Positions 1 through 64,000 of a DNA stretch of 64,000 nt are shown in pieces (the stretch's first letter is position 1; each line of letters begins with the position of its first letter). Under the pieces are notes generated by a model that saw only the letters and a list, made by a program, of their open reading frames with translations, was not told where the DNA came from and searched no databases. Both the position numbers and the translations under genes were made by a program. The stretch comes from Cupriavidus taiwanensis. Lineage in GTDB: Bacteria > Pseudomonadota > Gammaproteobacteria > Burkholderiales > Burkholderiaceae. The stretch is from the NCBI RefSeq assembly GCF_900249755.1, contig NZ_LT976853.1:3026756-3090755 (forward strand), written 5' to 3'.

Positions 1-25
1 AGACGTCCCCCAGCACTGCGGGTGT

Positions 26-57
26 GCTCCCCTCTCCCGCAAGCGGGAGAGGGGAGC
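26..57. repeat. REP-type palindrome, single copy
   Basis: A perfect inverted repeat with 15-bp arms and an AA centre; the left arm reads GCTCCCCTCTCCCGC. The same core recurs at least eight more times in the window, always between genes, so this is a member of a dispersed intergenic repeat family. It lies downstream of the dnaJ terminator. Confidence 0.85.
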
Positions 58-85
58 AAACCGGCGGTTCACCGACGTCGTGGGC

Positions 86-120
86 ACAAAACAAAACCGG
101 CCACGCTCGCACGTGGCCGG
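86..120 (-). terminator. Rho-independent terminator of dnaJ
   Basis: On the minus strand a 9-bp GC-rich stem (CCGGCCACG and its complement, loop of six) is followed by a T-rich run, TTTTGTTTTG. It starts about 20 bases after the dnaJ stop codon. Confidence 0.8.
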
Positions 121-140
121 CCTCATACCGCAACCCGAGC

Positions 141-1274
141 TCAGCTGAAGAAGCTCTTCACCTTGTCCAGCCACGAGGTTTCCTGCGGGCTGTGGCGCGA
201 GCCGCCTTCATGCACCGAGCGGTCGAACTGGCGCAGCATTTCCTTCTGCGCCTCGGTCAGCTTGACCGGCGTCTCGACGTTCACATGCACGTACAGGTCG
301 CCGGGATAGCCGGAGCGCACGCCCTTGATGCCCTTGCCGCGCAGCCGGAAGGTCTTGCCGGACTGGGTGGCCTCGGGCACCGGGAAGGTGGCCTTGCCGC
401 TCAGCGTCGGCACCTCCAGGTCGCCGCCCAGTGCCGCGGTGGCGAACGAGATCGGCATCTGGCAGTGCAGGTCGTCGCCGTCGCGCTCGAACACCGCGTG
501 CGGCTTGATGTGGACTTCCACGTACAGGTCGCCCGGCGGGCCGCCGTTGATGCCCGGCTCGCCGTTGCCCGACGAGCGGATGCGCATGCCTTCGTCGATG
601 CCGGCCGGGATCTTCACTTCCAGCGTCTTCTGCGACTTCAGCTTGCCCTGGCCGTGGCACTTGGTGCACGGCTTGGGGATGAACTTGCCGCTGCCGTGGC
701 ACTTCGGGCAGGTCTGCTGCATGGTGAAGAAGCCCTGCGACACGCGCACCTGGCCGGCGCCGTGGCAGGTCGGGCAGGTTTCCACGCTCGAGCCGGGCTC
801 GGCGCCGTTGCCGTGGCAGTGGTCGCAGTCGTCCCAGTGCGGCACGCGGATCTGGGCCTCGTGGCCGTGCGCGGCCTGCTCCAGCGAGATCTCCATGCTG
901 TAGCGCAGGTCGGCGCCGCGATAGGCCTGCGGGCCGCCACCGGCGCGGCGGCCGCCGCCCTGGCCGAAGATATCGCCGAAGATGTCGCCGAAGGCCTCGG
1001 CGAAGCCGCCGTAGCCCTGCGCGCCGCCGAAGCCGCCGGCCATGTTCGGGTCCACGCCGGCATGGCCGTACTGGTCATACGCGGCCTTCTTCTCCGGGTC
1101 GGAAAGCATCTCGTAGGCCTCCTTGGCCTCCTTGAATTTTTCCTCGGATTCCTTGCTGTCCGGATTGCGGTCCGGGTGGTATTTCATCGCGAGCTTGCGA
1201 TAAGCCTTCTTGACTTCTTCTTCGCTCGCGTTCTTGCCTACCCCGAGCACTTCGTAATAGTCACGTTTTGCCAT
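141..1274 (-). CDS. dnaJ: Chaperone protein DnaJ
   Basis: DnaJ is the J-domain co-chaperone that loads unfolded clients onto DnaK and stimulates its ATPase in the cytoplasm. The 377-residue protein has the full type I layout: an N-terminal J domain with the HPD motif at residues 33-35, a Gly/Phe-rich linker at about 79-112, four zinc-finger repeats of the form CxxCHGxG at about 150-215, and the C-terminal substrate-binding domains. The length is normal for the family. It lies 171 bases downstream of dnaK on the same strand, the usual dnaK-dnaJ order, and ends in a strong terminator. A weak hairpin in the dnaK-dnaJ gap may set the ratio of the two products. Confidence 0.98.
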
Positions 1275-1329
1275 GGTGGCTCATTACCTCATTGGCCAGC
1301 GGTGCAAGCGGCACCGGCCGGCGAATAGC

Positions 1330-1347
1330 AAAAAAGCCGAGCGCGGC
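1330..1347 (-). terminator. Possible weak terminator or attenuator between dnaK and dnaJ
   Basis: On the minus strand a short GC stem (GCCG-CGCT-CGGC) is followed by TTTTTT. The stem is only four base pairs, so termination would be partial at best. It could lower dnaJ expression relative to dnaK; this is inference. Confidence 0.35.
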
Positions 1348-1445
1348 ATCCGACGGCGGTTTCCCGCAGGTCTGATGGCCGTCGCCCGGCGTCGGGGCGG
1401 GAGCGGCGCCGGCCAGTGCCTGCACCGCCGCCCGCGTATTCCCGA

Positions 1446-3392
<1,947 letters not shown>

Positions 3393-3448
3393 TATTCTCT
3401 CCTCTTGAGCCAGCGCTATCCGCGCGGCTGCAATTCAACCTGAGGCCG

Positions 3449-3476
3449 AAATGTGGCCGTCCGGGGGCTTTTCAAG
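3449..3476 (-). promoter_or_regulatory. Sigma-32 heat-shock promoter of dnaK
   Basis: On the minus strand the sequence reads CTTGAA, 14 bases, then CCACATTT, close to the known sigma-32 consensus (CTTGAA, 13-17 bases, CCCCATTT). The bases just before the -35 element, TTCTGCC, also agree with the extended consensus. The predicted leader of dnaK is roughly 50 bases. Confidence 0.75.
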
Positions 3477-3518
3477 GGCAGAACCGGCAAATCCGAGTAA
3501 TTTTCTCGGTTTCTGCCC
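3476..3518 (-). other. Stem-loop abutting the dnaK promoter
   Basis: GGGCAGAA pairs with TTCTGCCC (8 bp) and an inner CCGAG pairs with CTCGG. The hairpin touches the upstream edge of the dnaK -35 element and has no T-run on the minus strand, so it is not a standard terminator for the upstream gene. It may separate transcription of the two genes or bind a regulator. Confidence 0.4.
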
Positions 3519-3588
3519 TCGGTCAACGGCAGGCGCTGCCCCGGCTTGAGCCGGCAGCGCCGACAGGCCGCATTATGTGGTCTTTGGG

Positions 3589-4149
3589 TTACTTTTTCGA
3601 GGCGTCGCGATCGCGCTGCCACAGCACGTCCGAGCCGCCGCCCACCCGGTTCAGCACCCGCGCCAGCACGAACATCAGGTCCGAGAGCCGGTTCAGGTAC
3701 TGGCGCGGCGCCTCGTTCAGCGCCTCGGCCGCGCCCAGCGCCACCAAGGCGCGCTCGGCGCGCCGGCACACGGTGCGGCACACATGGGCCTGCGCCGCGG
3801 CGCGGCTGCCGCCGGGCAGGATGAACTCGGCCAGCCGCGGCAGGTTGGCGTTGTAGTCGGCCAGCCAGGTGTCGAGCTGCGCCACCTGCTCCGGCTTTAG
3901 CAGCGTGTAGCCCGGGATCGACAGCTCCCCGCCCAGGTCGAACAGGTCGTGCTGGATATGCAGCAGCGCGGCGCGCACGTCGGCAGGCAGGTCTTCGGTC
4001 AGCAGCACGCCGACGTGGCAGTTCAGTTCGTCGACATCGCCGATCGCGGCGATGCGCAGGCTGTCCTTGCCGGTGCGGCTGCCGTCGCCCAGGCCGGTGG
4101 TGCCGGCGTCGCCGGTGCGGGTGGCGATCTTCGACAGGCGGTTGCCCAT
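3589..4149 (-). CDS. Cob(I)alamin adenosyltransferase, PduO type
   Basis: This enzyme transfers the adenosyl group of ATP to cob(I)alamin to make coenzyme B12. The 186-residue protein carries the PduO-family hallmarks: the N-terminal ATP-binding segment TRTGDAGTTGLGDG at about 10-23, FILPGG in the middle, the arginine-rich helix HVCRTVCRRAER, and the C-terminal YLNRLSDLMFVLAR helix. The size fits a single-domain bacterial ATR. It lies upstream of dnaK but is separated by dnaK's own promoter and a stem-loop, so co-transcription is not needed. No other cobalamin genes are nearby, suggesting a salvage or cofactor-maturation role. Confidence 0.93.
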   Translation of the reverse strand: MGNRLSKIATRTGDAGTTGLGDGSRTGKDSLRIAAIGDVDELNCHVGVLLTEDLPADVRAALLHIQHDLFDLGGELSIPGYTLLKPEQVAQLDTWLADYNANLPRLAEFILPGGSRAAAQAHVCRTVCRRAERALVALGAAEALNEAPRQYLNRLSDLMFVLARVLNRVGGGSDVLWQRDRDASKK

Positions 4150-4467
4150 GCCGGTCTCCTTGTCAGCGGTTGTGGTGGGGGAAATGGCGCATTATCGCGC
4201 CAGAGCCGGGGAATTCGCCATGCGTGCCCTTGCGCCGGCATCGGCTGGCGTGGCGATCTGGCTGTGCGGCTATCGGCCAGGCGCTCGCCGCGGGAAGGTG
4301 CACCAGCCGCCGCGCGGCGTAGAATGCCGTTATTCGTCCGTTCGACGTTCAATCGACAACCGGGTCGCGCCCCAGCCTGCCGCCGGCATGCCACCACCGG
4401 AGGCCATCGCCGGCACCCTCGCCGGCCCCCACGCCGTCCATCAGGCACCGACCCGCCGGAGACCCGC
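4150..4467. other. Divergent intergenic region
   Basis: This 318-base stretch separates the cobalamin adenosyltransferase (minus) from the D-lactate dehydrogenase-like gene (plus) and should hold both promoters. I see no convincing -35/-10 pair, hairpin or repeat. A long frame reads through into the plus-strand gene, but its composition does not look coding. Confidence 0.5.
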
Positions 4468-5898
4468 ATGAACCACCCCACGCCATCCGCCTCCCTCGCC
4501 CGCCGTCCGCTGCCAGCCGCGCTCAGCGACGCCCTTGCGGCACGCTTCGGCGAGCGCTTCACCACCTCCGCCGGCGTGCGCGAGCACCACGGCCGCGACG
4601 AATCGCCATTCCCGCCGGCGCTGCCGGATGCCGTGGTGTTTGCCCACAGCACCGAGGAAGTGGCCGAGGTGGCGCGCCTGTGCAACCAGCATGGCGTGCC
4701 GCTGATTGCATACGGCGCGGGCTCGTCGCTGGAAGGCCACTTGCTGGCGGTGGCCGGCGGCATCAGCCTGGACCTGTCGCAGATGAACCGGGTGCTGGCG
4801 GTGCAGCCCGAGGACCTGAGCGTGACCGTGCAGCCCGGCGTCACGCGCAAGCAGCTGAACCAGGAGATCAAGGACACCGGCCTGTTCTTCCCGATCGACC
4901 CCGGCGCCGACGCGTCGCTGGGCGGCATGTGCGCCACGCGCGCGTCGGGGACCAACGCGGTGCGCTACGGCACCATGCGCGAGAACGTGCTGGCGCTGAC
5001 GGTGGTGACCGCCGACGGCCGCGTGATCCGCACCGGCACGCAGGCGCGCAAGTCGTCGGCGGGCTATGACCTGACCCGGCTCTTTATCGGCAGCGAAGGC
5101 ACGCTGGGCATCATCACCGAGGTGACAGTGCGGCTGTACCCGCAGCCCGAGGCGATTTCCGCCGCGGTGTGCGCCTTCCCCAGCATGGGCAGCGCGGTGC
5201 AGGCCGTGATCCAGACCATCCAGCTGGGCGTGCCGGTGGCGCGCGTGGAGTTCGTCGATGCGCTGGCGATCCGCGCCATCAACCGCCACGACAACCTGAC
5301 CCTGCCCGAGACCCCGCACCTGTTCTTCGAATTCCACGGCACCGAGGCCGGCGTGCGCGAACAGGCCGAGACCGTGCAGCAGATCACCGCCGAGCACGGC
5401 GGCCAGGGCTTCGAGTGGGCCACGCGCCCCGAAGACCGCAGCCGGCTGTGGAATGCGCGCCATACCGCGTACTTTGCGATGCTGCAGCTCAAGCCCGGCT
5501 GCAAGTCGGTCACCACCGACGTGTGCGTGCCGATCTCGCGCCTGGCCGACTGCGTCACCGAGACCGAGAAGGACCTGAACGCCTCGGCGCTGCCCTGCCC
5601 CATCGTCGGCCACGTCGGCGACGGCAACTTCCACGTGGCGATCCTGGTCGACCCGGACAAGCCCGAGGAAATGGCCGAGGCCGAGGCCATCAACCAGCGC
5701 ATCGTCGAACGCGCGCTGGCGATGGGCGGCACCTGCACCGGCGAGCACGGCGTGGGCCTGCACAAGCAGCGCTTCCTGGTGGATGAACACGGCGAGGACG
5801 CGCTCGACCTGATGCGCGCGATCAAGGATGCGCTGGACCCCAACCACATCCTGAACCCGGGCAAGATCTTCAGCGCCACGCGCGCGGGCACGCAGTAA
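4468..5898 (+). CDS. FAD-linked oxidase, D-lactate dehydrogenase (cytochrome) type
   Basis: The 476-residue protein belongs to the PCMH-type FAD flavoproteins that oxidise 2-hydroxy acids and pass electrons to cytochromes or quinones. The FAD domain shows GAGSSLEGH at about 83-91 and a GASLGGM-like turn; the C-terminal oxidase domain has HVGDGNFH near 382 and GEHGVG near 425, the substrate and FAD residues of the LDHD/GlcD family. It resembles mitochondrial D-lactate dehydrogenases more than the GlcD encoded 2 kb downstream. The ATG at 4468 was chosen because the family begins shortly before the FAD domain and the upstream extension is low-complexity. D-2-hydroxyglutarate or another 2-hydroxy acid are alternative substrates. 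Confidence 0.88.
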   Translation: MNHPTPSASLARRPLPAALSDALAARFGERFTTSAGVREHHGRDESPFPPALPDAVVFAHSTEEVAEVARLCNQHGVPLIAYGAGSSLEGHLLAVAGGISLDLSQMNRVLAVQPEDLSVTVQPGVTRKQLNQEIKDTGLFFPIDPGADASLGGMCATRASGTNAVRYGTMRENVLALTVVTADGRVIRTGTQARKSSAGYDLTRLFIGSEGTLGIITEVTVRLYPQPEAISAAVCAFPSMGSAVQAVIQTIQLGVPVARVEFVDALAIRAINRHDNLTLPETPHLFFEFHGTEAGVREQAETVQQITAEHGGQGFEWATRPEDRSRLWNARHTAYFAMLQLKPGCKSVTTDVCVPISRLADCVTETEKDLNASALPCPIVGHVGDGNFHVAILVDPDKPEEMAEAEAINQRIVERALAMGGTCTGEHGVGLHKQRFLVDEHGEDALDLMRAIKDALDPNHILNPGKIFSATRAGTQ

Positions 5899-5912
5899 GG
5901 CGTACCGGGCAG

Positions 5913-6803
5913 ATGGCCTCCATGTTCAACCGCGTCCCGCCGCTGCACCTGCTGATCGCCTTCGAGGCGGCGGCGCGCCTGGGCAGCTTCGCGCGCGCGG
6001 CCGAAGAGCTGTCGGTCACGCCCAGCGCGGTCTCGCACCGCATCAAGAACCTCGAGGAGCTGTGGGGCGAAGACCTGTTCGTGCGCGCCAACGCCGCGCT
6101 GCGGCTGACCGCGGCCGGCACGCGCTACCTGCGCAACGTGCAGGACGCGCTCAAGTCGCTCAACGAACTGGCGCGGCCCGAATACAACAAGCTGCGCACA
6201 CGCCTGCGCGTGGCGATCCCGCCCACCTTCGGGCGCCAGCACCTGGTGCCGCGGCTGCCGGAGTTCGGCGCGCTCTATCCGCATATCGACCTCGAGCTGC
6301 ACCTGGCGATCCCGTTCCTCGACGTCAAGGCCGAGGACACCGATGTCGAGATCCGCTACGGCACCGGCCGCTACCCCGACCTGAAGACCACCAAGCTGCT
6401 GGTCGAGCCGGTGTTCCCGGCGTGCGGGCGCGAATACTACGAGCGCGTCAACGGCCGCGCCATTACCCGGCCCGAGCACCTGCACGGGCTGGTGCTGCTG
6501 CGCAGCCCGCTGGAGCCGTGGAAGCCGTGGTTCGAGACTGCCGGGCTGGACTGGCCCGAGCCGCAGACCGGCCCGCAGTTCAACGACATCGGGCTGATGC
6601 TGGAGGCCATCGCCTCCAACCAGGGCGTGGCGCTGGTGCGCCAGCGCATGGCGCGGCACTGGCTGTCGCTGGGGCAGATGGTGCGGCTGCTCGATGTGGA
6701 ATCGGTGTCGCCGCACGGCTATTACATCGTCGAGCGCGAACAGGCGCCGCTCAAGCCCGAGGCGCGCTATTTCGTCGACTGGCTACTGAGCCTGGACTGG
6801 TAG
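5913..6803 (+). CDS. LysR-family regulator, GcvA-like
   Basis: This 296-residue DNA-binding protein has an N-terminal winged helix-turn-helix (about 20-45, with SFARAAEELSVTPSAVSHRI) and a periplasmic-binding-protein-like effector domain. The sequence around the helix matches the GcvA subgroup. It follows the D-lactate dehydrogenase-like gene by 14 bases on the same strand, so it may be co-transcribed and control hydroxy-acid oxidation; the effector is unknown. An alternative start three codons in (ATG at 5922) is possible. Confidence 0.9.
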   Translation: MASMFNRVPPLHLLIAFEAAARLGSFARAAEELSVTPSAVSHRIKNLEELWGEDLFVRANAALRLTAAGTRYLRNVQDALKSLNELARPEYNKLRTRLRVAIPPTFGRQHLVPRLPEFGALYPHIDLELHLAIPFLDVKAEDTDVEIRYGTGRYPDLKTTKLLVEPVFPACGREYYERVNGRAITRPEHLHGLVLLRSPLEPWKPWFETAGLDWPEPQTGPQFNDIGLMLEAIASNQGVALVRQRMARHWLSLGQMVRLLDVESVSPHGYYIVEREQAPLKPEARYFVDWLLSLDW

Positions 6804-6815
6804 GAGACTGCGCCA

Positions 6816-7379
6816 ATGGAAATCCGCCTGCTGACCCCGGCCGATGCCGAAGCCTTCCACGCACTGCGCCTGCAAGGACTCACCGAGGCGCCCGAAGCCT
6901 TTGCCGCCAGCCTGGAAGAAGAACAGGACCTGACGCCCGAGGCGGTGGCGCAACGCCTGGCGCCGGGCGCGGACAAGGCCATGTTCGGCGCGTTCGACGA
7001 CGGCCCCGGCGGCACCGCGCTGGCCGGCATGGTGGGCGTGATGCGCGAGCCCCGGCGCAAGCACCGGCACAAGGCCTCGATCTTCGGCATGTACGTGGCG
7101 CCGGCCTGGCGCGAGCGCAAGCTCGGCCGGGCGCTGATGCTGCGCGCGCTGCAGCAGGCCGCCGCCATGCCGGGGGTGCGCCAGGTCACGCTGTGCGTCA
7201 ATGCCGGCAGCGCGGGCGCTGTGCGCCTGTACGAATCGCTGGGGTTCGAGCGCTTCGGGCTGGAGCCGGACGCGTTGTACGTCGCGCCGCACTTCCACGA
7301 CAAGCTCGACATGGTGCTGCGGCTGCCGGCCGCCCCGGCGCAGCCGGACCCTCTGCAGGCAGCGCAGCCGGAACGCTGA
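6816..7379 (+). CDS. GNAT family N-acetyltransferase
   Basis: A 187-residue GCN5-related acetyltransferase, an acetyl-CoA-dependent fold. The characteristic region is in the middle: IFGMYVAPAWRERKLGRAL resembles the beta4 strand and the pyrophosphate-binding loop, followed by LCVNAGSAGAVRLYESLGF, the typical motif B. The substrate cannot be told from sequence; similar proteins act on amino groups of proteins, antibiotics or metabolites. The gene follows the LysR gene by 12 bases and likely shares its transcript. The C-terminal 20 residues are Pro/Ala-rich and probably disordered. Confidence 0.85.
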   Translation: MEIRLLTPADAEAFHALRLQGLTEAPEAFAASLEEEQDLTPEAVAQRLAPGADKAMFGAFDDGPGGTALAGMVGVMREPRRKHRHKASIFGMYVAPAWRERKLGRALMLRALQQAAAMPGVRQVTLCVNAGSAGAVRLYESLGFERFGLEPDALYVAPHFHDKLDMVLRLPAAPAQPDPLQAAQPER

Positions 7380-7626
7380 GCGCCGCGCTCGCCTTTCCGC
7401 TCGCCCGCCGCCGGTGCTACGCTGAAACCGGGGCCAGTGCCCGCCCGCCATCATGAGCATTTTTGATCGGCCCGGCATGCGGAATTCACGTCTGGCGTGG
7501 TGCCCGCGCCAGGTGGCCTGCGCTATAGTCACCCGTCCCCCGCGCCAGGCACTGCACCGCCGCGGCCGGCAGGCCGGCAAGCGAGCGCCACAGGCCGCCG
7601 CTCAGGAGACCCCACAGGAGCCGTTG

Positions 7627-9156
7627 ATGAATGCCCCGCACGAAGCCCAAACCCTCGCCCCCGGCGCCGAAAGCCCGGCCACGGCCCAGGCCGCGGCCGA
7701 CGGCCGCCGCAGCGCGCTGCTGGCCGGCCTGGCGCAGATCCTGCCCGACGCCGCGGTGCTGTGGAAGCCGGAAGACACCGTGCCCTATGAGTGCGACGGC
7801 CTGGCCGCGTACCGCCAGGTGCCGATGGCGGTGGCACTGCCCGACACCGAGGAACAGGTCTGCGCCATCCTGCGGCTGTGCCACAAGCTGGGCGTGCCGG
7901 TGGTGCCGCGCGGCGCCGGCACCAGCCTGTCGGGCGGCGCCATGCCGATCGCCGAGGGCCTGGTGCTGTCGCTGGCCAAGTTCAAGCGCATCCTGTCGGT
8001 CGATCCGTATTCGCGCACCGCGGTGGTCCAGCCGGGCGTGCGCAACCTGGCCATCTCCGACGCCGCCGCACCGCACAACCTGTACTACGCGCCCGACCCG
8101 TCGTCGCAGATCGCCTGCACCATCGGCGGCAATGTCAGCGAGAACTCCGGCGGCGTGCATTGCCTGAAGTACGGCCTGACCGTGCATAACGTGCTGCGCG
8201 TGCGCGCCGTGACCATGTCCGGCGAGGTGGTGGTGTTCGGCTCCGAGGCGCCCGACGCGCCGGGCCTGGACCTGCTGGCCGTGGTGATCGGTTCCGAGGG
8301 CATGCTGGCCGTGGTCACCGAGGTCACCGTGCGCCTGATCCCCAAGCCGCAGCTGGCGCAGGTGATCATGGCCTGCTTCGACGATGTCGAGAAAGGCGGC
8401 AACGCGGTCGCCGACGTGATCGCCGCGGGCATCATCCCGGCCGGGCTGGAGATGATGGACAAGCCCGCCACCGCCGCGGTCGAGCAGTTCGTGCACGCGG
8501 GCTATGACCTCGATGCCGCCGCGATCCTGCTGTGCGAGTCCGACGGCACGCCCGAGGAGGTGGCCGAGGAAATCGAACGGATGAGCGCGGTGCTGACCGC
8601 GTCGGGCTGCACCCGCATCGTGGTCTCGCAGAACGAAGCCGAGCGCCTGCGCTTCTGGAGCGGCCGCAAGAACGCCTTCCCGGCCGCGGGACGGATCTCG
8701 CCGGACTATTACTGCATGGACGGCACCATTCCGCGCAAGCACATCGGCACGCTGCTCAAGCGCATCGAGGCCATGGAAGGCAAGTACGGGCTGCGCTGCA
8801 TCAACGTGTTCCATGCCGGCGACGGCAACATGCACCCGCTGGTGCTGTTCGACGGCGCCGACGAGGACGAATGGCACCGCGCCGAGCTGTTCGGCGCCGA
8901 CATCCTGGAAACCTGCGTCGAGCTGGGCGGCACCGTCACCGGCGAACACGGCGTCGGCGTGGAAAAACTCAACTCCATGTGCGTGCAGTTCTCGACCGCG
9001 GAGCGCGACGCCTTCTTCGGCGTCAAGGCCGCCTTCGACCCGGCGCGGCTGCTGAACCCCGACAAGGCCATTCCCACGCTGGCGCGCTGCGCCGAGTACG
9101 GCAAGATGCACGTGAAGAAGGGCCTGCTACCGCATCCCGACCTGCCGCGCTTCTGA
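7627..9156 (+). CDS. glcD: Glycolate oxidase subunit GlcD
   Basis: GlcD is the large FAD subunit of the membrane-associated glycolate oxidase GlcDEF, which converts glycolate to glyoxylate. The 509-residue protein has the FAD pyrophosphate loop GAGTSLSGG at about 96-104, the HAGDGNMHP motif near 396 and TGEHGVG near 438, all typical of GlcD. I placed the start at the ATG at 7627; the frame is open further upstream, but that part is not conserved in style. GlcE and GlcF follow, with an ion-channel gene inserted after glcD. It is a paralogue of the flavoprotein at 4468-5898. Confidence 0.93.
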   Translation: MNAPHEAQTLAPGAESPATAQAAADGRRSALLAGLAQILPDAAVLWKPEDTVPYECDGLAAYRQVPMAVALPDTEEQVCAILRLCHKLGVPVVPRGAGTSLSGGAMPIAEGLVLSLAKFKRILSVDPYSRTAVVQPGVRNLAISDAAAPHNLYYAPDPSSQIACTIGGNVSENSGGVHCLKYGLTVHNVLRVRAVTMSGEVVVFGSEAPDAPGLDLLAVVIGSEGMLAVVTEVTVRLIPKPQLAQVIMACFDDVEKGGNAVADVIAAGIIPAGLEMMDKPATAAVEQFVHAGYDLDAAAILLCESDGTPEEVAEEIERMSAVLTASGCTRIVVSQNEAERLRFWSGRKNAFPAAGRISPDYYCMDGTIPRKHIGTLLKRIEAMEGKYGLRCINVFHAGDGNMHPLVLFDGADEDEWHRAELFGADILETCVELGGTVTGEHGVGVEKLNSMCVQFSTAERDAFFGVKAAFDPARLLNPDKAIPTLARCAEYGKMHVKKGLLPHPDLPRF

Positions 9157-9164
9157 GCCACGCC

Positions 9165-10085
9165 ATGCCAGAAAATCCCCGCCGGCGCCAGCACCAGGAA
9201 GCGGTCGTGCGCCAGCGCCTGGGCCAGCCCGAGGCCGGCTGGCGCCAGCGCTGGTACACCATCATCTTCGAGGCCGATACCCGCGAAGGGCGCATCTTCG
9301 ATGTCGCGCTGCTGCTAGCCATCGTTACCAGCGTGATGATCGTGATGCTCGACAGCCTGCCGGCGCTGAACCAGCGCCTGGGCCGCGTCTTCACCGCGCT
9401 GGAATGGATGTTCACGCTGCTGTTCACGGCGGAGTACGCCATGCGTCTGCTGGTGGTGCGGCGGCCGTGGCGCTATGCGCTGAGCTTCTATGGGGTCATC
9501 GACTTCATCTCGATCATGCCGACCTGGCTGGCGTTCTTCGTGCCGGAGCTGCACTTCCTGATCGACGTGCGCCTGCTGCGGCTGCTGCGCGTGTTCCGGA
9601 TCCTGAAGCTGACCGTGTACTTCGAGGAAGCCGAGATCCTGTACCGCGCGCTGGTCAACAGCCGGCGCAAGATCTTCGTGTTTCTTGGCACGGTCTTCAT
9701 CATCACCGTGATCCTCGGCACCGTGATGTACGTGGTCGAGGGCCCGGAGCACGGCTTCCACAGCATCCCGGTCAGCATGTACTGGGCCGTGGTGACGCTG
9801 ACCACCACCGGCTTCGGCGACATGGTGCCCAAGACGGCGCTGGGGCAGTTCATTACCTCGCTGACGATCCTGCTGGGCTACGGCATCATCGCCTTTCCCA
9901 CCGGCATCGTCGGCGCCGAGCTGGCCGCCAGCATCATGAAGCGGCCGCTGACCACCCGCACCTGCACTCACTGCCTCACCGAAGGCCACGAGCCCGACGC
10001 CAGCTATTGCAAGCACTGCGGCAGCCACCTGCCCGACTACCAGAACGACCGGCCGGAAGTGCCCGGCGGGCGCACCGGCGACTGA
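9165..10085 (+). CDS. Voltage-gated potassium-type ion channel with C-terminal zinc ribbon
   Basis: This 306-residue membrane protein has the six-segment plan of a voltage-gated channel: segments between about 48 and 200, an arginine-rich S4 (RLLRLLRVFRILKL), a pore loop with filter TTTGFGD at 213-219, then S6. The filter is of the TxGFGD potassium type. The cytoplasmic tail carries two cysteine pairs, CTHC at 267-270 and CKHC at 282-285, spaced like a zinc ribbon. The gene starts 8 bases after glcD and ends 20 bases before glcE, so it is embedded in the glycolate oxidase operon. Ion choice and the ribbon's function are inference. Confidence 0.88.
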   Translation: MPENPRRRQHQEAVVRQRLGQPEAGWRQRWYTIIFEADTREGRIFDVALLLAIVTSVMIVMLDSLPALNQRLGRVFTALEWMFTLLFTAEYAMRLLVVRRPWRYALSFYGVIDFISIMPTWLAFFVPELHFLIDVRLLRLLRVFRILKLTVYFEEAEILYRALVNSRRKIFVFLGTVFIITVILGTVMYVVEGPEHGFHSIPVSMYWAVVTLTTTGFGDMVPKTALGQFITSLTILLGYGIIAFPTGIVGAELAASIMKRPLTTRTCTHCLTEGHEPDASYCKHCGSHLPDYQNDRPEVPGGRTGD

Positions 10086-10105
10086 GCCGCCCTTTCCAGA
10101 ACACG

Positions 10106-11215
10106 ATGCCTATGCAAGCCACCCTCGACGCCTTCCGCGACGCCGTCCTGCAAGCCACCGAAACCCGCTCCGCGCTGCGGCTGCGCGGCGGCGGCAGCAA
10201 GGACTTCTACGGCCAGCCGCCGCAAGGCCAGCTGCTGGACACGCGCGCCTACACCGGCATCGTCGACTACGACCCGGCCGAACTGGTGATCACCGCGCGC
10301 TGCGGCACGCCGCTGGCCGAGATCGAAGCCGCGCTGGCGGAAAAGCGCCAGATGCTGGCGTTCGAGCCGCCCCACTTCGCGCTGCCCGGCCAGCCCGGCG
10401 CTGCGACGCTGGGCGGTGCCGTCGCCACCGGGCTGTCGGGCCCGCGCCGGCAGTCGGTGGGCGCGCTGCGCGACTTCGTGCTGGGCGCGCAACTGATGGA
10501 CGGCCGCGGCGAGGTGATGGACTTCGGCGGCCAGGTGATGAAGAACGTCGCGGGCTACGACGTGTCGCGGCTGCTGGCGGGCTCGCTCGGCACGCTGGGG
10601 CTGATCCTGCAGGTGTCGCTCAAGGTGCTGCCGGCACCGTTCGACGAGGCCACGCTGCGCTTCGAGATGGCGCAGGACCAGGCCATCCGGCAACTGAACC
10701 AGTGGGGCGGCCAGCCGCTGCCGCTGGCGTCTTCGGTGTGGCATGCGGGGGTGCTGCATGTGCGCCTGTCCGGCGCCGGCGCCGCGGTGCGCGCGGCCTG
10801 CGCCAGGCTGGGCGGCGAGCGCGTGGACGCGGCCGCTGCCGCCGCGCTGTGGCAGTCGCTGCGCGAGCAGACCCACCCGTTCTTTGCCCCGGCGCACGCC
10901 GGCCGCGCGTTGTGGCGCCTGGCGGTGCCCCCGGTGGCGGCGCCGCTGGCGCTGCCCGGCGAGCAGCTGGTGGAATGGGGCGGCGGCCAGCGCTGGTGGC
11001 TGCCCGAGGACGGCGCGGCCCGGGCCGACGCCGAAAGCGTGCGCGCGGTGGCGCAGGCCGCCGGCGGCCATGCCACGCTGTTTCGCAACGGCGACAAGTC
11101 GATGGGCGTGTTCACGCCGCTGGCGTCGCCGCTGGCCGCGATCCATCGCCGCCTGAAAGAGACCTTCGACCCGGCCGGCATCTTCAATCCGCAGCGCATG
11201 TACCCCGGGCTCTGA
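10106..11215 (+). CDS. glcE: Glycolate oxidase subunit GlcE
   Basis: GlcE is the smaller FAD-binding subunit of glycolate oxidase. The 369 residues show the PCMH FAD fold in the first half (LRLRGGGSKDFYG, then ATLGGAVATGLSGPRR and the VMKNVAGYDVSRLLAGSLGTLG segment), and a shorter C-terminal half than GlcD, ending in FDPAGIFNPQRMYPG, the usual GlcE ending. It sits 40 bases before glcF on the same strand. A second ATG two codons downstream (10112) could be the true start. Confidence 0.92.
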   Translation: MPMQATLDAFRDAVLQATETRSALRLRGGGSKDFYGQPPQGQLLDTRAYTGIVDYDPAELVITARCGTPLAEIEAALAEKRQMLAFEPPHFALPGQPGAATLGGAVATGLSGPRRQSVGALRDFVLGAQLMDGRGEVMDFGGQVMKNVAGYDVSRLLAGSLGTLGLILQVSLKVLPAPFDEATLRFEMAQDQAIRQLNQWGGQPLPLASSVWHAGVLHVRLSGAGAAVRAACARLGGERVDAAAAAALWQSLREQTHPFFAPAHAGRALWRLAVPPVAAPLALPGEQLVEWGGGQRWWLPEDGAARADAESVRAVAQAAGGHATLFRNGDKSMGVFTPLASPLAAIHRRLKETFDPAGIFNPQRMYPGL

Positions 11216-11255
11216 GCCCGCGCGCCAAGACACCCAGGCACAACTTCCCCACATC

Positions 11256-12509
11256 ATGCAAACGACCCTGGCCGATTTTCTCCGCGACACGCCCGAAGGC
11301 GAGGAAGCCAAATCCATCGTCGGCAAATGCGTGCATTGCGGCTTCTGCACCGCCACCTGCCCCACCTACCAGCTGCTCGGCGATGAACTGGACGGCCCGC
11401 GCGGGCGCATCTACCTGATGAAGCAGGTGCTCGAAGGCCATGCCATCACCGAAAGCACGCGCCTGCACCTGGACCGTTGCCTGACCTGCCGCAACTGCGA
11501 ATCGACCTGCCCGTCCGGCGTGCGCTACGGACGCCTGGTCGACATCGGCCGCAAGCTGGTCGACGACAAGCTCGAAGCCGAAGGCGTGCGCCGCCCCGCC
11601 AGCCAGCGCATCACGCGCTGGGTGCTGCGCGAGGGGCTGACGCGGCCGGCGCTGTTCGGCACCGCGCTGCGGCTGGGCCAGATGGTGCGGCCGATGCTGC
11701 CGGCCGCGCTGCGCAGCAAGGTGCCGGCGCTGTCGCAGGCCGCCGAGCCGGGCACCTGGCCGCGCAACACGCATGCGCGCAAGATGTTGTTGCTCGACGG
11801 TTGCGTGCAGCCGGCAATGTCGCCCAACATCAATGCCGCGACCGCGCGCGTGTTCGACCGTGTCGGCGTACAGCTGGTGGTGGCGCGCGAGGCCGGCTGC
11901 TGCGGCGCGATCCGCTTCCACACCGGCGACCACGATGGCGGCCTCGACAATATGCGCCGCAATATCGACGCCTGGTGGCCGCATGTCGAAGCCGGCGCCG
12001 AGGCCATCGTGATGACCGCGTCGGGCTGCGGCGCGATGGTCAAGGATTACGGCCACCTGCTGCGCAACGACCCCGCCTATGCCGGGCGCGCGCAGCGCAT
12101 CTCGGCGCTGACGCGCGACCTGTCCGAGATCCTGCCCGACTTCGCCGACGACCTGCACGCCGCGGCCGGCGCGGTGCCGCGCGACGGCCGGCGCGTGGCC
12201 TACCACCCGCCGTGCACGCTGCAGCACGGCCAGCAGATCCGCGGCAAAGTCGAGGCGCTCTTGACCGGCCTCGGCGTCGAAGTCAAACTCTGCGCTGACA
12301 GCCACCTGTGCTGCGGCTCGGCGGGCACTTACTCGGTGCTGCAGCCGGAACTGTCCCAGCGCCTGCGCGACGACAAGCTCGCCAAACTGCAGGCGACGCA
12401 GCCCGAAGCCATCGTCTCGGCCAATATCGGCTGCATCTCGCACCTGCAGGGCGGCACCGATACGCCGGTGATGCACTGGATCGAACTGGTCGATCGCATG
12501 CTGGGATAA
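11256..12509 (+). CDS. glcF: Glycolate oxidase iron-sulfur subunit GlcF
   Basis: GlcF carries the iron-sulfur clusters that pass electrons from GlcDE towards the respiratory chain. The 417-residue protein has two CxxCxxCxxxCP ferredoxin motifs, beginning near residues 25 (CVHCGFCTATCP) and 75 (CLTCRNCESTCP), each able to hold a 4Fe-4S cluster. The C-terminal half has two CCG-type domains (GCVQPAMSPN...EAGCCGAIR and YHPPCTLQHG...HLCCGSAGTYS), typical of GlcF and HdrB-like proteins. It completes the glcDEF set and precedes a repeat and the lrgAB pair. Confidence 0.95.
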   Translation: MQTTLADFLRDTPEGEEAKSIVGKCVHCGFCTATCPTYQLLGDELDGPRGRIYLMKQVLEGHAITESTRLHLDRCLTCRNCESTCPSGVRYGRLVDIGRKLVDDKLEAEGVRRPASQRITRWVLREGLTRPALFGTALRLGQMVRPMLPAALRSKVPALSQAAEPGTWPRNTHARKMLLLDGCVQPAMSPNINAATARVFDRVGVQLVVAREAGCCGAIRFHTGDHDGGLDNMRRNIDAWWPHVEAGAEAIVMTASGCGAMVKDYGHLLRNDPAYAGRAQRISALTRDLSEILPDFADDLHAAAGAVPRDGRRVAYHPPCTLQHGQQIRGKVEALLTGLGVEVKLCADSHLCCGSAGTYSVLQPELSQRLRDDKLAKLQATQPEAIVSANIGCISHLQGGTDTPVMHWIELVDRMLG

Positions 12510-12543
12510 GCCCCCCGACCGGAGCAAGGCCCCGTGGTTGTCT

Positions 12544-12569
12544 CCCCTCTCCCGCTTGCGGGAGAGGGG
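12544..12569. repeat. REP-type palindrome, single copy
   Basis: CCCCTCTCCCGC, a TT centre and the perfect complement, 12-bp arms. It fills much of the gap between glcF and the lrgA-like gene and could act as a transcript hairpin between the two. Confidence 0.85.
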
Positions 12570-12596
12570 TGGAAGAGCGCAACCAACCACGCCCCC

Positions 12597-12974
12597 ATGC
12601 TCCAGACCTTTGCCATCCTGTTGGTGTTCCAGTCCGTCGGCGAGGTGATCAGCTACGCGCTGTCCCTGCCCGTGCCCGGCCCCGTGCTCGGCATGATCCT
12701 GCTGTTCGGCTGGCTCGTCTTCGACGACCGGCTGCTGCCCGTGATCCAGGGCACCACCACCGAACTGCTCAAGCACCTGTCGCTGCTGTTCGTGCCGGCC
12801 GGCGTCGGCATCATGGTCCACGCCAACCGCATCGAGGGCGAATGGATGCCGATCCTGGTCGCGCTGGTGGTGTCGACGTGGCTGGCCATCGCCACCACCG
12901 CGGTGGTCACGCGCATGCTGATGCGCAAGCGCGCCGAGGCACCGCCCGCGGATTCCACGGGGGAGCAGGCATGA
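12597..12974 (+). CDS. LrgA/CidA family membrane protein
   Basis: A 125-residue integral membrane protein with about four hydrophobic segments and the family pattern LSLPVPGPVLGMILLF. LrgA/CidA proteins were first described as holin-like modulators of murein hydrolases; related LrgAB pairs have since been shown to transport pyruvate, and the plant relative PLGG1 carries glycolate and glycerate. The ATG at 12597 is chosen because the frame upstream runs through the palindromic repeat. The stop overlaps the lrgB start (ATGATGA). Location right after glcDEF suggests a role in glycolate handling; this is inference. Confidence 0.9.
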   Translation: MLQTFAILLVFQSVGEVISYALSLPVPGPVLGMILLFGWLVFDDRLLPVIQGTTTELLKHLSLLFVPAGVGIMVHANRIEGEWMPILVALVVSTWLAIATTAVVTRMLMRKRAEAPPADSTGEQA

Positions 12975-13696
12975 TGACGCCGCGCCTGAACGAGATCTGG
13001 GTCTACCTTGCCGCCAGCCCGCTGGTGGGGCTGACCGCGACGCTGCTGGCCTATGTGTTCGCCTTCCGCATCTACGAGAAATCGCGCTTCTCGCCGCTGG
13101 CCAACCCGGTGATGATCGCGGTGGCGCTGCTGGTCACGGTGCTGACCGTCACCGGCACGCCCTACAAGACCTACTTCGACGGCGCGCAGTTCGTGCACTT
13201 CCTGCTGGGGCCGGCAACGGTGGCGCTGGCGGTGCCGCTGTACCTGCAGCTGCCCAAGCTGCGCACCCATGTGTTCCCGCTGCTGGCGGGGCTGGTGGCG
13301 GGCTCGGTGGTGGCGGTGGTGGCGGCGGTGGGCATTGCCTGGCTGCTCGGTGCCTCGCCAGAGACGGTGCGCTCGCTCGCGCCCAAGTCGGTGACGATCC
13401 CGATCGCCATGGGCGTGGCCGAGAAGATCGGCGGGCTGCCGTCGCTGACGGCGGTGCTGGTGATGGCCACCGGCATCATCGGCGCGGTCAGCGCGACCGC
13501 GCTGCTGAACCTGCTGCGCATCCGCGACTACAGCGTGCGCGGCTTCGCCACCGGCGTGGCCGCGCACGGCATCGGCACCGCGCGGGCGTTCCAGGTCAAC
13601 CAGGAGGCCGGCGCCTTCGCCGCGCTCGGCATGGGCCTCAACGGCGTGCTGACCGCGATCCTGGTGCCGGTGATGGCGGCGTGGATGCCGCACTGA
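12971..13696 (+). CDS. LrgB/CidB family membrane protein
   Basis: A 241-residue membrane protein with multiple hydrophobic helices, matching LrgB: the segment TPYKTYFDGAQFVHFLLGPATVALAVPLY, the SVTIPIAMGVAEKIGG motif and the GFATGVAAHGIGTARAF motif are family signatures. It overlaps the lrgA-like gene by four bases, which implies translational coupling and a two-subunit complex. The fused plant homologue is a plastid glycolate/glycerate transporter, so a transport role with the upstream glcDEF is attractive. A second in-frame ATG follows immediately at 12974. Confidence 0.92.
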   Translation: MMTPRLNEIWVYLAASPLVGLTATLLAYVFAFRIYEKSRFSPLANPVMIAVALLVTVLTVTGTPYKTYFDGAQFVHFLLGPATVALAVPLYLQLPKLRTHVFPLLAGLVAGSVVAVVAAVGIAWLLGASPETVRSLAPKSVTIPIAMGVAEKIGGLPSLTAVLVMATGIIGAVSATALLNLLRIRDYSVRGFATGVAAHGIGTARAFQVNQEAGAFAALGMGLNGVLTAILVPVMAAWMPH

Positions 13697-13794
13697 GCTG
13701 CCACCCTGACATCCTCCTGACAGCACGCTGTCAGCAGCCCCCGCGCATGATGCGAGCTCCTCATCCCCCCTCATCTGGAACCAAGGAGCCCATC

Positions 13795-14166
13795 ATGAGC
13801 CACCGCCTGATCAACTGGCTGGAAATCCCCGTCGTCGACATGCCCCGCGCCATCGGCTTCTACGAGCAGGTGTTCGACCTCAAGCTGCGCCGCGAGACCA
13901 TGAGCCAGGTCGACATGGCCGTCTTTCCGCACCCCGATCCCGGCGGCGCGCTGGTCGCCGGCGAAGGCTACCGGCCCAGCAACTACTACGGCACGGTGCC
14001 GTACCTGCACGCGCCGGAACTCGATGCGCTGCTGGAGCGCGCCGCGCGCGCCGGCGGCAAGACCGTGTTCGGGCCGCTGCGCCTGCCGGGCGAGATCGGC
14101 CGCATCGCGCATATCACCGACAGCGAGGGCAACCGCATCGGCCTGCACGAGCCGGTGGCCGGATGA
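13795..14166 (+). CDS. VOC (glyoxalase/bleomycin-resistance) superfamily protein
   Basis: A 123-residue single-domain protein of the vicinal oxygen chelate superfamily. The N-terminal INWLEIPVVDMPRAIGFYEQVF and the C-terminal IAHITDSEGNRIGLHEP are the usual paired beta-alpha-beta-beta-beta signatures; GKTVFGP is also typical. Substrate unknown; many small VOC proteins of this type are annotated as glyoxalases without proof. The ribosome binding site AAGGAG lies about 8 bases before the ATG. The gene is followed 22 bases later by a WYL regulator that may control it. Confidence 0.85.
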   Translation: MSHRLINWLEIPVVDMPRAIGFYEQVFDLKLRRETMSQVDMAVFPHPDPGGALVAGEGYRPSNYYGTVPYLHAPELDALLERAARAGGKTVFGPLRLPGEIGRIAHITDSEGNRIGLHEPVAG

Positions 14167-14188
14167 CCCCGATGGCCAACGCTGACCG

Positions 14189-14878
14189 ATGAGCCGCCGC
14201 GCCGACCGCCTGTTCCAGATCGTGCAGGTGCTGCGCGGCCGCCGCCTGACCACGGCGGCGCTGCTGGCGCAGCGGCTCGGGGTCTCGGAACGCACCGTCT
14301 ACCGTGATATCCAGGCGCTGTCGCTGTCGGGCGTGCCGGTCGAGGGCGAGGCCGGCATCGGCTACCGGCTGCGCGCCGACTTCGATGTCCCGCCGCTGAT
14401 GTTCACCGCCATGGAAGTCGAAGCGCTGGTCGCCGGCCTGCGGCTGCTGAAGGCCTGGGGCGGCGGCGCGCTGGCCGCCGCGGCCGATCCCGCGCTGGAA
14501 AAGCTGATGGCCGCGCTGCCGCCGCCGCGCCGGCTGGCGGCGCAACAAAGCCGCGTGTTCGCGCCCGAGTACGTCAACCAGGCGCACGTGCGCGAGGCCT
14601 TCGACGTGGTGCATGGCGCGCTGGGCGAGCAGAAATTGCTGCTGCTCGACTACTGCGACGCGCAGCAGCGCATCACCGAACGCGTGGTGATGCCGCTGGG
14701 GCTGTTCTTCTGGGGCAATGCCTGGCTGCTGGCGGCGTGGTGCACCACGCGCGAGGACTACCGCAGCTTCCGGCTGGACCGCTGCCGCGCCATCCGCATG
14801 CTGGACGACCATTTCCATGAAACGCCCGAGCGCTCGCTCAACGGCTTTTTGCGCGCGGTGCGCGCCAGCGGCACCTAG
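14189..14878 (+). CDS. YafY-type HTH and WYL-domain transcriptional regulator
   Basis: A 229-residue regulator with an N-terminal DeoR-like helix-turn-helix (about 5-55, with TTAALLAQRLGVSERTVYRDIQAL) and a C-terminal WYL domain (LLLLDYCDAQQRITERVVMPLGLFFWGNAWLLAAWC). WYL domains bind ligands, often nucleic acids or small molecules. It is the last gene of the plus-strand run and converges with the glutathione peroxidase gene, six bases away. Its target is likely the VOC gene next to it or itself. Confidence 0.9.
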   Translation: MSRRADRLFQIVQVLRGRRLTTAALLAQRLGVSERTVYRDIQALSLSGVPVEGEAGIGYRLRADFDVPPLMFTAMEVEALVAGLRLLKAWGGGALAAAADPALEKLMAALPPPRRLAAQQSRVFAPEYVNQAHVREAFDVVHGALGEQKLLLLDYCDAQQRITERVVMPLGLFFWGNAWLLAAWCTTREDYRSFRLDRCRAIRMLDDHFHETPERSLNGFLRAVRASGT

Positions 14879-14884
14879 TCCCGC

Positions 14885-15379
14885 TCAGGCGGCCGGATCG
14901 GACAGCAGCATCTCGATATCCGCGCGCAGCTCTTCCGGCTTGGCGGTCGGCGCATAGCGCTTGAACACGGTGCCGTCGCGGCGCAGCAGGAACTTGGTGA
15001 AGTTCCACTTGATGCCCTGGGTACCGAGCACGCCACGCTTTTCCCGGGTCAGCCACTGGTACAGCGGATGGGCGGCGGGGCCGTTGACATCGATCTTGGC
15101 GAACATCGGGAAGCGCACCGCGAAGCGCGTTTCGCAGAACTGCCCGATCTGCTGCGCGTCGCCCGGCTCCTGCTTGCCGAACTGGTTGCACGGGAAGCCC
15201 AGCACCTCCAGGCCGCGCCCGTGGTACTCGTCATAGAGCTTCTGCAGCCCTTCGTACTGCGGGGTGAAGCCGCATTCGCTGGCGGTATTGACGATCAGCA
15301 TCACCTTGCCCTGGAACTGCGACAGCGGCACCGGCTGGCCGGCGAGCGAGCTGGCTTCGAACTGGTAGACATTGCTCAT
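14885..15379 (-). CDS. Glutathione peroxidase family thiol peroxidase
   Basis: This 164-residue protein reduces hydroperoxides. It has the GPx signatures: NTASECGFTPQYEGL with the peroxidatic residue as cysteine (Cys36) rather than selenocysteine, LGFPCNQFGKQEPG, and WNFTKFLL. Cys-type bacterial GPx enzymes often use thioredoxin rather than glutathione. The ATG at 15379 has a good ribosome binding site (GGAG); the frame extends further but without conservation. It follows pilU on the same strand by 54 bases. Confidence 0.94.
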   Translation of the reverse strand: MSNVYQFEASSLAGQPVPLSQFQGKVMLIVNTASECGFTPQYEGLQKLYDEYHGRGLEVLGFPCNQFGKQEPGDAQQIGQFCETRFAVRFPMFAKIDVNGPAAHPLYQWLTREKRGVLGTQGIKWNFTKFLLRRDGTVFKRYAPTAKPEELRADIEMLLSDPAA

Positions 15380-15433
15380 GGCAGGCTCCTGTAGATAGCC
15401 AAGCATACCGCCATGCGCATCGCCGCGCAGCCC

Positions 15434-16573
15434 TCAGATGACATTGAGATGCTCGGTGCCGGCGCCCAGGTCAGCGTCCTTGGCGTGGGTGCTGTGCAGC
15501 TTGATCATCAGGCGCAGGTCGTTGAGCGAGTCGGCGTTGCGCAGCGCATCCTCGTAGGTGATCTTGCCCTCCTCGTACAGGTCGAACAGCGCCTGGTCGA
15601 ACGAGATCATGCCCTGCTCGCGCGACTTCTTGATGACTTCCTTGAGCTCGTGGATCTCGCCCCTGAAGATCAGGTCGGCCACCAGCGGCGTGCCGATCAT
15701 GATCTCGACCGCCGGCACCCGGCCCTTGCGGCCCGCGCGCGGCAGCAGGCGCTGCGAGATCATCGCCTTCAGGTTCAGCGACAGGTCGATCAGCAGCTGC
15801 TGGCGCTTTTCCTCGGGGAAGAAGTTGACCACGCGGTCGATCGCCTGGTTGGCGTTGTTGGCGTGCAGCGTGGCCAGGCACAGGTGGCCGGTCTCGGCGT
15901 ACTGCATCGCGTACTCCATGGTCTCGCGGTCGCGGATCTCGCCGATCAGGATCACGTCGGGCGCCTGGCGCAGCGTGTTCTTCAGCGCCACGTGCCAGGA
16001 TTCGGTATCGATGCCGACCTCGCGCTGCGTGACGATGCAGTTCTGGTGCGCATGCACGTATTCGATCGGGTCCTCGATGGTGATGATATGGCCGTACGAA
16101 TGCGCGTTGCGGTGGTCCAGCATCGCCGCCAGCGTGGTCGACTTGCCCGAGCCGGTGGCGCCGGTCACGATCACCAGCCCGCGCTTGGCCATCACCACGT
16201 CATGCAGCGTCTGCGGCAGGTCCAGGTCGGCCACCGACGGGATGCGGGTGTTGATGGTGCGCACCACCATGCCGGCCTTGCCCTGCTGGATAAACGCCGA
16301 CACGCGGAAGCGCCCGGCCTTGGGCGCGCTGATGGCAAAGTTGCATTCACGGCTGGTGTCGAAGTCCTGCACCTGGCGCTCGTTCATCACCGAGCGCACC
16401 AGGCCCAGCGCCTGGGTCGGGTTCAGCGGCTGCTGCGATACCGGCGTGATCTTGCCGTCGACCTTGATCGCCGGCGGGAAATCCGAAGTGATGAACAGGT
16501 CCGAGCCGCGGTTGCTGACCATCAGCTCGAGCAGGTCGTTGATGTACTTGGCGGCGGATTCGCGGTCGAGCAT
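15434..16573 (-). CDS. pilU: Type IV pilus retraction ATPase PilU
   Basis: PilU is a PilT-like hexameric ATPase that assists pilus retraction and twitching. The 379-residue protein has Walker A GATGSGKST at 138-146, Walker B-like DVILIGEIRD, and the His box GHLCLATLHANNA. The start at 16573 gives the normal length; an upstream in-frame ATG would overlap pilT. It lies 37 bases after pilT, the standard pilT-pilU arrangement. Confidence 0.96.
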   Translation of the reverse strand: MLDRESAAKYINDLLELMVSNRGSDLFITSDFPPAIKVDGKITPVSQQPLNPTQALGLVRSVMNERQVQDFDTSRECNFAISAPKAGRFRVSAFIQQGKAGMVVRTINTRIPSVADLDLPQTLHDVVMAKRGLVIVTGATGSGKSTTLAAMLDHRNAHSYGHIITIEDPIEYVHAHQNCIVTQREVGIDTESWHVALKNTLRQAPDVILIGEIRDRETMEYAMQYAETGHLCLATLHANNANQAIDRVVNFFPEEKRQQLLIDLSLNLKAMISQRLLPRAGRKGRVPAVEIMIGTPLVADLIFRGEIHELKEVIKKSREQGMISFDQALFDLYEEGKITYEDALRNADSLNDLRLMIKLHSTHAKDADLGAGTEHLNVI

Positions 16574-16610
16574 GGCGGTGTCCTGCTTAAGGAAAAGCAA
16601 AGGGAGGGCC

Positions 16611-17654
16611 TCAGCCCATGAACGCGTCCGGATTCTTGGCAATGGCGCGCGCGTCGTTGTAGCTGATGACGCTGCGCTTGATCAGGTCCGACAGGCACTG
16701 GTCCAGCGTCTGCATGCCCAGCCCGCTGCTGGTCTGCATCATCGAGTACATCTGCGCGATCTTGTTCTCGCGGATCAGGTGGCGGATCGCCGGCGTGGCG
16801 ATCATGATCTCGTGCGCGGCGGTGCGGCCGTTGCCGTCGCGGGTCTTCAGCAGCGTCTGCGAGATCACGGCTTCGAGCGATTCCGACAGCATGGTGCGCA
16901 CCATGTCTTTCTCTTCGGGCGGGAACACGTCGACCACGCGGTCGATGGTCTTGGCCGCGGAACTGGTGTGCAGCGTGCCGAAGACCAGGTGGCCGGTCTC
17001 GGCCGCGGTCAGCGCCAGGCGGATGGTTTCGAGGTCGCGCAACTCGCCCACCAGGATCACGTCGGGGTCTTCGCGCAGCGCCGAGCGCAGCGCGTTGGCG
17101 AACGAATGCGTATGCGGCCCCAGCTCGCGCTGGTTGATCAGGCTCTTCTTGGAGCTGTGCACGAATTCGATCGGGTCCTCCACCGTGAGGATGTGGCCCA
17201 TGTCGTTTTCATTGCGATGGTCGACCATCGCCGCCAGCGTGGTCGACTTGCCCGAGCCGGTCGGCCCCGTCACCAGCACCAGCCCGCGCGGCTTCATGCA
17301 CAGGTCGGCAAACACCGCGGGCGCGCGCAGCTCTTCGAGCGTCAGCACCTTGGAGGGAATGGTACGGAACACCGCGGCGGCGCCGCGCTGGGTGTTATAG
17401 GCATTGACGCGGAAGCGCGACAGGCCGGCGATCTCGAACGAGAAATCGATCTCGAGGCGTTCCTCGTAGGCCTTGCGCTGGGTGTCGCTCATGATGTCGT
17501 ACACCATGGCGTGGACATCCTTGTGCGTCATCGAGGCGACGTTGATGCGGCGCATGTCGCCGTGGATCCGCACCATCGGCGGCATGTCCGCGGACAGATG
17601 AAGATCGGACGCCTTGTTCTTGACGGCGAAAGCCAATAGCTGCGCGATGTCCAT
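16611..17654 (-). CDS. pilT: Type IV pilus retraction ATPase PilT
   Basis: PilT powers disassembly of the type IV pilus at the inner membrane, giving twitching motility and DNA uptake. The 347 residues show the N-terminal PAS-like domain, Walker A GPTGSGKST at 130-138, DVILVGELRD, and GHLVFGTLHTSSA, plus the C-terminal AIRHLIRENKIAQMYSMMQ retraction motif. It heads a pilT-pilU pair and is divergent from yggS with a 66-base shared promoter region, the same neighbourhood seen in many proteobacteria. In Ralstonia-type bacteria twitching depends on cell density, which links this gene to the Phc system nearby. Confidence 0.97.
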   Translation of the reverse strand: MDIAQLLAFAVKNKASDLHLSADMPPMVRIHGDMRRINVASMTHKDVHAMVYDIMSDTQRKAYEERLEIDFSFEIAGLSRFRVNAYNTQRGAAAVFRTIPSKVLTLEELRAPAVFADLCMKPRGLVLVTGPTGSGKSTTLAAMVDHRNENDMGHILTVEDPIEFVHSSKKSLINQRELGPHTHSFANALRSALREDPDVILVGELRDLETIRLALTAAETGHLVFGTLHTSSAAKTIDRVVDVFPPEEKDMVRTMLSESLEAVISQTLLKTRDGNGRTAAHEIMIATPAIRHLIRENKIAQMYSMMQTSSGLGMQTLDQCLSDLIKRSVISYNDARAIAKNPDAFMG

Positions 17655-17720
17655 CTATAATGACCCCACCCTGTTTTGTTATCGGTACTTGACGTACCTT
17701 ATATATATGTTCGCCGGATT

Positions 17721-18410
17721 ATGTCTGTGATTGCCGCCAACTTGCAAGCCGTGCGCCAGGGCATTGCGGCGGCAGCACAACAGGCCGGCAGGCAGCCCGC
17801 GGACATCGCCCTGCTGGCCGTTTCCAAGACCGTTTCCCCCGACCGCATAAGGGCCGCATACGCCGCCGGCCAACTCGCTTTCGGCGAGAACTACGTGCAG
17901 GAAGGCATCGACAAGATCGCCGCACTGGCCGACCTGCGCGGCCGCCTGCAATGGCATTTCATCGGCCCGCTGCAAAGCAACAAGACCCGGCCGGTGGCGG
18001 AGCATTTCGACTGGGTCCACACCATCGACCGCCTCAGGATCGCCGAGCGGCTGTCGGCACAGCGCCCGGCCGGCATGGCGGCGCTGCAGGTCTGCATCCA
18101 GGTCAATATCAGCGGCGAAGCCAGCAAGAGCGGCGTCGCCCCGGCAGAGGTTCCGGCGCTGGCGCATGCCGTCGCCGCCCTGCCCCGCCTGCAACTGCGC
18201 GGGCTGATGGCGATTCCCGAGCCCGAGCAAGACCCCGCCGCGCAACGCCGCCCGTTCGCCGCCCTGCGCGCCATGCTGCAGGCGCTGCGCGCCGACGGCC
18301 TGGCGCTCGACACGCTGTCGATGGGCATGTCGGGCGACATGGAAGCCGCCATCGCCGAGGGCGCCACGCTGGTGCGGATCGGCACCGCCATCTTCGGCGC
18401 GCGCGGCTGA
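17721..18410 (+). CDS. yggS: Pyridoxal phosphate homeostasis protein YggS
   Basis: YggS/PLPBP binds pyridoxal 5-phosphate and keeps its free level balanced; it has no known catalytic activity. The 229-residue protein has the fold-type III barrel with the PLP lysine in LLAVSKTVSPDRI near residue 36, FGENYVQEG, WHFIGPLQSNKTRPVAEHF, and the phosphate-binding SMGMSGDMEAAIAEGATLVRIGTAIFG end. It is followed by proC after 40 bases, a widely conserved pair. The ATG at 17721 is preferred over the ATG at 17676, which lies before an AT-rich promoter-like stretch. Confidence 0.95.
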   Translation: MSVIAANLQAVRQGIAAAAQQAGRQPADIALLAVSKTVSPDRIRAAYAAGQLAFGENYVQEGIDKIAALADLRGRLQWHFIGPLQSNKTRPVAEHFDWVHTIDRLRIAERLSAQRPAGMAALQVCIQVNISGEASKSGVAPAEVPALAHAVAALPRLQLRGLMAIPEPEQDPAAQRRPFAALRAMLQALRADGLALDTLSMGMSGDMEAAIAEGATLVRIGTAIFGARG

Positions 18411-18450
18411 GCGCGCGCCAGCCCCACGATTTCTGACCCCGGATATTTTC

Positions 18451-19287
18451 ATGCTCGACACCCTTACCTTCGGCTTTCTCGGCGGCGGCAACATGGCTTC
18501 CGCACTGATCGGCGGCCTGATCGCGCGCGGCGTTCCCGCCGGCGCGATCCGCGTGGTCGACCCGTTCCCCGAAGCGCAGCAGCGCCTGGCGCGCGACCTC
18601 GGCGTGCATGCCATGGCAGCACCGGACGCCGCCTTCGGCGCCAGCGACGTGCTGGTGCTGGCGGTCAAGCCGCAGCAGTTCCGCGACGCCGCGGCGCAGC
18701 TGCTGCCGCACCTGCCGGCCGGCGGCCACGGCAACCTGGTGATCAGCGTGGCCGCCGGCATCCGGCTGCAGGACATGCAGCGCTGGCTCGGCGGGCGCAG
18801 CCGCGTGGTGCGCGCGATGCCGAACACGCCGGCGCTGTCGGGCATGGGCATGACGGGGCTGGCCGCACCGGCCGGGCTGTCGGCCGAAGACCGGGCCATT
18901 GCCAGCGCCGTGGCCGAGGCCGTCGGCAAGTGCGTGTGGGTCGATGGCGATGACCAGATCGACGCCGTCACCGCCATTTCCGGCAGCGGTCCGGCCTATG
19001 TGTTCTATTTCATCGAGGCGATGCAGCGCGCCGCCACCGAGCTGGGGCTGAGCGCCGAACAGGGACGCGAGCTCGCGGTGGAAACCTTCCGCGGCGCGGC
19101 CACGCTGGCGGGGCAATCGCCCGAACCGGTGGCAACGCTGCGCGAGCGCGTGACGTCGAAGGGCGGCACCACCTATGCGGCGCTGACGTCGATGGAGGCT
19201 TCCGGCATCGCCGATGCCTTCGTGCGCGCGATGCACGCGGCAGCGGCGCGCGGCAGGGAGATGGGGGCGGAGTTCGGGAAGGATTGA
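18451..19287 (+). CDS. proC: Pyrroline-5-carboxylate reductase
   Basis: ProC catalyses the last step of proline synthesis, reducing 1-pyrroline-5-carboxylate with NAD(P)H. The 278-residue protein has the N-terminal Rossmann motif FGFLGGGNMASALIGGL, the VKPQQ segment, RAMPNTPA, and the C-terminal signature ITAISGSGPAYVFYFIEAM and TSKGGTTYAAL that forms the dimer active site. It pairs with proA at 51.4-52.7 kb in the same pathway. It converges with ubiA across a repeat doublet. Confidence 0.97.
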   Translation: MLDTLTFGFLGGGNMASALIGGLIARGVPAGAIRVVDPFPEAQQRLARDLGVHAMAAPDAAFGASDVLVLAVKPQQFRDAAAQLLPHLPAGGHGNLVISVAAGIRLQDMQRWLGGRSRVVRAMPNTPALSGMGMTGLAAPAGLSAEDRAIASAVAEAVGKCVWVDGDDQIDAVTAISGSGPAYVFYFIEAMQRAATELGLSAEQGRELAVETFRGAATLAGQSPEPVATLRERVTSKGGTTYAALTSMEASGIADAFVRAMHAAAARGREMGAEFGKD

Positions 19288-19337
19288 GGCGCGGCCAGAC
19301 GACAGTCGTCCTGAACTGGCTGCCGCCCCTCGCGGAC

Positions 19338-19467
19338 GCTCCCCTCTCCCGCGCAGTGGGAGAGGGGTGGGGGTGAGGGCCGGAGCTTCAACGAAGTCAG
19401 GCCGTCGGTATGCCAGCGCCTGCCCTCACCCCCTGCCCCTCTCCCGCAAGCGGGAGAGGGGAGCAAA
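19338..19467. repeat. REP doublet (REPIN-like element)
   Basis: Two copies of the CCCCTCTCCCGC palindrome, at 19341-19367 and 19436-19461, in inverted arrangement. The flanking GTGGGGGTGAGGGC of the first copy is matched by GCCCTCACCCCCTG before the second, so the whole element can fold into one hairpin with arms of about 40 bp. It sits between the convergent proC and ubiA genes. Two equivalent doublets occur elsewhere in the window. Confidence 0.8.
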
Positions 19468-19497
19468 CCGGCAGCGGACCGTTGGCAATCGCGTAAA

Positions 19498-20355
19498 TCA
19501 CCGCACCGCATACGCCAGCGCCGTCCCCGCAAACACGCAAGCCCCCAGCCAGTTGTTGTGCCGGAACGCCGCAAAGCACCGCATCCGGTCCCGATCGCGG
19601 ATCAGCGTGTAGTGATAGCCGGCACAGCCGATCGCGGCAACCAGCCCCACCCAGTACGGCCATCCCAGCCCGAGCAGCACGCCCGCCCACGCCATCAGCG
19701 CAAAGAACGCGGCATAGCACAGCATGATCGCCGCCACGTCGAAGCGGCCGAAGGTGATGGCCGAGGTCTTCATCCCGATCAGCAGGTCGTCGTCGCGATC
19801 CACCATGGCATAGGCGGTGTCATACGCCACCGCCCAGAACACATTGGCCAGCAGCATCAGCCACGCCACCGGCGGCACCTGGTCCTGGATCGCGGCGAAC
19901 GCCATCGGGATGCCGAAGCCGAAGGCAATGCCGAGATACGCCTGCGGGATCGCAAAGAAGCGCTTGAAGAACGGGTACGTGCCCGCCACTACCGCGGCCA
20001 CCACCGCCAGCCATTTGGTCAGCGCATTCAGCGGCAGCACCAGCGTGAACGCCACCAGCGCCAGCACCGCGGCTACCGCCAGCGCTTCCCATGCGGCGAT
20101 CTTGCCGGCGGTCAGCGGCCGCTCGCGGGTGCGCTTGACGTGCTTGTCGAAGTCGCGGTCGGCCCAGTCGTTGATGGCGCATCCGGCCGAGCGCATCAGG
20201 AAGGTGCCGGCAACGAAGATCCAGAACAGGCCCCAGCGCGGCGGACCGTCGGCGGCCATCCACATGGCCCACAGCGTCGGCCACAGCAGCAGCAGCGTGC
20301 CGATGGGCTTGTCGATGCGCACCAGGCGCGCGTAGAGGGCAAGGCGTTCAAGCAT
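19498..20355 (-). CDS. ubiA: 4-hydroxybenzoate octaprenyltransferase
   Basis: UbiA attaches the polyprenyl tail to 4-hydroxybenzoate in ubiquinone synthesis, in the inner membrane. The 285-residue protein has several hydrophobic segments and the two aspartate-rich motifs of the family: [20 protein letters not shown] and [22 protein letters not shown]. The start at 20355 ([19 protein letters not shown]) matches the normal N-terminus; a GTG about ten codons upstream is an alternative. It follows dps on the same strand but a good terminator separates them. Confidence 0.95.
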
Positions 20356-20417
20356 GGGGGTGGGGGGCAACGGCGAGAGGGTCTGCACGGCGTGGATCCG
20401 GGGCGGGCGATTCAATG

Positions 20418-20452
20418 AAAACGCGCCGCAGCCCGGACGGCTGCGACGCGCG
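20418..20452 (-). terminator. Terminator of dps
   Basis: On the minus strand a GC-rich stem (CGCAGCC pairing with GGCTGCG, extended by CGCG pairs) is followed by TTTTC. It begins about 45 bases after the dps stop codon. Confidence 0.7.
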
Positions 20453-20496
20453 GTGCCGGCTGCCGCGGGCACGGCAGCCAGGAGAGCGGGCCGGCC

Positions 20497-20982
20497 TCAG
20501 GCCAGCATCGAGCGCAGCATCCACGCGGTCTTTTCATGCGTCTGCATGCGCTGCGTCAGCAGGTCGGCCGAGGGCTCGTCGCCGGCGGCGTCGATCACCG
20601 GGAAGATCGAGCGCGCGGTGCGCACCACGGCTTCCTGGCCTTCGACCAGCTTGCGGATCATCTCGGTGGCCTCGGGCACGCCCTCTTCCTCGGCGATCGA
20701 CGACAGGCGCGCGTACTCCTTGTAGGTGCCCGGCGCCGGGTAGCCCAGCGCGCGGATGCGCTCGGCGATCGAGTCCACGGCCAGCGCCAGTTCGGTGTAC
20801 TGGGTCTCGAACATCAGATGCAGCGTATTGAACATGGGACCCGTCACGTTCCAGTGGAAGTTGTGGGTCTTGAGGTAGAGGGTATAGGTGTCCGCCAGCA
20901 GCTTGGACAGCCCTTCCGCGATCTTCTTGCGGTCCTTGTCGGAAATACCGATATTCACGCTCATCTCGTTCTTCTTTGCCAT
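20497..20982 (-). CDS. dps: Dps ferritin-like DNA protection protein
   Basis: Dps forms a 12-subunit shell that oxidises and stores iron and binds DNA during oxidative or starvation stress. The 161-residue protein has the interfacial ferroxidase residues at His43, His55, Asp70 and Glu74, with the same spacing as in E. coli Dps. A lysine-rich N-terminus (MAKKNE) may touch DNA. The start at 20982 excludes an upstream extension that is not Dps-like. It lies downstream of katA and oxyR on the same strand, consistent with peroxide control. A short palindrome (GAATCG-TGG-CGATTC at 21035-21049) lies in its upstream region. Confidence 0.95.
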
Positions 20983-21034
20983 GGTAGATACGCTCCGTTC
21001 AGGGATAGCCACGAGGCGCGCCGCCGGGCTTGCC

Positions 21035-21049
21035 GAATCGTGGCGATTC
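21035..21049. promoter_or_regulatory. Small palindrome upstream of dps
   Basis: GAATCG, TGG, CGATTC is a perfect 6-bp dyad 53 bases upstream of the dps start. It could be an operator half-site pair; no factor is assigned and chance occurrence is possible. Confidence 0.3.
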
Positions 21050-21087
21050 AGGGGCCGGGCGGCGCGGTACCCCCGCATTATTGCACT

Positions 21088-21131
21088 GGGCAACGGTCCC
21101 GGCCAAACCCCGCGCCGGGTGGCCGTTGCCC
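21088..21131 (-). other. Strong hairpin after katA
   Basis: GGGCAACGG pairs with CCGTTGCCC (9 bp) and inner CCGGC with GCCGG. It begins 10 bases beyond the katA stop codon. There is no T-run, so it may protect the mRNA 3-prime end or support factor-dependent termination. Confidence 0.45.
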
Positions 21132-21140
21132 TGGGGGCGC

Positions 21141-22583
21141 TTATTGCAGGTTGAGCGCCCGCTTCACGCCCTCGCCGTAGGCGGGGTCGGCCTTGCTGAA
21201 GTGTTCCAGCTGGACCCGCACGATGGCCTCCGGCACGCCCTGCATCGCCGCGGCGATATTGGCGAACAGGCGCTGGCGCTGGCCTTCGTCGAACAGGCGG
21301 AACAGCGCGCCGGGCTGGCTGTAGTAGTCGGTGTCGACGCGATGGTCCCAGCGGTCGGCGGCGCCGTCCAGTGCCAGCGGCGGCTCGATCATGCGCTCGC
21401 TGGCGGCGTAGGCGCCTTCGCGGTTGGGCTCGTAGTTGAGCTTGCCGCCCTGGTTGCCATCGACGCGCATCGCGCCGTCGCGGTGGAAGCTGTTGTGGAA
21501 CGGGCATTGCGGCGCATTGACCGGGATCTGGGCGTGGTTGATGCCCAGCCGGTAGCGCTGCGTGTCGCCATACGAGAACAGCCGTCCCTGCAGCATCTTG
21601 TCGGGAGAGAAGCCGATGCCGGGCACGATGTTGGCCGGGTTCATCGCCACCTGCTCGACCTCGGCAAAGTAGTTGTCCGGGTTGCGGTTGAGCTCGACCA
21701 CGCCCACGTCGATCAGCGGGTAGTCCTTGTGCGGCCAGACCTTGGTCAGGTCGAACGGGTTGATGTGGTACCTGGCCGCCTCGGCTTCGGGCATGACCTG
21801 CACGCGCAGGTTCCAGCGCGGGAAGTTGCCGCGCTCGATATTGTCGAACAGGTCGCGCTGGGCGCTCTCGCGGTCGTTGGCCACCACCTTGGCCGCTTCC
21901 TCGTTGGTCCAGTTCTCGACGCCCTGCTGCGACTTGAAGTGGAACTTGACGTAGAAGCGCTCGTTATTGGCGTTGATGAACGAGTACGTGTGCGAGCCGA
22001 AGCCATGCATCTGGCGGTAGTTCTGCGGCAGGCCGCGGTCGCTCATCAGGATGGTGACCTGGTGCAGCGATTCGGGATGGCGCGACCAGAAGTCCCACAC
22101 CGCGATCGGGTCGCGCAGGTTGGTGCGCGGGTTGCGCTTCTGCGTGTGGATGAAGTCGGGGAACTTGAGCGGGTCGCGCACGAAGAACACCGGCGTGTTG
22201 TTGCCGACCAGGTCCCAGTTGCCTTCGTCGGTGTAGAACTTGATCGAGAAGCCGCGCACGTCGCGCTCGGCGTCGGCGGCGCCGCGCTCGCCGGCGACGG
22301 TGGAAAAGCGGATGAACAGCGGCGTTTCCTTGCCGATCTCGGCAAACACCGAGGCCTTGGTGTATTGGGTGATGTCGTGCGTGATGCGCAGCGTGCCGTA
22401 GGCGCCGGAGCCCTTGGCATGCACGCGCCGCTCGGGAATGACTTCACGGTCGAAGTGGGCCAGCTTTTCGAGGAACCAGACGTCCTGCAGCAGCATCGGG
22501 CCGCGCGGGCCGGCGGTCTGCGAGTTCTGGTTGTCGGCGACGGGCGCGCCGGCGGCAGTGGTAAGGGTGTCCTTCTTGCTCAT
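21141..22583 (-). CDS. katA: Catalase, monofunctional haem type (KatA-like)
   Basis: This enzyme breaks hydrogen peroxide into water and oxygen. The 480 residues match clade 3 small-subunit catalases: [20 protein letters not shown] with the distal His, the [23 protein letters not shown] segment, [10 protein letters not shown] with the distal Asn, and [17 protein letters not shown] with the proximal haem tyrosine. The length fits. It lies directly downstream of oxyR on the same strand but has its own AT-rich upstream region with a candidate OxyR site, so peroxide induction is likely. Confidence 0.96.
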
Positions 22584-22816
22584 CTTGTCCTCTTGGGTGG
22601 GCTGAAAGGGGCCGCCGCGTCAGAGCGCGGCGGCATAGCAGGCAAGGCAATCGAGCAGGCAGCGCCCCATGCGGAGGGAAAGCGGGGGCTGGATTGGTGT
22701 CGTTGTCAGTGACTGGGCGCTGGTGCTCATCATCGGTTCCTGTCTTGCGTCGACGCCATCCGCATCGACAGGAGCCAGTCTACAAACGATCTATCAAGAT
22801 GAGAATTTAATTATTT

Positions 22817-22842
22817 ATACCTATGTATTAGGTCAAATCTAT
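22817..22842 (-). promoter_or_regulatory. Candidate OxyR binding site upstream of katA
   Basis: The OxyR consensus has four tetranucleotides (ATAG, CTAT, ATAG, CTAT) spaced by seven bases. Reading the plus strand here, ATAC, seven bases, TTAG, seven bases, CTAT gives two good quarter sites and one weak one with exact spacing; the fourth is poor. The spacing and AT-rich setting upstream of a catalase gene make OxyR binding plausible. Confidence 0.45.
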
Positions 22843-22923
22843 CCGGGAATCCTGCAACTTATGCCAGCAGCGCGTGACTGCACCAGGACAGGCGGGAAAT
22901 GTCCGGCGCGACGGCGGAAATGA

Positions 22924-22958
22924 CAACGGCCGCAGCGGAATCTCCGCTGCGGCCGTTG
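22924..22958 (-). terminator. Terminator-like hairpin after oxyR
   Basis: A perfect 16-bp stem (CAACGGCCGCAGCGGA and complement) with a three-base loop begins about 25 bases after the oxyR stop. The following minus-strand bases are TCATTTCC, a weak T-tract, so termination may be incomplete. Confidence 0.6.
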
Positions 22959-22984
22959 CATGAACCCGTCCTTCGGCGCGACGC

Positions 22985-23935
22985 TCAGGCGGCTTCGGCG
23001 AGTTCCTTGGCGTCGAGCTTGCGCACGCCGGGCAGGTCGCAGGCGGCCACGGCGTTGGCCAGCGCTTCCATCGCCGGCAGGCGCGTGAAGCTCTTGCGCC
23101 AGGCCAGCACCACGCGCCGGTCGGGCACCGGATCGGCAAAGGGCACGTACGACAGCATGTCGCCCTTGGCTTTCAGGTCGGGCACCGAGGTGCGCGGCAG
23201 CACGGTAATGCCGACGCCGCTGGCCACCATATGGCGGATGGTTTCGAGCGACGAGCCCTCGAAGGTCTTCTGGATGCCGTCGGCCGCCTGCGAGAAGCGC
23301 GACAGCTCCGGGCACACGCCCAGCACGTGGTCGCGGAAGCAATGGCCGCTGCCCAGCAGCAGCATGGTCTGCTGCTTCAGTTCCTCGGGATCGACCGCGT
23401 GCGCTTGCGCCAGCTGGTGGCCGCGCGGCACCGCCACGACAAAGGGTTCGTCATAGAGCGGGCGCACCGTCAGGCCGGAATCGGGGAACGGCTCGGCCAT
23501 CACCGCGCAATCGATCTCGCCCTGCTTGAGCAGCTCGATCAGCTTGTGGGTGTAGTTCTCCTGCAGCATCAGCGGCATCTGCGGCACGGTGTCGATCATC
23601 TGCTTGACCAGCGACGGCAGCAGGTACGGCCCGATGGTGTAGATCACGCCCACGCGCAGCGGCCCGGCCAGCGGGTCCTTGCCCTGCTTGGCGATCTCGC
23701 GGATCGCCATGGTCTGCTCCAGCACACGCTGGGCCTGCGCCACGATCTGCTCGCCGACCGACGTCACCGACACCTCGGAGGTGCCGCGTTCGAAGATCTG
23801 CACGTTGAGCTCGTCTTCCAGCTTCTTGATGGCGACCGACAGCGTCGGCTGCGACACAAAGCAGGCTTCGGCGGCCCGGCCGAAATGGCGCTCGCGCGCC
23901 ACGGCGACGATGTACTTGAGTTCGGTGAGCGTCAT
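22985..23935 (-). CDS. oxyR: Hydrogen peroxide-inducible regulator OxyR
   Basis: OxyR is a LysR-type activator switched on by disulfide formation. The 316-residue protein has the N-terminal helix-turn-helix (RHFGRAAEACFVSQPTLSVAIKKLE, about 17-41) and, decisively, the redox pair Cys199 (GSGHC) and Cys208 (LGVC), the same numbering as in E. coli OxyR. It is flanked by recG upstream and katA and dps downstream on the same strand, its likely targets. Confidence 0.97.
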   Translation of the reverse strand: MTLTELKYIVAVARERHFGRAAEACFVSQPTLSVAIKKLEDELNVQIFERGTSEVSVTSVGEQIVAQAQRVLEQTMAIREIAKQGKDPLAGPLRVGVIYTIGPYLLPSLVKQMIDTVPQMPLMLQENYTHKLIELLKQGEIDCAVMAEPFPDSGLTVRPLYDEPFVVAVPRGHQLAQAHAVDPEELKQQTMLLLGSGHCFRDHVLGVCPELSRFSQAADGIQKTFEGSSLETIRHMVASGVGITVLPRTSVPDLKAKGDMLSYVPFADPVPDRRVVLAWRKSFTRLPAMEALANAVAACDLPGVRKLDAKELAEAA

Positions 23936-24057
23936 GACTTATCAATTCCGGGTAGGCGATAGATTTTACCTTCGATTGCCGGATCTGTCAGAGTGCCCAC
24001 GCCACGCGAGCCGGTATGCGCCGGCTCCGGCACAAACCCCGGCTGACAGCCCTTCGT

Positions 24058-26250
24058 TCAAGCCTTCAGGTAATGCTCGCGCCCGCCCAGCCAGCGCGAC
24101 AGGTGCGCTTCCACCGCCTCCGGGTAGTGCTCAAGCATCAGCTCGGCGGCCGCCTGGGCGTATTCCACCAGCCAGGCATCGGTCTGCAGGTCGGCAAAGC
24201 GCAACATCGCCTCGCCGGACTGGCGCGCGCCCAGGAATTCGCCCGGGCCGCGGATCTCCAGGTCGCGCCGCGCGATCTCGAAGCCGTCGGTGGTCTCGCG
24301 CATGGTCGCCAGGCGCTCGCGCGCGGTGGGCGACAGCGGCGCCTGGTACATCAGCAGGCAGACCGATTCGGCGCTGCCGCGCCCGACCCGGCCGCGCAAC
24401 TGGTGCAGCTGCGCCAGGCCGAAGCGTTCGGCGTGCTCGATCACCATCAGCGAGGCATTGGGCACGTCCACGCCCACTTCGATCACGGTGGTGGCCACCA
24501 GCACCTGCAGCCGGTTGGCGCTGAAGTCGTCCATCACCGCGGCCTTCTCCGCCGGCGGCAGGCGCCCGTGCACCAGGCCCACGCGCAGGTCAGGCAGCGC
24601 GGCCACCAGGGTTTCATAGGTTTCGACCGCGGTCTGCAGCTGCAGCGCCTCGCTTTCCTCGATCAGCGGGCACACCCAGTAGACCTGGCGGCCTTCGGCG
24701 GCGGCATGGTGGATGCGCCCGATCACTTCGTCACGTCGCTCGTCGTTGACCAGGCGCGTGACGATGGGCGTGCGACCCGGCGGCAGCTCGTCGATCACCG
24801 AGACGTCGAGGTCGGCGTAGTACGTCATCGCCAGCGTGCGCGGGATCGGCGTGGCCGACATCATCAGCTGGTGGGGGACGGCTTCGGCCGCCGTCGTTGC
24901 CGCAGCAGCCTCGGCCGCACCGGCCTTGCCGCGCAGCGCCAGCCGCTGCGCCACGCCGAAGCGGTGCTGCTCGTCGACCACCGACAGCCCCAGCCTGGCG
25001 AAACGCACGGTGTCCTGGATCAGCGCATGGGTGCCGATCACCAGTTGCGCCTCGCCCGATTCCACGCGCGCGACGGCGGCGCGCTTGTCGCGTGCTTTCT
25101 GGCTGCCGGCCAGCCACGCAACCGGCACGCCCAGCGGCTCCAGCCACGCCGACAGCTTGCGGAAGTGCTGCTCGGCCAGGATCTCGGTCGGCGCCATCAG
25201 CGCGGCCTGGTAGCCGGCATCGATGGCCTGGCAGGCGGCCAGCGCGGCGACGATGGTCTTGCCGCTGCCCACGTCGCCCTGCAGCAGCCGGTGCATCGGG
25301 TGCGGCAGGCTCATGTCGGCGGCGATTTCCGCGACCACGCGCTGCTGCGCGCCGGTCAGCCGGAACGGCAACGCGGCCAGGAAGCGCGTCAGCAGCCCGC
25401 CCTCGCGGCGCGGCATGGTCGGCGCGGTCTTGTCGCGGCGCGCCGCGTGCGCGCGCCGCAGCGAGATCTGCTGCGCCAGCAGCTCGTCGAACTTGACGCG
25501 CTGCCACGCCGGGTGCGAGCGGTCCGCCAGCGCGGCCTCGCTTTCCTGCGGCGGCGGCGCGTGCAGCAGCCGCAGGCAGTCGGCCAGCGGGCGCAGCTGC
25601 AGGCGCGCCAGCGGCCCCTGCAGCACCGCTTGCGGCAGCGTCTCGGGCAACGGGGTGCGCGTCAGCGCGCCGCCGATGGCCTTGCGCAGGTAGGCCTGCG
25701 GGATGCCGGCGGTGGACGGGTACACCGGCGTCAGGCGGTCGGGCAGCGCCTCGCCGGCCAGCACCGGGCGCACCGTCGGGTGCACCATCTCGGCGCCGAA
25801 GAAGCCGCCGCGCACCTCGCCGCGCACGCGCAGGCGCACGCCTTCGGCCATCTGCCTGGTCTGGCTGCCGTAGAAGTTCAGGAAGCGCAGCGTCAGCTCG
25901 CCGCTGTCGTCGGCAAGCTTCACCACCAGCTGGCGGCGCGGCCGGAACGTGACTTCGTTGGAGATGACCTCGCCTTCCACCTGCGCCGGCAGCCCGAGCC
26001 CGGCGCGGTGAATGGCCTCGGCGATCGGCACCACGGTGGTCTCGTCCTCGTAGCGCATCGGCAGGTGCAGCACCAGGTCGACCGGGCGGCGCAGGCCGAG
26101 CTTGGCCAGCCGCGCGGCGGCCGAGGACGCGCCCGAGCCCGCGGCCTTGCCCTTGCCCCCGCCGGCCTTGCCGCGCGCGGACGCCGCCGCATCGTTGGCG
26201 TCATGGGCGTCGGCAGGGTCCTGGATCGGTTCGGCGGCGGTTCCGGGCAT
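24058..26250 (-). CDS. recG: ATP-dependent DNA helicase RecG
   Basis: RecG reverses stalled replication forks and branch-migrates Holliday junctions. The protein has the wedge/OB domain (VEGEVISNEVTFRPRRQLVVKL), helicase motif I LLQGDVGSGKTIVAAL, the DEQHRFG box, MSATPIPRTLAM, and the C-terminal QLRGRVGRG motif VI. At 730 residues from the ATG at 26250 it is somewhat longer than E. coli RecG (693), owing to an Ala/Gly/Lys-rich N-terminal tail of about 40 residues that looks disordered. oxyR follows it after 122 bases. Confidence 0.95.
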   Translation of the reverse strand: MPGTAAEPIQDPADAHDANDAAASARGKAGGGKGKAAGSGASSAAARLAKLGLRRPVDLVLHLPMRYEDETTVVPIAEAIHRAGLGLPAQVEGEVISNEVTFRPRRQLVVKLADDSGELTLRFLNFYGSQTRQMAEGVRLRVRGEVRGGFFGAEMVHPTVRPVLAGEALPDRLTPVYPSTAGIPQAYLRKAIGGALTRTPLPETLPQAVLQGPLARLQLRPLADCLRLLHAPPPQESEAALADRSHPAWQRVKFDELLAQQISLRRAHAARRDKTAPTMPRREGGLLTRFLAALPFRLTGAQQRVVAEIAADMSLPHPMHRLLQGDVGSGKTIVAALAACQAIDAGYQAALMAPTEILAEQHFRKLSAWLEPLGVPVAWLAGSQKARDKRAAVARVESGEAQLVIGTHALIQDTVRFARLGLSVVDEQHRFGVAQRLALRGKAGAAEAAAATTAAEAVPHQLMMSATPIPRTLAMTYYADLDVSVIDELPPGRTPIVTRLVNDERRDEVIGRIHHAAAEGRQVYWVCPLIEESEALQLQTAVETYETLVAALPDLRVGLVHGRLPPAEKAAVMDDFSANRLQVLVATTVIEVGVDVPNASLMVIEHAERFGLAQLHQLRGRVGRGSAESVCLLMYQAPLSPTARERLATMRETTDGFEIARRDLEIRGPGEFLGARQSGEAMLRFADLQTDAWLVEYAQAAAELMLEHYPEAVEAHLSRWLGGREHYLKA

Positions 26251-26479
26251 CGGCAAAAAAATTGGCAGCAGTCGCTGCGGGCTTCTGGACTGGCTGGCGC
26301 GGCGCCGGCGAATGGCCGGTATCACGCCCGGCCCGGCGGCAAGCGCGCGCGTGGCCTTACAATATCGGATTCGCCGATTGTACCCATGCCGGCTGCCAAC
26401 CCGGGCAGCGGAGTGACGCGCCGTGCCCGGCGCCGCCTCCGCCACAGCCTGCAGACCGCGCAGCCCGCCCCTTCCCACG

Positions 26480-28697
<2,218 letters not shown>

Positions 28698-28705
28698 CAA
28701 CCCCG

Positions 28706-28729
28706 GGCGGCGCGAACTTTCGCGCCGCC
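28706..28729 (+). other. Hairpin after tgt
   Basis: GGCGGCGCGA, a four-base loop and TCGCGCCGCC form a perfect 10-bp stem eight bases after the tgt stop. There is no T-run. It may mark an RNA end or processing point between queA-tgt and yajC-secDF. Confidence 0.5.
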
Positions 28730-28883
28730 GGCGGTCGAATAGCCGGTCAAGGCGCGGCGTCCGCCGCAAGTTGCCCCGAACGCACCCGAACAAACCCGTA
28801 TTCCGCCCTAGAATGCGAGGGACGGCTGGGCGCGAATGATAGAATGTTCGATTAATTGACTGACTTTGTGACGGAGAACCAAC

Positions 28884-29210
28884 GTGCTGATTTCTAACGC
28901 ATTTGCCCAGACCGCCAGTGCCGGCGGCGCGGCTGGCGGCCTGATGAGCTTCCTGCCCATCATCCTGATGTTTGGTGTGCTGTGGTTCATCATGATCCGC
29001 CCGCAGATGAAGCGCCAGAAGGAAGCCAAGGCAATGCTCGAAGCGCTGGCCAAGAACGACGAAGTCGTCACCGCCGGCGGCATCCTGGGCCGCGTGACCA
29101 AGGTCACCGACCAGTACGTCAGCCTGGAAATCGCCGAAGGCACCGAGATCACGGTGCAGAAGAATGCCGTGACCACGGTGCTGCCCAAGGGCTCGCTGAA
29201 GGCGCTCTGA
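28884..29210 (+). CDS. yajC: Sec translocon accessory protein YajC
   Basis: YajC is a small inner-membrane partner of the SecDF complex. The 108-residue protein has one transmembrane helix (FLPIILMFGVLWFIMIRPQMKRQKEAK, about 22-45) followed by a cytoplasmic beta domain (NDEVVTAGGILGRVTKVTDQYVSLEIAEG), which is the family pattern. It starts with GTG at 28884 behind a GGAG ribosome binding site. A TAGAAT -10-like box at 28840-28845 could drive it, but no good -35 is seen. Confidence 0.95.
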   Translation: MLISNAFAQTASAGGAAGGLMSFLPIILMFGVLWFIMIRPQMKRQKEAKAMLEALAKNDEVVTAGGILGRVTKVTDQYVSLEIAEGTEITVQKNAVTTVLPKGSLKAL

Positions 29211-29420
29211 TCCCCCGGATCGCGCGCGCGACTCCCGCCTTTGTCTTTTCCGGCATGCCCGTTCGCGCATGCCCCGGCAGCCGCCTGATCCAGCCCGACG
29301 AAGCCCCACCGGCTTCCATCCGCGGCTGCCAGGCGGCTGTTTGCCAAACCGGTTCGGCCCCGCCGACGTGGCGTGCCACGCCTGCGCCGGCCCCGCCAAC
29401 CGCTGAATGACTGGCCCGAG

Positions 29421-31292
29421 ATGAATCGTTATCCGCTTTGGAAATACCTCGTGATCCTGGTGGCCCTGGCCATCGGCATCATCTACACCTTGCCGAACTT
29501 CTTCGGCGAGGCGCCTGCCGTGCAGGTGTCCTCGGGCAAGGCCACGGTCAAGGTCGACCTGTCGATGCAGAAGCAGGTTGAAGAGATCCTGGCGCAGAAC
29601 CAGCTGCAGCCCGACGGCATCTTCTTCGATATTTCCGGCCAGTCGGGCTCGGTCAAGGCGCGCTTCCGCACCACCGACGAGCAGCTCAAGGCCAAGGACG
29701 TGCTGTCGCGCGCGCTCAACCCGGACGCGGCCGATCCCGCCTACGTGGTGGCGCTGAACCTGCTGTCGGGCTCGCCGCGCTGGCTGACCTCGCTGCACGC
29801 GCTGCCGATGTACCTGGGCCTGGACCTGCGCGGCGGCGTGCACTTCCTGCTGCAGGTCGACATGAAGGGCGCGGTCGACAAGAAGCTCGACAGCCTGGCC
29901 GGCGACGCGCGCACGCTGCTGCGCGACAAGAACATCCGCCACGGCGGCATCGACCGCGACGGCGAGCGCCTGACGGTGCGCTTCAACAACGCCGACGAAG
30001 CCGGCCGCGCCCGCGCGCTGCTGGCCGACAGCCTGCGCGAAGTGGCTTTCGCCCTGGACGGCAACAACCTCGTCGGCACCTTCACCGAGGCCGCGCGCCG
30101 CGCCGTGCAGGACGCCGCGGTCAAGCAGAACATCACCACCCTGCACAACCGCGTCAACGAGCTCGGCGTGGCCGAGCCGGTGATCCAGCAGCAAGGCGCC
30201 GACCGCATCGTGGTGCAGCTGCCGGGCGTGCAGGACACCGCCAAGGCCAAGGACATCATCGGCCGCACCGCCACGCTGGAAGCGCGCCTGGTCGACAACG
30301 ACGCGCCGCGCAGCCCGCGCCCGGGCGACCCGATCCCGTTCGGCAGCGAGCTGTTCACGCAAGGCAACGGCGCCCCGGTGGTGCTGAAGAAGCAGGTGAT
30401 CTTCACCGGCGACCGCATCGAGAGCGCCTCGGCCGGCTTCGACCAGAACCAGCAGCCTTCGGTCAACATCAAGCTCGACGCCCAGGGCGGCCGCGTGCTG
30501 CGCGATGTCTCGCGCGAGAACCTGAAGAAGCCGATGGCGATCGTGCTGTTCGAGAAGGGCAAGGGCGAAGTGCTGACGGTGGCGACGATCCAGTCCGAAC
30601 TGGGCTCGAGCTTCCAGATCACCGGCTCCTACTCCACCGAGGCCGCCAACGACCTGGCCCTGCTGCTGCGCGCCGGCTCGCTGGCCGCGCCGATGGAGAT
30701 CATCGAAGAGCGCACCATCGGCCCGTCGCTGGGCGCCGACAACATCGAGAAGGGCTTTGATTCGGTGGCCTATGGCTTTGCCGCCATCGGCGTGTTCATG
30801 ATCCTGTACTACATGCTGTTCGGGGTGTTCTCGGTGGTCGCGCTGGGCGTGAACCTGCTGCTGCTGATCGCGGTGCTGTCGATGCTGCAGGCCACGCTGA
30901 CGCTGCCGGGCATCGCCGCCATCGCGCTGGTGCTGGGCATGGCCATCGACGCCAACGTGCTGATCAACGAGCGCATCCGCGAGGAACTGCGCGCCGGCGC
31001 GTCGCCGCAGATGGCGATCGCGGTCGGTTTCGACCGCGCCTGGGCCACCATCCTGGACTCCAACGTGACCACGCTGATCGCCGGCCTGGCGCTGCTGGCG
31101 TTCGGCTCGGGCCCGGTGCGCGGCTTTGCCGTGGTGCACTGCCTGGGCATCCTGACCTCGATGTTCTCGGCGGTGTTCTTCAACCGCGGCCTGGTCAACC
31201 TCTGGTACGGCCGCAAGAAGAAGCTGCAGAGCGTGGCCATCGGCCAGATCTGGAAGCCCGGCAATACCACCGACACGCCGGTCGCCAAGTAA
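29421..31292 (+). CDS. secD: Protein translocase subunit SecD
   Basis: SecD uses the proton gradient to pull exported proteins across the inner membrane with SecF. The 623-residue protein has the first membrane helix at about 5-27, the large periplasmic P1 head, the conserved LDLRGGVHFLLQVD segment, and a C-terminal bundle of about five helices with AIALVLGMAIDANVLINERIREE. The start at 29421 is chosen because the family begins MNRYPLWKY-like directly before the first helix. secF follows after 41 bases. Confidence 0.97.
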   Translation: MNRYPLWKYLVILVALAIGIIYTLPNFFGEAPAVQVSSGKATVKVDLSMQKQVEEILAQNQLQPDGIFFDISGQSGSVKARFRTTDEQLKAKDVLSRALNPDAADPAYVVALNLLSGSPRWLTSLHALPMYLGLDLRGGVHFLLQVDMKGAVDKKLDSLAGDARTLLRDKNIRHGGIDRDGERLTVRFNNADEAGRARALLADSLREVAFALDGNNLVGTFTEAARRAVQDAAVKQNITTLHNRVNELGVAEPVIQQQGADRIVVQLPGVQDTAKAKDIIGRTATLEARLVDNDAPRSPRPGDPIPFGSELFTQGNGAPVVLKKQVIFTGDRIESASAGFDQNQQPSVNIKLDAQGGRVLRDVSRENLKKPMAIVLFEKGKGEVLTVATIQSELGSSFQITGSYSTEAANDLALLLRAGSLAAPMEIIEERTIGPSLGADNIEKGFDSVAYGFAAIGVFMILYYMLFGVFSVVALGVNLLLLIAVLSMLQATLTLPGIAAIALVLGMAIDANVLINERIREELRAGASPQMAIAVGFDRAWATILDSNVTTLIAGLALLAFGSGPVRGFAVVHCLGILTSMFSAVFFNRGLVNLWYGRKKKLQSVAIGQIWKPGNTTDTPVAK

Positions 31293-31333
31293 GCGGCCCG
31301 CGGCACAACACGTAGTACAGAACAGGATTCAAC

Positions 31334-32305
31334 ATGGAATTCTTCCGCATCCGGCGCGACATTCCGTTCATGAAGCACGCGTTGATCTTCAACGTGATCT
31401 CCTTCCTGACGTTTGCCGCCGCCGTGTTCTTCCTCTGGCAAAAGGGCCTGCACCTGTCGATCGAATTCACCGGCGGCACGGTGATGGAGGTCAGCTACCA
31501 GCAGGCGGCCGACCTGGAAAAGATCCGCGGCCAGGTGGGCAAGCTGGGCTACACCGACGTGCAGGTGCAGAACTTCGGCACCTCGCGCGACGTGATGATC
31601 CGCCTGCCGCTGCAGAAGGGCCCGGACGGCAAGCCCGCCACCTCCGCCCAGCAGAGCGAGCAGGTGATGGGCGCGCTCACCGCGGCGTCGCCTGACGTCA
31701 AGCTGCAGCGCGTCGAGTTCGTCGGCCCGCAGGTGGGCAAGGAGCTGGCCACCGACGGCCTGCTGGCGCTGCTGTGCGTGGTGGCGGGTATCGTGATCTA
31801 CCTGTCGTTCCGCTTCGAGTGGAAGTTCGCGGTGGCGGGCATCATCGCCAACCTGCACGACATTGTCATCATCCTGGGCTTCTTCGCCTTCTTCCAGTGG
31901 GAGTTCTCGCTGTCGGTGCTGGCGGCGATCCTGGCGGTGCTGGGCTACTCGGTGAACGAATCGGTGGTGATCTTCGACCGGATCCGCGAGGCCTTCCGCA
32001 AGTACCGCAAGATGACCACGCACGAGGTCATCGACCACGCCATCACCAGCACGATGTCGCGGACCATCATCACCCACGGCTCGACCGAGATGATGGTGCT
32101 GTCGATGTTCTTCTTCGGCGGCCCGACGCTGCATTACTTCGCGCTGGCGCTGACGGTGGGCATCCTGTTCGGCATCTACTCGTCGGTGTTCGTTGCCGCG
32201 GCGCTGGCGATGTGGCTGGGCGTGAAGCGCGAGGACCTGGTCAAGGGCGAGAAGAAAGGCGACTCGACCGACCGCAACGACCCCAACTACGGCGCGCAGG
32301 CCTGA
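31334..32305 (+). CDS. secF: Protein translocase subunit SecF
   Basis: SecF is the partner of SecD. The 323-residue protein has an N-terminal membrane helix (NVISFLTFAAAVFFLW), the periplasmic domain with LSIEFTGGTVMEV, and a C-terminal bundle with VLAAILAVLGYSVNESVVIFDRIRE, the SecF form of the proton-channel motif, and STMSRTIITHGSTE. The length is usual for SecF. It ends the queA-tgt-yajC-secD-secF run and is followed by a strong terminator. Confidence 0.97.
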   Translation: MEFFRIRRDIPFMKHALIFNVISFLTFAAAVFFLWQKGLHLSIEFTGGTVMEVSYQQAADLEKIRGQVGKLGYTDVQVQNFGTSRDVMIRLPLQKGPDGKPATSAQQSEQVMGALTAASPDVKLQRVEFVGPQVGKELATDGLLALLCVVAGIVIYLSFRFEWKFAVAGIIANLHDIVIILGFFAFFQWEFSLSVLAAILAVLGYSVNESVVIFDRIREAFRKYRKMTTHEVIDHAITSTMSRTIITHGSTEMMVLSMFFFGGPTLHYFALALTVGILFGIYSSVFVAAALAMWLGVKREDLVKGEKKGDSTDRNDPNYGAQA

Positions 32306-32328
32306 GCCCTGCCCGCCCGGAAAACAGA

Positions 32329-32354
32329 ACGGCGCCCCGCGGGGCGCCGTTTTT
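32329..32354 (+). terminator. Terminator of secF (possibly bidirectional)
   Basis: ACGGCGCCCC, GC loop, GGGGCGCCGT, then TTTTTC. It starts 24 bases after the secF stop and lies only 22 bases beyond the end of the convergent phcQ gene, whose transcript would meet the same stem. Confidence 0.85.
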
Positions 32355-32375
32355 CATGGCAGCGGCCTGGGAAAC

Positions 32376-33383
32376 TCAGGCCGGCATCGAGAAGCGCTCG
32401 ATCCACGCGGCCAGGCGGTCGGAGGCGAAGGTCTCGCTGCGCGGGGCGGCGCGGCAGACGATGGTGTCGCCGTCGCGGACGAACTTCAGCGCGCCGCCTG
32501 CCTCCTCCAGCCAAAGCAGGCTGGCCAGCCAGGCGGCATGATGCATCGATACCGCCGTGCCCACGGGCTGGGCTAGGAACTCGGCCAGCGCGGCCGGCTG
32601 GGTCCAAACCACCGCATCGCCGTCGCGGCGCACCACTTCGCTGCCGAGCGCGTCGGCGATCACCGCCGCGGCATCGGCCGCGCTCTTGCCGGCATGGCTG
32701 CCGCGCAGTTGCGCCAGGCGCGTGCCCACGGCATGGCCGAAGCTGCCGCTGCGCTCGGCTTCGGCGCGCACCAGGTCGGCGTAATCCATGCGCTGCCAGT
32801 CCGGATCGACGCTGCCAGCGCCGGCCAGGTCCACCGCGGCGAGGTAGGTCTCCACCGGCTGGAAGCGGCCCGGGCCGATCAGGCTGGCGCACAGTGCATG
32901 CACCATGCCAATGCGTGAAGCCACGGTCTGGGTCTGCAGCACCGACAGCTTCTCGCGCACCAGCTGGTCGCGCTCCTTGCGCAGCCCCGCCAGTTCCAGC
33001 GCCTGCTTGAGTTCCATGCGCAGCGCGGTGATGTCCCACGGCTTCTTGATATAGCGGTGGATCTGCCCCTGGTTCACCGCCTCGACGGTCTGGTCGAGTT
33101 CCGAGTACGCGGTGGTCAGGATGCGCACGATGTGCGGGTAGCGTTCGCGCGCGTAGCGCAGCAGTTCGTTGCCATACTCGCCCGGCATGCGCTGGTCCGA
33201 CACCAGTACCGCGAGGCTGTCGGCATGGGCGTCCAGCAAGGCCTTGCCCTCCTCGACGGAGCCGCCGGTGACCACCGGTGCCAGCGCGCCGATGGCGCGC
33301 TGGAAATATTTAACTGCCGTGGCCTCGTCATCGACGAACAGAATCGCCGGGGGTGGTGCCTGGGTGGCATTCGGTTCGGTCAT
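32376..33383 (-). CDS. phcQ: Response regulator PhcQ
   Basis: In Ralstonia, PhcQ is the response regulator that carries the Phc quorum signal towards PhcA. This 335-residue protein has an N-terminal receiver with acidic pair Asp18-Asp19, phosphoacceptor Asp63 (VSDQRMPG) and Lys113/114 (IKKPW). A coiled linker follows at about 118-150, then a C-terminal region of about 180 residues without a recognised output domain. Its ATG overlaps the phcR stop by one base (TAATG), showing tight coupling. The name rests on operon position and general likeness to the Ralstonia system. Confidence 0.82.
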   Translation of the reverse strand: MTEPNATQAPPPAILFVDDEATAVKYFQRAIGALAPVVTGGSVEEGKALLDAHADSLAVLVSDQRMPGEYGNELLRYARERYPHIVRILTTAYSELDQTVEAVNQGQIHRYIKKPWDITALRMELKQALELAGLRKERDQLVREKLSVLQTQTVASRIGMVHALCASLIGPGRFQPVETYLAAVDLAGAGSVDPDWQRMDYADLVRAEAERSGSFGHAVGTRLAQLRGSHAGKSAADAAAVIADALGSEVVRRDGDAVVWTQPAALAEFLAQPVGTAVSMHHAAWLASLLWLEEAGGALKFVRDGDTIVCRAAPRSETFASDRLAAWIERFSMPA

Positions 33384-34513
33384 TACTCACTCCTGTGCGT
33401 TCGACTCTTGAAACTTGGAAAGTCCAGCGTCACCGTGGTGCCGGCGCCGGATGCGGACTCGATCCGGATCCCGCCGCCAAAGGACTGCATGACGCGGTTG
33501 CAGAAAATCATGCCCAGGCCGCTGCCGCCGGCACTGGCGTGGGTGGTGACGGGATCGACCAGCAGCCGGTCCATCACTTCGGGCGGAATGCCGGGGCCGT
33601 TGTCGCAGATGCGGATCTCGGCACGCGGCTGCGCAGCCACCACAAAGCGCAGCGACGGCGCACCGACATCGGCCAGCGCCCGCAGCGCATTGCTCATCAC
33701 CGACGACAGCACCAGTGCCACGCAGTTGGGCAGGGTCTGCACGGGAAAGTCTCCCTGCAGGTCTACCTCGACCCAGCTGCGCTGGTCGCCCACGAAGGGA
33801 TAGCTGTCCAGCAGCGCGGACACCAGGGCCCCAGCCCGAACCTCGGTGCCGGCGGCGCGCCCGGCGGGCGCGTTGCCGGCGCTGTCGCGCACCGACTGCA
33901 GGAACGACGACAGCACCGCCAGGCAATACTGGGCGTTGTCGTGCATCGCGCTGGCGGCCTGGCCGATTTCGCTCTGGCGCTGGGCACTGTACTCGCCCGC
34001 CACGCGTCCGCTGATGCCGCGCGCAAAATTGGCGATGGCAGCCAGCGGCGTATTGAGTTCGTGCGCCAGGAAGGCCAGGGTCTCGTCGATCGCCATCAGC
34101 CGGTGCTGGCGCAGCGTGCGTTCGCGATGGCGCTCGGCGGCGCGGGCCAGCACGTCGCGCAGGTTGCTCACGCTCAGCGGCTTTTCCAGGATCTGGAAGA
34201 TCTCGCCGCTGTTGACGGTCTGCAGCAGCACGTCCTTGTCGGCATAGGCCGTGACCAGGATGCGCACCACGTGCGGATAAGCCTGCGCCACCTGCCGCAG
34301 CAGCACGCCGCCATCGCGCCCGGGCATGCGGAAGTCGGTCACCAGTATGGCCACGCGGGCGGGATCGGAGCGCAGCACCGACATGGCTTCGTCGGCGCTG
34401 CCGGCCAGCAGCACCTCATAGTCGGCGCCGACCGCGCGGGCGAAGTACTTGCGCGCCATGTCTTCGTCGTCGACGTAGAGGATGGCGGGCCGCGCCTGCA
34501 GGACTTCGCTCAT
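33383..34513 (-). CDS. phcR: Response regulator-histidine kinase hybrid PhcR
   Basis: PhcR of the Ralstonia Phc system is unusual in placing a receiver before a kinase domain, and this 376-residue protein has that order. The receiver has Asp60 (VTDFRMPG) and Lys111 (LEKPL). The HisKA helix has the phospho-histidine His151 in AHELNTPLAAI, and the ATPase domain contains ICDNGPGIPPEV and GSGLGM. There is no membrane segment, so it is cytosolic. It lies 6 bases after phcS and overlaps phcQ. Confidence 0.88.
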   Translation of the reverse strand: MSEVLQARPAILYVDDEDMARKYFARAVGADYEVLLAGSADEAMSVLRSDPARVAILVTDFRMPGRDGGVLLRQVAQAYPHVVRILVTAYADKDVLLQTVNSGEIFQILEKPLSVSNLRDVLARAAERHRERTLRQHRLMAIDETLAFLAHELNTPLAAIANFARGISGRVAGEYSAQRQSEIGQAASAMHDNAQYCLAVLSSFLQSVRDSAGNAPAGRAAGTEVRAGALVSALLDSYPFVGDQRSWVEVDLQGDFPVQTLPNCVALVLSSVMSNALRALADVGAPSLRFVVAAQPRAEIRICDNGPGIPPEVMDRLLVDPVTTHASAGGSGLGMIFCNRVMQSFGGGIRIESASGAGTTVTLDFPSFKSRTHRSE

Positions 34514-34519
34514 GGCTGG

Positions 34520-35857
34520 TTACTCCGCACGCGGCAGGTCGAAGCTGAAGGCGGTCCACTGGCCGAACTCGCTTTCGGCAAACAATTGGCCCCCGTGGCG
34601 CTCGATCACCGCGTAGCTGATCGACAGGCCCAGGCCAAGGCCCTGCCCCACCTCGCGCGTGGTGAAGAACGGCTCGAACACGCGCGCCAGGTTTTCCTGC
34701 GGGATGCCGGGGCCGTTGTCGCGCACGGTTACGTGCAGGCGATGGTTGTCCCAGCGGGCCGTGGTGTGGATTGCGGGTGCCGCCGTACCGGCCTTGCGCA
34801 TGGCCAGCGCGGCGTTCGAGAACAGGTTGATCAGCACGCCGATGATGGCCGCCTCGTCGCCGAGCACCAGCGTGTCGGGCACCAGCTCGCGCGTCAGGGT
34901 GACGCCGCGCAATTCATGCGCGGTCAGGCGGATCGATGAATCCAGCGCCTTTTCGAACAGGAACGGCGTGCCTTCGACCTCGGCGCCAGGCTTGCGGTAG
35001 GCGAAAGTCTTCAGGTCGGAAACGATATGCTGGATGCGCTGCATGCCCTGCTTGGCATCGAGCAGGCATTCCTCCAGCGGCGGGCTCGCCTTGGCCTGCG
35101 GCTCTTCCATCGCCACTTCGATTGCCATCAGGCAGAAGTTGACGGGGTTGTTGACCTCATGCAGCAGGCCCGCGGCCAGCGTGCCGATCGCGGCCATCTT
35201 TTCCTGCTGCAGCATCTGGCCCTTGATGTCGGCCAGCCGCCGGTTGATGTCGGCGAGCTCTTCGTTCTTGCGCGCCAGTTCTTCCTTCAGCCGGATCAGG
35301 TGGAAATGCCCGCGCTCGTTCATGAAGGTGTAGACCGCGCTGGCCACGATCGAAAACAGGATGAACAGCGAATTGACGATGAAGTGCGCACGCTGCGCCA
35401 GGCCGTCGGGGTGGATCAGGCAGGCGGCCAGGTACATCAGGTACGTCACCACGCCGAAGCCGATGGTCTGCCACAACCCCATCGGCATGGCGATGCCGAC
35501 TGCGAAGATGACGAGGTTCAATCCGGCATAGTAGATCGACGACGCCCCGTCGGTGGTGGCGATCATCCATGCGATCATCATCTGCGGCAGCAGCAGCCAG
35601 GCCAGCGTCAGCGGCTGCACGTAGTGCCTGCCGGCCTGGTTGACCAGCAGCAGCAGGATCAGGCCAATCAGGGCCGAGACCAACAGGCGCACGACAAAGA
35701 ACTGCAGCTGGTGATCGGGATAGATGCCGTAGTCGAGCCCGACCCCCGCCAGCACCAGCACGATGGCAGTCAGCGCGCCCGCCCGGCTCGATACCAGGCG
35801 GAACTCGCGCAGGTCGGCCTCGTACGGGGAATACCTGCTCGCGGTCCGTTTCAGCAT
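34520..35857 (-). CDS. phcS: Membrane sensor histidine kinase PhcS
   Basis: PhcS is the sensor of the 3-hydroxy fatty acid methyl ester signal in Ralstonia. The 445-residue protein has about six transmembrane helices (roughly 26-42, 52-74, 84-101, 108-126, 131-148, 159-179), a coiled linker, the phospho-acceptor His233 in LLHEVNNPVNF, and the ATPase boxes TVRDNGPGIPQE and GQGLGLGLSI. It has no separate periplasmic sensing domain, so a lipid-like ligand is probably sensed within the membrane bundle. The stop of phcB is 4 bases upstream of its start. Confidence 0.88.
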   Translation of the reverse strand: MLKRTASRYSPYEADLREFRLVSSRAGALTAIVLVLAGVGLDYGIYPDHQLQFFVVRLLVSALIGLILLLLVNQAGRHYVQPLTLAWLLLPQMMIAWMIATTDGASSIYYAGLNLVIFAVGIAMPMGLWQTIGFGVVTYLMYLAACLIHPDGLAQRAHFIVNSLFILFSIVASAVYTFMNERGHFHLIRLKEELARKNEELADINRRLADIKGQMLQQEKMAAIGTLAAGLLHEVNNPVNFCLMAIEVAMEEPQAKASPPLEECLLDAKQGMQRIQHIVSDLKTFAYRKPGAEVEGTPFLFEKALDSSIRLTAHELRGVTLTRELVPDTLVLGDEAAIIGVLINLFSNAALAMRKAGTAAPAIHTTARWDNHRLHVTVRDNGPGIPQENLARVFEPFFTTREVGQGLGLGLSISYAVIERHGGQLFAESEFGQWTAFSFDLPRAE

Positions 35858-35861
35858 GGCG

Positions 35862-37265
35862 TCAGGCCTTGGCCGGATCGGTCACTACCGCTTCCACGAA
35901 CACGTTGACGCCGGTCGGGTCGGCATAGGTGCGGCTGTCGCGCGTGTTGGACGGCAGCAGCGACGCCATGCCAGCCTCGTCGCGATAGATCAGGTACCAC
36001 TCCAGCATATGTTCCATGCTGTACCGTTCCGGGTTGTTGACGTGGACGTTGGTAGCCAGGATGCGCCCCTCGGGGTGGGTGCGCGTGGAGAAATAACTGA
36101 GCAGGCGCGCACAGACCCGGTCGGACAGGTAGTCGAACAGGCCGGCGCAATAGACGCCGTCGAACTCGCGCAGCGACGGGTCCGGGTCGATGCGGCGCTT
36201 GAGCAGTTCATGCACCGAGTGGTGGACATACTCCACCTCGATCCTCGCATTGGCCTTGCGGCAACTCTCGTTGATGCGGTCGCGGGCGTAATCCAGGGTT
36301 TCCTGGCTGAAGTCGAGCAGCTGGAACGAGAGCCAGTGGGGCTCGGGGTATTCGGTAATGAAGCGGTTGATTTCGACGGCGGGACCGCAGCCCACGTTCA
36401 GCAGCCGGAACGGCTTGCCCGCGGCGCGCGCCTGCTCGGCCATGCGCACCAGAAAATCCACCAGCAAGTCGATGCGGTTGCGATGCGCTGCGGCCACCGA
36501 CGACTGCAGGAAGGTCGCATTGACGATCTGGAAGTAGGTGCTGGGCCCCTGGCGCGGATCCGACAGGATCTGGTTGACCATCTCATAGTCGCCGGCATAG
36601 CCCAGCGGCTTGGTGTAGGTCCGGAACACGAACGGGGAGCGCAGCAGCAGCGGATGCAGCGCCGCCTGGGTGAAGGTGCGGTGCATCACGGTGTCTTCTT
36701 CCGGCACATGCGCCGCCTCGCCGTCGAGCCGCGCGGAATATTCTCGGATCTTCAGCGCGATCGGAGTCGCCAGCTCCTCGAACACGTCCATGCGCAGGGT
36801 CTCGCCCTCCTTGGGCAGCGTGCTGGTCATGTCGACCTGCTCTACCCAGCGCGATACTTCGGACAGGAACGCGCGCATCTCGTTGACGACGATCTGGTAG
36901 TCGCGGCGGATATTGAAGCGCTTCTCCCAGTCCTGCACGAACTGCAGCGACTCGCGCGCTACCGACTTGGGCTCGTCGTCGAGGTTGCTCAGCTCCAGCC
37001 ATTCGTCGATCAGCGTCAGCGACACCACCGCGGTCAGGCCGGTGTTCACCAGGCTCATCACCACCGCCTTGCCGAGATACGCGTTCTTCGTGCCCATGCG
37101 GACACTGAGTTCGCTCAGCACCTCGCTGACCTGCACGATCGAATACGGGTTGTAGATCTCCATCACCAGAGACTTTCTCTGGAGATTGACAATGGTGCCC
37201 CGCACCTGCTCGCCCTGCGAGTTGCGGAAACTAACTACCGGATCGATTTGCGTTTTGGAGTACAC
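35862..37265 (-). CDS. phcB: SAM-dependent methyltransferase PhcB (quorum signal synthase)
   Basis: PhcB of Ralstonia makes 3-hydroxypalmitate or 3-hydroxymyristate methyl ester by methylating the fatty acid. The 467-residue protein has a class I methyltransferase domain in its second half, with SAM motif I LLNVGCGPAVE at 288-298 and an acidic loop ending the second strand (FQLLDFSQETL). The N-terminal part (RGTIVNLQRKSLVMEIYNP, about 22-40) looks like a small beta-barrel, perhaps PilZ-like. It begins with GTG at 37265 and heads the phcBSRQ operon. Which acyl chain it uses cannot be read from sequence. Confidence 0.9.
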   Translation of the reverse strand: MYSKTQIDPVVSFRNSQGEQVRGTIVNLQRKSLVMEIYNPYSIVQVSEVLSELSVRMGTKNAYLGKAVVMSLVNTGLTAVVSLTLIDEWLELSNLDDEPKSVARESLQFVQDWEKRFNIRRDYQIVVNEMRAFLSEVSRWVEQVDMTSTLPKEGETLRMDVFEELATPIALKIREYSARLDGEAAHVPEEDTVMHRTFTQAALHPLLLRSPFVFRTYTKPLGYAGDYEMVNQILSDPRQGPSTYFQIVNATFLQSSVAAAHRNRIDLLVDFLVRMAEQARAAGKPFRLLNVGCGPAVEINRFITEYPEPHWLSFQLLDFSQETLDYARDRINESCRKANARIEVEYVHHSVHELLKRRIDPDPSLREFDGVYCAGLFDYLSDRVCARLLSYFSTRTHPEGRILATNVHVNNPERYSMEHMLEWYLIYRDEAGMASLLPSNTRDSRTYADPTGVNVFVEAVVTDPAKA

Positions 37266-37610
37266 GGTATAGCGCCAGGGAAAACCGGGAAACGCTGCGG
37301 GCCATACAGCCAGGGCAGAACGGCCGGGTACAGCATGAGGGCGAGGGGGTCGCGGGAATGGCTACCGGTGTCGGGACATGCAGCGAATGCTCATAGTGAT
37401 GCGCTTTAGCCGGTTGCGGGCATCGGTGCCCCCGCCGTGGCGGAGTCGCAATGCCCCGGATCATGGTGGATTGCCGCGGGTCATTGTACTGTGCCCGTCG
37501 CAACTCGCACAACAAAGTGCCGTGGCAGCCCCCCGCATGGTGCAATACAACAAAAAAGGCCGGCATTGGCCGGCCTTGGCAGCAGCTTGCCCGCCCAGCG
37601 GGCCGCGCGC
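37266..37610. other. phcB upstream region
   Basis: This 345-base gap separates phcB from the YceI gene, both on the minus strand. It holds the YceI terminator at 37551-37577 and, on the minus strand, a possible sigma-70 promoter TTGTGC, 18 bases, TACAAT (37483-37512), which would give phcB a leader of about 210 bases. The -35 is weak. No other repeat is seen. Confidence 0.4.
37551..37577 (-). terminator. Terminator of the cybB-yceI-yceI operon
   Basis: On the minus strand AAGGCCGGC, a four-base loop and GCCGGCCTT are followed by TTTTG. It starts 34 bases after the stop of the distal YceI gene. Confidence 0.85.
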
Positions 37611-38201
37611 TCAGTCGGCGCGCACGCCTTCCACCTGGATGGCCAGCTTGACCTCGGGCTTGAAGCCCATCTTGACGCCATAGTCCAGGCCGAAATCGGC
37701 CCGGTTGAACTGGCCCACGGCGTCGGCGCCGCAGGCTTCGCGCTTGAGCATCGGGTGCTGGATGCACTTGAATTCGCGGATTTCCAGCTTGACCGGCTTG
37801 GACACGCCGCGCATCGTCAGCACGCCGTCGACCTCGGTCGGCACGTCGCCCTTGAACTTGGAGAACTTGCCCTTGTAGGTGGCCTCGGGGAAGGCTTCGA
37901 CGTCGAACATGTCCGGGCCCTTGGCGTGCTGGTTGAGCTTGGCATTGCCGAAATCGATCGAAGCCGGGTCGATCTTGACCTCGACCGAGCCCGCCTTGGC
38001 GGCCCGGTCCAGCGTCACCACGCCGCTGGACTTGTCGAACTTGCCGCGCCAGGTCGACAGGCCGCCCAGGTGGTCGGCCTCGAAGCTGGGGTAGGTGTGG
38101 GTCGGATCGAGGTTGTACGTCACGGTGTTGGCCGAAGCCACGCCGAAGGCGGCGGTTGCGGAAACGGCCGCGACGGCGGCAACGAGGGAACGCAGTTTCA
38201 T
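37611..38201 (-). CDS. YceI family periplasmic protein (distal copy)
   Basis: YceI proteins are periplasmic lipocalin-like barrels that bind polyisoprenoid lipids. The 196-residue protein has a Sec signal peptide ([24 protein letters not shown]) and the mature start [19 protein letters not shown], then the typical [26 protein letters not shown] and [15 protein letters not shown] segments. The ATG at 38201 has a GGGAGA ribosome binding site; a further ATG at 38216 would lengthen the signal peptide. It is the last gene of a cytochrome b561-YceI-YceI run. Confidence 0.93.
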
Positions 38202-38275
38202 GGTGTCTCCCGACAAGTCAGGGTTGGGATGGAGCGGTTCAGGTAAGTCCTGGGTACGTCAGCGGAATGCCGGCC

Positions 38276-38857
38276 TTACTTCCTGGCCAGCACGATACGG
38301 AATTTGATCTGGACGTCGTCGGCGACCACGGAGGTGTCCTTCCATTCGCCGTCGCCGATATTGAACGCGGTGCGCTTGATCGGCAGCGCGCCCTCGAACA
38401 CCTGCGCGGCGCCCTCCTGGCGGTAGGTGGCGGGCACCACCACGTCGACGGTCTTGCCCTTGATGGTCAGCTTGCCGGCGACGTCGTACTTGCCCGGCGT
38501 GCCGTTCTTGATGCTGGTCGACTGGAATACCGCCTTGGGGTATCTGGCGGCGTCGAACCAGTCCTTGCCCTTCACTTCCTTGGTGGTCTCGGCATCGCCG
38601 ATCTCGAAGCTGGCCACGTCGATCTCGATCTTGGCCGACGACGTTGCCAGCTTGGCGGGGTCGAAGCTGACGTTGGCGTCGAACTTCCTGAACTTGCCTT
38701 CCATCGGCACGCCGATCTGGCGCGCCACCGCGGTCACCGAACTTTTGGCGGCGTCGACCTGGGCCCAGGCCAGGTTGGCGGCGATGCCGGTGGCGGCCAG
38801 CACGGCGGCCAGGGTGGCGCGGATAGGGGCCGAGCCGCGGCGGGAATTGCGTTTCAT
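38276..38857 (-). CDS. YceI family periplasmic protein (proximal copy)
   Basis: A 193-residue YceI protein with a twin-basic N-terminus and a signal peptide ending near AWA-Q, followed by VDAAKSSVTAVARQIGVPMEGKFRKFDANVSFD and the GKLTIKGKTVDVVVPATY segment. It differs clearly from the second YceI just downstream, so the two are old paralogues with possibly different ligands. Cytochrome b561 is encoded 65 bases upstream, a frequent pairing that suggests lipid quinone-related function. Confidence 0.93.
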   Translation of the reverse strand: MKRNSRRGSAPIRATLAAVLAATGIAANLAWAQVDAAKSSVTAVARQIGVPMEGKFRKFDANVSFDPAKLATSSAKIEIDVASFEIGDAETTKEVKGKDWFDAARYPKAVFQSTSIKNGTPGKYDVAGKLTIKGKTVDVVVPATYRQEGAAQVFEGALPIKRTAFNIGDGEWKDTSVVADDVQIKFRIVLARK

Positions 38858-38922
38858 CTGAGAAAACTCCTGTCAGGGACGGCGCAGCGGCGCCGCGGAA
38901 CGAAAAGCTTGGCGCGCCAGGC

Positions 38923-39477
38923 TCAGCGCAAAAACGGCAGCATCCGGCCCAGCGTGCCGTCACGGTCGACGAACTGGTGTTTCACCGCCGCCGCCGCATG
39001 GACAACGACCACGGCCGCCATCAGGTAGTTCAGCCAGATATGGGTGAACTTCAGCACTTCCTTCAGCGCATCGCTTTTCTCGATCAGCGCCGGCATCTTC
39101 CACAAACCCAGGTAGACCACCGGCACGCCCGCGGCCGAGCTGTACAGGTAGCCGCTGATGGGAACGATCACGATCAGCAGGTACAGCAGATGGTGGGCGC
39201 CGGCCGCGGCCCGCGCCTGCCACGCCGGGGTGCCCGGTGCGACCGGCGGCGCGGCGTGGGTGGCGCGCCACAGCACGCGCAGCACGGCGACGGCGAAGAT
39301 CGTCACGCCCAGCCACTTGTGCCAGGAGTAGAGCTTGAGCTTGGTCGGCGTCAGCCCCGGGATGCCGGTCATGTACAGGCCCAGCCCGAACGCGGCGAAT
39401 ATGGCCAGCGCCACCAGCCAGTGCAGGGCGATCGCGGTGGCACCGTAGCCGGCGGGAACGGGGGCGGTAGAACGCAT
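38923..39477 (-). CDS. Cytochrome b561 family protein
   Basis: A 184-residue inner-membrane dihaem cytochrome with four hydrophobic helices and conserved haem histidines, for example in AIALHWLVAL (first helix), YSWHKWLGV (second), AGAHHLLYL (third) and THIWLNYLMAAVVVVHAAAA (fourth). Members such as CybB pass electrons between quinol and acceptors such as superoxide. It leads the operon with two YceI genes. Confidence 0.93.
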   Translation of the reverse strand: MRSTAPVPAGYGATAIALHWLVALAIFAAFGLGLYMTGIPGLTPTKLKLYSWHKWLGVTIFAVAVLRVLWRATHAAPPVAPGTPAWQARAAAGAHHLLYLLIVIVPISGYLYSSAAGVPVVYLGLWKMPALIEKSDALKEVLKFTHIWLNYLMAAVVVVHAAAAVKHQFVDRDGTLGRMLPFLR

Positions 39478-39684
39478 CGGATTCCTCTCGCCCGCGGCAC
39501 GGGCGTTTCACAATTTTGGGGAAGGCACCGGCCGGAACCACCCGCCCGTGCGCTGACGATTCTCGCATTATTGCGGCCCGATGTGCGCCGGTGCAGGACA
39601 GTCCTTCATTAAGTTATTCAAATGCTTTGAAGCGACATTCTGGCGCAGGCGTCACAAAGACGGAGGTGGGAGCGTCGGAAAACA

Positions 39685-39710
39685 AAAAGCCATCCCGAGG
39701 GATGGCTTTT
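39685..39710 (-). terminator. Terminator downstream of purB
   Basis: AAAAGCCATCCC, GA loop, GGGATGGCTTTT: a perfect 12-bp stem with A and T tails, so it can work on both strands. It lies about 100 bases after the purB stop. Confidence 0.85.
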
Positions 39711-39716
39711 GCTGAT

Positions 39717-39787
39717 CGTCGTCCCCGCGAAGGGCGGTGATGTAGTGCCGCTAAAGACACTTGATCGCCCCTTTCGCAGGGATGACG
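39717..39787. repeat. Imperfect inverted repeat, CGTCRTCCCYGCGAA type
   Basis: The left arm CGTCGTCCCCGCGAAGGGCG (39717-39736) matches the complement of 39766-39787 with a few mismatches, around a loop of 29 bases. The arms resemble a widespread proteobacterial intergenic repeat (CGTCATCCCCGCGAA). It sits between the purB stop and its terminator. Confidence 0.6.
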
Positions 39788-39809
39788 GTTTAGTTTTCTG
39801 GAATTCCGC

Positions 39810-42166
<2,357 letters not shown>

Positions 42167-42167
42167 T

Positions 42168-42207
42168 GGTTTGCTCCCTCTCCCGCGCGCGGGAGAGGGA
42201 GCAAACC
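42168..42207. repeat. REP-type palindrome, single copy, perfect 20-bp arms
   Basis: A 40-base perfect palindrome with no loop: GGTTTGCTCCCTCTCCCGCG and its exact complement. It begins one base after the GST stop and lies before the convergent mnmA stop, where it could act as a bidirectional transcript-end hairpin. It is the most symmetrical copy of the repeat family here. Confidence 0.85.
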
Positions 42208-42230
42208 GCCGGGTGTTTTGCTGATCGCGC

Positions 42231-43316
42231 TTACTGGATGATGCCGCCGCCCAGGCACACATCCCCGTCATACAGCACCGCCGACTGCCCCGGCGTCACC
42301 GCCCACTGCGCCTCGGCAAACCGCAGCGTCAGCGCATCGCCCTCCACCGCCTGCACCGTGCACGCCGCATCGCTCTGGCGATAGCGGGTCTTGGCCGCCA
42401 TCGCCGCGCCCACTGCCGGCGGCTCGCCCGCCACCCAGGACAGGTCCGACGCGGTCAGCACCGGCGTCAGCAGCCACGGATGGTCGTGGCCCTGCACCAC
42501 GTAAAGCGTATTGTTCGCCATGTCCTTGCGCGCGACATACCAGGCGTCGCCGTTGCCGTCGCGGCTGCCGCCCAGGCCAATGCCCTTGCGCTGGCCCAGC
42601 GTGTAGAAGGCCAGGCCGATATGCTCGCCGACCACCTTGCCTTCAGGCGTCTTCATCGGCCCCGGCCTGGTCGGCAGGTAGCGGTTCAGGAAGTCGCGGA
42701 ACGGGCGTTCGCCGATAAAGCAGATGCCGGTCGAGTCCTTCTTCTTCGCGTTGGGCAGGCCGATCTCGGCGGCGATCTCGCGCACCCGCGTCTTGGGGAT
42801 CTCGCCCAGCGGGAACAGCGTGCGCGACAGCTGCGCCTGGTTCAACCGGTGCAGGAAGTAGCTCTGGTCCTTGGTATGGTCCAGCGCCTTGAGCAGCTCG
42901 AAGCGGCCGGCCGCGTTCCGGCGCACGCGCGCATAGTGGCCGGTGGCGATGGTGTCGGCCCCCAGCGACATGGCATGGTCCAGGAACGCCTTGAACTTGA
43001 TCTCGGCATTGCACAGCACATCCGGGTTCGGCGTGCGGCCGGCCGAGTATTCGCGCAGGAAGTCGGCGAAGACGCGGTCCTTGTATTCGGCGGCGAAGTT
43101 GACCGCCTCGACATCGACGCCGATCAGGTCGGCCACCGAGACCACGTCGAGCCAGTCCTGGCGCGTGGAGCAGTATTCGCTGTCGTCATCGTCTTCCCAG
43201 TTCTTCATGAACAGGCCGATGACCTCGTAGCCCTGCTGCTTGAGCAGCCACGCGGTGACCGACGAGTCGACCCCGCCGGACATCCCCACCACGACACGCT
43301 TTGCGGCACCGCTCAC
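42231..43316 (-). CDS. mnmA: tRNA-specific 2-thiouridylase MnmA
   Basis: MnmA adds sulfur to wobble uridine 34 of tRNAs for Lys, Glu and Gln. The 361-residue protein has the PP-loop SGGVDS at 13-18, a first catalytic cysteine in [14 protein letters not shown], and the second in [14 protein letters not shown]. It starts with GTG at 43316, whose last two bases form part of the upstream Nudix gene's stop codon (GTGA), a four-base overlap. A nudJ-mnmA pair is also found in E. coli. The frame is open far upstream, but those codons overlap nudJ and are not MnmA-like. Confidence 0.96.
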
Positions 43317-43804
43317 GGCTGCGCCCCCGCCTGCAGCACCGAAGGGTGCGTGTACAGCGCGTCCAGCGCAAAGCGCTTGCCGGCCAGGTAGTCGTCGACG
43401 CACGCCATCACCAGCGGCGAACGGTGCCGTTCCGGGCACGCGCGCAGCTCGTCGGCGCCCATCCACACGGTACGCACGATGCCGGTGTCGAGCTGGCGGC
43501 CGGCGTCGAGCGAGCCCAGGTCGCCGGTAAAGGCGAAGCGCACGTAGGTCACGTCGCCGCCGGTGCGCGACGACAGCGAACGGCCCATGTAGCAGCCCAG
43601 CAGCGCGCGCGGCTCGAAGGTGTGGGCGGTCTCTTCCAGGGTTTCGCGGATCACGGCGCGGATCAGGCTTTCGCCCGGATCCAGGTGTCCCGCGGGCTGG
43701 TTCAGGCGCAGCCCGTCGGCGGTTTCCTCTTCGACCAGCAGGAAGCGGCCGCCGCGTTCGATCACGGCGGCAACGGTCACGCTGGCATTCCAATCGCTTG
43801 ACAT
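43313..43804 (-). CDS. nudJ: Nudix hydrolase, NudJ-like
   Basis: NudJ-type enzymes hydrolyse nucleoside tri- and diphosphates and the thiamine precursor HMP-PP. The 163-residue protein has the Nudix box [22 protein letters not shown] at about 41-62, with the metal-binding REtLEE core intact and the usual glycine near the end replaced by alanine. The start is ATG at 43804; a TTG three codons earlier is a weaker option. It overlaps mnmA by four bases, as expected from the conserved nudJ-mnmA order. Confidence 0.88.
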
Positions 43805-44059
43805 GATGCTCAATTTTTAGGCAATCCCGCATTCTACCGGTTGCGGGCCCATCGTGCAGCGCGGCGGCGGACTCGGGCATGGTATGACGGCGGGCGCGGC
43901 AATCGCCGACCGGCCGGTCACCATTGCATGTCAGATTCCTGTAAGCTGCGGAAAAATTGTGCGCTGCGGCTTAAACCCCCGGGTCGGTCCGGCAGCGCAC
44001 ACGGGCCAGACGTCGGTCCGCCTAACCAGACAAGACGCCAGCTAAAGGAGAAATCGACG

Positions 44060-45181
44060 ATGTACATCGGCATCCCGCAGGAGACGCGGGCCGGCGAGAC
44101 TCGCGTCGCCGCCACCCCGGAGACCGTCAAGAAATACGTCGCCCAGGGCCACAAGGTGGTGGTGCAGGCCGGCGCCGGCCTCAGTGCCAGCCAGCCCGAC
44201 AGCGCGTATGAGGCGGTCGGCGCCACTATCGGCAGCGCCGCCGACGCGCTCGGCGCGCAACTGGTGCTGAAGGTGCGCGCGCCCGATGCCGCCGAACTGG
44301 CGCAGATGAAGCCGGGCGCGGTGCTGGTCGGCATGCTCAATCCCTTCGATGCCGAGAACAACGCGCGCATGTCCGCCGCCAACATCACCGCCTTCGCGCT
44401 CGAAGCCGCGCCGCGCACCACGCGCGCGCAGAGCATGGACGTGCTGTCGTCGCAGGCCAATATCGCCGGCTACAAGGCCGTGCTGGTGGCCGCGCACCAC
44501 TACCAGCGCTTCATGCCGATGCTGATGACCGCCGCCGGCACCGTCAAGGCGGCGCGCGTGCTGATCCTGGGCGCCGGCGTGGCCGGGCTGCAGGCGATTG
44601 CCACCGCCAAGCGGCTGGGCGCGGTGATCGAAGCTTCCGACGTGCGCCCCGCAGTCAAGGAGCAGATCGAATCGCTGGGGGCCAAGTTCCTCGACGTGCC
44701 GTTCGTGACCGATGAAGAGCGCGAGATCGCGCAGGGCGTGGGCGGCTATGCGCGCCCGATGCCGCCCGACTGGATGAAGCGCCAGGCAGAACTGGTGCAC
44801 CAGCGCGCGATCCAGGCCGACATCGTCATCACCACCGCGCTGATTCCGGGGCGCAAGGCGCCGGTGCTGCTGCAGGAGGCCACCGTGGCGCAGATGAAGC
44901 CCGGCTCGGTGGTGGTCGACCTGGCCGCCGCGCAGGGCGGCAACTGCCCGCTGACGGTGGCCGACGAAGTGGTCAACCACAACGGCGTGATCCTGATCGG
45001 ACATACCAACCTGGCCAGCATGGTCGCGGCCGACGCCTCGGCGCTCTATGCCCGCAACGTGCTGGACTTCCTCAAGCTGGTCGTCGACAAGGACGGCCAG
45101 TTCACGCTCAACCTCGAAGACGACATCGTCGCCGCCTGCCTGATGTGCAGGGACGGCCAGGTCGTGCGCGAGGCGGCGTAA
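44060..45181 (+). CDS. pntAA: NAD(P) transhydrogenase subunit alpha part 1
   Basis: This is the NAD(H)-binding domain I of the proton-pumping transhydrogenase, which makes NADPH from NADH. The 373-residue protein begins [21 protein letters not shown], has the Rossmann motif [22 protein letters not shown] and the [31 protein letters not shown] mobile-loop region. The ATG at 44060 follows AAAGGAG. Domain I and the membrane part are separate genes here, as in Rhodospirillum. panD follows 59 bases later. Confidence 0.95.
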
Positions 45182-45240
45182 CTCCAACGGGCGCAGCGCG
45201 CCCACTGCTTTCGCTTCAGATATATAAGGACGTATCACCC

Positions 45241-45603
45241 ATGCAACGCATCATGCTCCGCGCCAAGCTCCACCGCGTCACCGTGACGCAGGCGGACCTC
45301 AACTACGAGGGTTCGTGCGGCATCGACCAGGACCTGCTGGACGCTGCCGACATGAAGGAGTTCGAGAAGATCGAGCTGTACAACGTCAACAACGGCGAGC
45401 GCTTCTCCACCTACATCATCAAGGGCGAGCGCGGCAGCGGCGAGATCTCGCTGAACGGCGCCGCCGCGCGCCGCGCGCATCTGGGCGACCAGCTGATCAT
45501 CTGCACCTATGCGCCGATGACCGACGAGGAAATCGCCACGTACAAGCCCAAGGTGATCCTGGTGAACGAGAAGAACGGGATCAAGGAAATCAAGAAGGTC
45601 TGA
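45241..45603 (+). CDS. panD: Aspartate 1-decarboxylase precursor
   Basis: PanD makes beta-alanine from aspartate for pantothenate and CoA synthesis. The 120-residue pro-enzyme has the self-cleavage site Gly24-Ser25 in YEGSCGID, which yields the pyruvoyl group, and conserved [13 protein letters not shown] and [18 protein letters not shown]. It begins exactly at 45241 with ATG and an AAGGA ribosome binding site. The unusual point is its place between pntAA and pntAB, followed by a repeat doublet. Confidence 0.97.
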
Positions 45604-45624
45604 GCATCGACCGCTGAGGGTTTT

Positions 45625-45750
45625 CTCCCCTCTCCCGCTTGCGGGAGAGGGGCCGGGGGAGAGGGCCGGCGTTGGCAAATGCGACGGCCTGTACTTCGTG
45701 GCGGCTCCCGCCCTCTCCCCAACCCTCTCCCGCAAGCGGGAGAGGGAGCA
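45625..45750. repeat. REP doublet (REPIN-like element)
   Basis: Two palindromes with the CCCTCTCCCGC core at 45627-45652 and 45723-45746, inverted to each other. The inner flanks GGGGGAGAGGGC and GCCCTCTCCCC also pair, so the element folds into one long hairpin. It lies between panD and pntAB, in the middle of the transhydrogenase genes. Confidence 0.8.
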
Positions 45751-45860
45751 CGCCACCGGCAATTCAAGAGCCACGGCCGGTTGGCGTGCCCCGCCGTAAT
45801 ACTGCAAAAACAACATAGCAACAGCAGCATCCCGGTTTCAAAGCAACGGAGGAGAAGTCG

Positions 45861-46202
45861 ATGGAGATGGTGAACCACACGGTGATCAACCTGATCATCT
45901 TCGTGCTGGCGATCTACGTGGGTTACCACGTGGTCTGGACGGTCACGCCGGCCCTGCATACGCCGCTGATGGCGGTGACCAACGCGATCTCGGCCATCAT
46001 CATCGTCGGCGCGATGCTCGCCGCGGGCCTGACCGAAGGCGGGGTCGGGCGCGTGATGGGCACGCTGGCGGTGGCGCTGGCGGCGGTCAATGTGTTCGGC
46101 GGGTTCCTGGTCACCCAGCGCATGCTGGAGATGTTCAAGAAGAAGGAACCGAAGGCCAGGGCGCCCGAGGGCAAGCCGGCACTGGCCAAGGAGGGCGCGT
46201 GA
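45861..46202 (+). CDS. pntAB: NAD(P) transhydrogenase subunit alpha part 2
   Basis: A 113-residue membrane protein with three hydrophobic helices ([18 protein letters not shown], the [15 protein letters not shown] region, and [22 protein letters not shown]), the C-terminal membrane part of the alpha subunit. It supplies helices for the proton channel together with PntB. An AACGGAGGAG ribosome binding site precedes the ATG at 45861. Its TGA overlaps the pntB start (TGATG). Confidence 0.94.
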
Positions 46203-47677
46203 TGGCGGGCCTTGTCAGCATGAACCTCGTCACCCTGCTCTACCTGGTGGCCTCGGTCTGCTTTATCCAGGCGCTCAAGGGGCTGTCGCACCCGGCCTCG
46301 GCACGCAAGGGCAATGCCTTCGGCATGATCGGCATGGCCATCGCGGTAGTGACCACGCTGGTGCTGATCATCAAGCTGAAGAACGAGTTCCTCGCGGCGG
46401 GCACGGCCCAGTCGTCGGTGGGCACGGGGCTGGCGCTGATCTTTGCGGCGCTGGTGGTGGGCGGCGGCATCGGCGCCTACGTGGCGCGCAAGGTGCAGAT
46501 GACCAAGATGCCGGAACTGGTCGCGGCGATGCACTCGCTGATCGGTCTCGCAGCGGTGTTCATCGCGGTGGCGGCGGTGGCGGAGCCGGCGGCGTTCGGC
46601 ATCAGCCCGGCCGGCTCGCACCTGATCCCGCTGGGCAACCGCATCGAGCTCTTTATCGGCTGCTTCGTCGGCGCGATCACGTTCTCGGGCTCGGTGATCG
46701 CCTTCGGCAAGCTGGCCGGGCGCTACAAGTTCCGCCTGTTCCAGGGCGCGCCGGTGGTGTTCGCCGGCCAGCACATGCTGAACCTGGCGCTGGCGCTGGC
46801 CATGGTCGGCTTCGGCATCGCGTTCTTCATGACGCAGGAATGGCTGCCGTTCCTGGTGATGCTGGCGATCGCCTTCGTGCTGGGGGTGCTGATCATCATC
46901 CCGATCGGCGGCGCCGACATGCCGGTGGTGGTGTCGATGCTGAACTCGTACTCGGGCTGGGCGGCGGCGGGCATCGGCTTCTCGCTGAACAACCCGATGC
47001 TGATCATCGCCGGCTCGCTGGTGGGTTCGTCCGGTGCGATCCTGTCGTACATCATGTGCCGCGCGATGAACCGCTCGTTCTTCAACGTGATCCTGGGCGG
47101 CTTCGGCGGCGACGCGTCGGCAGGCGCGGCGGCCGGCGCGCAAACGCAGCGCAACGTCAAGTCGGGCTCGGCGGACGACGCCGCCTTCCTGATGGGCAAC
47201 GCCGAGACCGTGATCATCGTGCCGGGCTACGGCCTGGCGGTGGCGCGCGCCCAGCATGCGCTGAAGGAACTGACCGAGAAGCTGTCCGAGAAGGGCGTGA
47301 CCGTGAAGTACGCGATCCACCCGGTGGCGGGCCGCATGCCGGGCCACATGAACGTGCTGCTGGCCGAGGCCGAGGTGCCGTACGACCAGGTCTTCGAGAT
47401 GGAAGACATCAACAGCGAGTTCGGCCAGGCCGACGTGGTGCTGGTGCTGGGCGCCAACGACGTGGTCAACCCGGCGGCCAAGAACGATCCCAAGTCGCCG
47501 ATCGCCGGCATGCCGATCCTGGAGGCGTACAAGGCCAAGACCATCATCGTCAACAAGCGCTCGATGGCCGCCGGCTACGCGGGTCTCGACAACGAGCTGT
47601 TCTACATGGACAAGACCATGATGGTGTTCGGCGACGCCAAGAAGGTGGTCGAGGACATGTTCAAGGCGGTCGACTAA
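46202..47677 (+). CDS. pntB: NAD(P) transhydrogenase subunit beta
   Basis: PntB holds the rest of the proton channel and the NADP(H)-binding domain III. The 491-residue protein has about eight to nine helices in the first 275 residues, GGADMPVVVSMLNSYSGWAAAGIGF with the domain II motif, and the C-terminal NADP site with VIIVPGYGLAVARAQHAL and VLGANDVVNPAAKNDP. It overlaps the pntAB stop by one base. An ATG at 46220 is a possible shorter start. Confidence 0.96.
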   Translation: MAGLVSMNLVTLLYLVASVCFIQALKGLSHPASARKGNAFGMIGMAIAVVTTLVLIIKLKNEFLAAGTAQSSVGTGLALIFAALVVGGGIGAYVARKVQMTKMPELVAAMHSLIGLAAVFIAVAAVAEPAAFGISPAGSHLIPLGNRIELFIGCFVGAITFSGSVIAFGKLAGRYKFRLFQGAPVVFAGQHMLNLALALAMVGFGIAFFMTQEWLPFLVMLAIAFVLGVLIIIPIGGADMPVVVSMLNSYSGWAAAGIGFSLNNPMLIIAGSLVGSSGAILSYIMCRAMNRSFFNVILGGFGGDASAGAAAGAQTQRNVKSGSADDAAFLMGNAETVIIVPGYGLAVARAQHALKELTEKLSEKGVTVKYAIHPVAGRMPGHMNVLLAEAEVPYDQVFEMEDINSEFGQADVVLVLGANDVVNPAAKNDPKSPIAGMPILEAYKAKTIIVNKRSMAAGYAGLDNELFYMDKTMMVFGDAKKVVEDMFKAVD

Positions 47678-47693
47678 GGCCCCCGGCCGGTCC

Positions 47694-47751
47694 GGCCCGC
47701 GCCCCCCGGCGCGGGCCATCGCCCGCCGGCCCTTCCGGAACAAGGGCCGGC
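47694..47751 (+). other. Two tandem GC hairpins after pntB
   Basis: Two perfect 10-bp stems in a row: GGCCCGCGCC with GGCGCGGGCC (47694-47717), and GCCGGCCCTT with AAGGGCCGGC (47725-47751). Neither is followed by a T-run. They begin 17 bases after the pntB stop and probably mark the transcript 3-prime end. Confidence 0.6.
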
Positions 47752-47796
47752 CTCCCCTCGCGGCCCGCCGCAGGCCGCCTGGCCGCAAGGCGTGCC

Positions 47797-47824
47797 TTGC
47801 AAGGCAGCCATGGCGCGCTATACT
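47797..47824 (+). promoter_or_regulatory. Sigma-70-like promoter of the response regulator gene
   Basis: TTGCAA, 16 bases, TATACT: four of six consensus bases in the -35 and five of six in the -10, with good spacing. The predicted start site would give a leader of about 60 bases before the ATG at 47893. Confidence 0.55.
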
Positions 47825-47892
47825 GGCCTGCGAATACGCACGCTGGCTTGCCACTTGCGCCAACGCCTGTGCCAACCCCTGCCCGCCGCTCC

Positions 47893-48939
47893 ATGACCTT
47901 CAATCCGCACGACAGGAATCTGTCGGTCTTCCATCACCCGGTCCTGACTGTCCTTGTGGATGACAGCAAGTCTTTCATCGACAGCCTGGCGTTCCAGATG
48001 GATGCCGCGCGCGGGGTGATCACCTTCACCGACCCGCGCGAAGCGCTGCAGTGGATCCGCGAAGCCTATGCCACCCGCTTCCCGGGCTTCCTGCCGGTGC
48101 GCGTCACGCACGACGACCTGACCTTCCTGACCGAGCGGCGCACGGTACAGCTGGACATCGACCGCATCTACCGCCAGATCCACGACGTCAACCGCTTCCT
48201 GCAGCCGGGCGTGATCGTGGTCGACTATTCGATGCCGCAGATGGACGGCCTGGAATTCTGCCAGGCGCTGCAGGACCTGCCGTGCAAGACCATCCTGCTG
48301 ACCGGCACCGCCGACGAGAGCATTGCCGTGCAGGGCTTCAACCACGGGCTGATCGACCGCTACGTGAAGAAGCACGACAGCAATATGGTGGAGCGGCTCG
48401 ACCAGGAAATCGAAGCCATGCAGCAGGCGTACTTCGCCACGCTGTCGCGCACGCTGCGCGAGCTGCTGACGCGGCATTCGTTCTCGTTCCTGTCCGATCC
48501 GGCCATGACCGAGCGCGTGCGCCAGCTGACCACGCGCTACGGCTTTGTCGAGTACTACCTGTACCCCAACCCGGCCGGCATCCTGCTGCTGACCGCGCAG
48601 GGCCACGCCACGCTGATGGTGATCGAGACCCGCGCCGGACTGATGACGCAGGTGGAGTCCGCCGAAGCCTACGACGCCCCGGCCGCGCTGATCGAGGGCC
48701 TGCGCGAAGGCCGGCTGGTGCCCTACTTCTGGCCCGGCAACGGCATGTACACGCCGGCCTGCGTCGATTGGGAACAATACTGCCTGCCGGCCGAGCGCTG
48801 CGAAGGCAGGGAAGAGTTCTTCTACGCGCTGTTCGACCTGCCGCGCCACATGCTGCAGGAGCCGGTGGTCAGCCTGCAGAGCTTCCTGGCGGATTTCAGC
48901 CGCAATCCGGACGCGCTGACGGGGCGCAAGCGCCCCTGA
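47893..48939 (+). CDS. Response regulator with expanded receiver domain, LqsR-like
   Basis: A 348-residue protein with receiver-domain landmarks in unusual spacing: acidic pair Asp23-Asp24 (LVDDSKSF), phosphoacceptor Asp111 (VVDYSMPQMDGLEF), Thr139 region (LLTGTADES) and Lys159/160 (YVKKHD). The acidic pair and phosphoacceptor are 87 residues apart instead of about 44, so some 43 extra residues (about 58-103) are inserted. The C-terminal half (about 175-348) has no recognised DNA-binding or enzyme motif. Legionella LqsR, a quorum-sensing regulator, is of similar length with its acceptor Asp near 108, so it may be a relative. No kinase gene adjoins it. Confidence 0.75.
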   Translation: MTFNPHDRNLSVFHHPVLTVLVDDSKSFIDSLAFQMDAARGVITFTDPREALQWIREAYATRFPGFLPVRVTHDDLTFLTERRTVQLDIDRIYRQIHDVNRFLQPGVIVVDYSMPQMDGLEFCQALQDLPCKTILLTGTADESIAVQGFNHGLIDRYVKKHDSNMVERLDQEIEAMQQAYFATLSRTLRELLTRHSFSFLSDPAMTERVRQLTTRYGFVEYYLYPNPAGILLLTAQGHATLMVIETRAGLMTQVESAEAYDAPAALIEGLREGRLVPYFWPGNGMYTPACVDWEQYCLPAERCEGREEFFYALFDLPRHMLQEPVVSLQSFLADFSRNPDALTGRKRP

Positions 48940-48966
48940 CGCCACAGTCCCGGCGCCTGGCCGGGT

Positions 48967-50220
48967 TCAGTCCGCCTGCGGCGCCCGGTTGGCGCCGCGC
49001 ACCATGTCGAAACGGAACAGCCGGCACTCGATATTGCCGTTGTAGAGCGGCGTGCGGCGCGATTCCTTCAGCCGCAGCCGGCGCGGAAAGCCCAGGTCGC
49101 CGGTAAACACCCACGCCTGCCAGCCCGCGAAATGCTGCTTCAGGGTGGTGGCAAAGGCGCTGGCGAACTGGTTGGCGGCGGCCTCTTCCACCTCGTCGCG
49201 CGGCAACTCGTCTTCCGGCGCGCGGCGCTGCCCGCGCACCGCGATCCGCTCGCCGTACGGGGGATTCATCAGCAGCAGGCCCGGTTCGTCATAAGGCGGC
49301 TGCACGAAGCGCGCGTCGACCTGCTTGGTGCGCGCCTCGCCCGGCAGGCCGGCGCGCTCCCAGTTGGCGCGCGTGATCGCCAGCATGTCGGTGGAGATGT
49401 CGGAACCCACCACCTGCAGCTGATCGGCCGAGGCCAGCATGCGGGCGCGCTGCGCGTCCGCCTTCAGCTTCTGCCAGGCCTTGGTGTCCATGCCCTTGAG
49501 CCATTCGAAGGCAAAGCTGCGGCTGCCGCCCGGCGCGATGCCCAGCGCCACCTGCGCCGCCTCGACCAGGAAGGTGCCGCTGCCGCACATCGGGTCGTAG
49601 AACGGCCGCGCGGTCTGGCCCGGCACCCAGCCCGCCAGGCGCAGGATGCCGGCCGCCAGGTTTTCCTTCAGCGGCGCCTCGCCCTTCTCGGTGCGCCAGC
49701 CGCGCTTGAACAGCGGCTCGCCGGTGGTATCGAGATACAGCGTGCAGTCGCGCTCGGTCAGGTGGGCATAGATGCGCACATCCGGGCTGACGGTATCGAC
49801 ACTGGGGCGGGCGCCCACGCGCTCGCGCATGGCATCGCAGACGCCGTCCTTGACCCGCAGCGCGGTGAAGTTGAGGCTGCGCAGCGGCGATTTGTGCGAC
49901 GTCATATCCACGCGCAGCGACTCGTCCGGCGAGAACCACTGTTCCCAGCGCACGCTGCGCGCCAGCGTGTAGATGTCGTCCTCGTGCCGGTAGCCGCGCG
50001 CCGCCACGCGCATCAGCACCCGGCTGGCGATGCGCGAATGCAGGTTGACCGCATAGGCGGCGGCCATCTCGCCCGAGAAATTGACGCCGCCCGGCACTTC
50101 CTGGTGCACCGCGAACGGCGCCAGCGCGGCCATGCCCGGCATCGCGGCGATCTCGCGCAGTTCTTCGGCGAGCGCGCTCTCCAGGCCGCGCGGGCAAGGG
50201 GCAAAGAAGGCTTGGGTCAT
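48967..50220 (-). CDS. THUMP-domain class I RNA methyltransferase (RlmL/YpsC type)
   Basis: A 417-residue methyltransferase that probably modifies 23S rRNA at N2 of a guanine. The N-terminal THUMP region binds RNA (ASRVLMRVAARGYRHEDDIYTLA). The catalytic domain has SAM motif I DPMCGSGTFLVEAAQVALG and motif IV MNPPYGERI. It corresponds to the first half of the E. coli RlmKL fusion and to stand-alone YpsC-like proteins. It is separated from the upstream isomerase gene by a terminator. Confidence 0.88.
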   Translation of the reverse strand: MTQAFFAPCPRGLESALAEELREIAAMPGMAALAPFAVHQEVPGGVNFSGEMAAAYAVNLHSRIASRVLMRVAARGYRHEDDIYTLARSVRWEQWFSPDESLRVDMTSHKSPLRSLNFTALRVKDGVCDAMRERVGARPSVDTVSPDVRIYAHLTERDCTLYLDTTGEPLFKRGWRTEKGEAPLKENLAAGILRLAGWVPGQTARPFYDPMCGSGTFLVEAAQVALGIAPGGSRSFAFEWLKGMDTKAWQKLKADAQRARMLASADQLQVVGSDISTDMLAITRANWERAGLPGEARTKQVDARFVQPPYDEPGLLLMNPPYGERIAVRGQRRAPEDELPRDEVEEAAANQFASAFATTLKQHFAGWQAWVFTGDLGFPRRLRLKESRRTPLYNGNIECRLFRFDMVRGANRAPQAD

Positions 50221-50235
50221 GAGAGGGTTTCCTGC

Positions 50236-50262
50236 AAACAAAAACGTCCGCCGTGGCGGACG
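50236..50262 (-). terminator. Terminator of the gene at 50284-50889
   Basis: On the minus strand CGTCCGCC, two-base centre, GGCGGACG, then TTTTTGTTTG. It starts 22 bases after the isomerase stop and lies just upstream of the methyltransferase start. Confidence 0.85.
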
Positions 50263-50283
50263 GGGAATTAACGGTAGCTTAGC

Positions 50284-50889
50284 TCAGGCCGCGGCCAGCG
50301 CGCGCTCGAGAAAGTCGAGACGGTCCTGGCCCCAGAACGGCTCGCCGTCGTAGACGTACCACGGCGCGCCGAACACGCCGGCCGAGATCGCATCCTGCGT
50401 GTTCTGCGCATAGGCGGCCTGCACCGACTGCGCCTCGCTGGCCTTGAGCAGGCCGGCGCCGTCCAGGCCGGTCTCGTCGGCGATCTGCGCCAGCGTGGCG
50501 GCATCGGCGATATTGCGCTGCTGCGCCCACACCGCCGCGCCGATCGCGCCGGTCAGCGCCATCGCGCGCGCGGTGCCGTGCGCCAGTTGCGTGGCAATGA
50601 TCAGCTTGCTGGCGGCGTCGCCCGACACCGGGAAGAACGCCGGTTCCACGTTCAGCGGCAGGTTCAGGAATTCGCTCCAGCGCTTCAGTTCCACCAGCCG
50701 GTACGCCTGCCGCTGCGGCGGGCGCTGCGCCAGCGGCACCCCGCCGGAGACCGAGAACACCTTGCCCAGGTCGCACGGTTTCAGGTTCACCTGAACGTCG
50801 TGGCGCGCGGCGATGGCGCTGAAACGGGCATGGCCCATGTAGACGTACGGCGATTGCGGCGTCAGGTAGTAGTCGACCAGCTTGCTCAT
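50284..50889 (-). CDS. 2-hydroxychromene-2-carboxylate isomerase family protein (DsbA fold)
   Basis: A 201-residue member of the DsbA-like glutathione-dependent isomerase family. The N-terminus VDYYLTPQSPYVYMGHARF carries the serine site found in place of the DsbA cysteines, and the C-terminal GVFGAPWYVYDGEPFWGQDRLDFLERAL is diagnostic. The founding enzyme acts in naphthalene degradation, but no aromatic-degradation genes are near, so the true substrate is unknown. It follows hemJ by 54 bases. Confidence 0.88.
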   Translation of the reverse strand: MSKLVDYYLTPQSPYVYMGHARFSAIAARHDVQVNLKPCDLGKVFSVSGGVPLAQRPPQRQAYRLVELKRWSEFLNLPLNVEPAFFPVSGDAASKLIIATQLAHGTARAMALTGAIGAAVWAQQRNIADAATLAQIADETGLDGAGLLKASEAQSVQAAYAQNTQDAISAGVFGAPWYVYDGEPFWGQDRLDFLERALAAA

Positions 50890-50943
50890 GTGGGTTTCCG
50901 CGACAGAATCAGGCAGCAATGTAAAGGCGAAAGGCGGCCAGCC

Positions 50944-51366
50944 TCAGAACGGCTTGACCACGACCAGGATCACCACCGCCAGCAGCACCAGCACCGGCAG
51001 CTCGTTGAACCAGCGGTAGAACTTGTGCGAGCGCGCATTGCGCCCCGCCTCGAACTTGCGCAGCAGCACGCCGCAGCCATGGTGGTAGCCGATCAGCACC
51101 AGCACCAGCGCCAGCTTGGCATGCATCCAGCCCTGCCCGGCGCCGCGGCCGATGCCGTAACCCAGGTACAGCCACAGCCCGAACACCAGCGCCGGCACCG
51201 CCAGCATGGTCATGAAGCGGAACAGCTTGCGCGCCATCAGCAGCAGCCGCTGCGTGCTGGCGGCATCGGTTTCCATCGCCAGGTTGACGAAGATGCGCGG
51301 CAGGTAGAACAGGCCGGCGAACCATGACACGACGAAGACGATATGCAGCGCTTTGACCCAGAGCAT
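50944..51366 (-). CDS. hemJ: Protoporphyrinogen IX oxidase HemJ
   Basis: HemJ oxidises protoporphyrinogen IX to protoporphyrin IX in bacteria lacking HemG or HemY. The 140-residue membrane protein has about four helices, with the conserved LHIVFVVSWFAGLFYLPR at the N-terminus (His8, Arg24) and KLALVLVLIGYHHG in the middle. It sits 50 bases after proA. Confidence 0.92.
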   Translation of the reverse strand: MLWVKALHIVFVVSWFAGLFYLPRIFVNLAMETDAASTQRLLLMARKLFRFMTMLAVPALVFGLWLYLGYGIGRGAGQGWMHAKLALVLVLIGYHHGCGVLLRKFEAGRNARSHKFYRWFNELPVLVLLAVVILVVVKPF

Positions 51367-51416
51367 CGGCAGACAGACGTTCGAGAACGGTTGTTATTGT
51401 TGTTGGCGCGCGAGCG

Positions 51417-52697
51417 TCAGGTACGGATCTCGCCGTGCCCGAACACCACGTACTTGAGCGAGGTCAGCCCTTCCAGCCCGACCGGCCCGCGTGCGTGCAG
51501 CTTGTCGTTGGAAATGCCGATCTCCGCGCCCAGGCCGTACTCGAAGCCATCGGCAAAGCGCGTCGAGGCATTGATCATCACGCTGGCCGAATCGACCTCG
51601 CGGATAAAGCGCATGCCCGCCGAGTAGTTCTCGGTGATGATCGAGTCGGTATGGTGCGAACCGTATTCGTTGATATGGGCGACGGCCTCGTCAAGTCCGG
51701 CCACGGTCTTGACGGCGAGGATCGGCGCCAGGTATTCCAGGCGCCAGTCTTCCTCCGTGGCATCGACCAGCCCGGTAAAGCCTGCCGCTTCCAGCGTGGC
51801 GCGGGTGGCCGGGCAGACGCGCAGCTCGACGCCCTTCTGCTGGTAGATGCGGCACAGCGGCGGCAGCGCGGCGGCGGCGATGTCCTGCGACACCAGCAGC
51901 GTCTCCATGGTGTTGCACGGCGCGTAGCGCTGGGTCTTGGCGTTGTCGCAGACGCGCACGGCCTTGTCCAGGTCTGCGTCAGCGTCGATATAGACGTGGC
52001 AGATGCCGTCCAGGTGCTTGATCATCGGCACGCGCGCTTCTTCCATCAGCCGCGCGATCAGGCTCTTGCCGCCGCGCGGCACGATCACGTCGACGTATTC
52101 GGTCATGGTGATCAGCCGGCCGACGGCGGCGCGGTCGGTGGTGGCGATCACCTGCACGGCTTCGGACGGCAGGCCGGCCGCCGACAGGCCCTCGGCCACC
52201 AGCGCGGCCAGCGCGGTATTGGATTCGATCGCTTCGGATCCGCCGCGCAGGATGGTCGCGTTGCCCGACTTCAGGCACAGCGCGGCGGCGTCGATGGTCA
52301 CGTTGGGGCGCGATTCGTAGATGATGCCGATCACGCCCAGCGGCACGCGCATCTGGCCCACCTGGATGCCGGTCGGGCGGAACTTCATGTTCGAGATCTC
52401 GCCGATCGGGTCGGCCAGCGCGGCGATCTGCTCCAGGCCCGCGGCCATGGTGGCGATGGCCTTGTCCGACAGCGTCAGGCGGTCGATGAAGGCCGCGTCC
52501 TGGCCGTTGGCGCGGGCGCGTTCGACGTCGCGTGCGTTGACGGCCTTGAGCTGTTCGGCATCGCGGCGGATCGCCGCGGCGATGGTCAGCAGCGCGCGGT
52601 TCTTGTCGGCGGTGGAGGCACGCGCCATCGCGCGCGACGCCGCGCGTGCCTGGCGGCCGACGCGGTCCATGTAGGGGTTGAGGTCGAGCTCGGTCAT
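51417..52697 (-). CDS. proA: Gamma-glutamyl phosphate reductase
   Basis: ProA reduces gamma-glutamyl phosphate to glutamate semialdehyde with NADPH in proline synthesis. The 426-residue protein has the aldehyde-dehydrogenase fold with [53 protein letters not shown], and the catalytic cysteine in [12 protein letters not shown]. The start at 52697 gives the usual length; the frame continues upstream through a repeat doublet but is not coding there. proB is not in the window. Confidence 0.97.
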
Positions 52698-52734
52698 GTC
52701 GGTGGCCCTGGGGTGAAGGCCGTCAGTGTGTGTG

Positions 52735-52882
52735 TTCCTCCCCTCTCCCGCGCGCGGGAGAGGGGTTGGGGGAGAGGGCCGGTGCATCAACGGGCGAGAT
52801 CGCCGGATCCACCGCCTGCCCTCACCCCCTGCCCCTCTCCCGCAAGCGGGAGAGGGGAGCAAACCGCCAGGGGAGCAAACCT
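52735..52882. repeat. REP doublet (REPIN-like element)
   Basis: Palindromes at 52740-52765 and 52832-52857, inverted to each other, with pairing inner flanks GGGGGAGAGGGC and GCCCTCACCCCC. The second copy is followed by AGCAAACCGCCAGGGG and a partial second AGCAAACC, suggesting a small tandem duplication at its edge. It occupies the gap between holA and proA. Confidence 0.8.
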
Positions 52883-52895
52883 TCGAGGCTTGCCC

Positions 52896-53954
52896 CTAGC
52901 GCGCAATCATCAGCGCCAGCTGCTGCAAGCCGTCCCATGGCTCGGCCGGCAGCGGCGCGCTGCCTGGCGGCGGCAGGTCCTGCAGGCCCTTGACCTGGCG
53001 GTCCAGCCGCGCGGCCAGTGCCAGTGCCGCTTCCAGCCGGGGCTGCGCCAGGCGCTGCGCGGCCTGCGGCACCAGCCGCTCGCGCGGGCCCCAGACGCGC
53101 AGCTCGCGCATCAGCACGCCCGCCGGCTTGCCCGCCGCCAGGCCTTGCCGGACCTTGGATAATACGCGAATTTCCTCGGTCAGCGCCCACAGCACCAGCA
53201 CCGTGGCCTCGCCCTCGCCGCGCAGGCCTTCGAGCATGCGCACCAGCCGCGGCACGTCGCCCGAGAGCATCGATTCCGACAGCTTGAACACGTCGTAGCG
53301 GGCCACGTTCAGCACCGCGTCGTGGACCTGGTCGAAGCTCAGTTCGCCGGGCGGGTACAGCAGGCCCAGCTTCTGGATTTCCTGGTGCGCCGCCAGCAGG
53401 TTGCCCTCGACCTTGTCGGCGATGAACTGCAGCGCGCGCCGGCCCGGCTCGCCGGACTGCACGCGCTGCTGCTGCAGCGCCAGCCGTTCGCCGACCCACG
53501 CCGGCAAGCGGGTGCGGTCCACGCTGTCGACCTTGATCGACACGCCGGCGCCTTCCAGCGCCTGGAACCAGGCCGACTTGGACGCGGCGAAGTCCAGCCG
53601 CGGCAGCGTCACCAGCATCACCACGTCGGGCGACGGCTGCGCGGCCACGGCGCGCAGCGCCTCGCCGCCATCCTTGCCGGGCTTGCCGGAGGGAATGCGC
53701 AGCTCGACGATCTTGCGGTCGCCGAACAGCGACATCGACTGCTGCGCCTCGACCAGCCGGCCCCAGTGGAAGCCGCGCTCGGCCACCAGCACCTCGCGTT
53801 CGGAGAAGCCGGCCTCGCGCGCCGCCGCGCGCAGGCGGTCGACCGCTTCGAGCACCAGCAGGTGCTCGTCGCCATGCACCACGTACAGCGGCGCCAGGCC
53901 CTTGGCCTTGGCCTGCCGCAGGTGCGCGTCGAGCCCGTCGAGCTTGAGCTGCAT
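52896..53954 (-). CDS. holA: DNA polymerase III subunit delta
   Basis: HolA opens the beta clamp during clamp loading. The 352-residue protein has the N-terminal LAPLYVVHGDEHLLVLEAVDRLR, ERGFHWGRLVEAQQSMSLFGDRKIVELRIPSGKPGKDG, the central KVEGNLLAAHQEIQKLGLLYP helix and a C-terminal collar domain. It follows lptE by 23 bases; the leuS-lptE-holA order is conserved in many proteobacteria. Confidence 0.95.
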   Translation of the reverse strand: MQLKLDGLDAHLRQAKAKGLAPLYVVHGDEHLLVLEAVDRLRAAAREAGFSEREVLVAERGFHWGRLVEAQQSMSLFGDRKIVELRIPSGKPGKDGGEALRAVAAQPSPDVVMLVTLPRLDFAASKSAWFQALEGAGVSIKVDSVDRTRLPAWVGERLALQQQRVQSGEPGRRALQFIADKVEGNLLAAHQEIQKLGLLYPPGELSFDQVHDAVLNVARYDVFKLSESMLSGDVPRLVRMLEGLRGEGEATVLVLWALTEEIRVLSKVRQGLAAGKPAGVLMRELRVWGPRERLVPQAAQRLAQPRLEAALALAARLDRQVKGLQDLPPPGSAPLPAEPWDGLQQLALMIAR

Positions 53955-53977
53955 GCCGTCAGCCTGTGCGCGCGCGC

Positions 53978-54493
53978 TCAGATCGCCTTGACGGCGGCGA
54001 GCCGGCGCATCAGCTGCTGCACGATGTCGCGCTGCATGTCGCGGTACAGCTGCTGCTCTTCGTAGTCCTTGGCCAGCGTATTGGCTTCGTTGTAGGTCAG
54101 GTCGCGCGTCAGCACCAGTTGCGACGGCGCGATCAGTTCCTTGCCGGCGGGGTCGCGCAGGCGGAAGGTGAAGCGCTGGGTCAGGCGGTATTCACGCACC
54201 ACGCCCTCGGTCGTGATCGACAGGATGCTCTTGGTGCGGGTGTCCTGCAGCACGTCCAGCAGCGCGTCGGCCTCTTTCTGGTCGGCCACCACCTGGGTGT
54301 CCGAGCCGCCGCGGATGGCGCGGCGCAGGTCCGCGCCCATCAGCGAGTTGGGCGGGATGCCGATGTAGAGCCGCTTGAAGGCGAAGTCCGAGTTGCCGCG
54401 CATATGGAAGCCGCAGCCGGCCAGCAGGCCGGTGGCCGGCACTGCCAGCAATGCCGCGAGCACCTTGCGGCGTCCCAGGTTCAGTCGCTTCAT
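53978..54493 (-). CDS. lptE: LPS-assembly lipoprotein LptE
   Basis: LptE plugs the LptD barrel and guides lipopolysaccharide to the outer surface. The 171-residue precursor has a signal peptide with lipobox LLAG-Cys (cysteine near 25) and the mature start CGFHMRGNSDFAFKRLYIG, the LptE pattern. It is preceded by leuS (44 bases) and followed by holA. The start at 54493 gives a normal lipoprotein signal. Confidence 0.95.
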   Translation of the reverse strand: MKRLNLGRRKVLAALLAVPATGLLAGCGFHMRGNSDFAFKRLYIGIPPNSLMGADLRRAIRGGSDTQVVADQKEADALLDVLQDTRTKSILSITTEGVVREYRLTQRFTFRLRDPAGKELIAPSQLVLTRDLTYNEANTLAKDYEEQQLYRDMQRDIVQQLMRRLAAVKAI

Positions 54494-54537
54494 GGTTGGC
54501 GATTCCTCTGTCAGGTTCCGGCGGGCGGACGGTGCTG

Positions 54538-58134
<3,597 letters not shown>

Positions 58135-58232
58135 TCAGCGGAAGTTGCGCGATGCGCGAAATAGGAACGAGCCGGCCATGCCTGGCCGGCCCGGAAAACC
58201 GGCAGCGCGCCGCGGCCGGCGCGCCGGATGGA

Positions 58233-58865
58233 TCAGTTGGCGCTAGGCTTGGGCGCGTCGGCCGGCGCGGTGGCCTGGGCCGGGGCCGCCGGCTCGGCGG
58301 CGGGCTGGGCCGGTTGTGCGGCCGCTTCCGGCTGCTGCGCCTGCCGCGGCACAAAGTTCTCGACCGTGGTCTGCGGCTCGGCCGGAGCCGTCGCCGCCGT
58401 GGCTGCACTGGTCGAGATCTTGCCCGGCGTCTGATCCTTGAGCGCCTTCTTCATGCCGTCGATTTCGGCGATCAGCTCATACTCGGACGGCAGTTCGTCG
58501 CCGCCAAACTTGACCAGGCGGTCGCCGTCGAAGAACACCGTGTAGCGGCGCTGCTGCACCACGGCGGTATTGCCGCGGCGGAACGAGAACACATAATCCC
58601 AGCGGTTGGCATGGAACACGTCGGTCAGCAGCGGCGTGCCGAGCAGGAACTTGACCTGGTCGCGGGTCATGCCTTCGCGCAGCTGCGAGGCGGCCTCGCG
58701 CGAGACGAAGTTGCCCTGCACGATGTTGATCCGGTACGGCGTGATGGCGTTGGCTACCTTGCGCGAGGTGGAATCGTAGGCCGAGCAGGCGCCGGCCAGC
58801 AGGGCCGCGGCCAGCAGGGAGACAACCAGCGTCGGACGCATGGCGGACGAACGGATAGAACGCAT
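58233..58865 (-). CDS. bamE: Outer membrane assembly lipoprotein BamE (SmpA/OmlA)
   Basis: BamE is a small lipoprotein of the BAM complex that inserts outer-membrane barrels. The 210-residue precursor has a signal peptide with a slightly unusual lipobox (LAGAC, Cys near 27), then the BamE core YRINIVQGNFVSREAASQLREGMTRDQVKFLLGTPLL and RWDYVFSFRRG. About 70 residues after the core are Ala/Pro/Gln-rich, an extension absent from E. coli BamE. The gene is divergent from fur, the classic omlA-fur arrangement. The ATG at 58865 best fits the signal peptide. Confidence 0.94.
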   Translation of the reverse strand: MRSIRSSAMRPTLVVSLLAAALLAGACSAYDSTSRKVANAITPYRINIVQGNFVSREAASQLREGMTRDQVKFLLGTPLLTDVFHANRWDYVFSFRRGNTAVVQQRRYTVFFDGDRLVKFGGDELPSEYELIAEIDGMKKALKDQTPGKISTSAATAATAPAEPQTTVENFVPRQAQQPEAAAQPAQPAAEPAAPAQATAPADAPKPSAN

Positions 58866-59110
58866 GGATCTCGCTTCCGGAGGGAAAGAAAAGTAACGCG
58901 GCAAAGAGATGCTGCACGGGCATGAAAACGGCGCGAAATGCGCCGTTTGGAACACACCAGTGAATGACATCTGCCGCCGCAACCACATGGGCGTGCAACT
59001 TGCGCCTGGCGCGCGATCCCGACCTCGGACATCGTCGGCGCGAGCGACTTTTGTTGCCAAAACCCTTATGATTCAACTATCCAGACATTGTACTCTAGGG
59101 AGTCACCCAC

Positions 59111-59542
59111 ATGCCGAGTCCGGCGGACCTCAAGAATATCGGCCTGAAGGCGACGGTGCCCAGGCTGAAGATTCTTGAAATTTTTCAGACCAGCGAGCAG
59201 CGTCACCTGAGCGCGGAAGACGTCTACCGTATCCTGCTCAACGAGCATATGGATATCGGCCTGGCCACCGTCTACCGCGTGCTGACCCAGTTCGAACAGG
59301 CCGGCCTGCTGTCGCGCAACAACTTCGAGTCCGGCAAGGCCATCTTCGAACTCAACGAAGGCAAGCACCACGACCACCTGGTGTGCCTGGACTGCGGCCG
59401 GGTCGAGGAATTCTTTGATTCCGAGATCGAGCAGCGCCAGCAAAGCATCGCGCGCGAGCGCGGCTTCACCCTGCAGGAACACGCGTTGTCGCTGTATGGC
59501 AACTGCACCAAGACCAACTGTCCCCACAGACCCAAACGATAA
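59111..59542 (+). CDS. fur: Ferric uptake regulator Fur
   Basis: Fur represses iron-uptake genes when loaded with ferrous iron. The 143-residue protein has the DNA-binding helix ([33 protein letters not shown], about 35-70) and the metal-binding [18 protein letters not shown], with a C-terminal CTKTNCPH cysteine pair. It is divergent from bamE across 245 bases, which must hold both promoters; no clear Fur box was found there. Confidence 0.97.
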
Positions 59543-59577
59543 GCACCGCTCGCTCCCTTGCCGGAGCGCAGACGGGC

Positions 59578-59610
59578 AACAAAAAACCGGCGCCAGGCGC
59601 CGGTTTTTTG
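59578..59610 (+). terminator. Bidirectional terminator between fur and phcA
   Basis: AAAAAACCGGCGC, short loop, GCGCCGGTTTTTT. A and T tails on both sides let it end transcription of fur (plus) and phcA (minus), which converge here. Confidence 0.9.
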
Positions 59611-59631
59611 TTGGCGGCTTGCCGCCGCGGG

Positions 59632-60627
59632 TCAGCGTGCCTGCAGGTCCTGCAGGTCCTGCTCGGTCACCGCGCGTGCCGGGCGCGCCGGCGGCAGGCC
59701 GACGAACTCGCCCACCACCTGGCGGAACAGGCCGCGCGCCCACACCAGCATCGGGTGGGTGTTGCGGCTGCGGTGCCAGAACATGTTCAGGCCCAGCGTG
59801 GTATTCAGTTCCGCCGGCAGCGGGAACGCCTTCAGGCCATAGGTTTCGCAGGCCATGTCCTTGGTCAGCGCATTGACGGTGAAGATCATGTCCGTCTGCG
59901 AGGCCAGCTCGGCCTGGGCCCGCCACGAATGTACCGTCAGCGAGGCATTGCGCTTCAGGCCGCGCTGCTGCAGCGCGTAGTCGAGCGGGATCAGTGAAGG
60001 TGCCGGGCGGCCCGAGCCGCCGGAATGCGCCATGAAGATATGGCCGCAGTCCAGGTACTGCTCGAGCGTGCAGTGGCCCTTCAGTACCGGATGATCCTTG
60101 CGCGCGCACACCCACAGGTTCAGCGAGGTCACCATTTCCTCGACGATTTCCGGATGGCGGGTCGGGAATGGCGAGAATGCCAGGTCGAGTTCATTGGCGC
60201 GCATCGACGCGACATCGGTTTCCCACGAATGGGATTCGACCAGCTTGATATGCAGGTCCGGCGCCAGCGCCTTGATGCGCAGCACGAAACGGTTGAACAC
60301 CGTGTCGCCCAACTCCGCGGCAAAGCCGATGCTGAGCGTGCCGGTGGCGGTGGCCGGATCGAAGTTGTCTGCGTCGCCTTCGTTGATGGACGACCACAGA
60401 TCCAGCATGTCGCGGATCTTCGGCCCCAGTTCGAGCGCGCGCGGCGTCGGCGTCAGCCCGTGCGGGACGCGGATAAAGAGTGGATCGTCAAAGATTTCGC
60501 GCAGCCTGCCCAGCGAATGCGAGACCGCGGGCGCGGTCATGTGCATCTTTTCGGCCACGTAGGTGGCATTACGCTTGCTCAGCAGCTCGGTGAAGATCAC
60601 TAAAAGCTTTGTGTCTACGTTCACCAT
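59632..60627 (-). CDS. phcA: LysR-family global virulence regulator PhcA
   Basis: In Ralstonia, PhcA is the density-dependent LysR regulator that turns on exopolysaccharide and turns off motility and siderophore genes. The 331-residue protein begins MVNVDTKLLVIF, has a helix-turn-helix at about 20-42 (ATYVAEKMHMTAPAVSHSLG), and ends in a conserved-looking QDLQDLQAR. I know this N-terminus and the neighbouring gapA and transketolase genes as features of the Ralstonia phcA locus. The ATG at 60627 has a GGGGG ribosome binding site; a GTG nine codons upstream is an alternative. Confidence 0.85.
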   Translation of the reverse strand: MVNVDTKLLVIFTELLSKRNATYVAEKMHMTAPAVSHSLGRLREIFDDPLFIRVPHGLTPTPRALELGPKIRDMLDLWSSINEGDADNFDPATATGTLSIGFAAELGDTVFNRFVLRIKALAPDLHIKLVESHSWETDVASMRANELDLAFSPFPTRHPEIVEEMVTSLNLWVCARKDHPVLKGHCTLEQYLDCGHIFMAHSGGSGRPAPSLIPLDYALQQRGLKRNASLTVHSWRAQAELASQTDMIFTVNALTKDMACETYGLKAFPLPAELNTTLGLNMFWHRSRNTHPMLVWARGLFRQVVGEFVGLPPARPARAVTEQDLQDLQAR

Positions 60628-61002
60628 GATCAGGCCCCCGGTCAGATTTTTCACAGCTAAGATGGCCCCACCACTTGCACTGGCTGCACATCAGATTTCA
60701 ACAGCGTCTTAATAGTGTAAGAGGAAAAATCAAGCTCGGAAAGCAAATTCGGCATTTCTGAAACGGCCGTCAATGACATAACTCTGAAAAATTGCGCGTT
60801 TTTGACGCAATTGATTGGAGATGCGTACATTGTCGGCGGCGCACTGAGCACTTCGCCCGCGGGCAGCCCTTACCTTCCGGCTTCCATTTTTATCATTCTT
60901 TTCTGACGCAACTATTTCAGTCGCGCCATCAGACCGGCGCTCTGCCCCGGAAAACGAAAACGCGCCCGAAGGCGCGTTTCCCCTGGCTGCGGAATCAGCC
61001 GA
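60628..61002. other. AT-rich region upstream of phcA
   Basis: A 375-base gap between gapA and phcA. The half nearest phcA (about 60655-60840) is strikingly AT-rich for this genome and includes runs such as TGATTTTTCC and CTATTAAG on the minus strand, fitting a promoter and regulator-binding region. No clean -35/-10 pair is seen. A 64-codon minus-strand frame here has no protein character. The gapA terminator lies at its far end. Confidence 0.55.
60948..60979 (-). terminator. Terminator of gapA
   Basis: On the minus strand AAACGCGCC, a TTCG tetraloop, GGCGCGTTT, then TCGTTTTCC. It starts about 24 bases after the gapA stop. Confidence 0.8.
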
Positions 61003-62085
<1,083 letters not shown>

Positions 62086-64000
62086 TTAGATAAGGGTGTC
62101 CTTCACCGTACGGACCACGTTGTCGACGGTAAAGCCGAAGTGCTTGAACAGCACGCCGGCCGGGGCCGATTCACCGAAGGTGTCGATGCCCACCACCGCC
62201 TGGACCTGGTACTTCCACCAGAAGTCCGTCACGCCCGCCTCGACCGCCACGCGCGGCACGCCGGCCGGCAGCACGCTGGCCTTGTAGGCGGTGTCCTGCT
62301 TGTCGAACACGGTGGTCGCCGGAACCGATACCACGCGCACGTGCACGCCTTCGGCAGCCAGTGCATCGGCGGCGCCGACGGCCAGGCCGACTTCCGAGCC
62401 GGTCGCCAGAATCACCGCGTCCGGGCGCCTGGTCTTCGGGTTCACGCTGTCGCGCAGCACATAGCCGCCGCGCGCGATATTGGCGCGGGTGGCGTCGTCG
62501 CGCTTCTGGAACGGCAGGTTCTGGCGGCTGAAGATCAGGCAGCTCGGGCCGTTCTCGCGGCGGATCGCCTCGGCCCAGGCCACGGCGGTCTCGGTGGTGT
62601 CGGCGGTGCGCCAGACGTCCATGTTGGGGATCAGGCGCAGGCTCGCAACGTGCTCGATCGACTGGTGGGTCGGGCCGTCCTCGCCCAGGCCGATCGAGTC
62701 ATGGGTGAACACGAACAGCGTGCGGATCTTCATCAGCGCCGCCATGCGCAGCGCATTGCGGCTGTAGTCCGAGAAGGTCAGGAAGGTGGCGCCGTAGGGG
62801 ATGTAGCCGCCATGCAGCGTGATCCCGTTCATGATCGCGCTCATGCCGAACTCGCGCACGCCGTAGTTGATGTGGTTGCCCCAGGCATCGACGCGCACGG
62901 CCTGGCTGCCCGACCAGTTGGTCAGGTTCGAGCCGGTCAGGTCGGCCGAGCCGCCGAGGAACTCGGGCAGCACCGGGCCGAAGGCCTCGATGGTGTTCTG
63001 GCTGGCCTTGCGGGTGGCGATGGTCTCGGCCTTTTCCTCGCACTTGGCGATAAAGGCTTCGACGGCGGCGTCGAACGAACCCGGCAGCTCGCCCTTCATG
63101 CGGCGGGTGAACTCGCCGGCCTCGTACGGGTGGCGCTCGGCATACGATTCGAACAGCGCATTCCACGCGCGCTCCAGCGCCTGGCCGTTGCCCTTGGCGT
63201 CCCAGGCGTCGTAGACCTCGGCCGGCACCTCGAACGGGGCGTGGGCCCAGCCCAGCGCCTCGCGCGTGGCCAGCACTTCGGCGCCGCCCAGCGGGGCGCC
63301 GTGCACATCGTGGCCGCCTTCCTTGTTCGGGGCGCCCTTGCCGATCTTGGTGCGGCAGCAGATCAGGGTCGGCTTGTCGCTGGCCTTGGCCTGCGAGATC
63401 GCCATGTCGACGGCGGTCACGTCATGGCCGTCGATGCCGCGGATCACGTTCCAGCCGTAGGCTTCGAAGCGCTTCGGGGTGTCGTCGTTGAACCAGTGCA
63501 CCACGTCGCCGTCGATCGAGATGCCGTTGTCATCCCACAGCGCAATCAGCTTGTTCAGCTTGAGCGTGCCGGCCAGCGAGCAGGCCTCGTGGCTGATGCC
63601 TTCCATCAGGCAGCCGTCGCCCAGGAACACATAGGTGTGGTGATTGACGATGTCGTAGCCGGGGCGGTTGAATTCCTCGCCCAGCAGTCGTTCGGCCAGC
63701 GCCATGCCGACCGCGTTGGTGATGCCCTGGCCGAGCGGGCCGGTGGTGGTCTCCACGCCCGGGGTGATGCCGTATTCCGGGTGGCCGGCGGTCTTGCTGT
63801 GCAGCTGACGGAAGTTCTTCAGCTCTTCGATCGGCAGGTCGTAGCCGGTCAGGTGCAGCAGCGCGTAGATCAGCATCGAGCCGTGGCCGTTGGACAGCAC
63901 GAAGCGGTCGCGGTCGGCCCACTGCGGGTTGCCCGGGTTGTGCTTCAGATGCCGGCCCCACAGCGCCACGGCGATGTCCGCCATGCCCATCGGCGCACCG
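62086..64000 (-). CDS. tkt: Transketolase (N-terminus beyond the window)
   Basis: Transketolase moves two-carbon units between sugar phosphates with thiamine diphosphate. The visible 638 codons run from [14 protein letters not shown] to the stop; perhaps 25-30 N-terminal residues lie outside. Seen are [12 protein letters not shown], the [13 protein letters not shown] cofactor motif, the second-domain catalytic glutamate region, and [18 protein letters not shown]. gapA lies downstream as a probable operon partner. Confidence 0.97.

Follow-up and report, generated by a model that had tools for sequence, protein, structure and literature searches.

A diverged block of phcB and phcS is replaced as a unit within the quorum-sensing operon of Cupriavidus

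Introduction

Do the genes that make and sense the signal of a quorum-sensing operon share the history of the genes around them? The question is raised by the phcBSRQ locus in a stretch of 64,000 nucleotides from Cupriavidus taiwanensis, which was analysed as a whole and is called the window here. The operon itself is textbook, and phcBSRQ and phcA of C. metallidurans CH34 and C. necator JMP134, which belong to the same genus and have the same four-gene operon as the window, were reported in 2010 (PMC2864759, PMC2842291). The new part is a cassette within the operon, for which no description in Cupriavidus was found in the open-access literature. The window carries a minority type of this cassette, type II, whereas the passages on phc cited here from the CH34 and JMP134 accounts describe no alternative phcB-phcS types (PMC2864759, PMC2842291).

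Organisation and identity of the operon

The initial annotation had placed four packed minus-strand genes at 32376-37265, and the open reading frames are found exactly there. Direct reading of the junctions gives the gaps that had been proposed, 4 bases between phcB and phcS and 6 bases between phcS and phcR, followed by a one-base TAATG overlap of phcR and phcQ. The order is B-S-R-Q, tightly packed on one strand, and the spacing predicts a single operon. The four genes and the two flanking genes that served as controls are as follows.

35862..37265, minus strand: phcB, SAM-dependent methyltransferase of 467 aa with a GTG start, the proposed signal synthase
34520..35857, minus strand: phcS, membrane sensor histidine kinase of 445 aa (sensor about residues 1-205, kinase 206-445; phospho-histidine H233)
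33383..34513, minus strand: phcR, receiver (D60) followed by a histidine kinase (H151), 376 aa
32376..33383, minus strand: phcQ, 335 aa, receiver (D63) and a conserved C-terminal part, about residues 118-335
31334..32305, plus strand: flanking gene in convergent orientation that served as a cassette control, which we take to be secF from its sequence and place
37611..38216, minus strand: flanking control upstream of phcB, presumably a YceI-like gene by its sequence

PhcB matches the Pfam family Methyltransf_25 with E 2.5e-5 and 25.3 bits, just below the curated 27, and Methyltransf_12 likewise below its cut-off. It carries LNVGCGP at residue 289 and its homologues occur in phc operons. There is one phcB match in the window's own genome, and the copy in genome G138 is 98% identical. 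Residues 1-104 have no Pfam match at E 0.1; by eye only, they look PilZ-like.

PhcS shows HisKA (E 3.5e-8) and HATPase_c (E 9.2e-23) and the motif LLHEVNNPV at residue 231. A simple hydropathy scan finds six hydrophobic stretches within residues 19-182, two of them overlapping, which is in keeping with the suggested six-helix sensor without an extra domain; a seventh stretch (325-356) lies inside the kinase half and was taken as non-membrane. PhcR matches Response_reg, HisKA and HATPase_c and no DNA-binding domain, as expected from its earlier description as a protein without an output domain. Counted from motif starts, the phospho-sites PhcS H233, PhcR D60 and H151, and PhcQ D63 are intact. 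A solved protein with the layout of PhcR, receiver then histidine kinase, is LvrB of Leptospira (8vc9, covering query residues 24-368); to our knowledge, LvrB is not encoded in a quorum-sensing operon. A PhcS without an extra sensor domain and a PhcR without a DNA-binding output are the normal Phc design (PMC8578825). No Rfam family reached the gathering threshold in 30000-40000.

In PhcQ, the product of the last gene, Response_reg is the sole Pfam match, and no Pfam model matches residues from about 118 to 335. The idea, formed by eye, that this part is a degenerate kinase copied from PhcR found no support: profile-profile comparison with the PhcR and PhcS kinases gave a probability of 0.1%, and the positive control, PhcR against PhcS, 99%. 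The alignments contained the window sequences and 113 of 158 PhcQ, 85 of 158 PhcR and 113 of 159 PhcS sequences, duplicates and odd lengths having been removed. For a full-length PhcQ model (mean pLDDT 85.5) the best 50 structural rows were receivers or proteins matched mainly via the receiver. Folded alone, the C-terminal part is predicted with pLDDT 91.6 and pTM 0.89 and has no PDB match at E 0.001 or better; its best Z is 4.8, to a designed protein, and matches this weak are no evidence of a new fold.

Gene order, domains and neighbours all fit the proposed identity as phcBSRQ. Its closest relatives are other phc operons, and at a distance of 22 kb, beside fur, there is a PhcA-like LysR gene. 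This Cupriavidus locus is the Phc quorum-sensing operon, ordinary for the genus and already known there. Further features of the window that belong to the system are listed below.

59632..60627, minus strand: phcA candidate, LysR regulator of 331 aa adjoining fur, with Pfam HTH_1 and LysR_substrate
59111..59542, plus strand: fur, adjoining phcA as in published Cupriavidus and Ralstonia genomes (PMC2864759)
47893..48939, plus strand: phcX, response regulator of the lqsR family, 348 aa, best PDB relative LqsR (6sy9, E 4.2e-48; PMC10653808)

The phcA candidate has matches in 28 of 150 family genomes at E 1e-60. We made the comparison with Ralstonia through a Ralstonia-like genus, g24, that was identified by synteny; there the candidate shows 75-77% identity for 11 of the 13 genomes and 66-71% for the remaining two, and the PhcQ of the window is 53-55% identical. 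Each of the 16 g24 loci has phcX no more than 7 kb from phcS, and in the window phcX lies about 10 kb from phcB. PhcA beside fur is the arrangement of C. metallidurans and R. solanacearum, with phcA of CH34 about 25 genes from the phc operon (PMC2864759).

All four genes, with a full PhcR and in the same tight B-S-R-Q order, are present in 38 of 38 Cupriavidus loci of our scan of named loci, which was limited to the best 80 of 363 and so did not extend to named Ralstonia solanacearum or to named operons at a greater distance. Among these 38, L078 and L086 are labelled otherwise, PhcS is partial in L090 and PhcQ is cut by the contig end in L109. At E 1e-80, phcS was matched in 60 of 60 Cupriavidus genomes, partially or in pieces in G107, G183 and G194. 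A 3-hydroxy fatty acid methyl ester is the likely product of the operon; for C. metallidurans CH34, the published account notes that no 3-OH PAME was recovered (PMC2864759).

Extent of the diverged block

Comparison among relatives shows that a block of about 1.7 kb occurs in several deeply diverged types and is replaced as a unit. It comprises the sensor half of phcS together with three quarters of phcB, the putatively catalytic part.

35230..36950, minus strand: exchangeable, putative specificity cassette, made up of all of phcB after about codon 105 and of phcS codons 1 to about 210, placed by sliding windows, per-gene identities and trees; limits good to about 150 bases, the phcB limit varying between pairs

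From about 36950 to 35230, protein identity is 58-70% to relatives that are 99% identical in the flanking genes, and 87-98% to five other Cupriavidus genomes. Window and genome G131 are 99% identical in YceI, 70% in the C-terminal half of PhcB, 58% in the PhcS sensor, 90% in the PhcS kinase, 93% in PhcQ and 99% in SecF. The corresponding values for the sister pair G179/G162 are 98, 71, 58, 99, 99 and 95%. As the PhcS of this pair falls to 58% in the sensor but stays at 99% in the kinase, the replacement ends inside phcS.

In 200-base windows, identity drops inside phcB at about 37150-36850 and recovers inside phcS at about 35350-35200 in all six unlike pairs compared, one of which is from the Ralstonia-like genus. 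The drop begins about 100-150 bases earlier in two of the six (G190/G069 and G153/G181), PhcB residues 1-95 are type-linked too (one change), and G195/G189 are just 63-66% identical upstream of phcB as well (37550-37400). Between the window and G131 a weaker divergence continues through phcR and phcQ (79-91% DNA identity), and therefore the exchanged block in the lineage of the window is larger than the cassette.

Cassette types and trees

Four cassette types, with 46, 6, 2 and 2 members, were distinguished among 56 Cupriavidus genomes, four of 60 having been dropped for incomplete phcB or phcS-sensor matches; type II, that of the window, is held by 6 of the 56. C. lacunae S23 is another type II strain. 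Clustering of the PhcS sensor and of PhcB at 0.2 distance gave identical type II, IIb and III groups in the 51 genomes for which all eight genes were available. The choice of cut affects the grouping: at 0.3, PhcB merges I, II and IIb and the PhcS sensor merges II and IIb.

As stand-in for the species tree we used a quick tree of five flanking genes of one region, a region that may recombine as well (59 genomes kept, one dropped for too few flank genes). On this tree, type II takes 6 changes in 6 genomes, with a shuffle mean of 5.9, and is scattered as at random. In AU tests a single type II clade is incompatible with the flanks (p 0.003). Two sister pairs of the flank tree, chosen after viewing that tree, are in turn rejected by the cassette (p 6e-66 and 2e-45). 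Gene by gene, the type II label changes 5 times in YceI, once in both PhcB halves and in the PhcS sensor, 3 times each in the PhcS kinase, the PhcR halves and PhcQ, and 6 times in SecF. Because the types were defined from the cassette itself, their single-clade status on the cassette tree is by construction, and the evidential weight rests on the disagreement of the cassette with the flanks. Inside types, cassette distance tracks flank distance (rho 0.74 and 0.94), and between types I and II it is steady at 0.24-0.29 while flank distance ranges from 0.02 to 0.15. Both types are mixed among the closest genomes also for leuS, 20 kb off.

Signal route from PhcS to PhcA

The route from PhcR and PhcQ to PhcA, initially described as open, is no longer wholly so, as reports from Ralstonia link PhcQ to PhcA. 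According to work on R. pseudosolanacearum, PhcQ binds PhcA and keeps it stable (PMC13320629), the contribution of PhcR is partial (PMC8578825) and PhcS H230 is autophosphorylated (PMC11960443). In another study, PhcR and PhcA reportedly act oppositely on ralsolamycin. The steps in Cupriavidus may be drawn from this Ralstonia work by way of the conserved residues. PhcB would methylate a 3-hydroxy fatty acid, the ester would build up with cell density and the membrane half of PhcS would sense it; PhcS H233 would then become phosphorylated and hand the phosphate on, in the main branch to the PhcQ receiver and in a minor branch to that of PhcR. PhcQ would in turn act on PhcA, 22 kb away, probably through binding and stabilising it.

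phc operons outside Cupriavidus

A PhcA orthologue is absent in 39 of 39 genomes outside Cupriavidus that were reached via named loci (best 80 of 363), in a search that left out 3 of 45 handles (L074, L103 and L105). Most of the operons without PhcA are also without the PhcR kinase. One of the PhcA-less operons lies on chromosome 2 of Paraburkholderia xenovorans LB400 (L064). The passages cited from PMC5995829 describe the phc system as intact only in Cupriavidus and Ralstonia, which fits the absence of PhcA elsewhere. No description of phc operons without phcA was found in the open-access literature. These operons show that PhcB, PhcS and PhcQ can be maintained as a core where the classical output is missing, and the target of PhcQ therefore becomes testable outside plant pathogens.

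On a P. graminis plasmid, phc is linked with pel exopolysaccharide genes. A phc-pel link as a general feature was rejected within 10 kb flanks, since none of the 80 named loci (best 80 of 363) matched the PelA-F, CFA-synthase or chloride-channel proteins of the plasmid at E 1e-15 and 70 bits; at the laxer 1e-5, one PelF match appeared among them.

Discussion

The phc locus of Cupriavidus is very probably a quorum-sensing locus with an exchanged synthase-sensor cassette in which each type would be a matched pair for its own signal variant, or pherotype. Recombination would use the conserved N-terminus of PhcB at one end; at the other it would use the kinase half of PhcS or genes beyond it, and the downstream pathway would be retained. 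Kai et al. 2015 is said to treat the two Ralstonia signal types. We infer a difference in signal between the Cupriavidus types on two grounds: the divergence is confined to synthase and sensor, and PhcB/PhcS groups have been linked to signal type in the R. solanacearum complex. In that complex, where phc has the same proteins in the same order as the window, PhcB and PhcS split into two groups that match the signal type, PhcR, PhcQ and PhcA instead track the phylotype (PMC8578825), and phcB and phcS have been reported under balancing selection, with agr named as an analogue (PMC6580516).

Cupriavidus has four types, compared with two clusters in g24. In agr of Staphylococcus aureus and comQXP of Bacillus, the polymorphic block covers the gene for signal production and the sensing half of the kinase, while kinase and regulator are conserved. 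The phc locus is similar in that the synthase varies together with the sensor half, in discrete types set between conserved flanks, and in that the types are incongruent with the species tree, for which the five flanking genes stand in; it differs in that agr and comQXP have unrelated proteins and peptide signals, whereas the phc signal is presumed to be a fatty acid methyl ester. On balance, we lean towards a modular cassette for lipid-signal specificity that is exchanged across species and genera, an ancient trans-species polymorphism and a counterpart of the agr/ComQXP pherotypes.

A gain of the cassette, or of most of the operon, once or a few times from outside the genus with no lasting polymorphism seems unlikely. 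Cupriavidus type III falls among one Paraburkholderia operon set and type I with another, so that the types cross genera, and a phc operon is found on a conjugative Paraburkholderia plasmid. However, in the joint tree of 61 rows, hand-chosen from 115, no outside donor for type II was found and no outside group joins types II and IIb save, weakly, the Ralstonia-like clade, which joins as a whole on long branches with support 90. Moreover, the six genomes with type II carry it in an order that the flank tree allows, which suggests long retention.

We give a similarly small chance to the view that the types differ not in signal structure but in regulation or in escape from eavesdropping or quenching, with selection by hosts or competitors that degrade or mimic the ester. 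Reports of phcB and phcS under selection in plant-related settings agree with it (PMC6580516, PMC5995829, PMC6989110), but the linked change of methyltransferase part and sensor is most simply read as matched signal specificity, and the groups of the R. solanacearum complex track 3-OH MAME versus 3-OH PAME (PMC8578825). Plain vertical descent, with PhcB and the PhcS sensor evolving fast and the types as ordinary divergence, agrees with phcS in every Cupriavidus genome searched, with the conserved place of the operon in the named Cupriavidus loci (best 80 of 363) and with a cassette that follows flank distances inside a type, but it is strongly disfavoured and very improbable, since the AU tests reject congruence and the PhcS sensors of the flank sisters G179/G162 (98% in YceI, 99% in PhcQ) are 42% different, against 8-13% between less closely related species that share a type. 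Fast divergence under selection without exchange could mimic part of this but not 99% identity on one side within one gene.

An exchanged synthase-sensor cassette would explain why PhcB and PhcS, and not PhcR, PhcQ or PhcA, group regardless of species, and it predicts which Cupriavidus strains can hear each other. Sister pairs such as G179/G162 permit tests of signal specificity on an almost identical pathway (PhcQ 99%, PhcS sensor 58%). Excess diversity of phcBQRS has been described on the C. taiwanensis branch (PMC5995829); if the reading is true, this excess may partly reflect cassette exchange rather than adaptation to symbiosis. In that case Cupriavidus, Paraburkholderia and Ralstonia would between them use several mutually distinct dialects of 3-hydroxy fatty acid methyl esters, served by one common downstream pathway.

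The phc operon and its signalling proteins

The initial annotation described a complete phcBSRQ quorum-sensing operon at 32376-37265, and four minus-strand genes were found at these coordinates with the gaps of 4 and 6 bases and the one-base overlap claimed for them. Domain searches agree with the kinds of protein that it had named (methyltransferase, membrane histidine kinase, receiver-kinase hybrid and receiver protein), and gene order, domains and neighbours identify them as a Phc system. In a 5.95 Mb genome, the window spans G000:C1:3026756-3090755. The operon and its neighbour, presumed from its sequence to be secF, are convergent, and genes presumed on the same basis to be YceI-like genes and purB lie upstream of the operon. 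An inverted repeat rich in GC, with a T-rich stretch after it, can be made out by eye between phcQ and secF.

A scan of named species genomes, from which the best 80 of 363 loci were taken, identified Cupriavidus as the nearest named relatives, and the window is accordingly assigned to this genus. All 38 Cupriavidus loci among these 80 carry the complete four-gene set with a full PhcR. A phcS match is present in 60/60 Cupriavidus genomes (partial or fragmented in three), while PhcB and full-length PhcQ (a row count) are each found in 32 of 150 family genomes. In the locus of Ralstonia sp. 25mfcol4.1 (L078), the phc and flanking genes are Cupriavidus-like, which is likely a naming matter. Since a phc operon was already described in Cupriavidus in 2010 (PMC2864759, PMC2842291), the operon in the window is a known system for the genus; the initial annotation is correct and, as stated, ordinary.

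According to the Ralstonia papers, PhcB produces 3-OH PAME or 3-OH MAME and PhcS is the sensor. Autophosphorylation is reported for H230 of Ralstonia PhcS (PMC11960443), the equivalent of which by motif is H233 in the window, and the motifs for catalysis and phospho-acceptance are intact. PhcQ is described in Ralstonia as the main contributor and PhcR as a partial one (PMC8578825), ChpA is named as a further regulator (PMC8578825, PMC11960443), and PhcA is reported to be bound and kept stable by PhcQ (PMC13320629). In experimental evolution, quorum sensing was changed by the PhcQ substitution R154C (PMC6989110). Alignment to copies of matching length from the Ralstonia-like genus g24 suggests that this residue corresponds to R157 in the window, which is invariant in 22/22 aligned sequences and sits, in the predicted model, on a long helix joining the receiver to the C-terminal part. 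The latter (32376-32966) is predicted with high confidence to form a domain, lacks a Pfam model and contains 17 invariant residues among 61 sequences.

A divergent signal cassette exchanged between genomes

The closest named species in PhcB are C. lacunae (97% identity to the window), C. necator UYPR2.512 (96%) and C. yeoncheonensis (90%). Others, among them C. neocaledonicus and C. alkaliphilus, reach about 74%, despite 99-100% identity in SecF and 93% in PhcQ with these two species. Clustering of 51 Cupriavidus genomes at 0.2 distance, by the PhcS sensor or by PhcB, gave the same small groups, namely types II (6), IIb (2) and III (2). Type II consists of the window, G138, G161, C. lacunae, C. 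necator UYPR2.512 and C. yeoncheonensis, and the remaining genomes are type I, from which the PhcS sensor separates two more at 0.2; raising the cut to 0.3 merges some groups. Among 56 genomes with complete data, types I, II, IIb and III count 46, 6, 2 and 2.

Against type I relatives, the PhcS sensor of the window is 57-62% identical and the kinase half 86-95%. DNA comparison with one close type I relative (G131) in 500-base windows gave mostly 94-99% identity in the flanks, with one intergenic stretch at 89-90%. Identity is 87% at 37000, 69-77% at 36750-35500, 79-88% in the rest of phcS and phcR and 87-91% in phcQ, returning to 95-99% in secF and secD. The divergent cassette comprises most of phcB and the sensor half of phcS (about 36950-35230).

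Six pairs of unlike type (five Cupriavidus, one g24) were scanned in 200-base windows. In all six, identity drops within phcB and recovers within phcS where the sensor meets the kinase, around codon 210. Four pairs drop near 36950, or about codon 105, whereas in G190/G069 and G153/G181 the drop comes some 100-150 bases sooner; in G195/G189, divergence is also seen upstream of phcB. In three of six unlike Cupriavidus pairs, the sensor is 53-60% identical and the genes past it 90-99% at the protein level: the PhcS kinase, PhcR halves and PhcQ are 99, 98 and 99% identical in G179/G162, 99, 98 and 96% in G190/G069, and 96, 92-96 and 90% in G195/G189. Recovery past the sensor is only partial in window/G131 and G153/G181, and therefore the exchanged block there was larger or older. 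The g24 genomes form two clusters (5 and 11 genomes) differing at the same place, with between-cluster identities of 95% in PhcX, 87% in the N-part of PhcB, 62% in its C-half, 48% in the PhcS sensor, 94% in the PhcS kinase and 91% in PhcQ.

A quick maximum-likelihood tree was built for 59 genomes from five flanking genes. On it, the six type II genomes require 6 changes against a random expectation of 5.9, and the flanking data reject a type II clade (p 0.003). On the tree of phcB and the PhcS sensor every type is one clade, because the types were defined that way. The cassette data reject the flank-tree sister pairs G179/G162 (p 6e-66) and G195/G189 (p 2e-45), which were chosen after the flank tree was seen. 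The type II label weakens away from the core, changing once for PhcB and the PhcS sensor, 3 times each for PhcS kinase, PhcR and PhcQ, and 5-6 times for YceI and SecF; at leuS, 20 kb off, types I and II are also mixed among the closest genomes. Exchange of the cassette is well supported by these sequence comparisons, and there is good reason to regard the types as probable chemical dialects.

Age of the types and precedent in Ralstonia

Cassette distance tracks flank distance within type I (rho 0.74, 990 pairs; 0/2000 permutations as high) and type II (rho 0.94, 15 pairs; 11/2000), and between types I and II it stays at 0.24-0.29 across flank distances of 0.02 to 0.15, although a rank correlation of 0.7 persists inside this narrow 0.24-0.29 band. 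This suggests that the types are old, have been kept through species divergence and are exchanged mainly between relatives. In a joint protein tree, type I groups with one Paraburkholderia operon set, type III lies inside another, and types II and IIb stand beside g24 with weak support (90).

In the R. solanacearum complex, two PhcB/PhcS groups are reported that match the signal made and cut across phylotypes, while phylotype is followed by PhcR, PhcQ and PhcA (PMC8578825), and strong signs of balancing selection, likened to agr, are reported for phcB and phcS (PMC6580516). The Cupriavidus pattern therefore extends a known theme; it differs in having more types, which are trans-species and whose boundaries can be placed at the level of domains. 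On the C. taiwanensis branch, a diversity excess of phcBQRS was reported in 2018, with phcB and phcS under positive selection (PMC5995829), and cassette exchange may contribute to this signal.

PhcA, PhcX and operons without PhcA

Two further regulators are located in the window:

59632-60627, LysR regulator (phcA candidate), adjoining fur
47893-48939, PhcX (LqsR-family regulator), about 10 kb from phcB; best solved relative LqsR

The position of the LysR gene beside fur agrees with that published for phcA in C. metallidurans and R. solanacearum (PMC2864759). It is matched at E 1e-60 in 28/150 family genomes, namely all 14 of its own genus, all 13 of g24 and G004; four of the 32 phcB-bearing family genomes (G020, G065, G104 and G044) lack such a match. 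In two genomes the PhcA matches are split or contain stop codons (G123:C3:135092-136080, G113:C21:137752-138462), so phcA there may be broken or mis-sequenced. The PhcX gene sits within a longer open frame also covering its upstream gene. Because a PhcX homologue lies within 7 kb of phcS in all 16 g24 loci fetched, as in the published Ralstonia neighbourhood (PMC10653808), g24 is presumably Ralstonia. Two Candidatus Nitrotoga loci (L113, L114) and a Burkholderiales metagenome bin (L116) carry a PhcX-like gene (48% identity) next to phcB and divergent from it.

PhcA was searched for in the 42 genomes reached via the named loci (3 Cupriavidus, 32 Paraburkholderia-like, 7 others). In the Cupriavidus controls it is 97-100% identical (3/3), whereas an orthologue was found in none of the 39 non-Cupriavidus genomes (loci L054-L118; completeness unstated, several being metagenome bins), where the best match reaches 29-33% identity, comparable to the second-best LysR match in Cupriavidus genomes. 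PhcB, PhcS and PhcQ are present in 42/42 non-Cupriavidus loci of the scan, which was made with PhcQ (best 80 of 363 loci). Of the 35 Paraburkholderia-like loci (L054-L098), 10 encode a full PhcR and 24 only its receiver with or without a remnant, and one, the first operon of L069, has none; Massilia sp. Root418 (L117) lacks PhcR as well. No PhcR match above 150 bits was found in L026, the G044 locus, where the phcS-phcQ interval is about 85 bases. In L069 (P. translucens), a pair of diverged phc operons (6920-11002 and 16279-21001) lies on opposite strands with about 5 kb between them. The P. graminis plasmid pPHS1_P (L240), typed as conjugative, carries at 15998-33383 phcB, phcS, a 134-residue receiver and phcQ, followed by pel exopolysaccharide genes.

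The polymorphic signal cassette and the operons without PhcA are the parts of this system that deserve attention.
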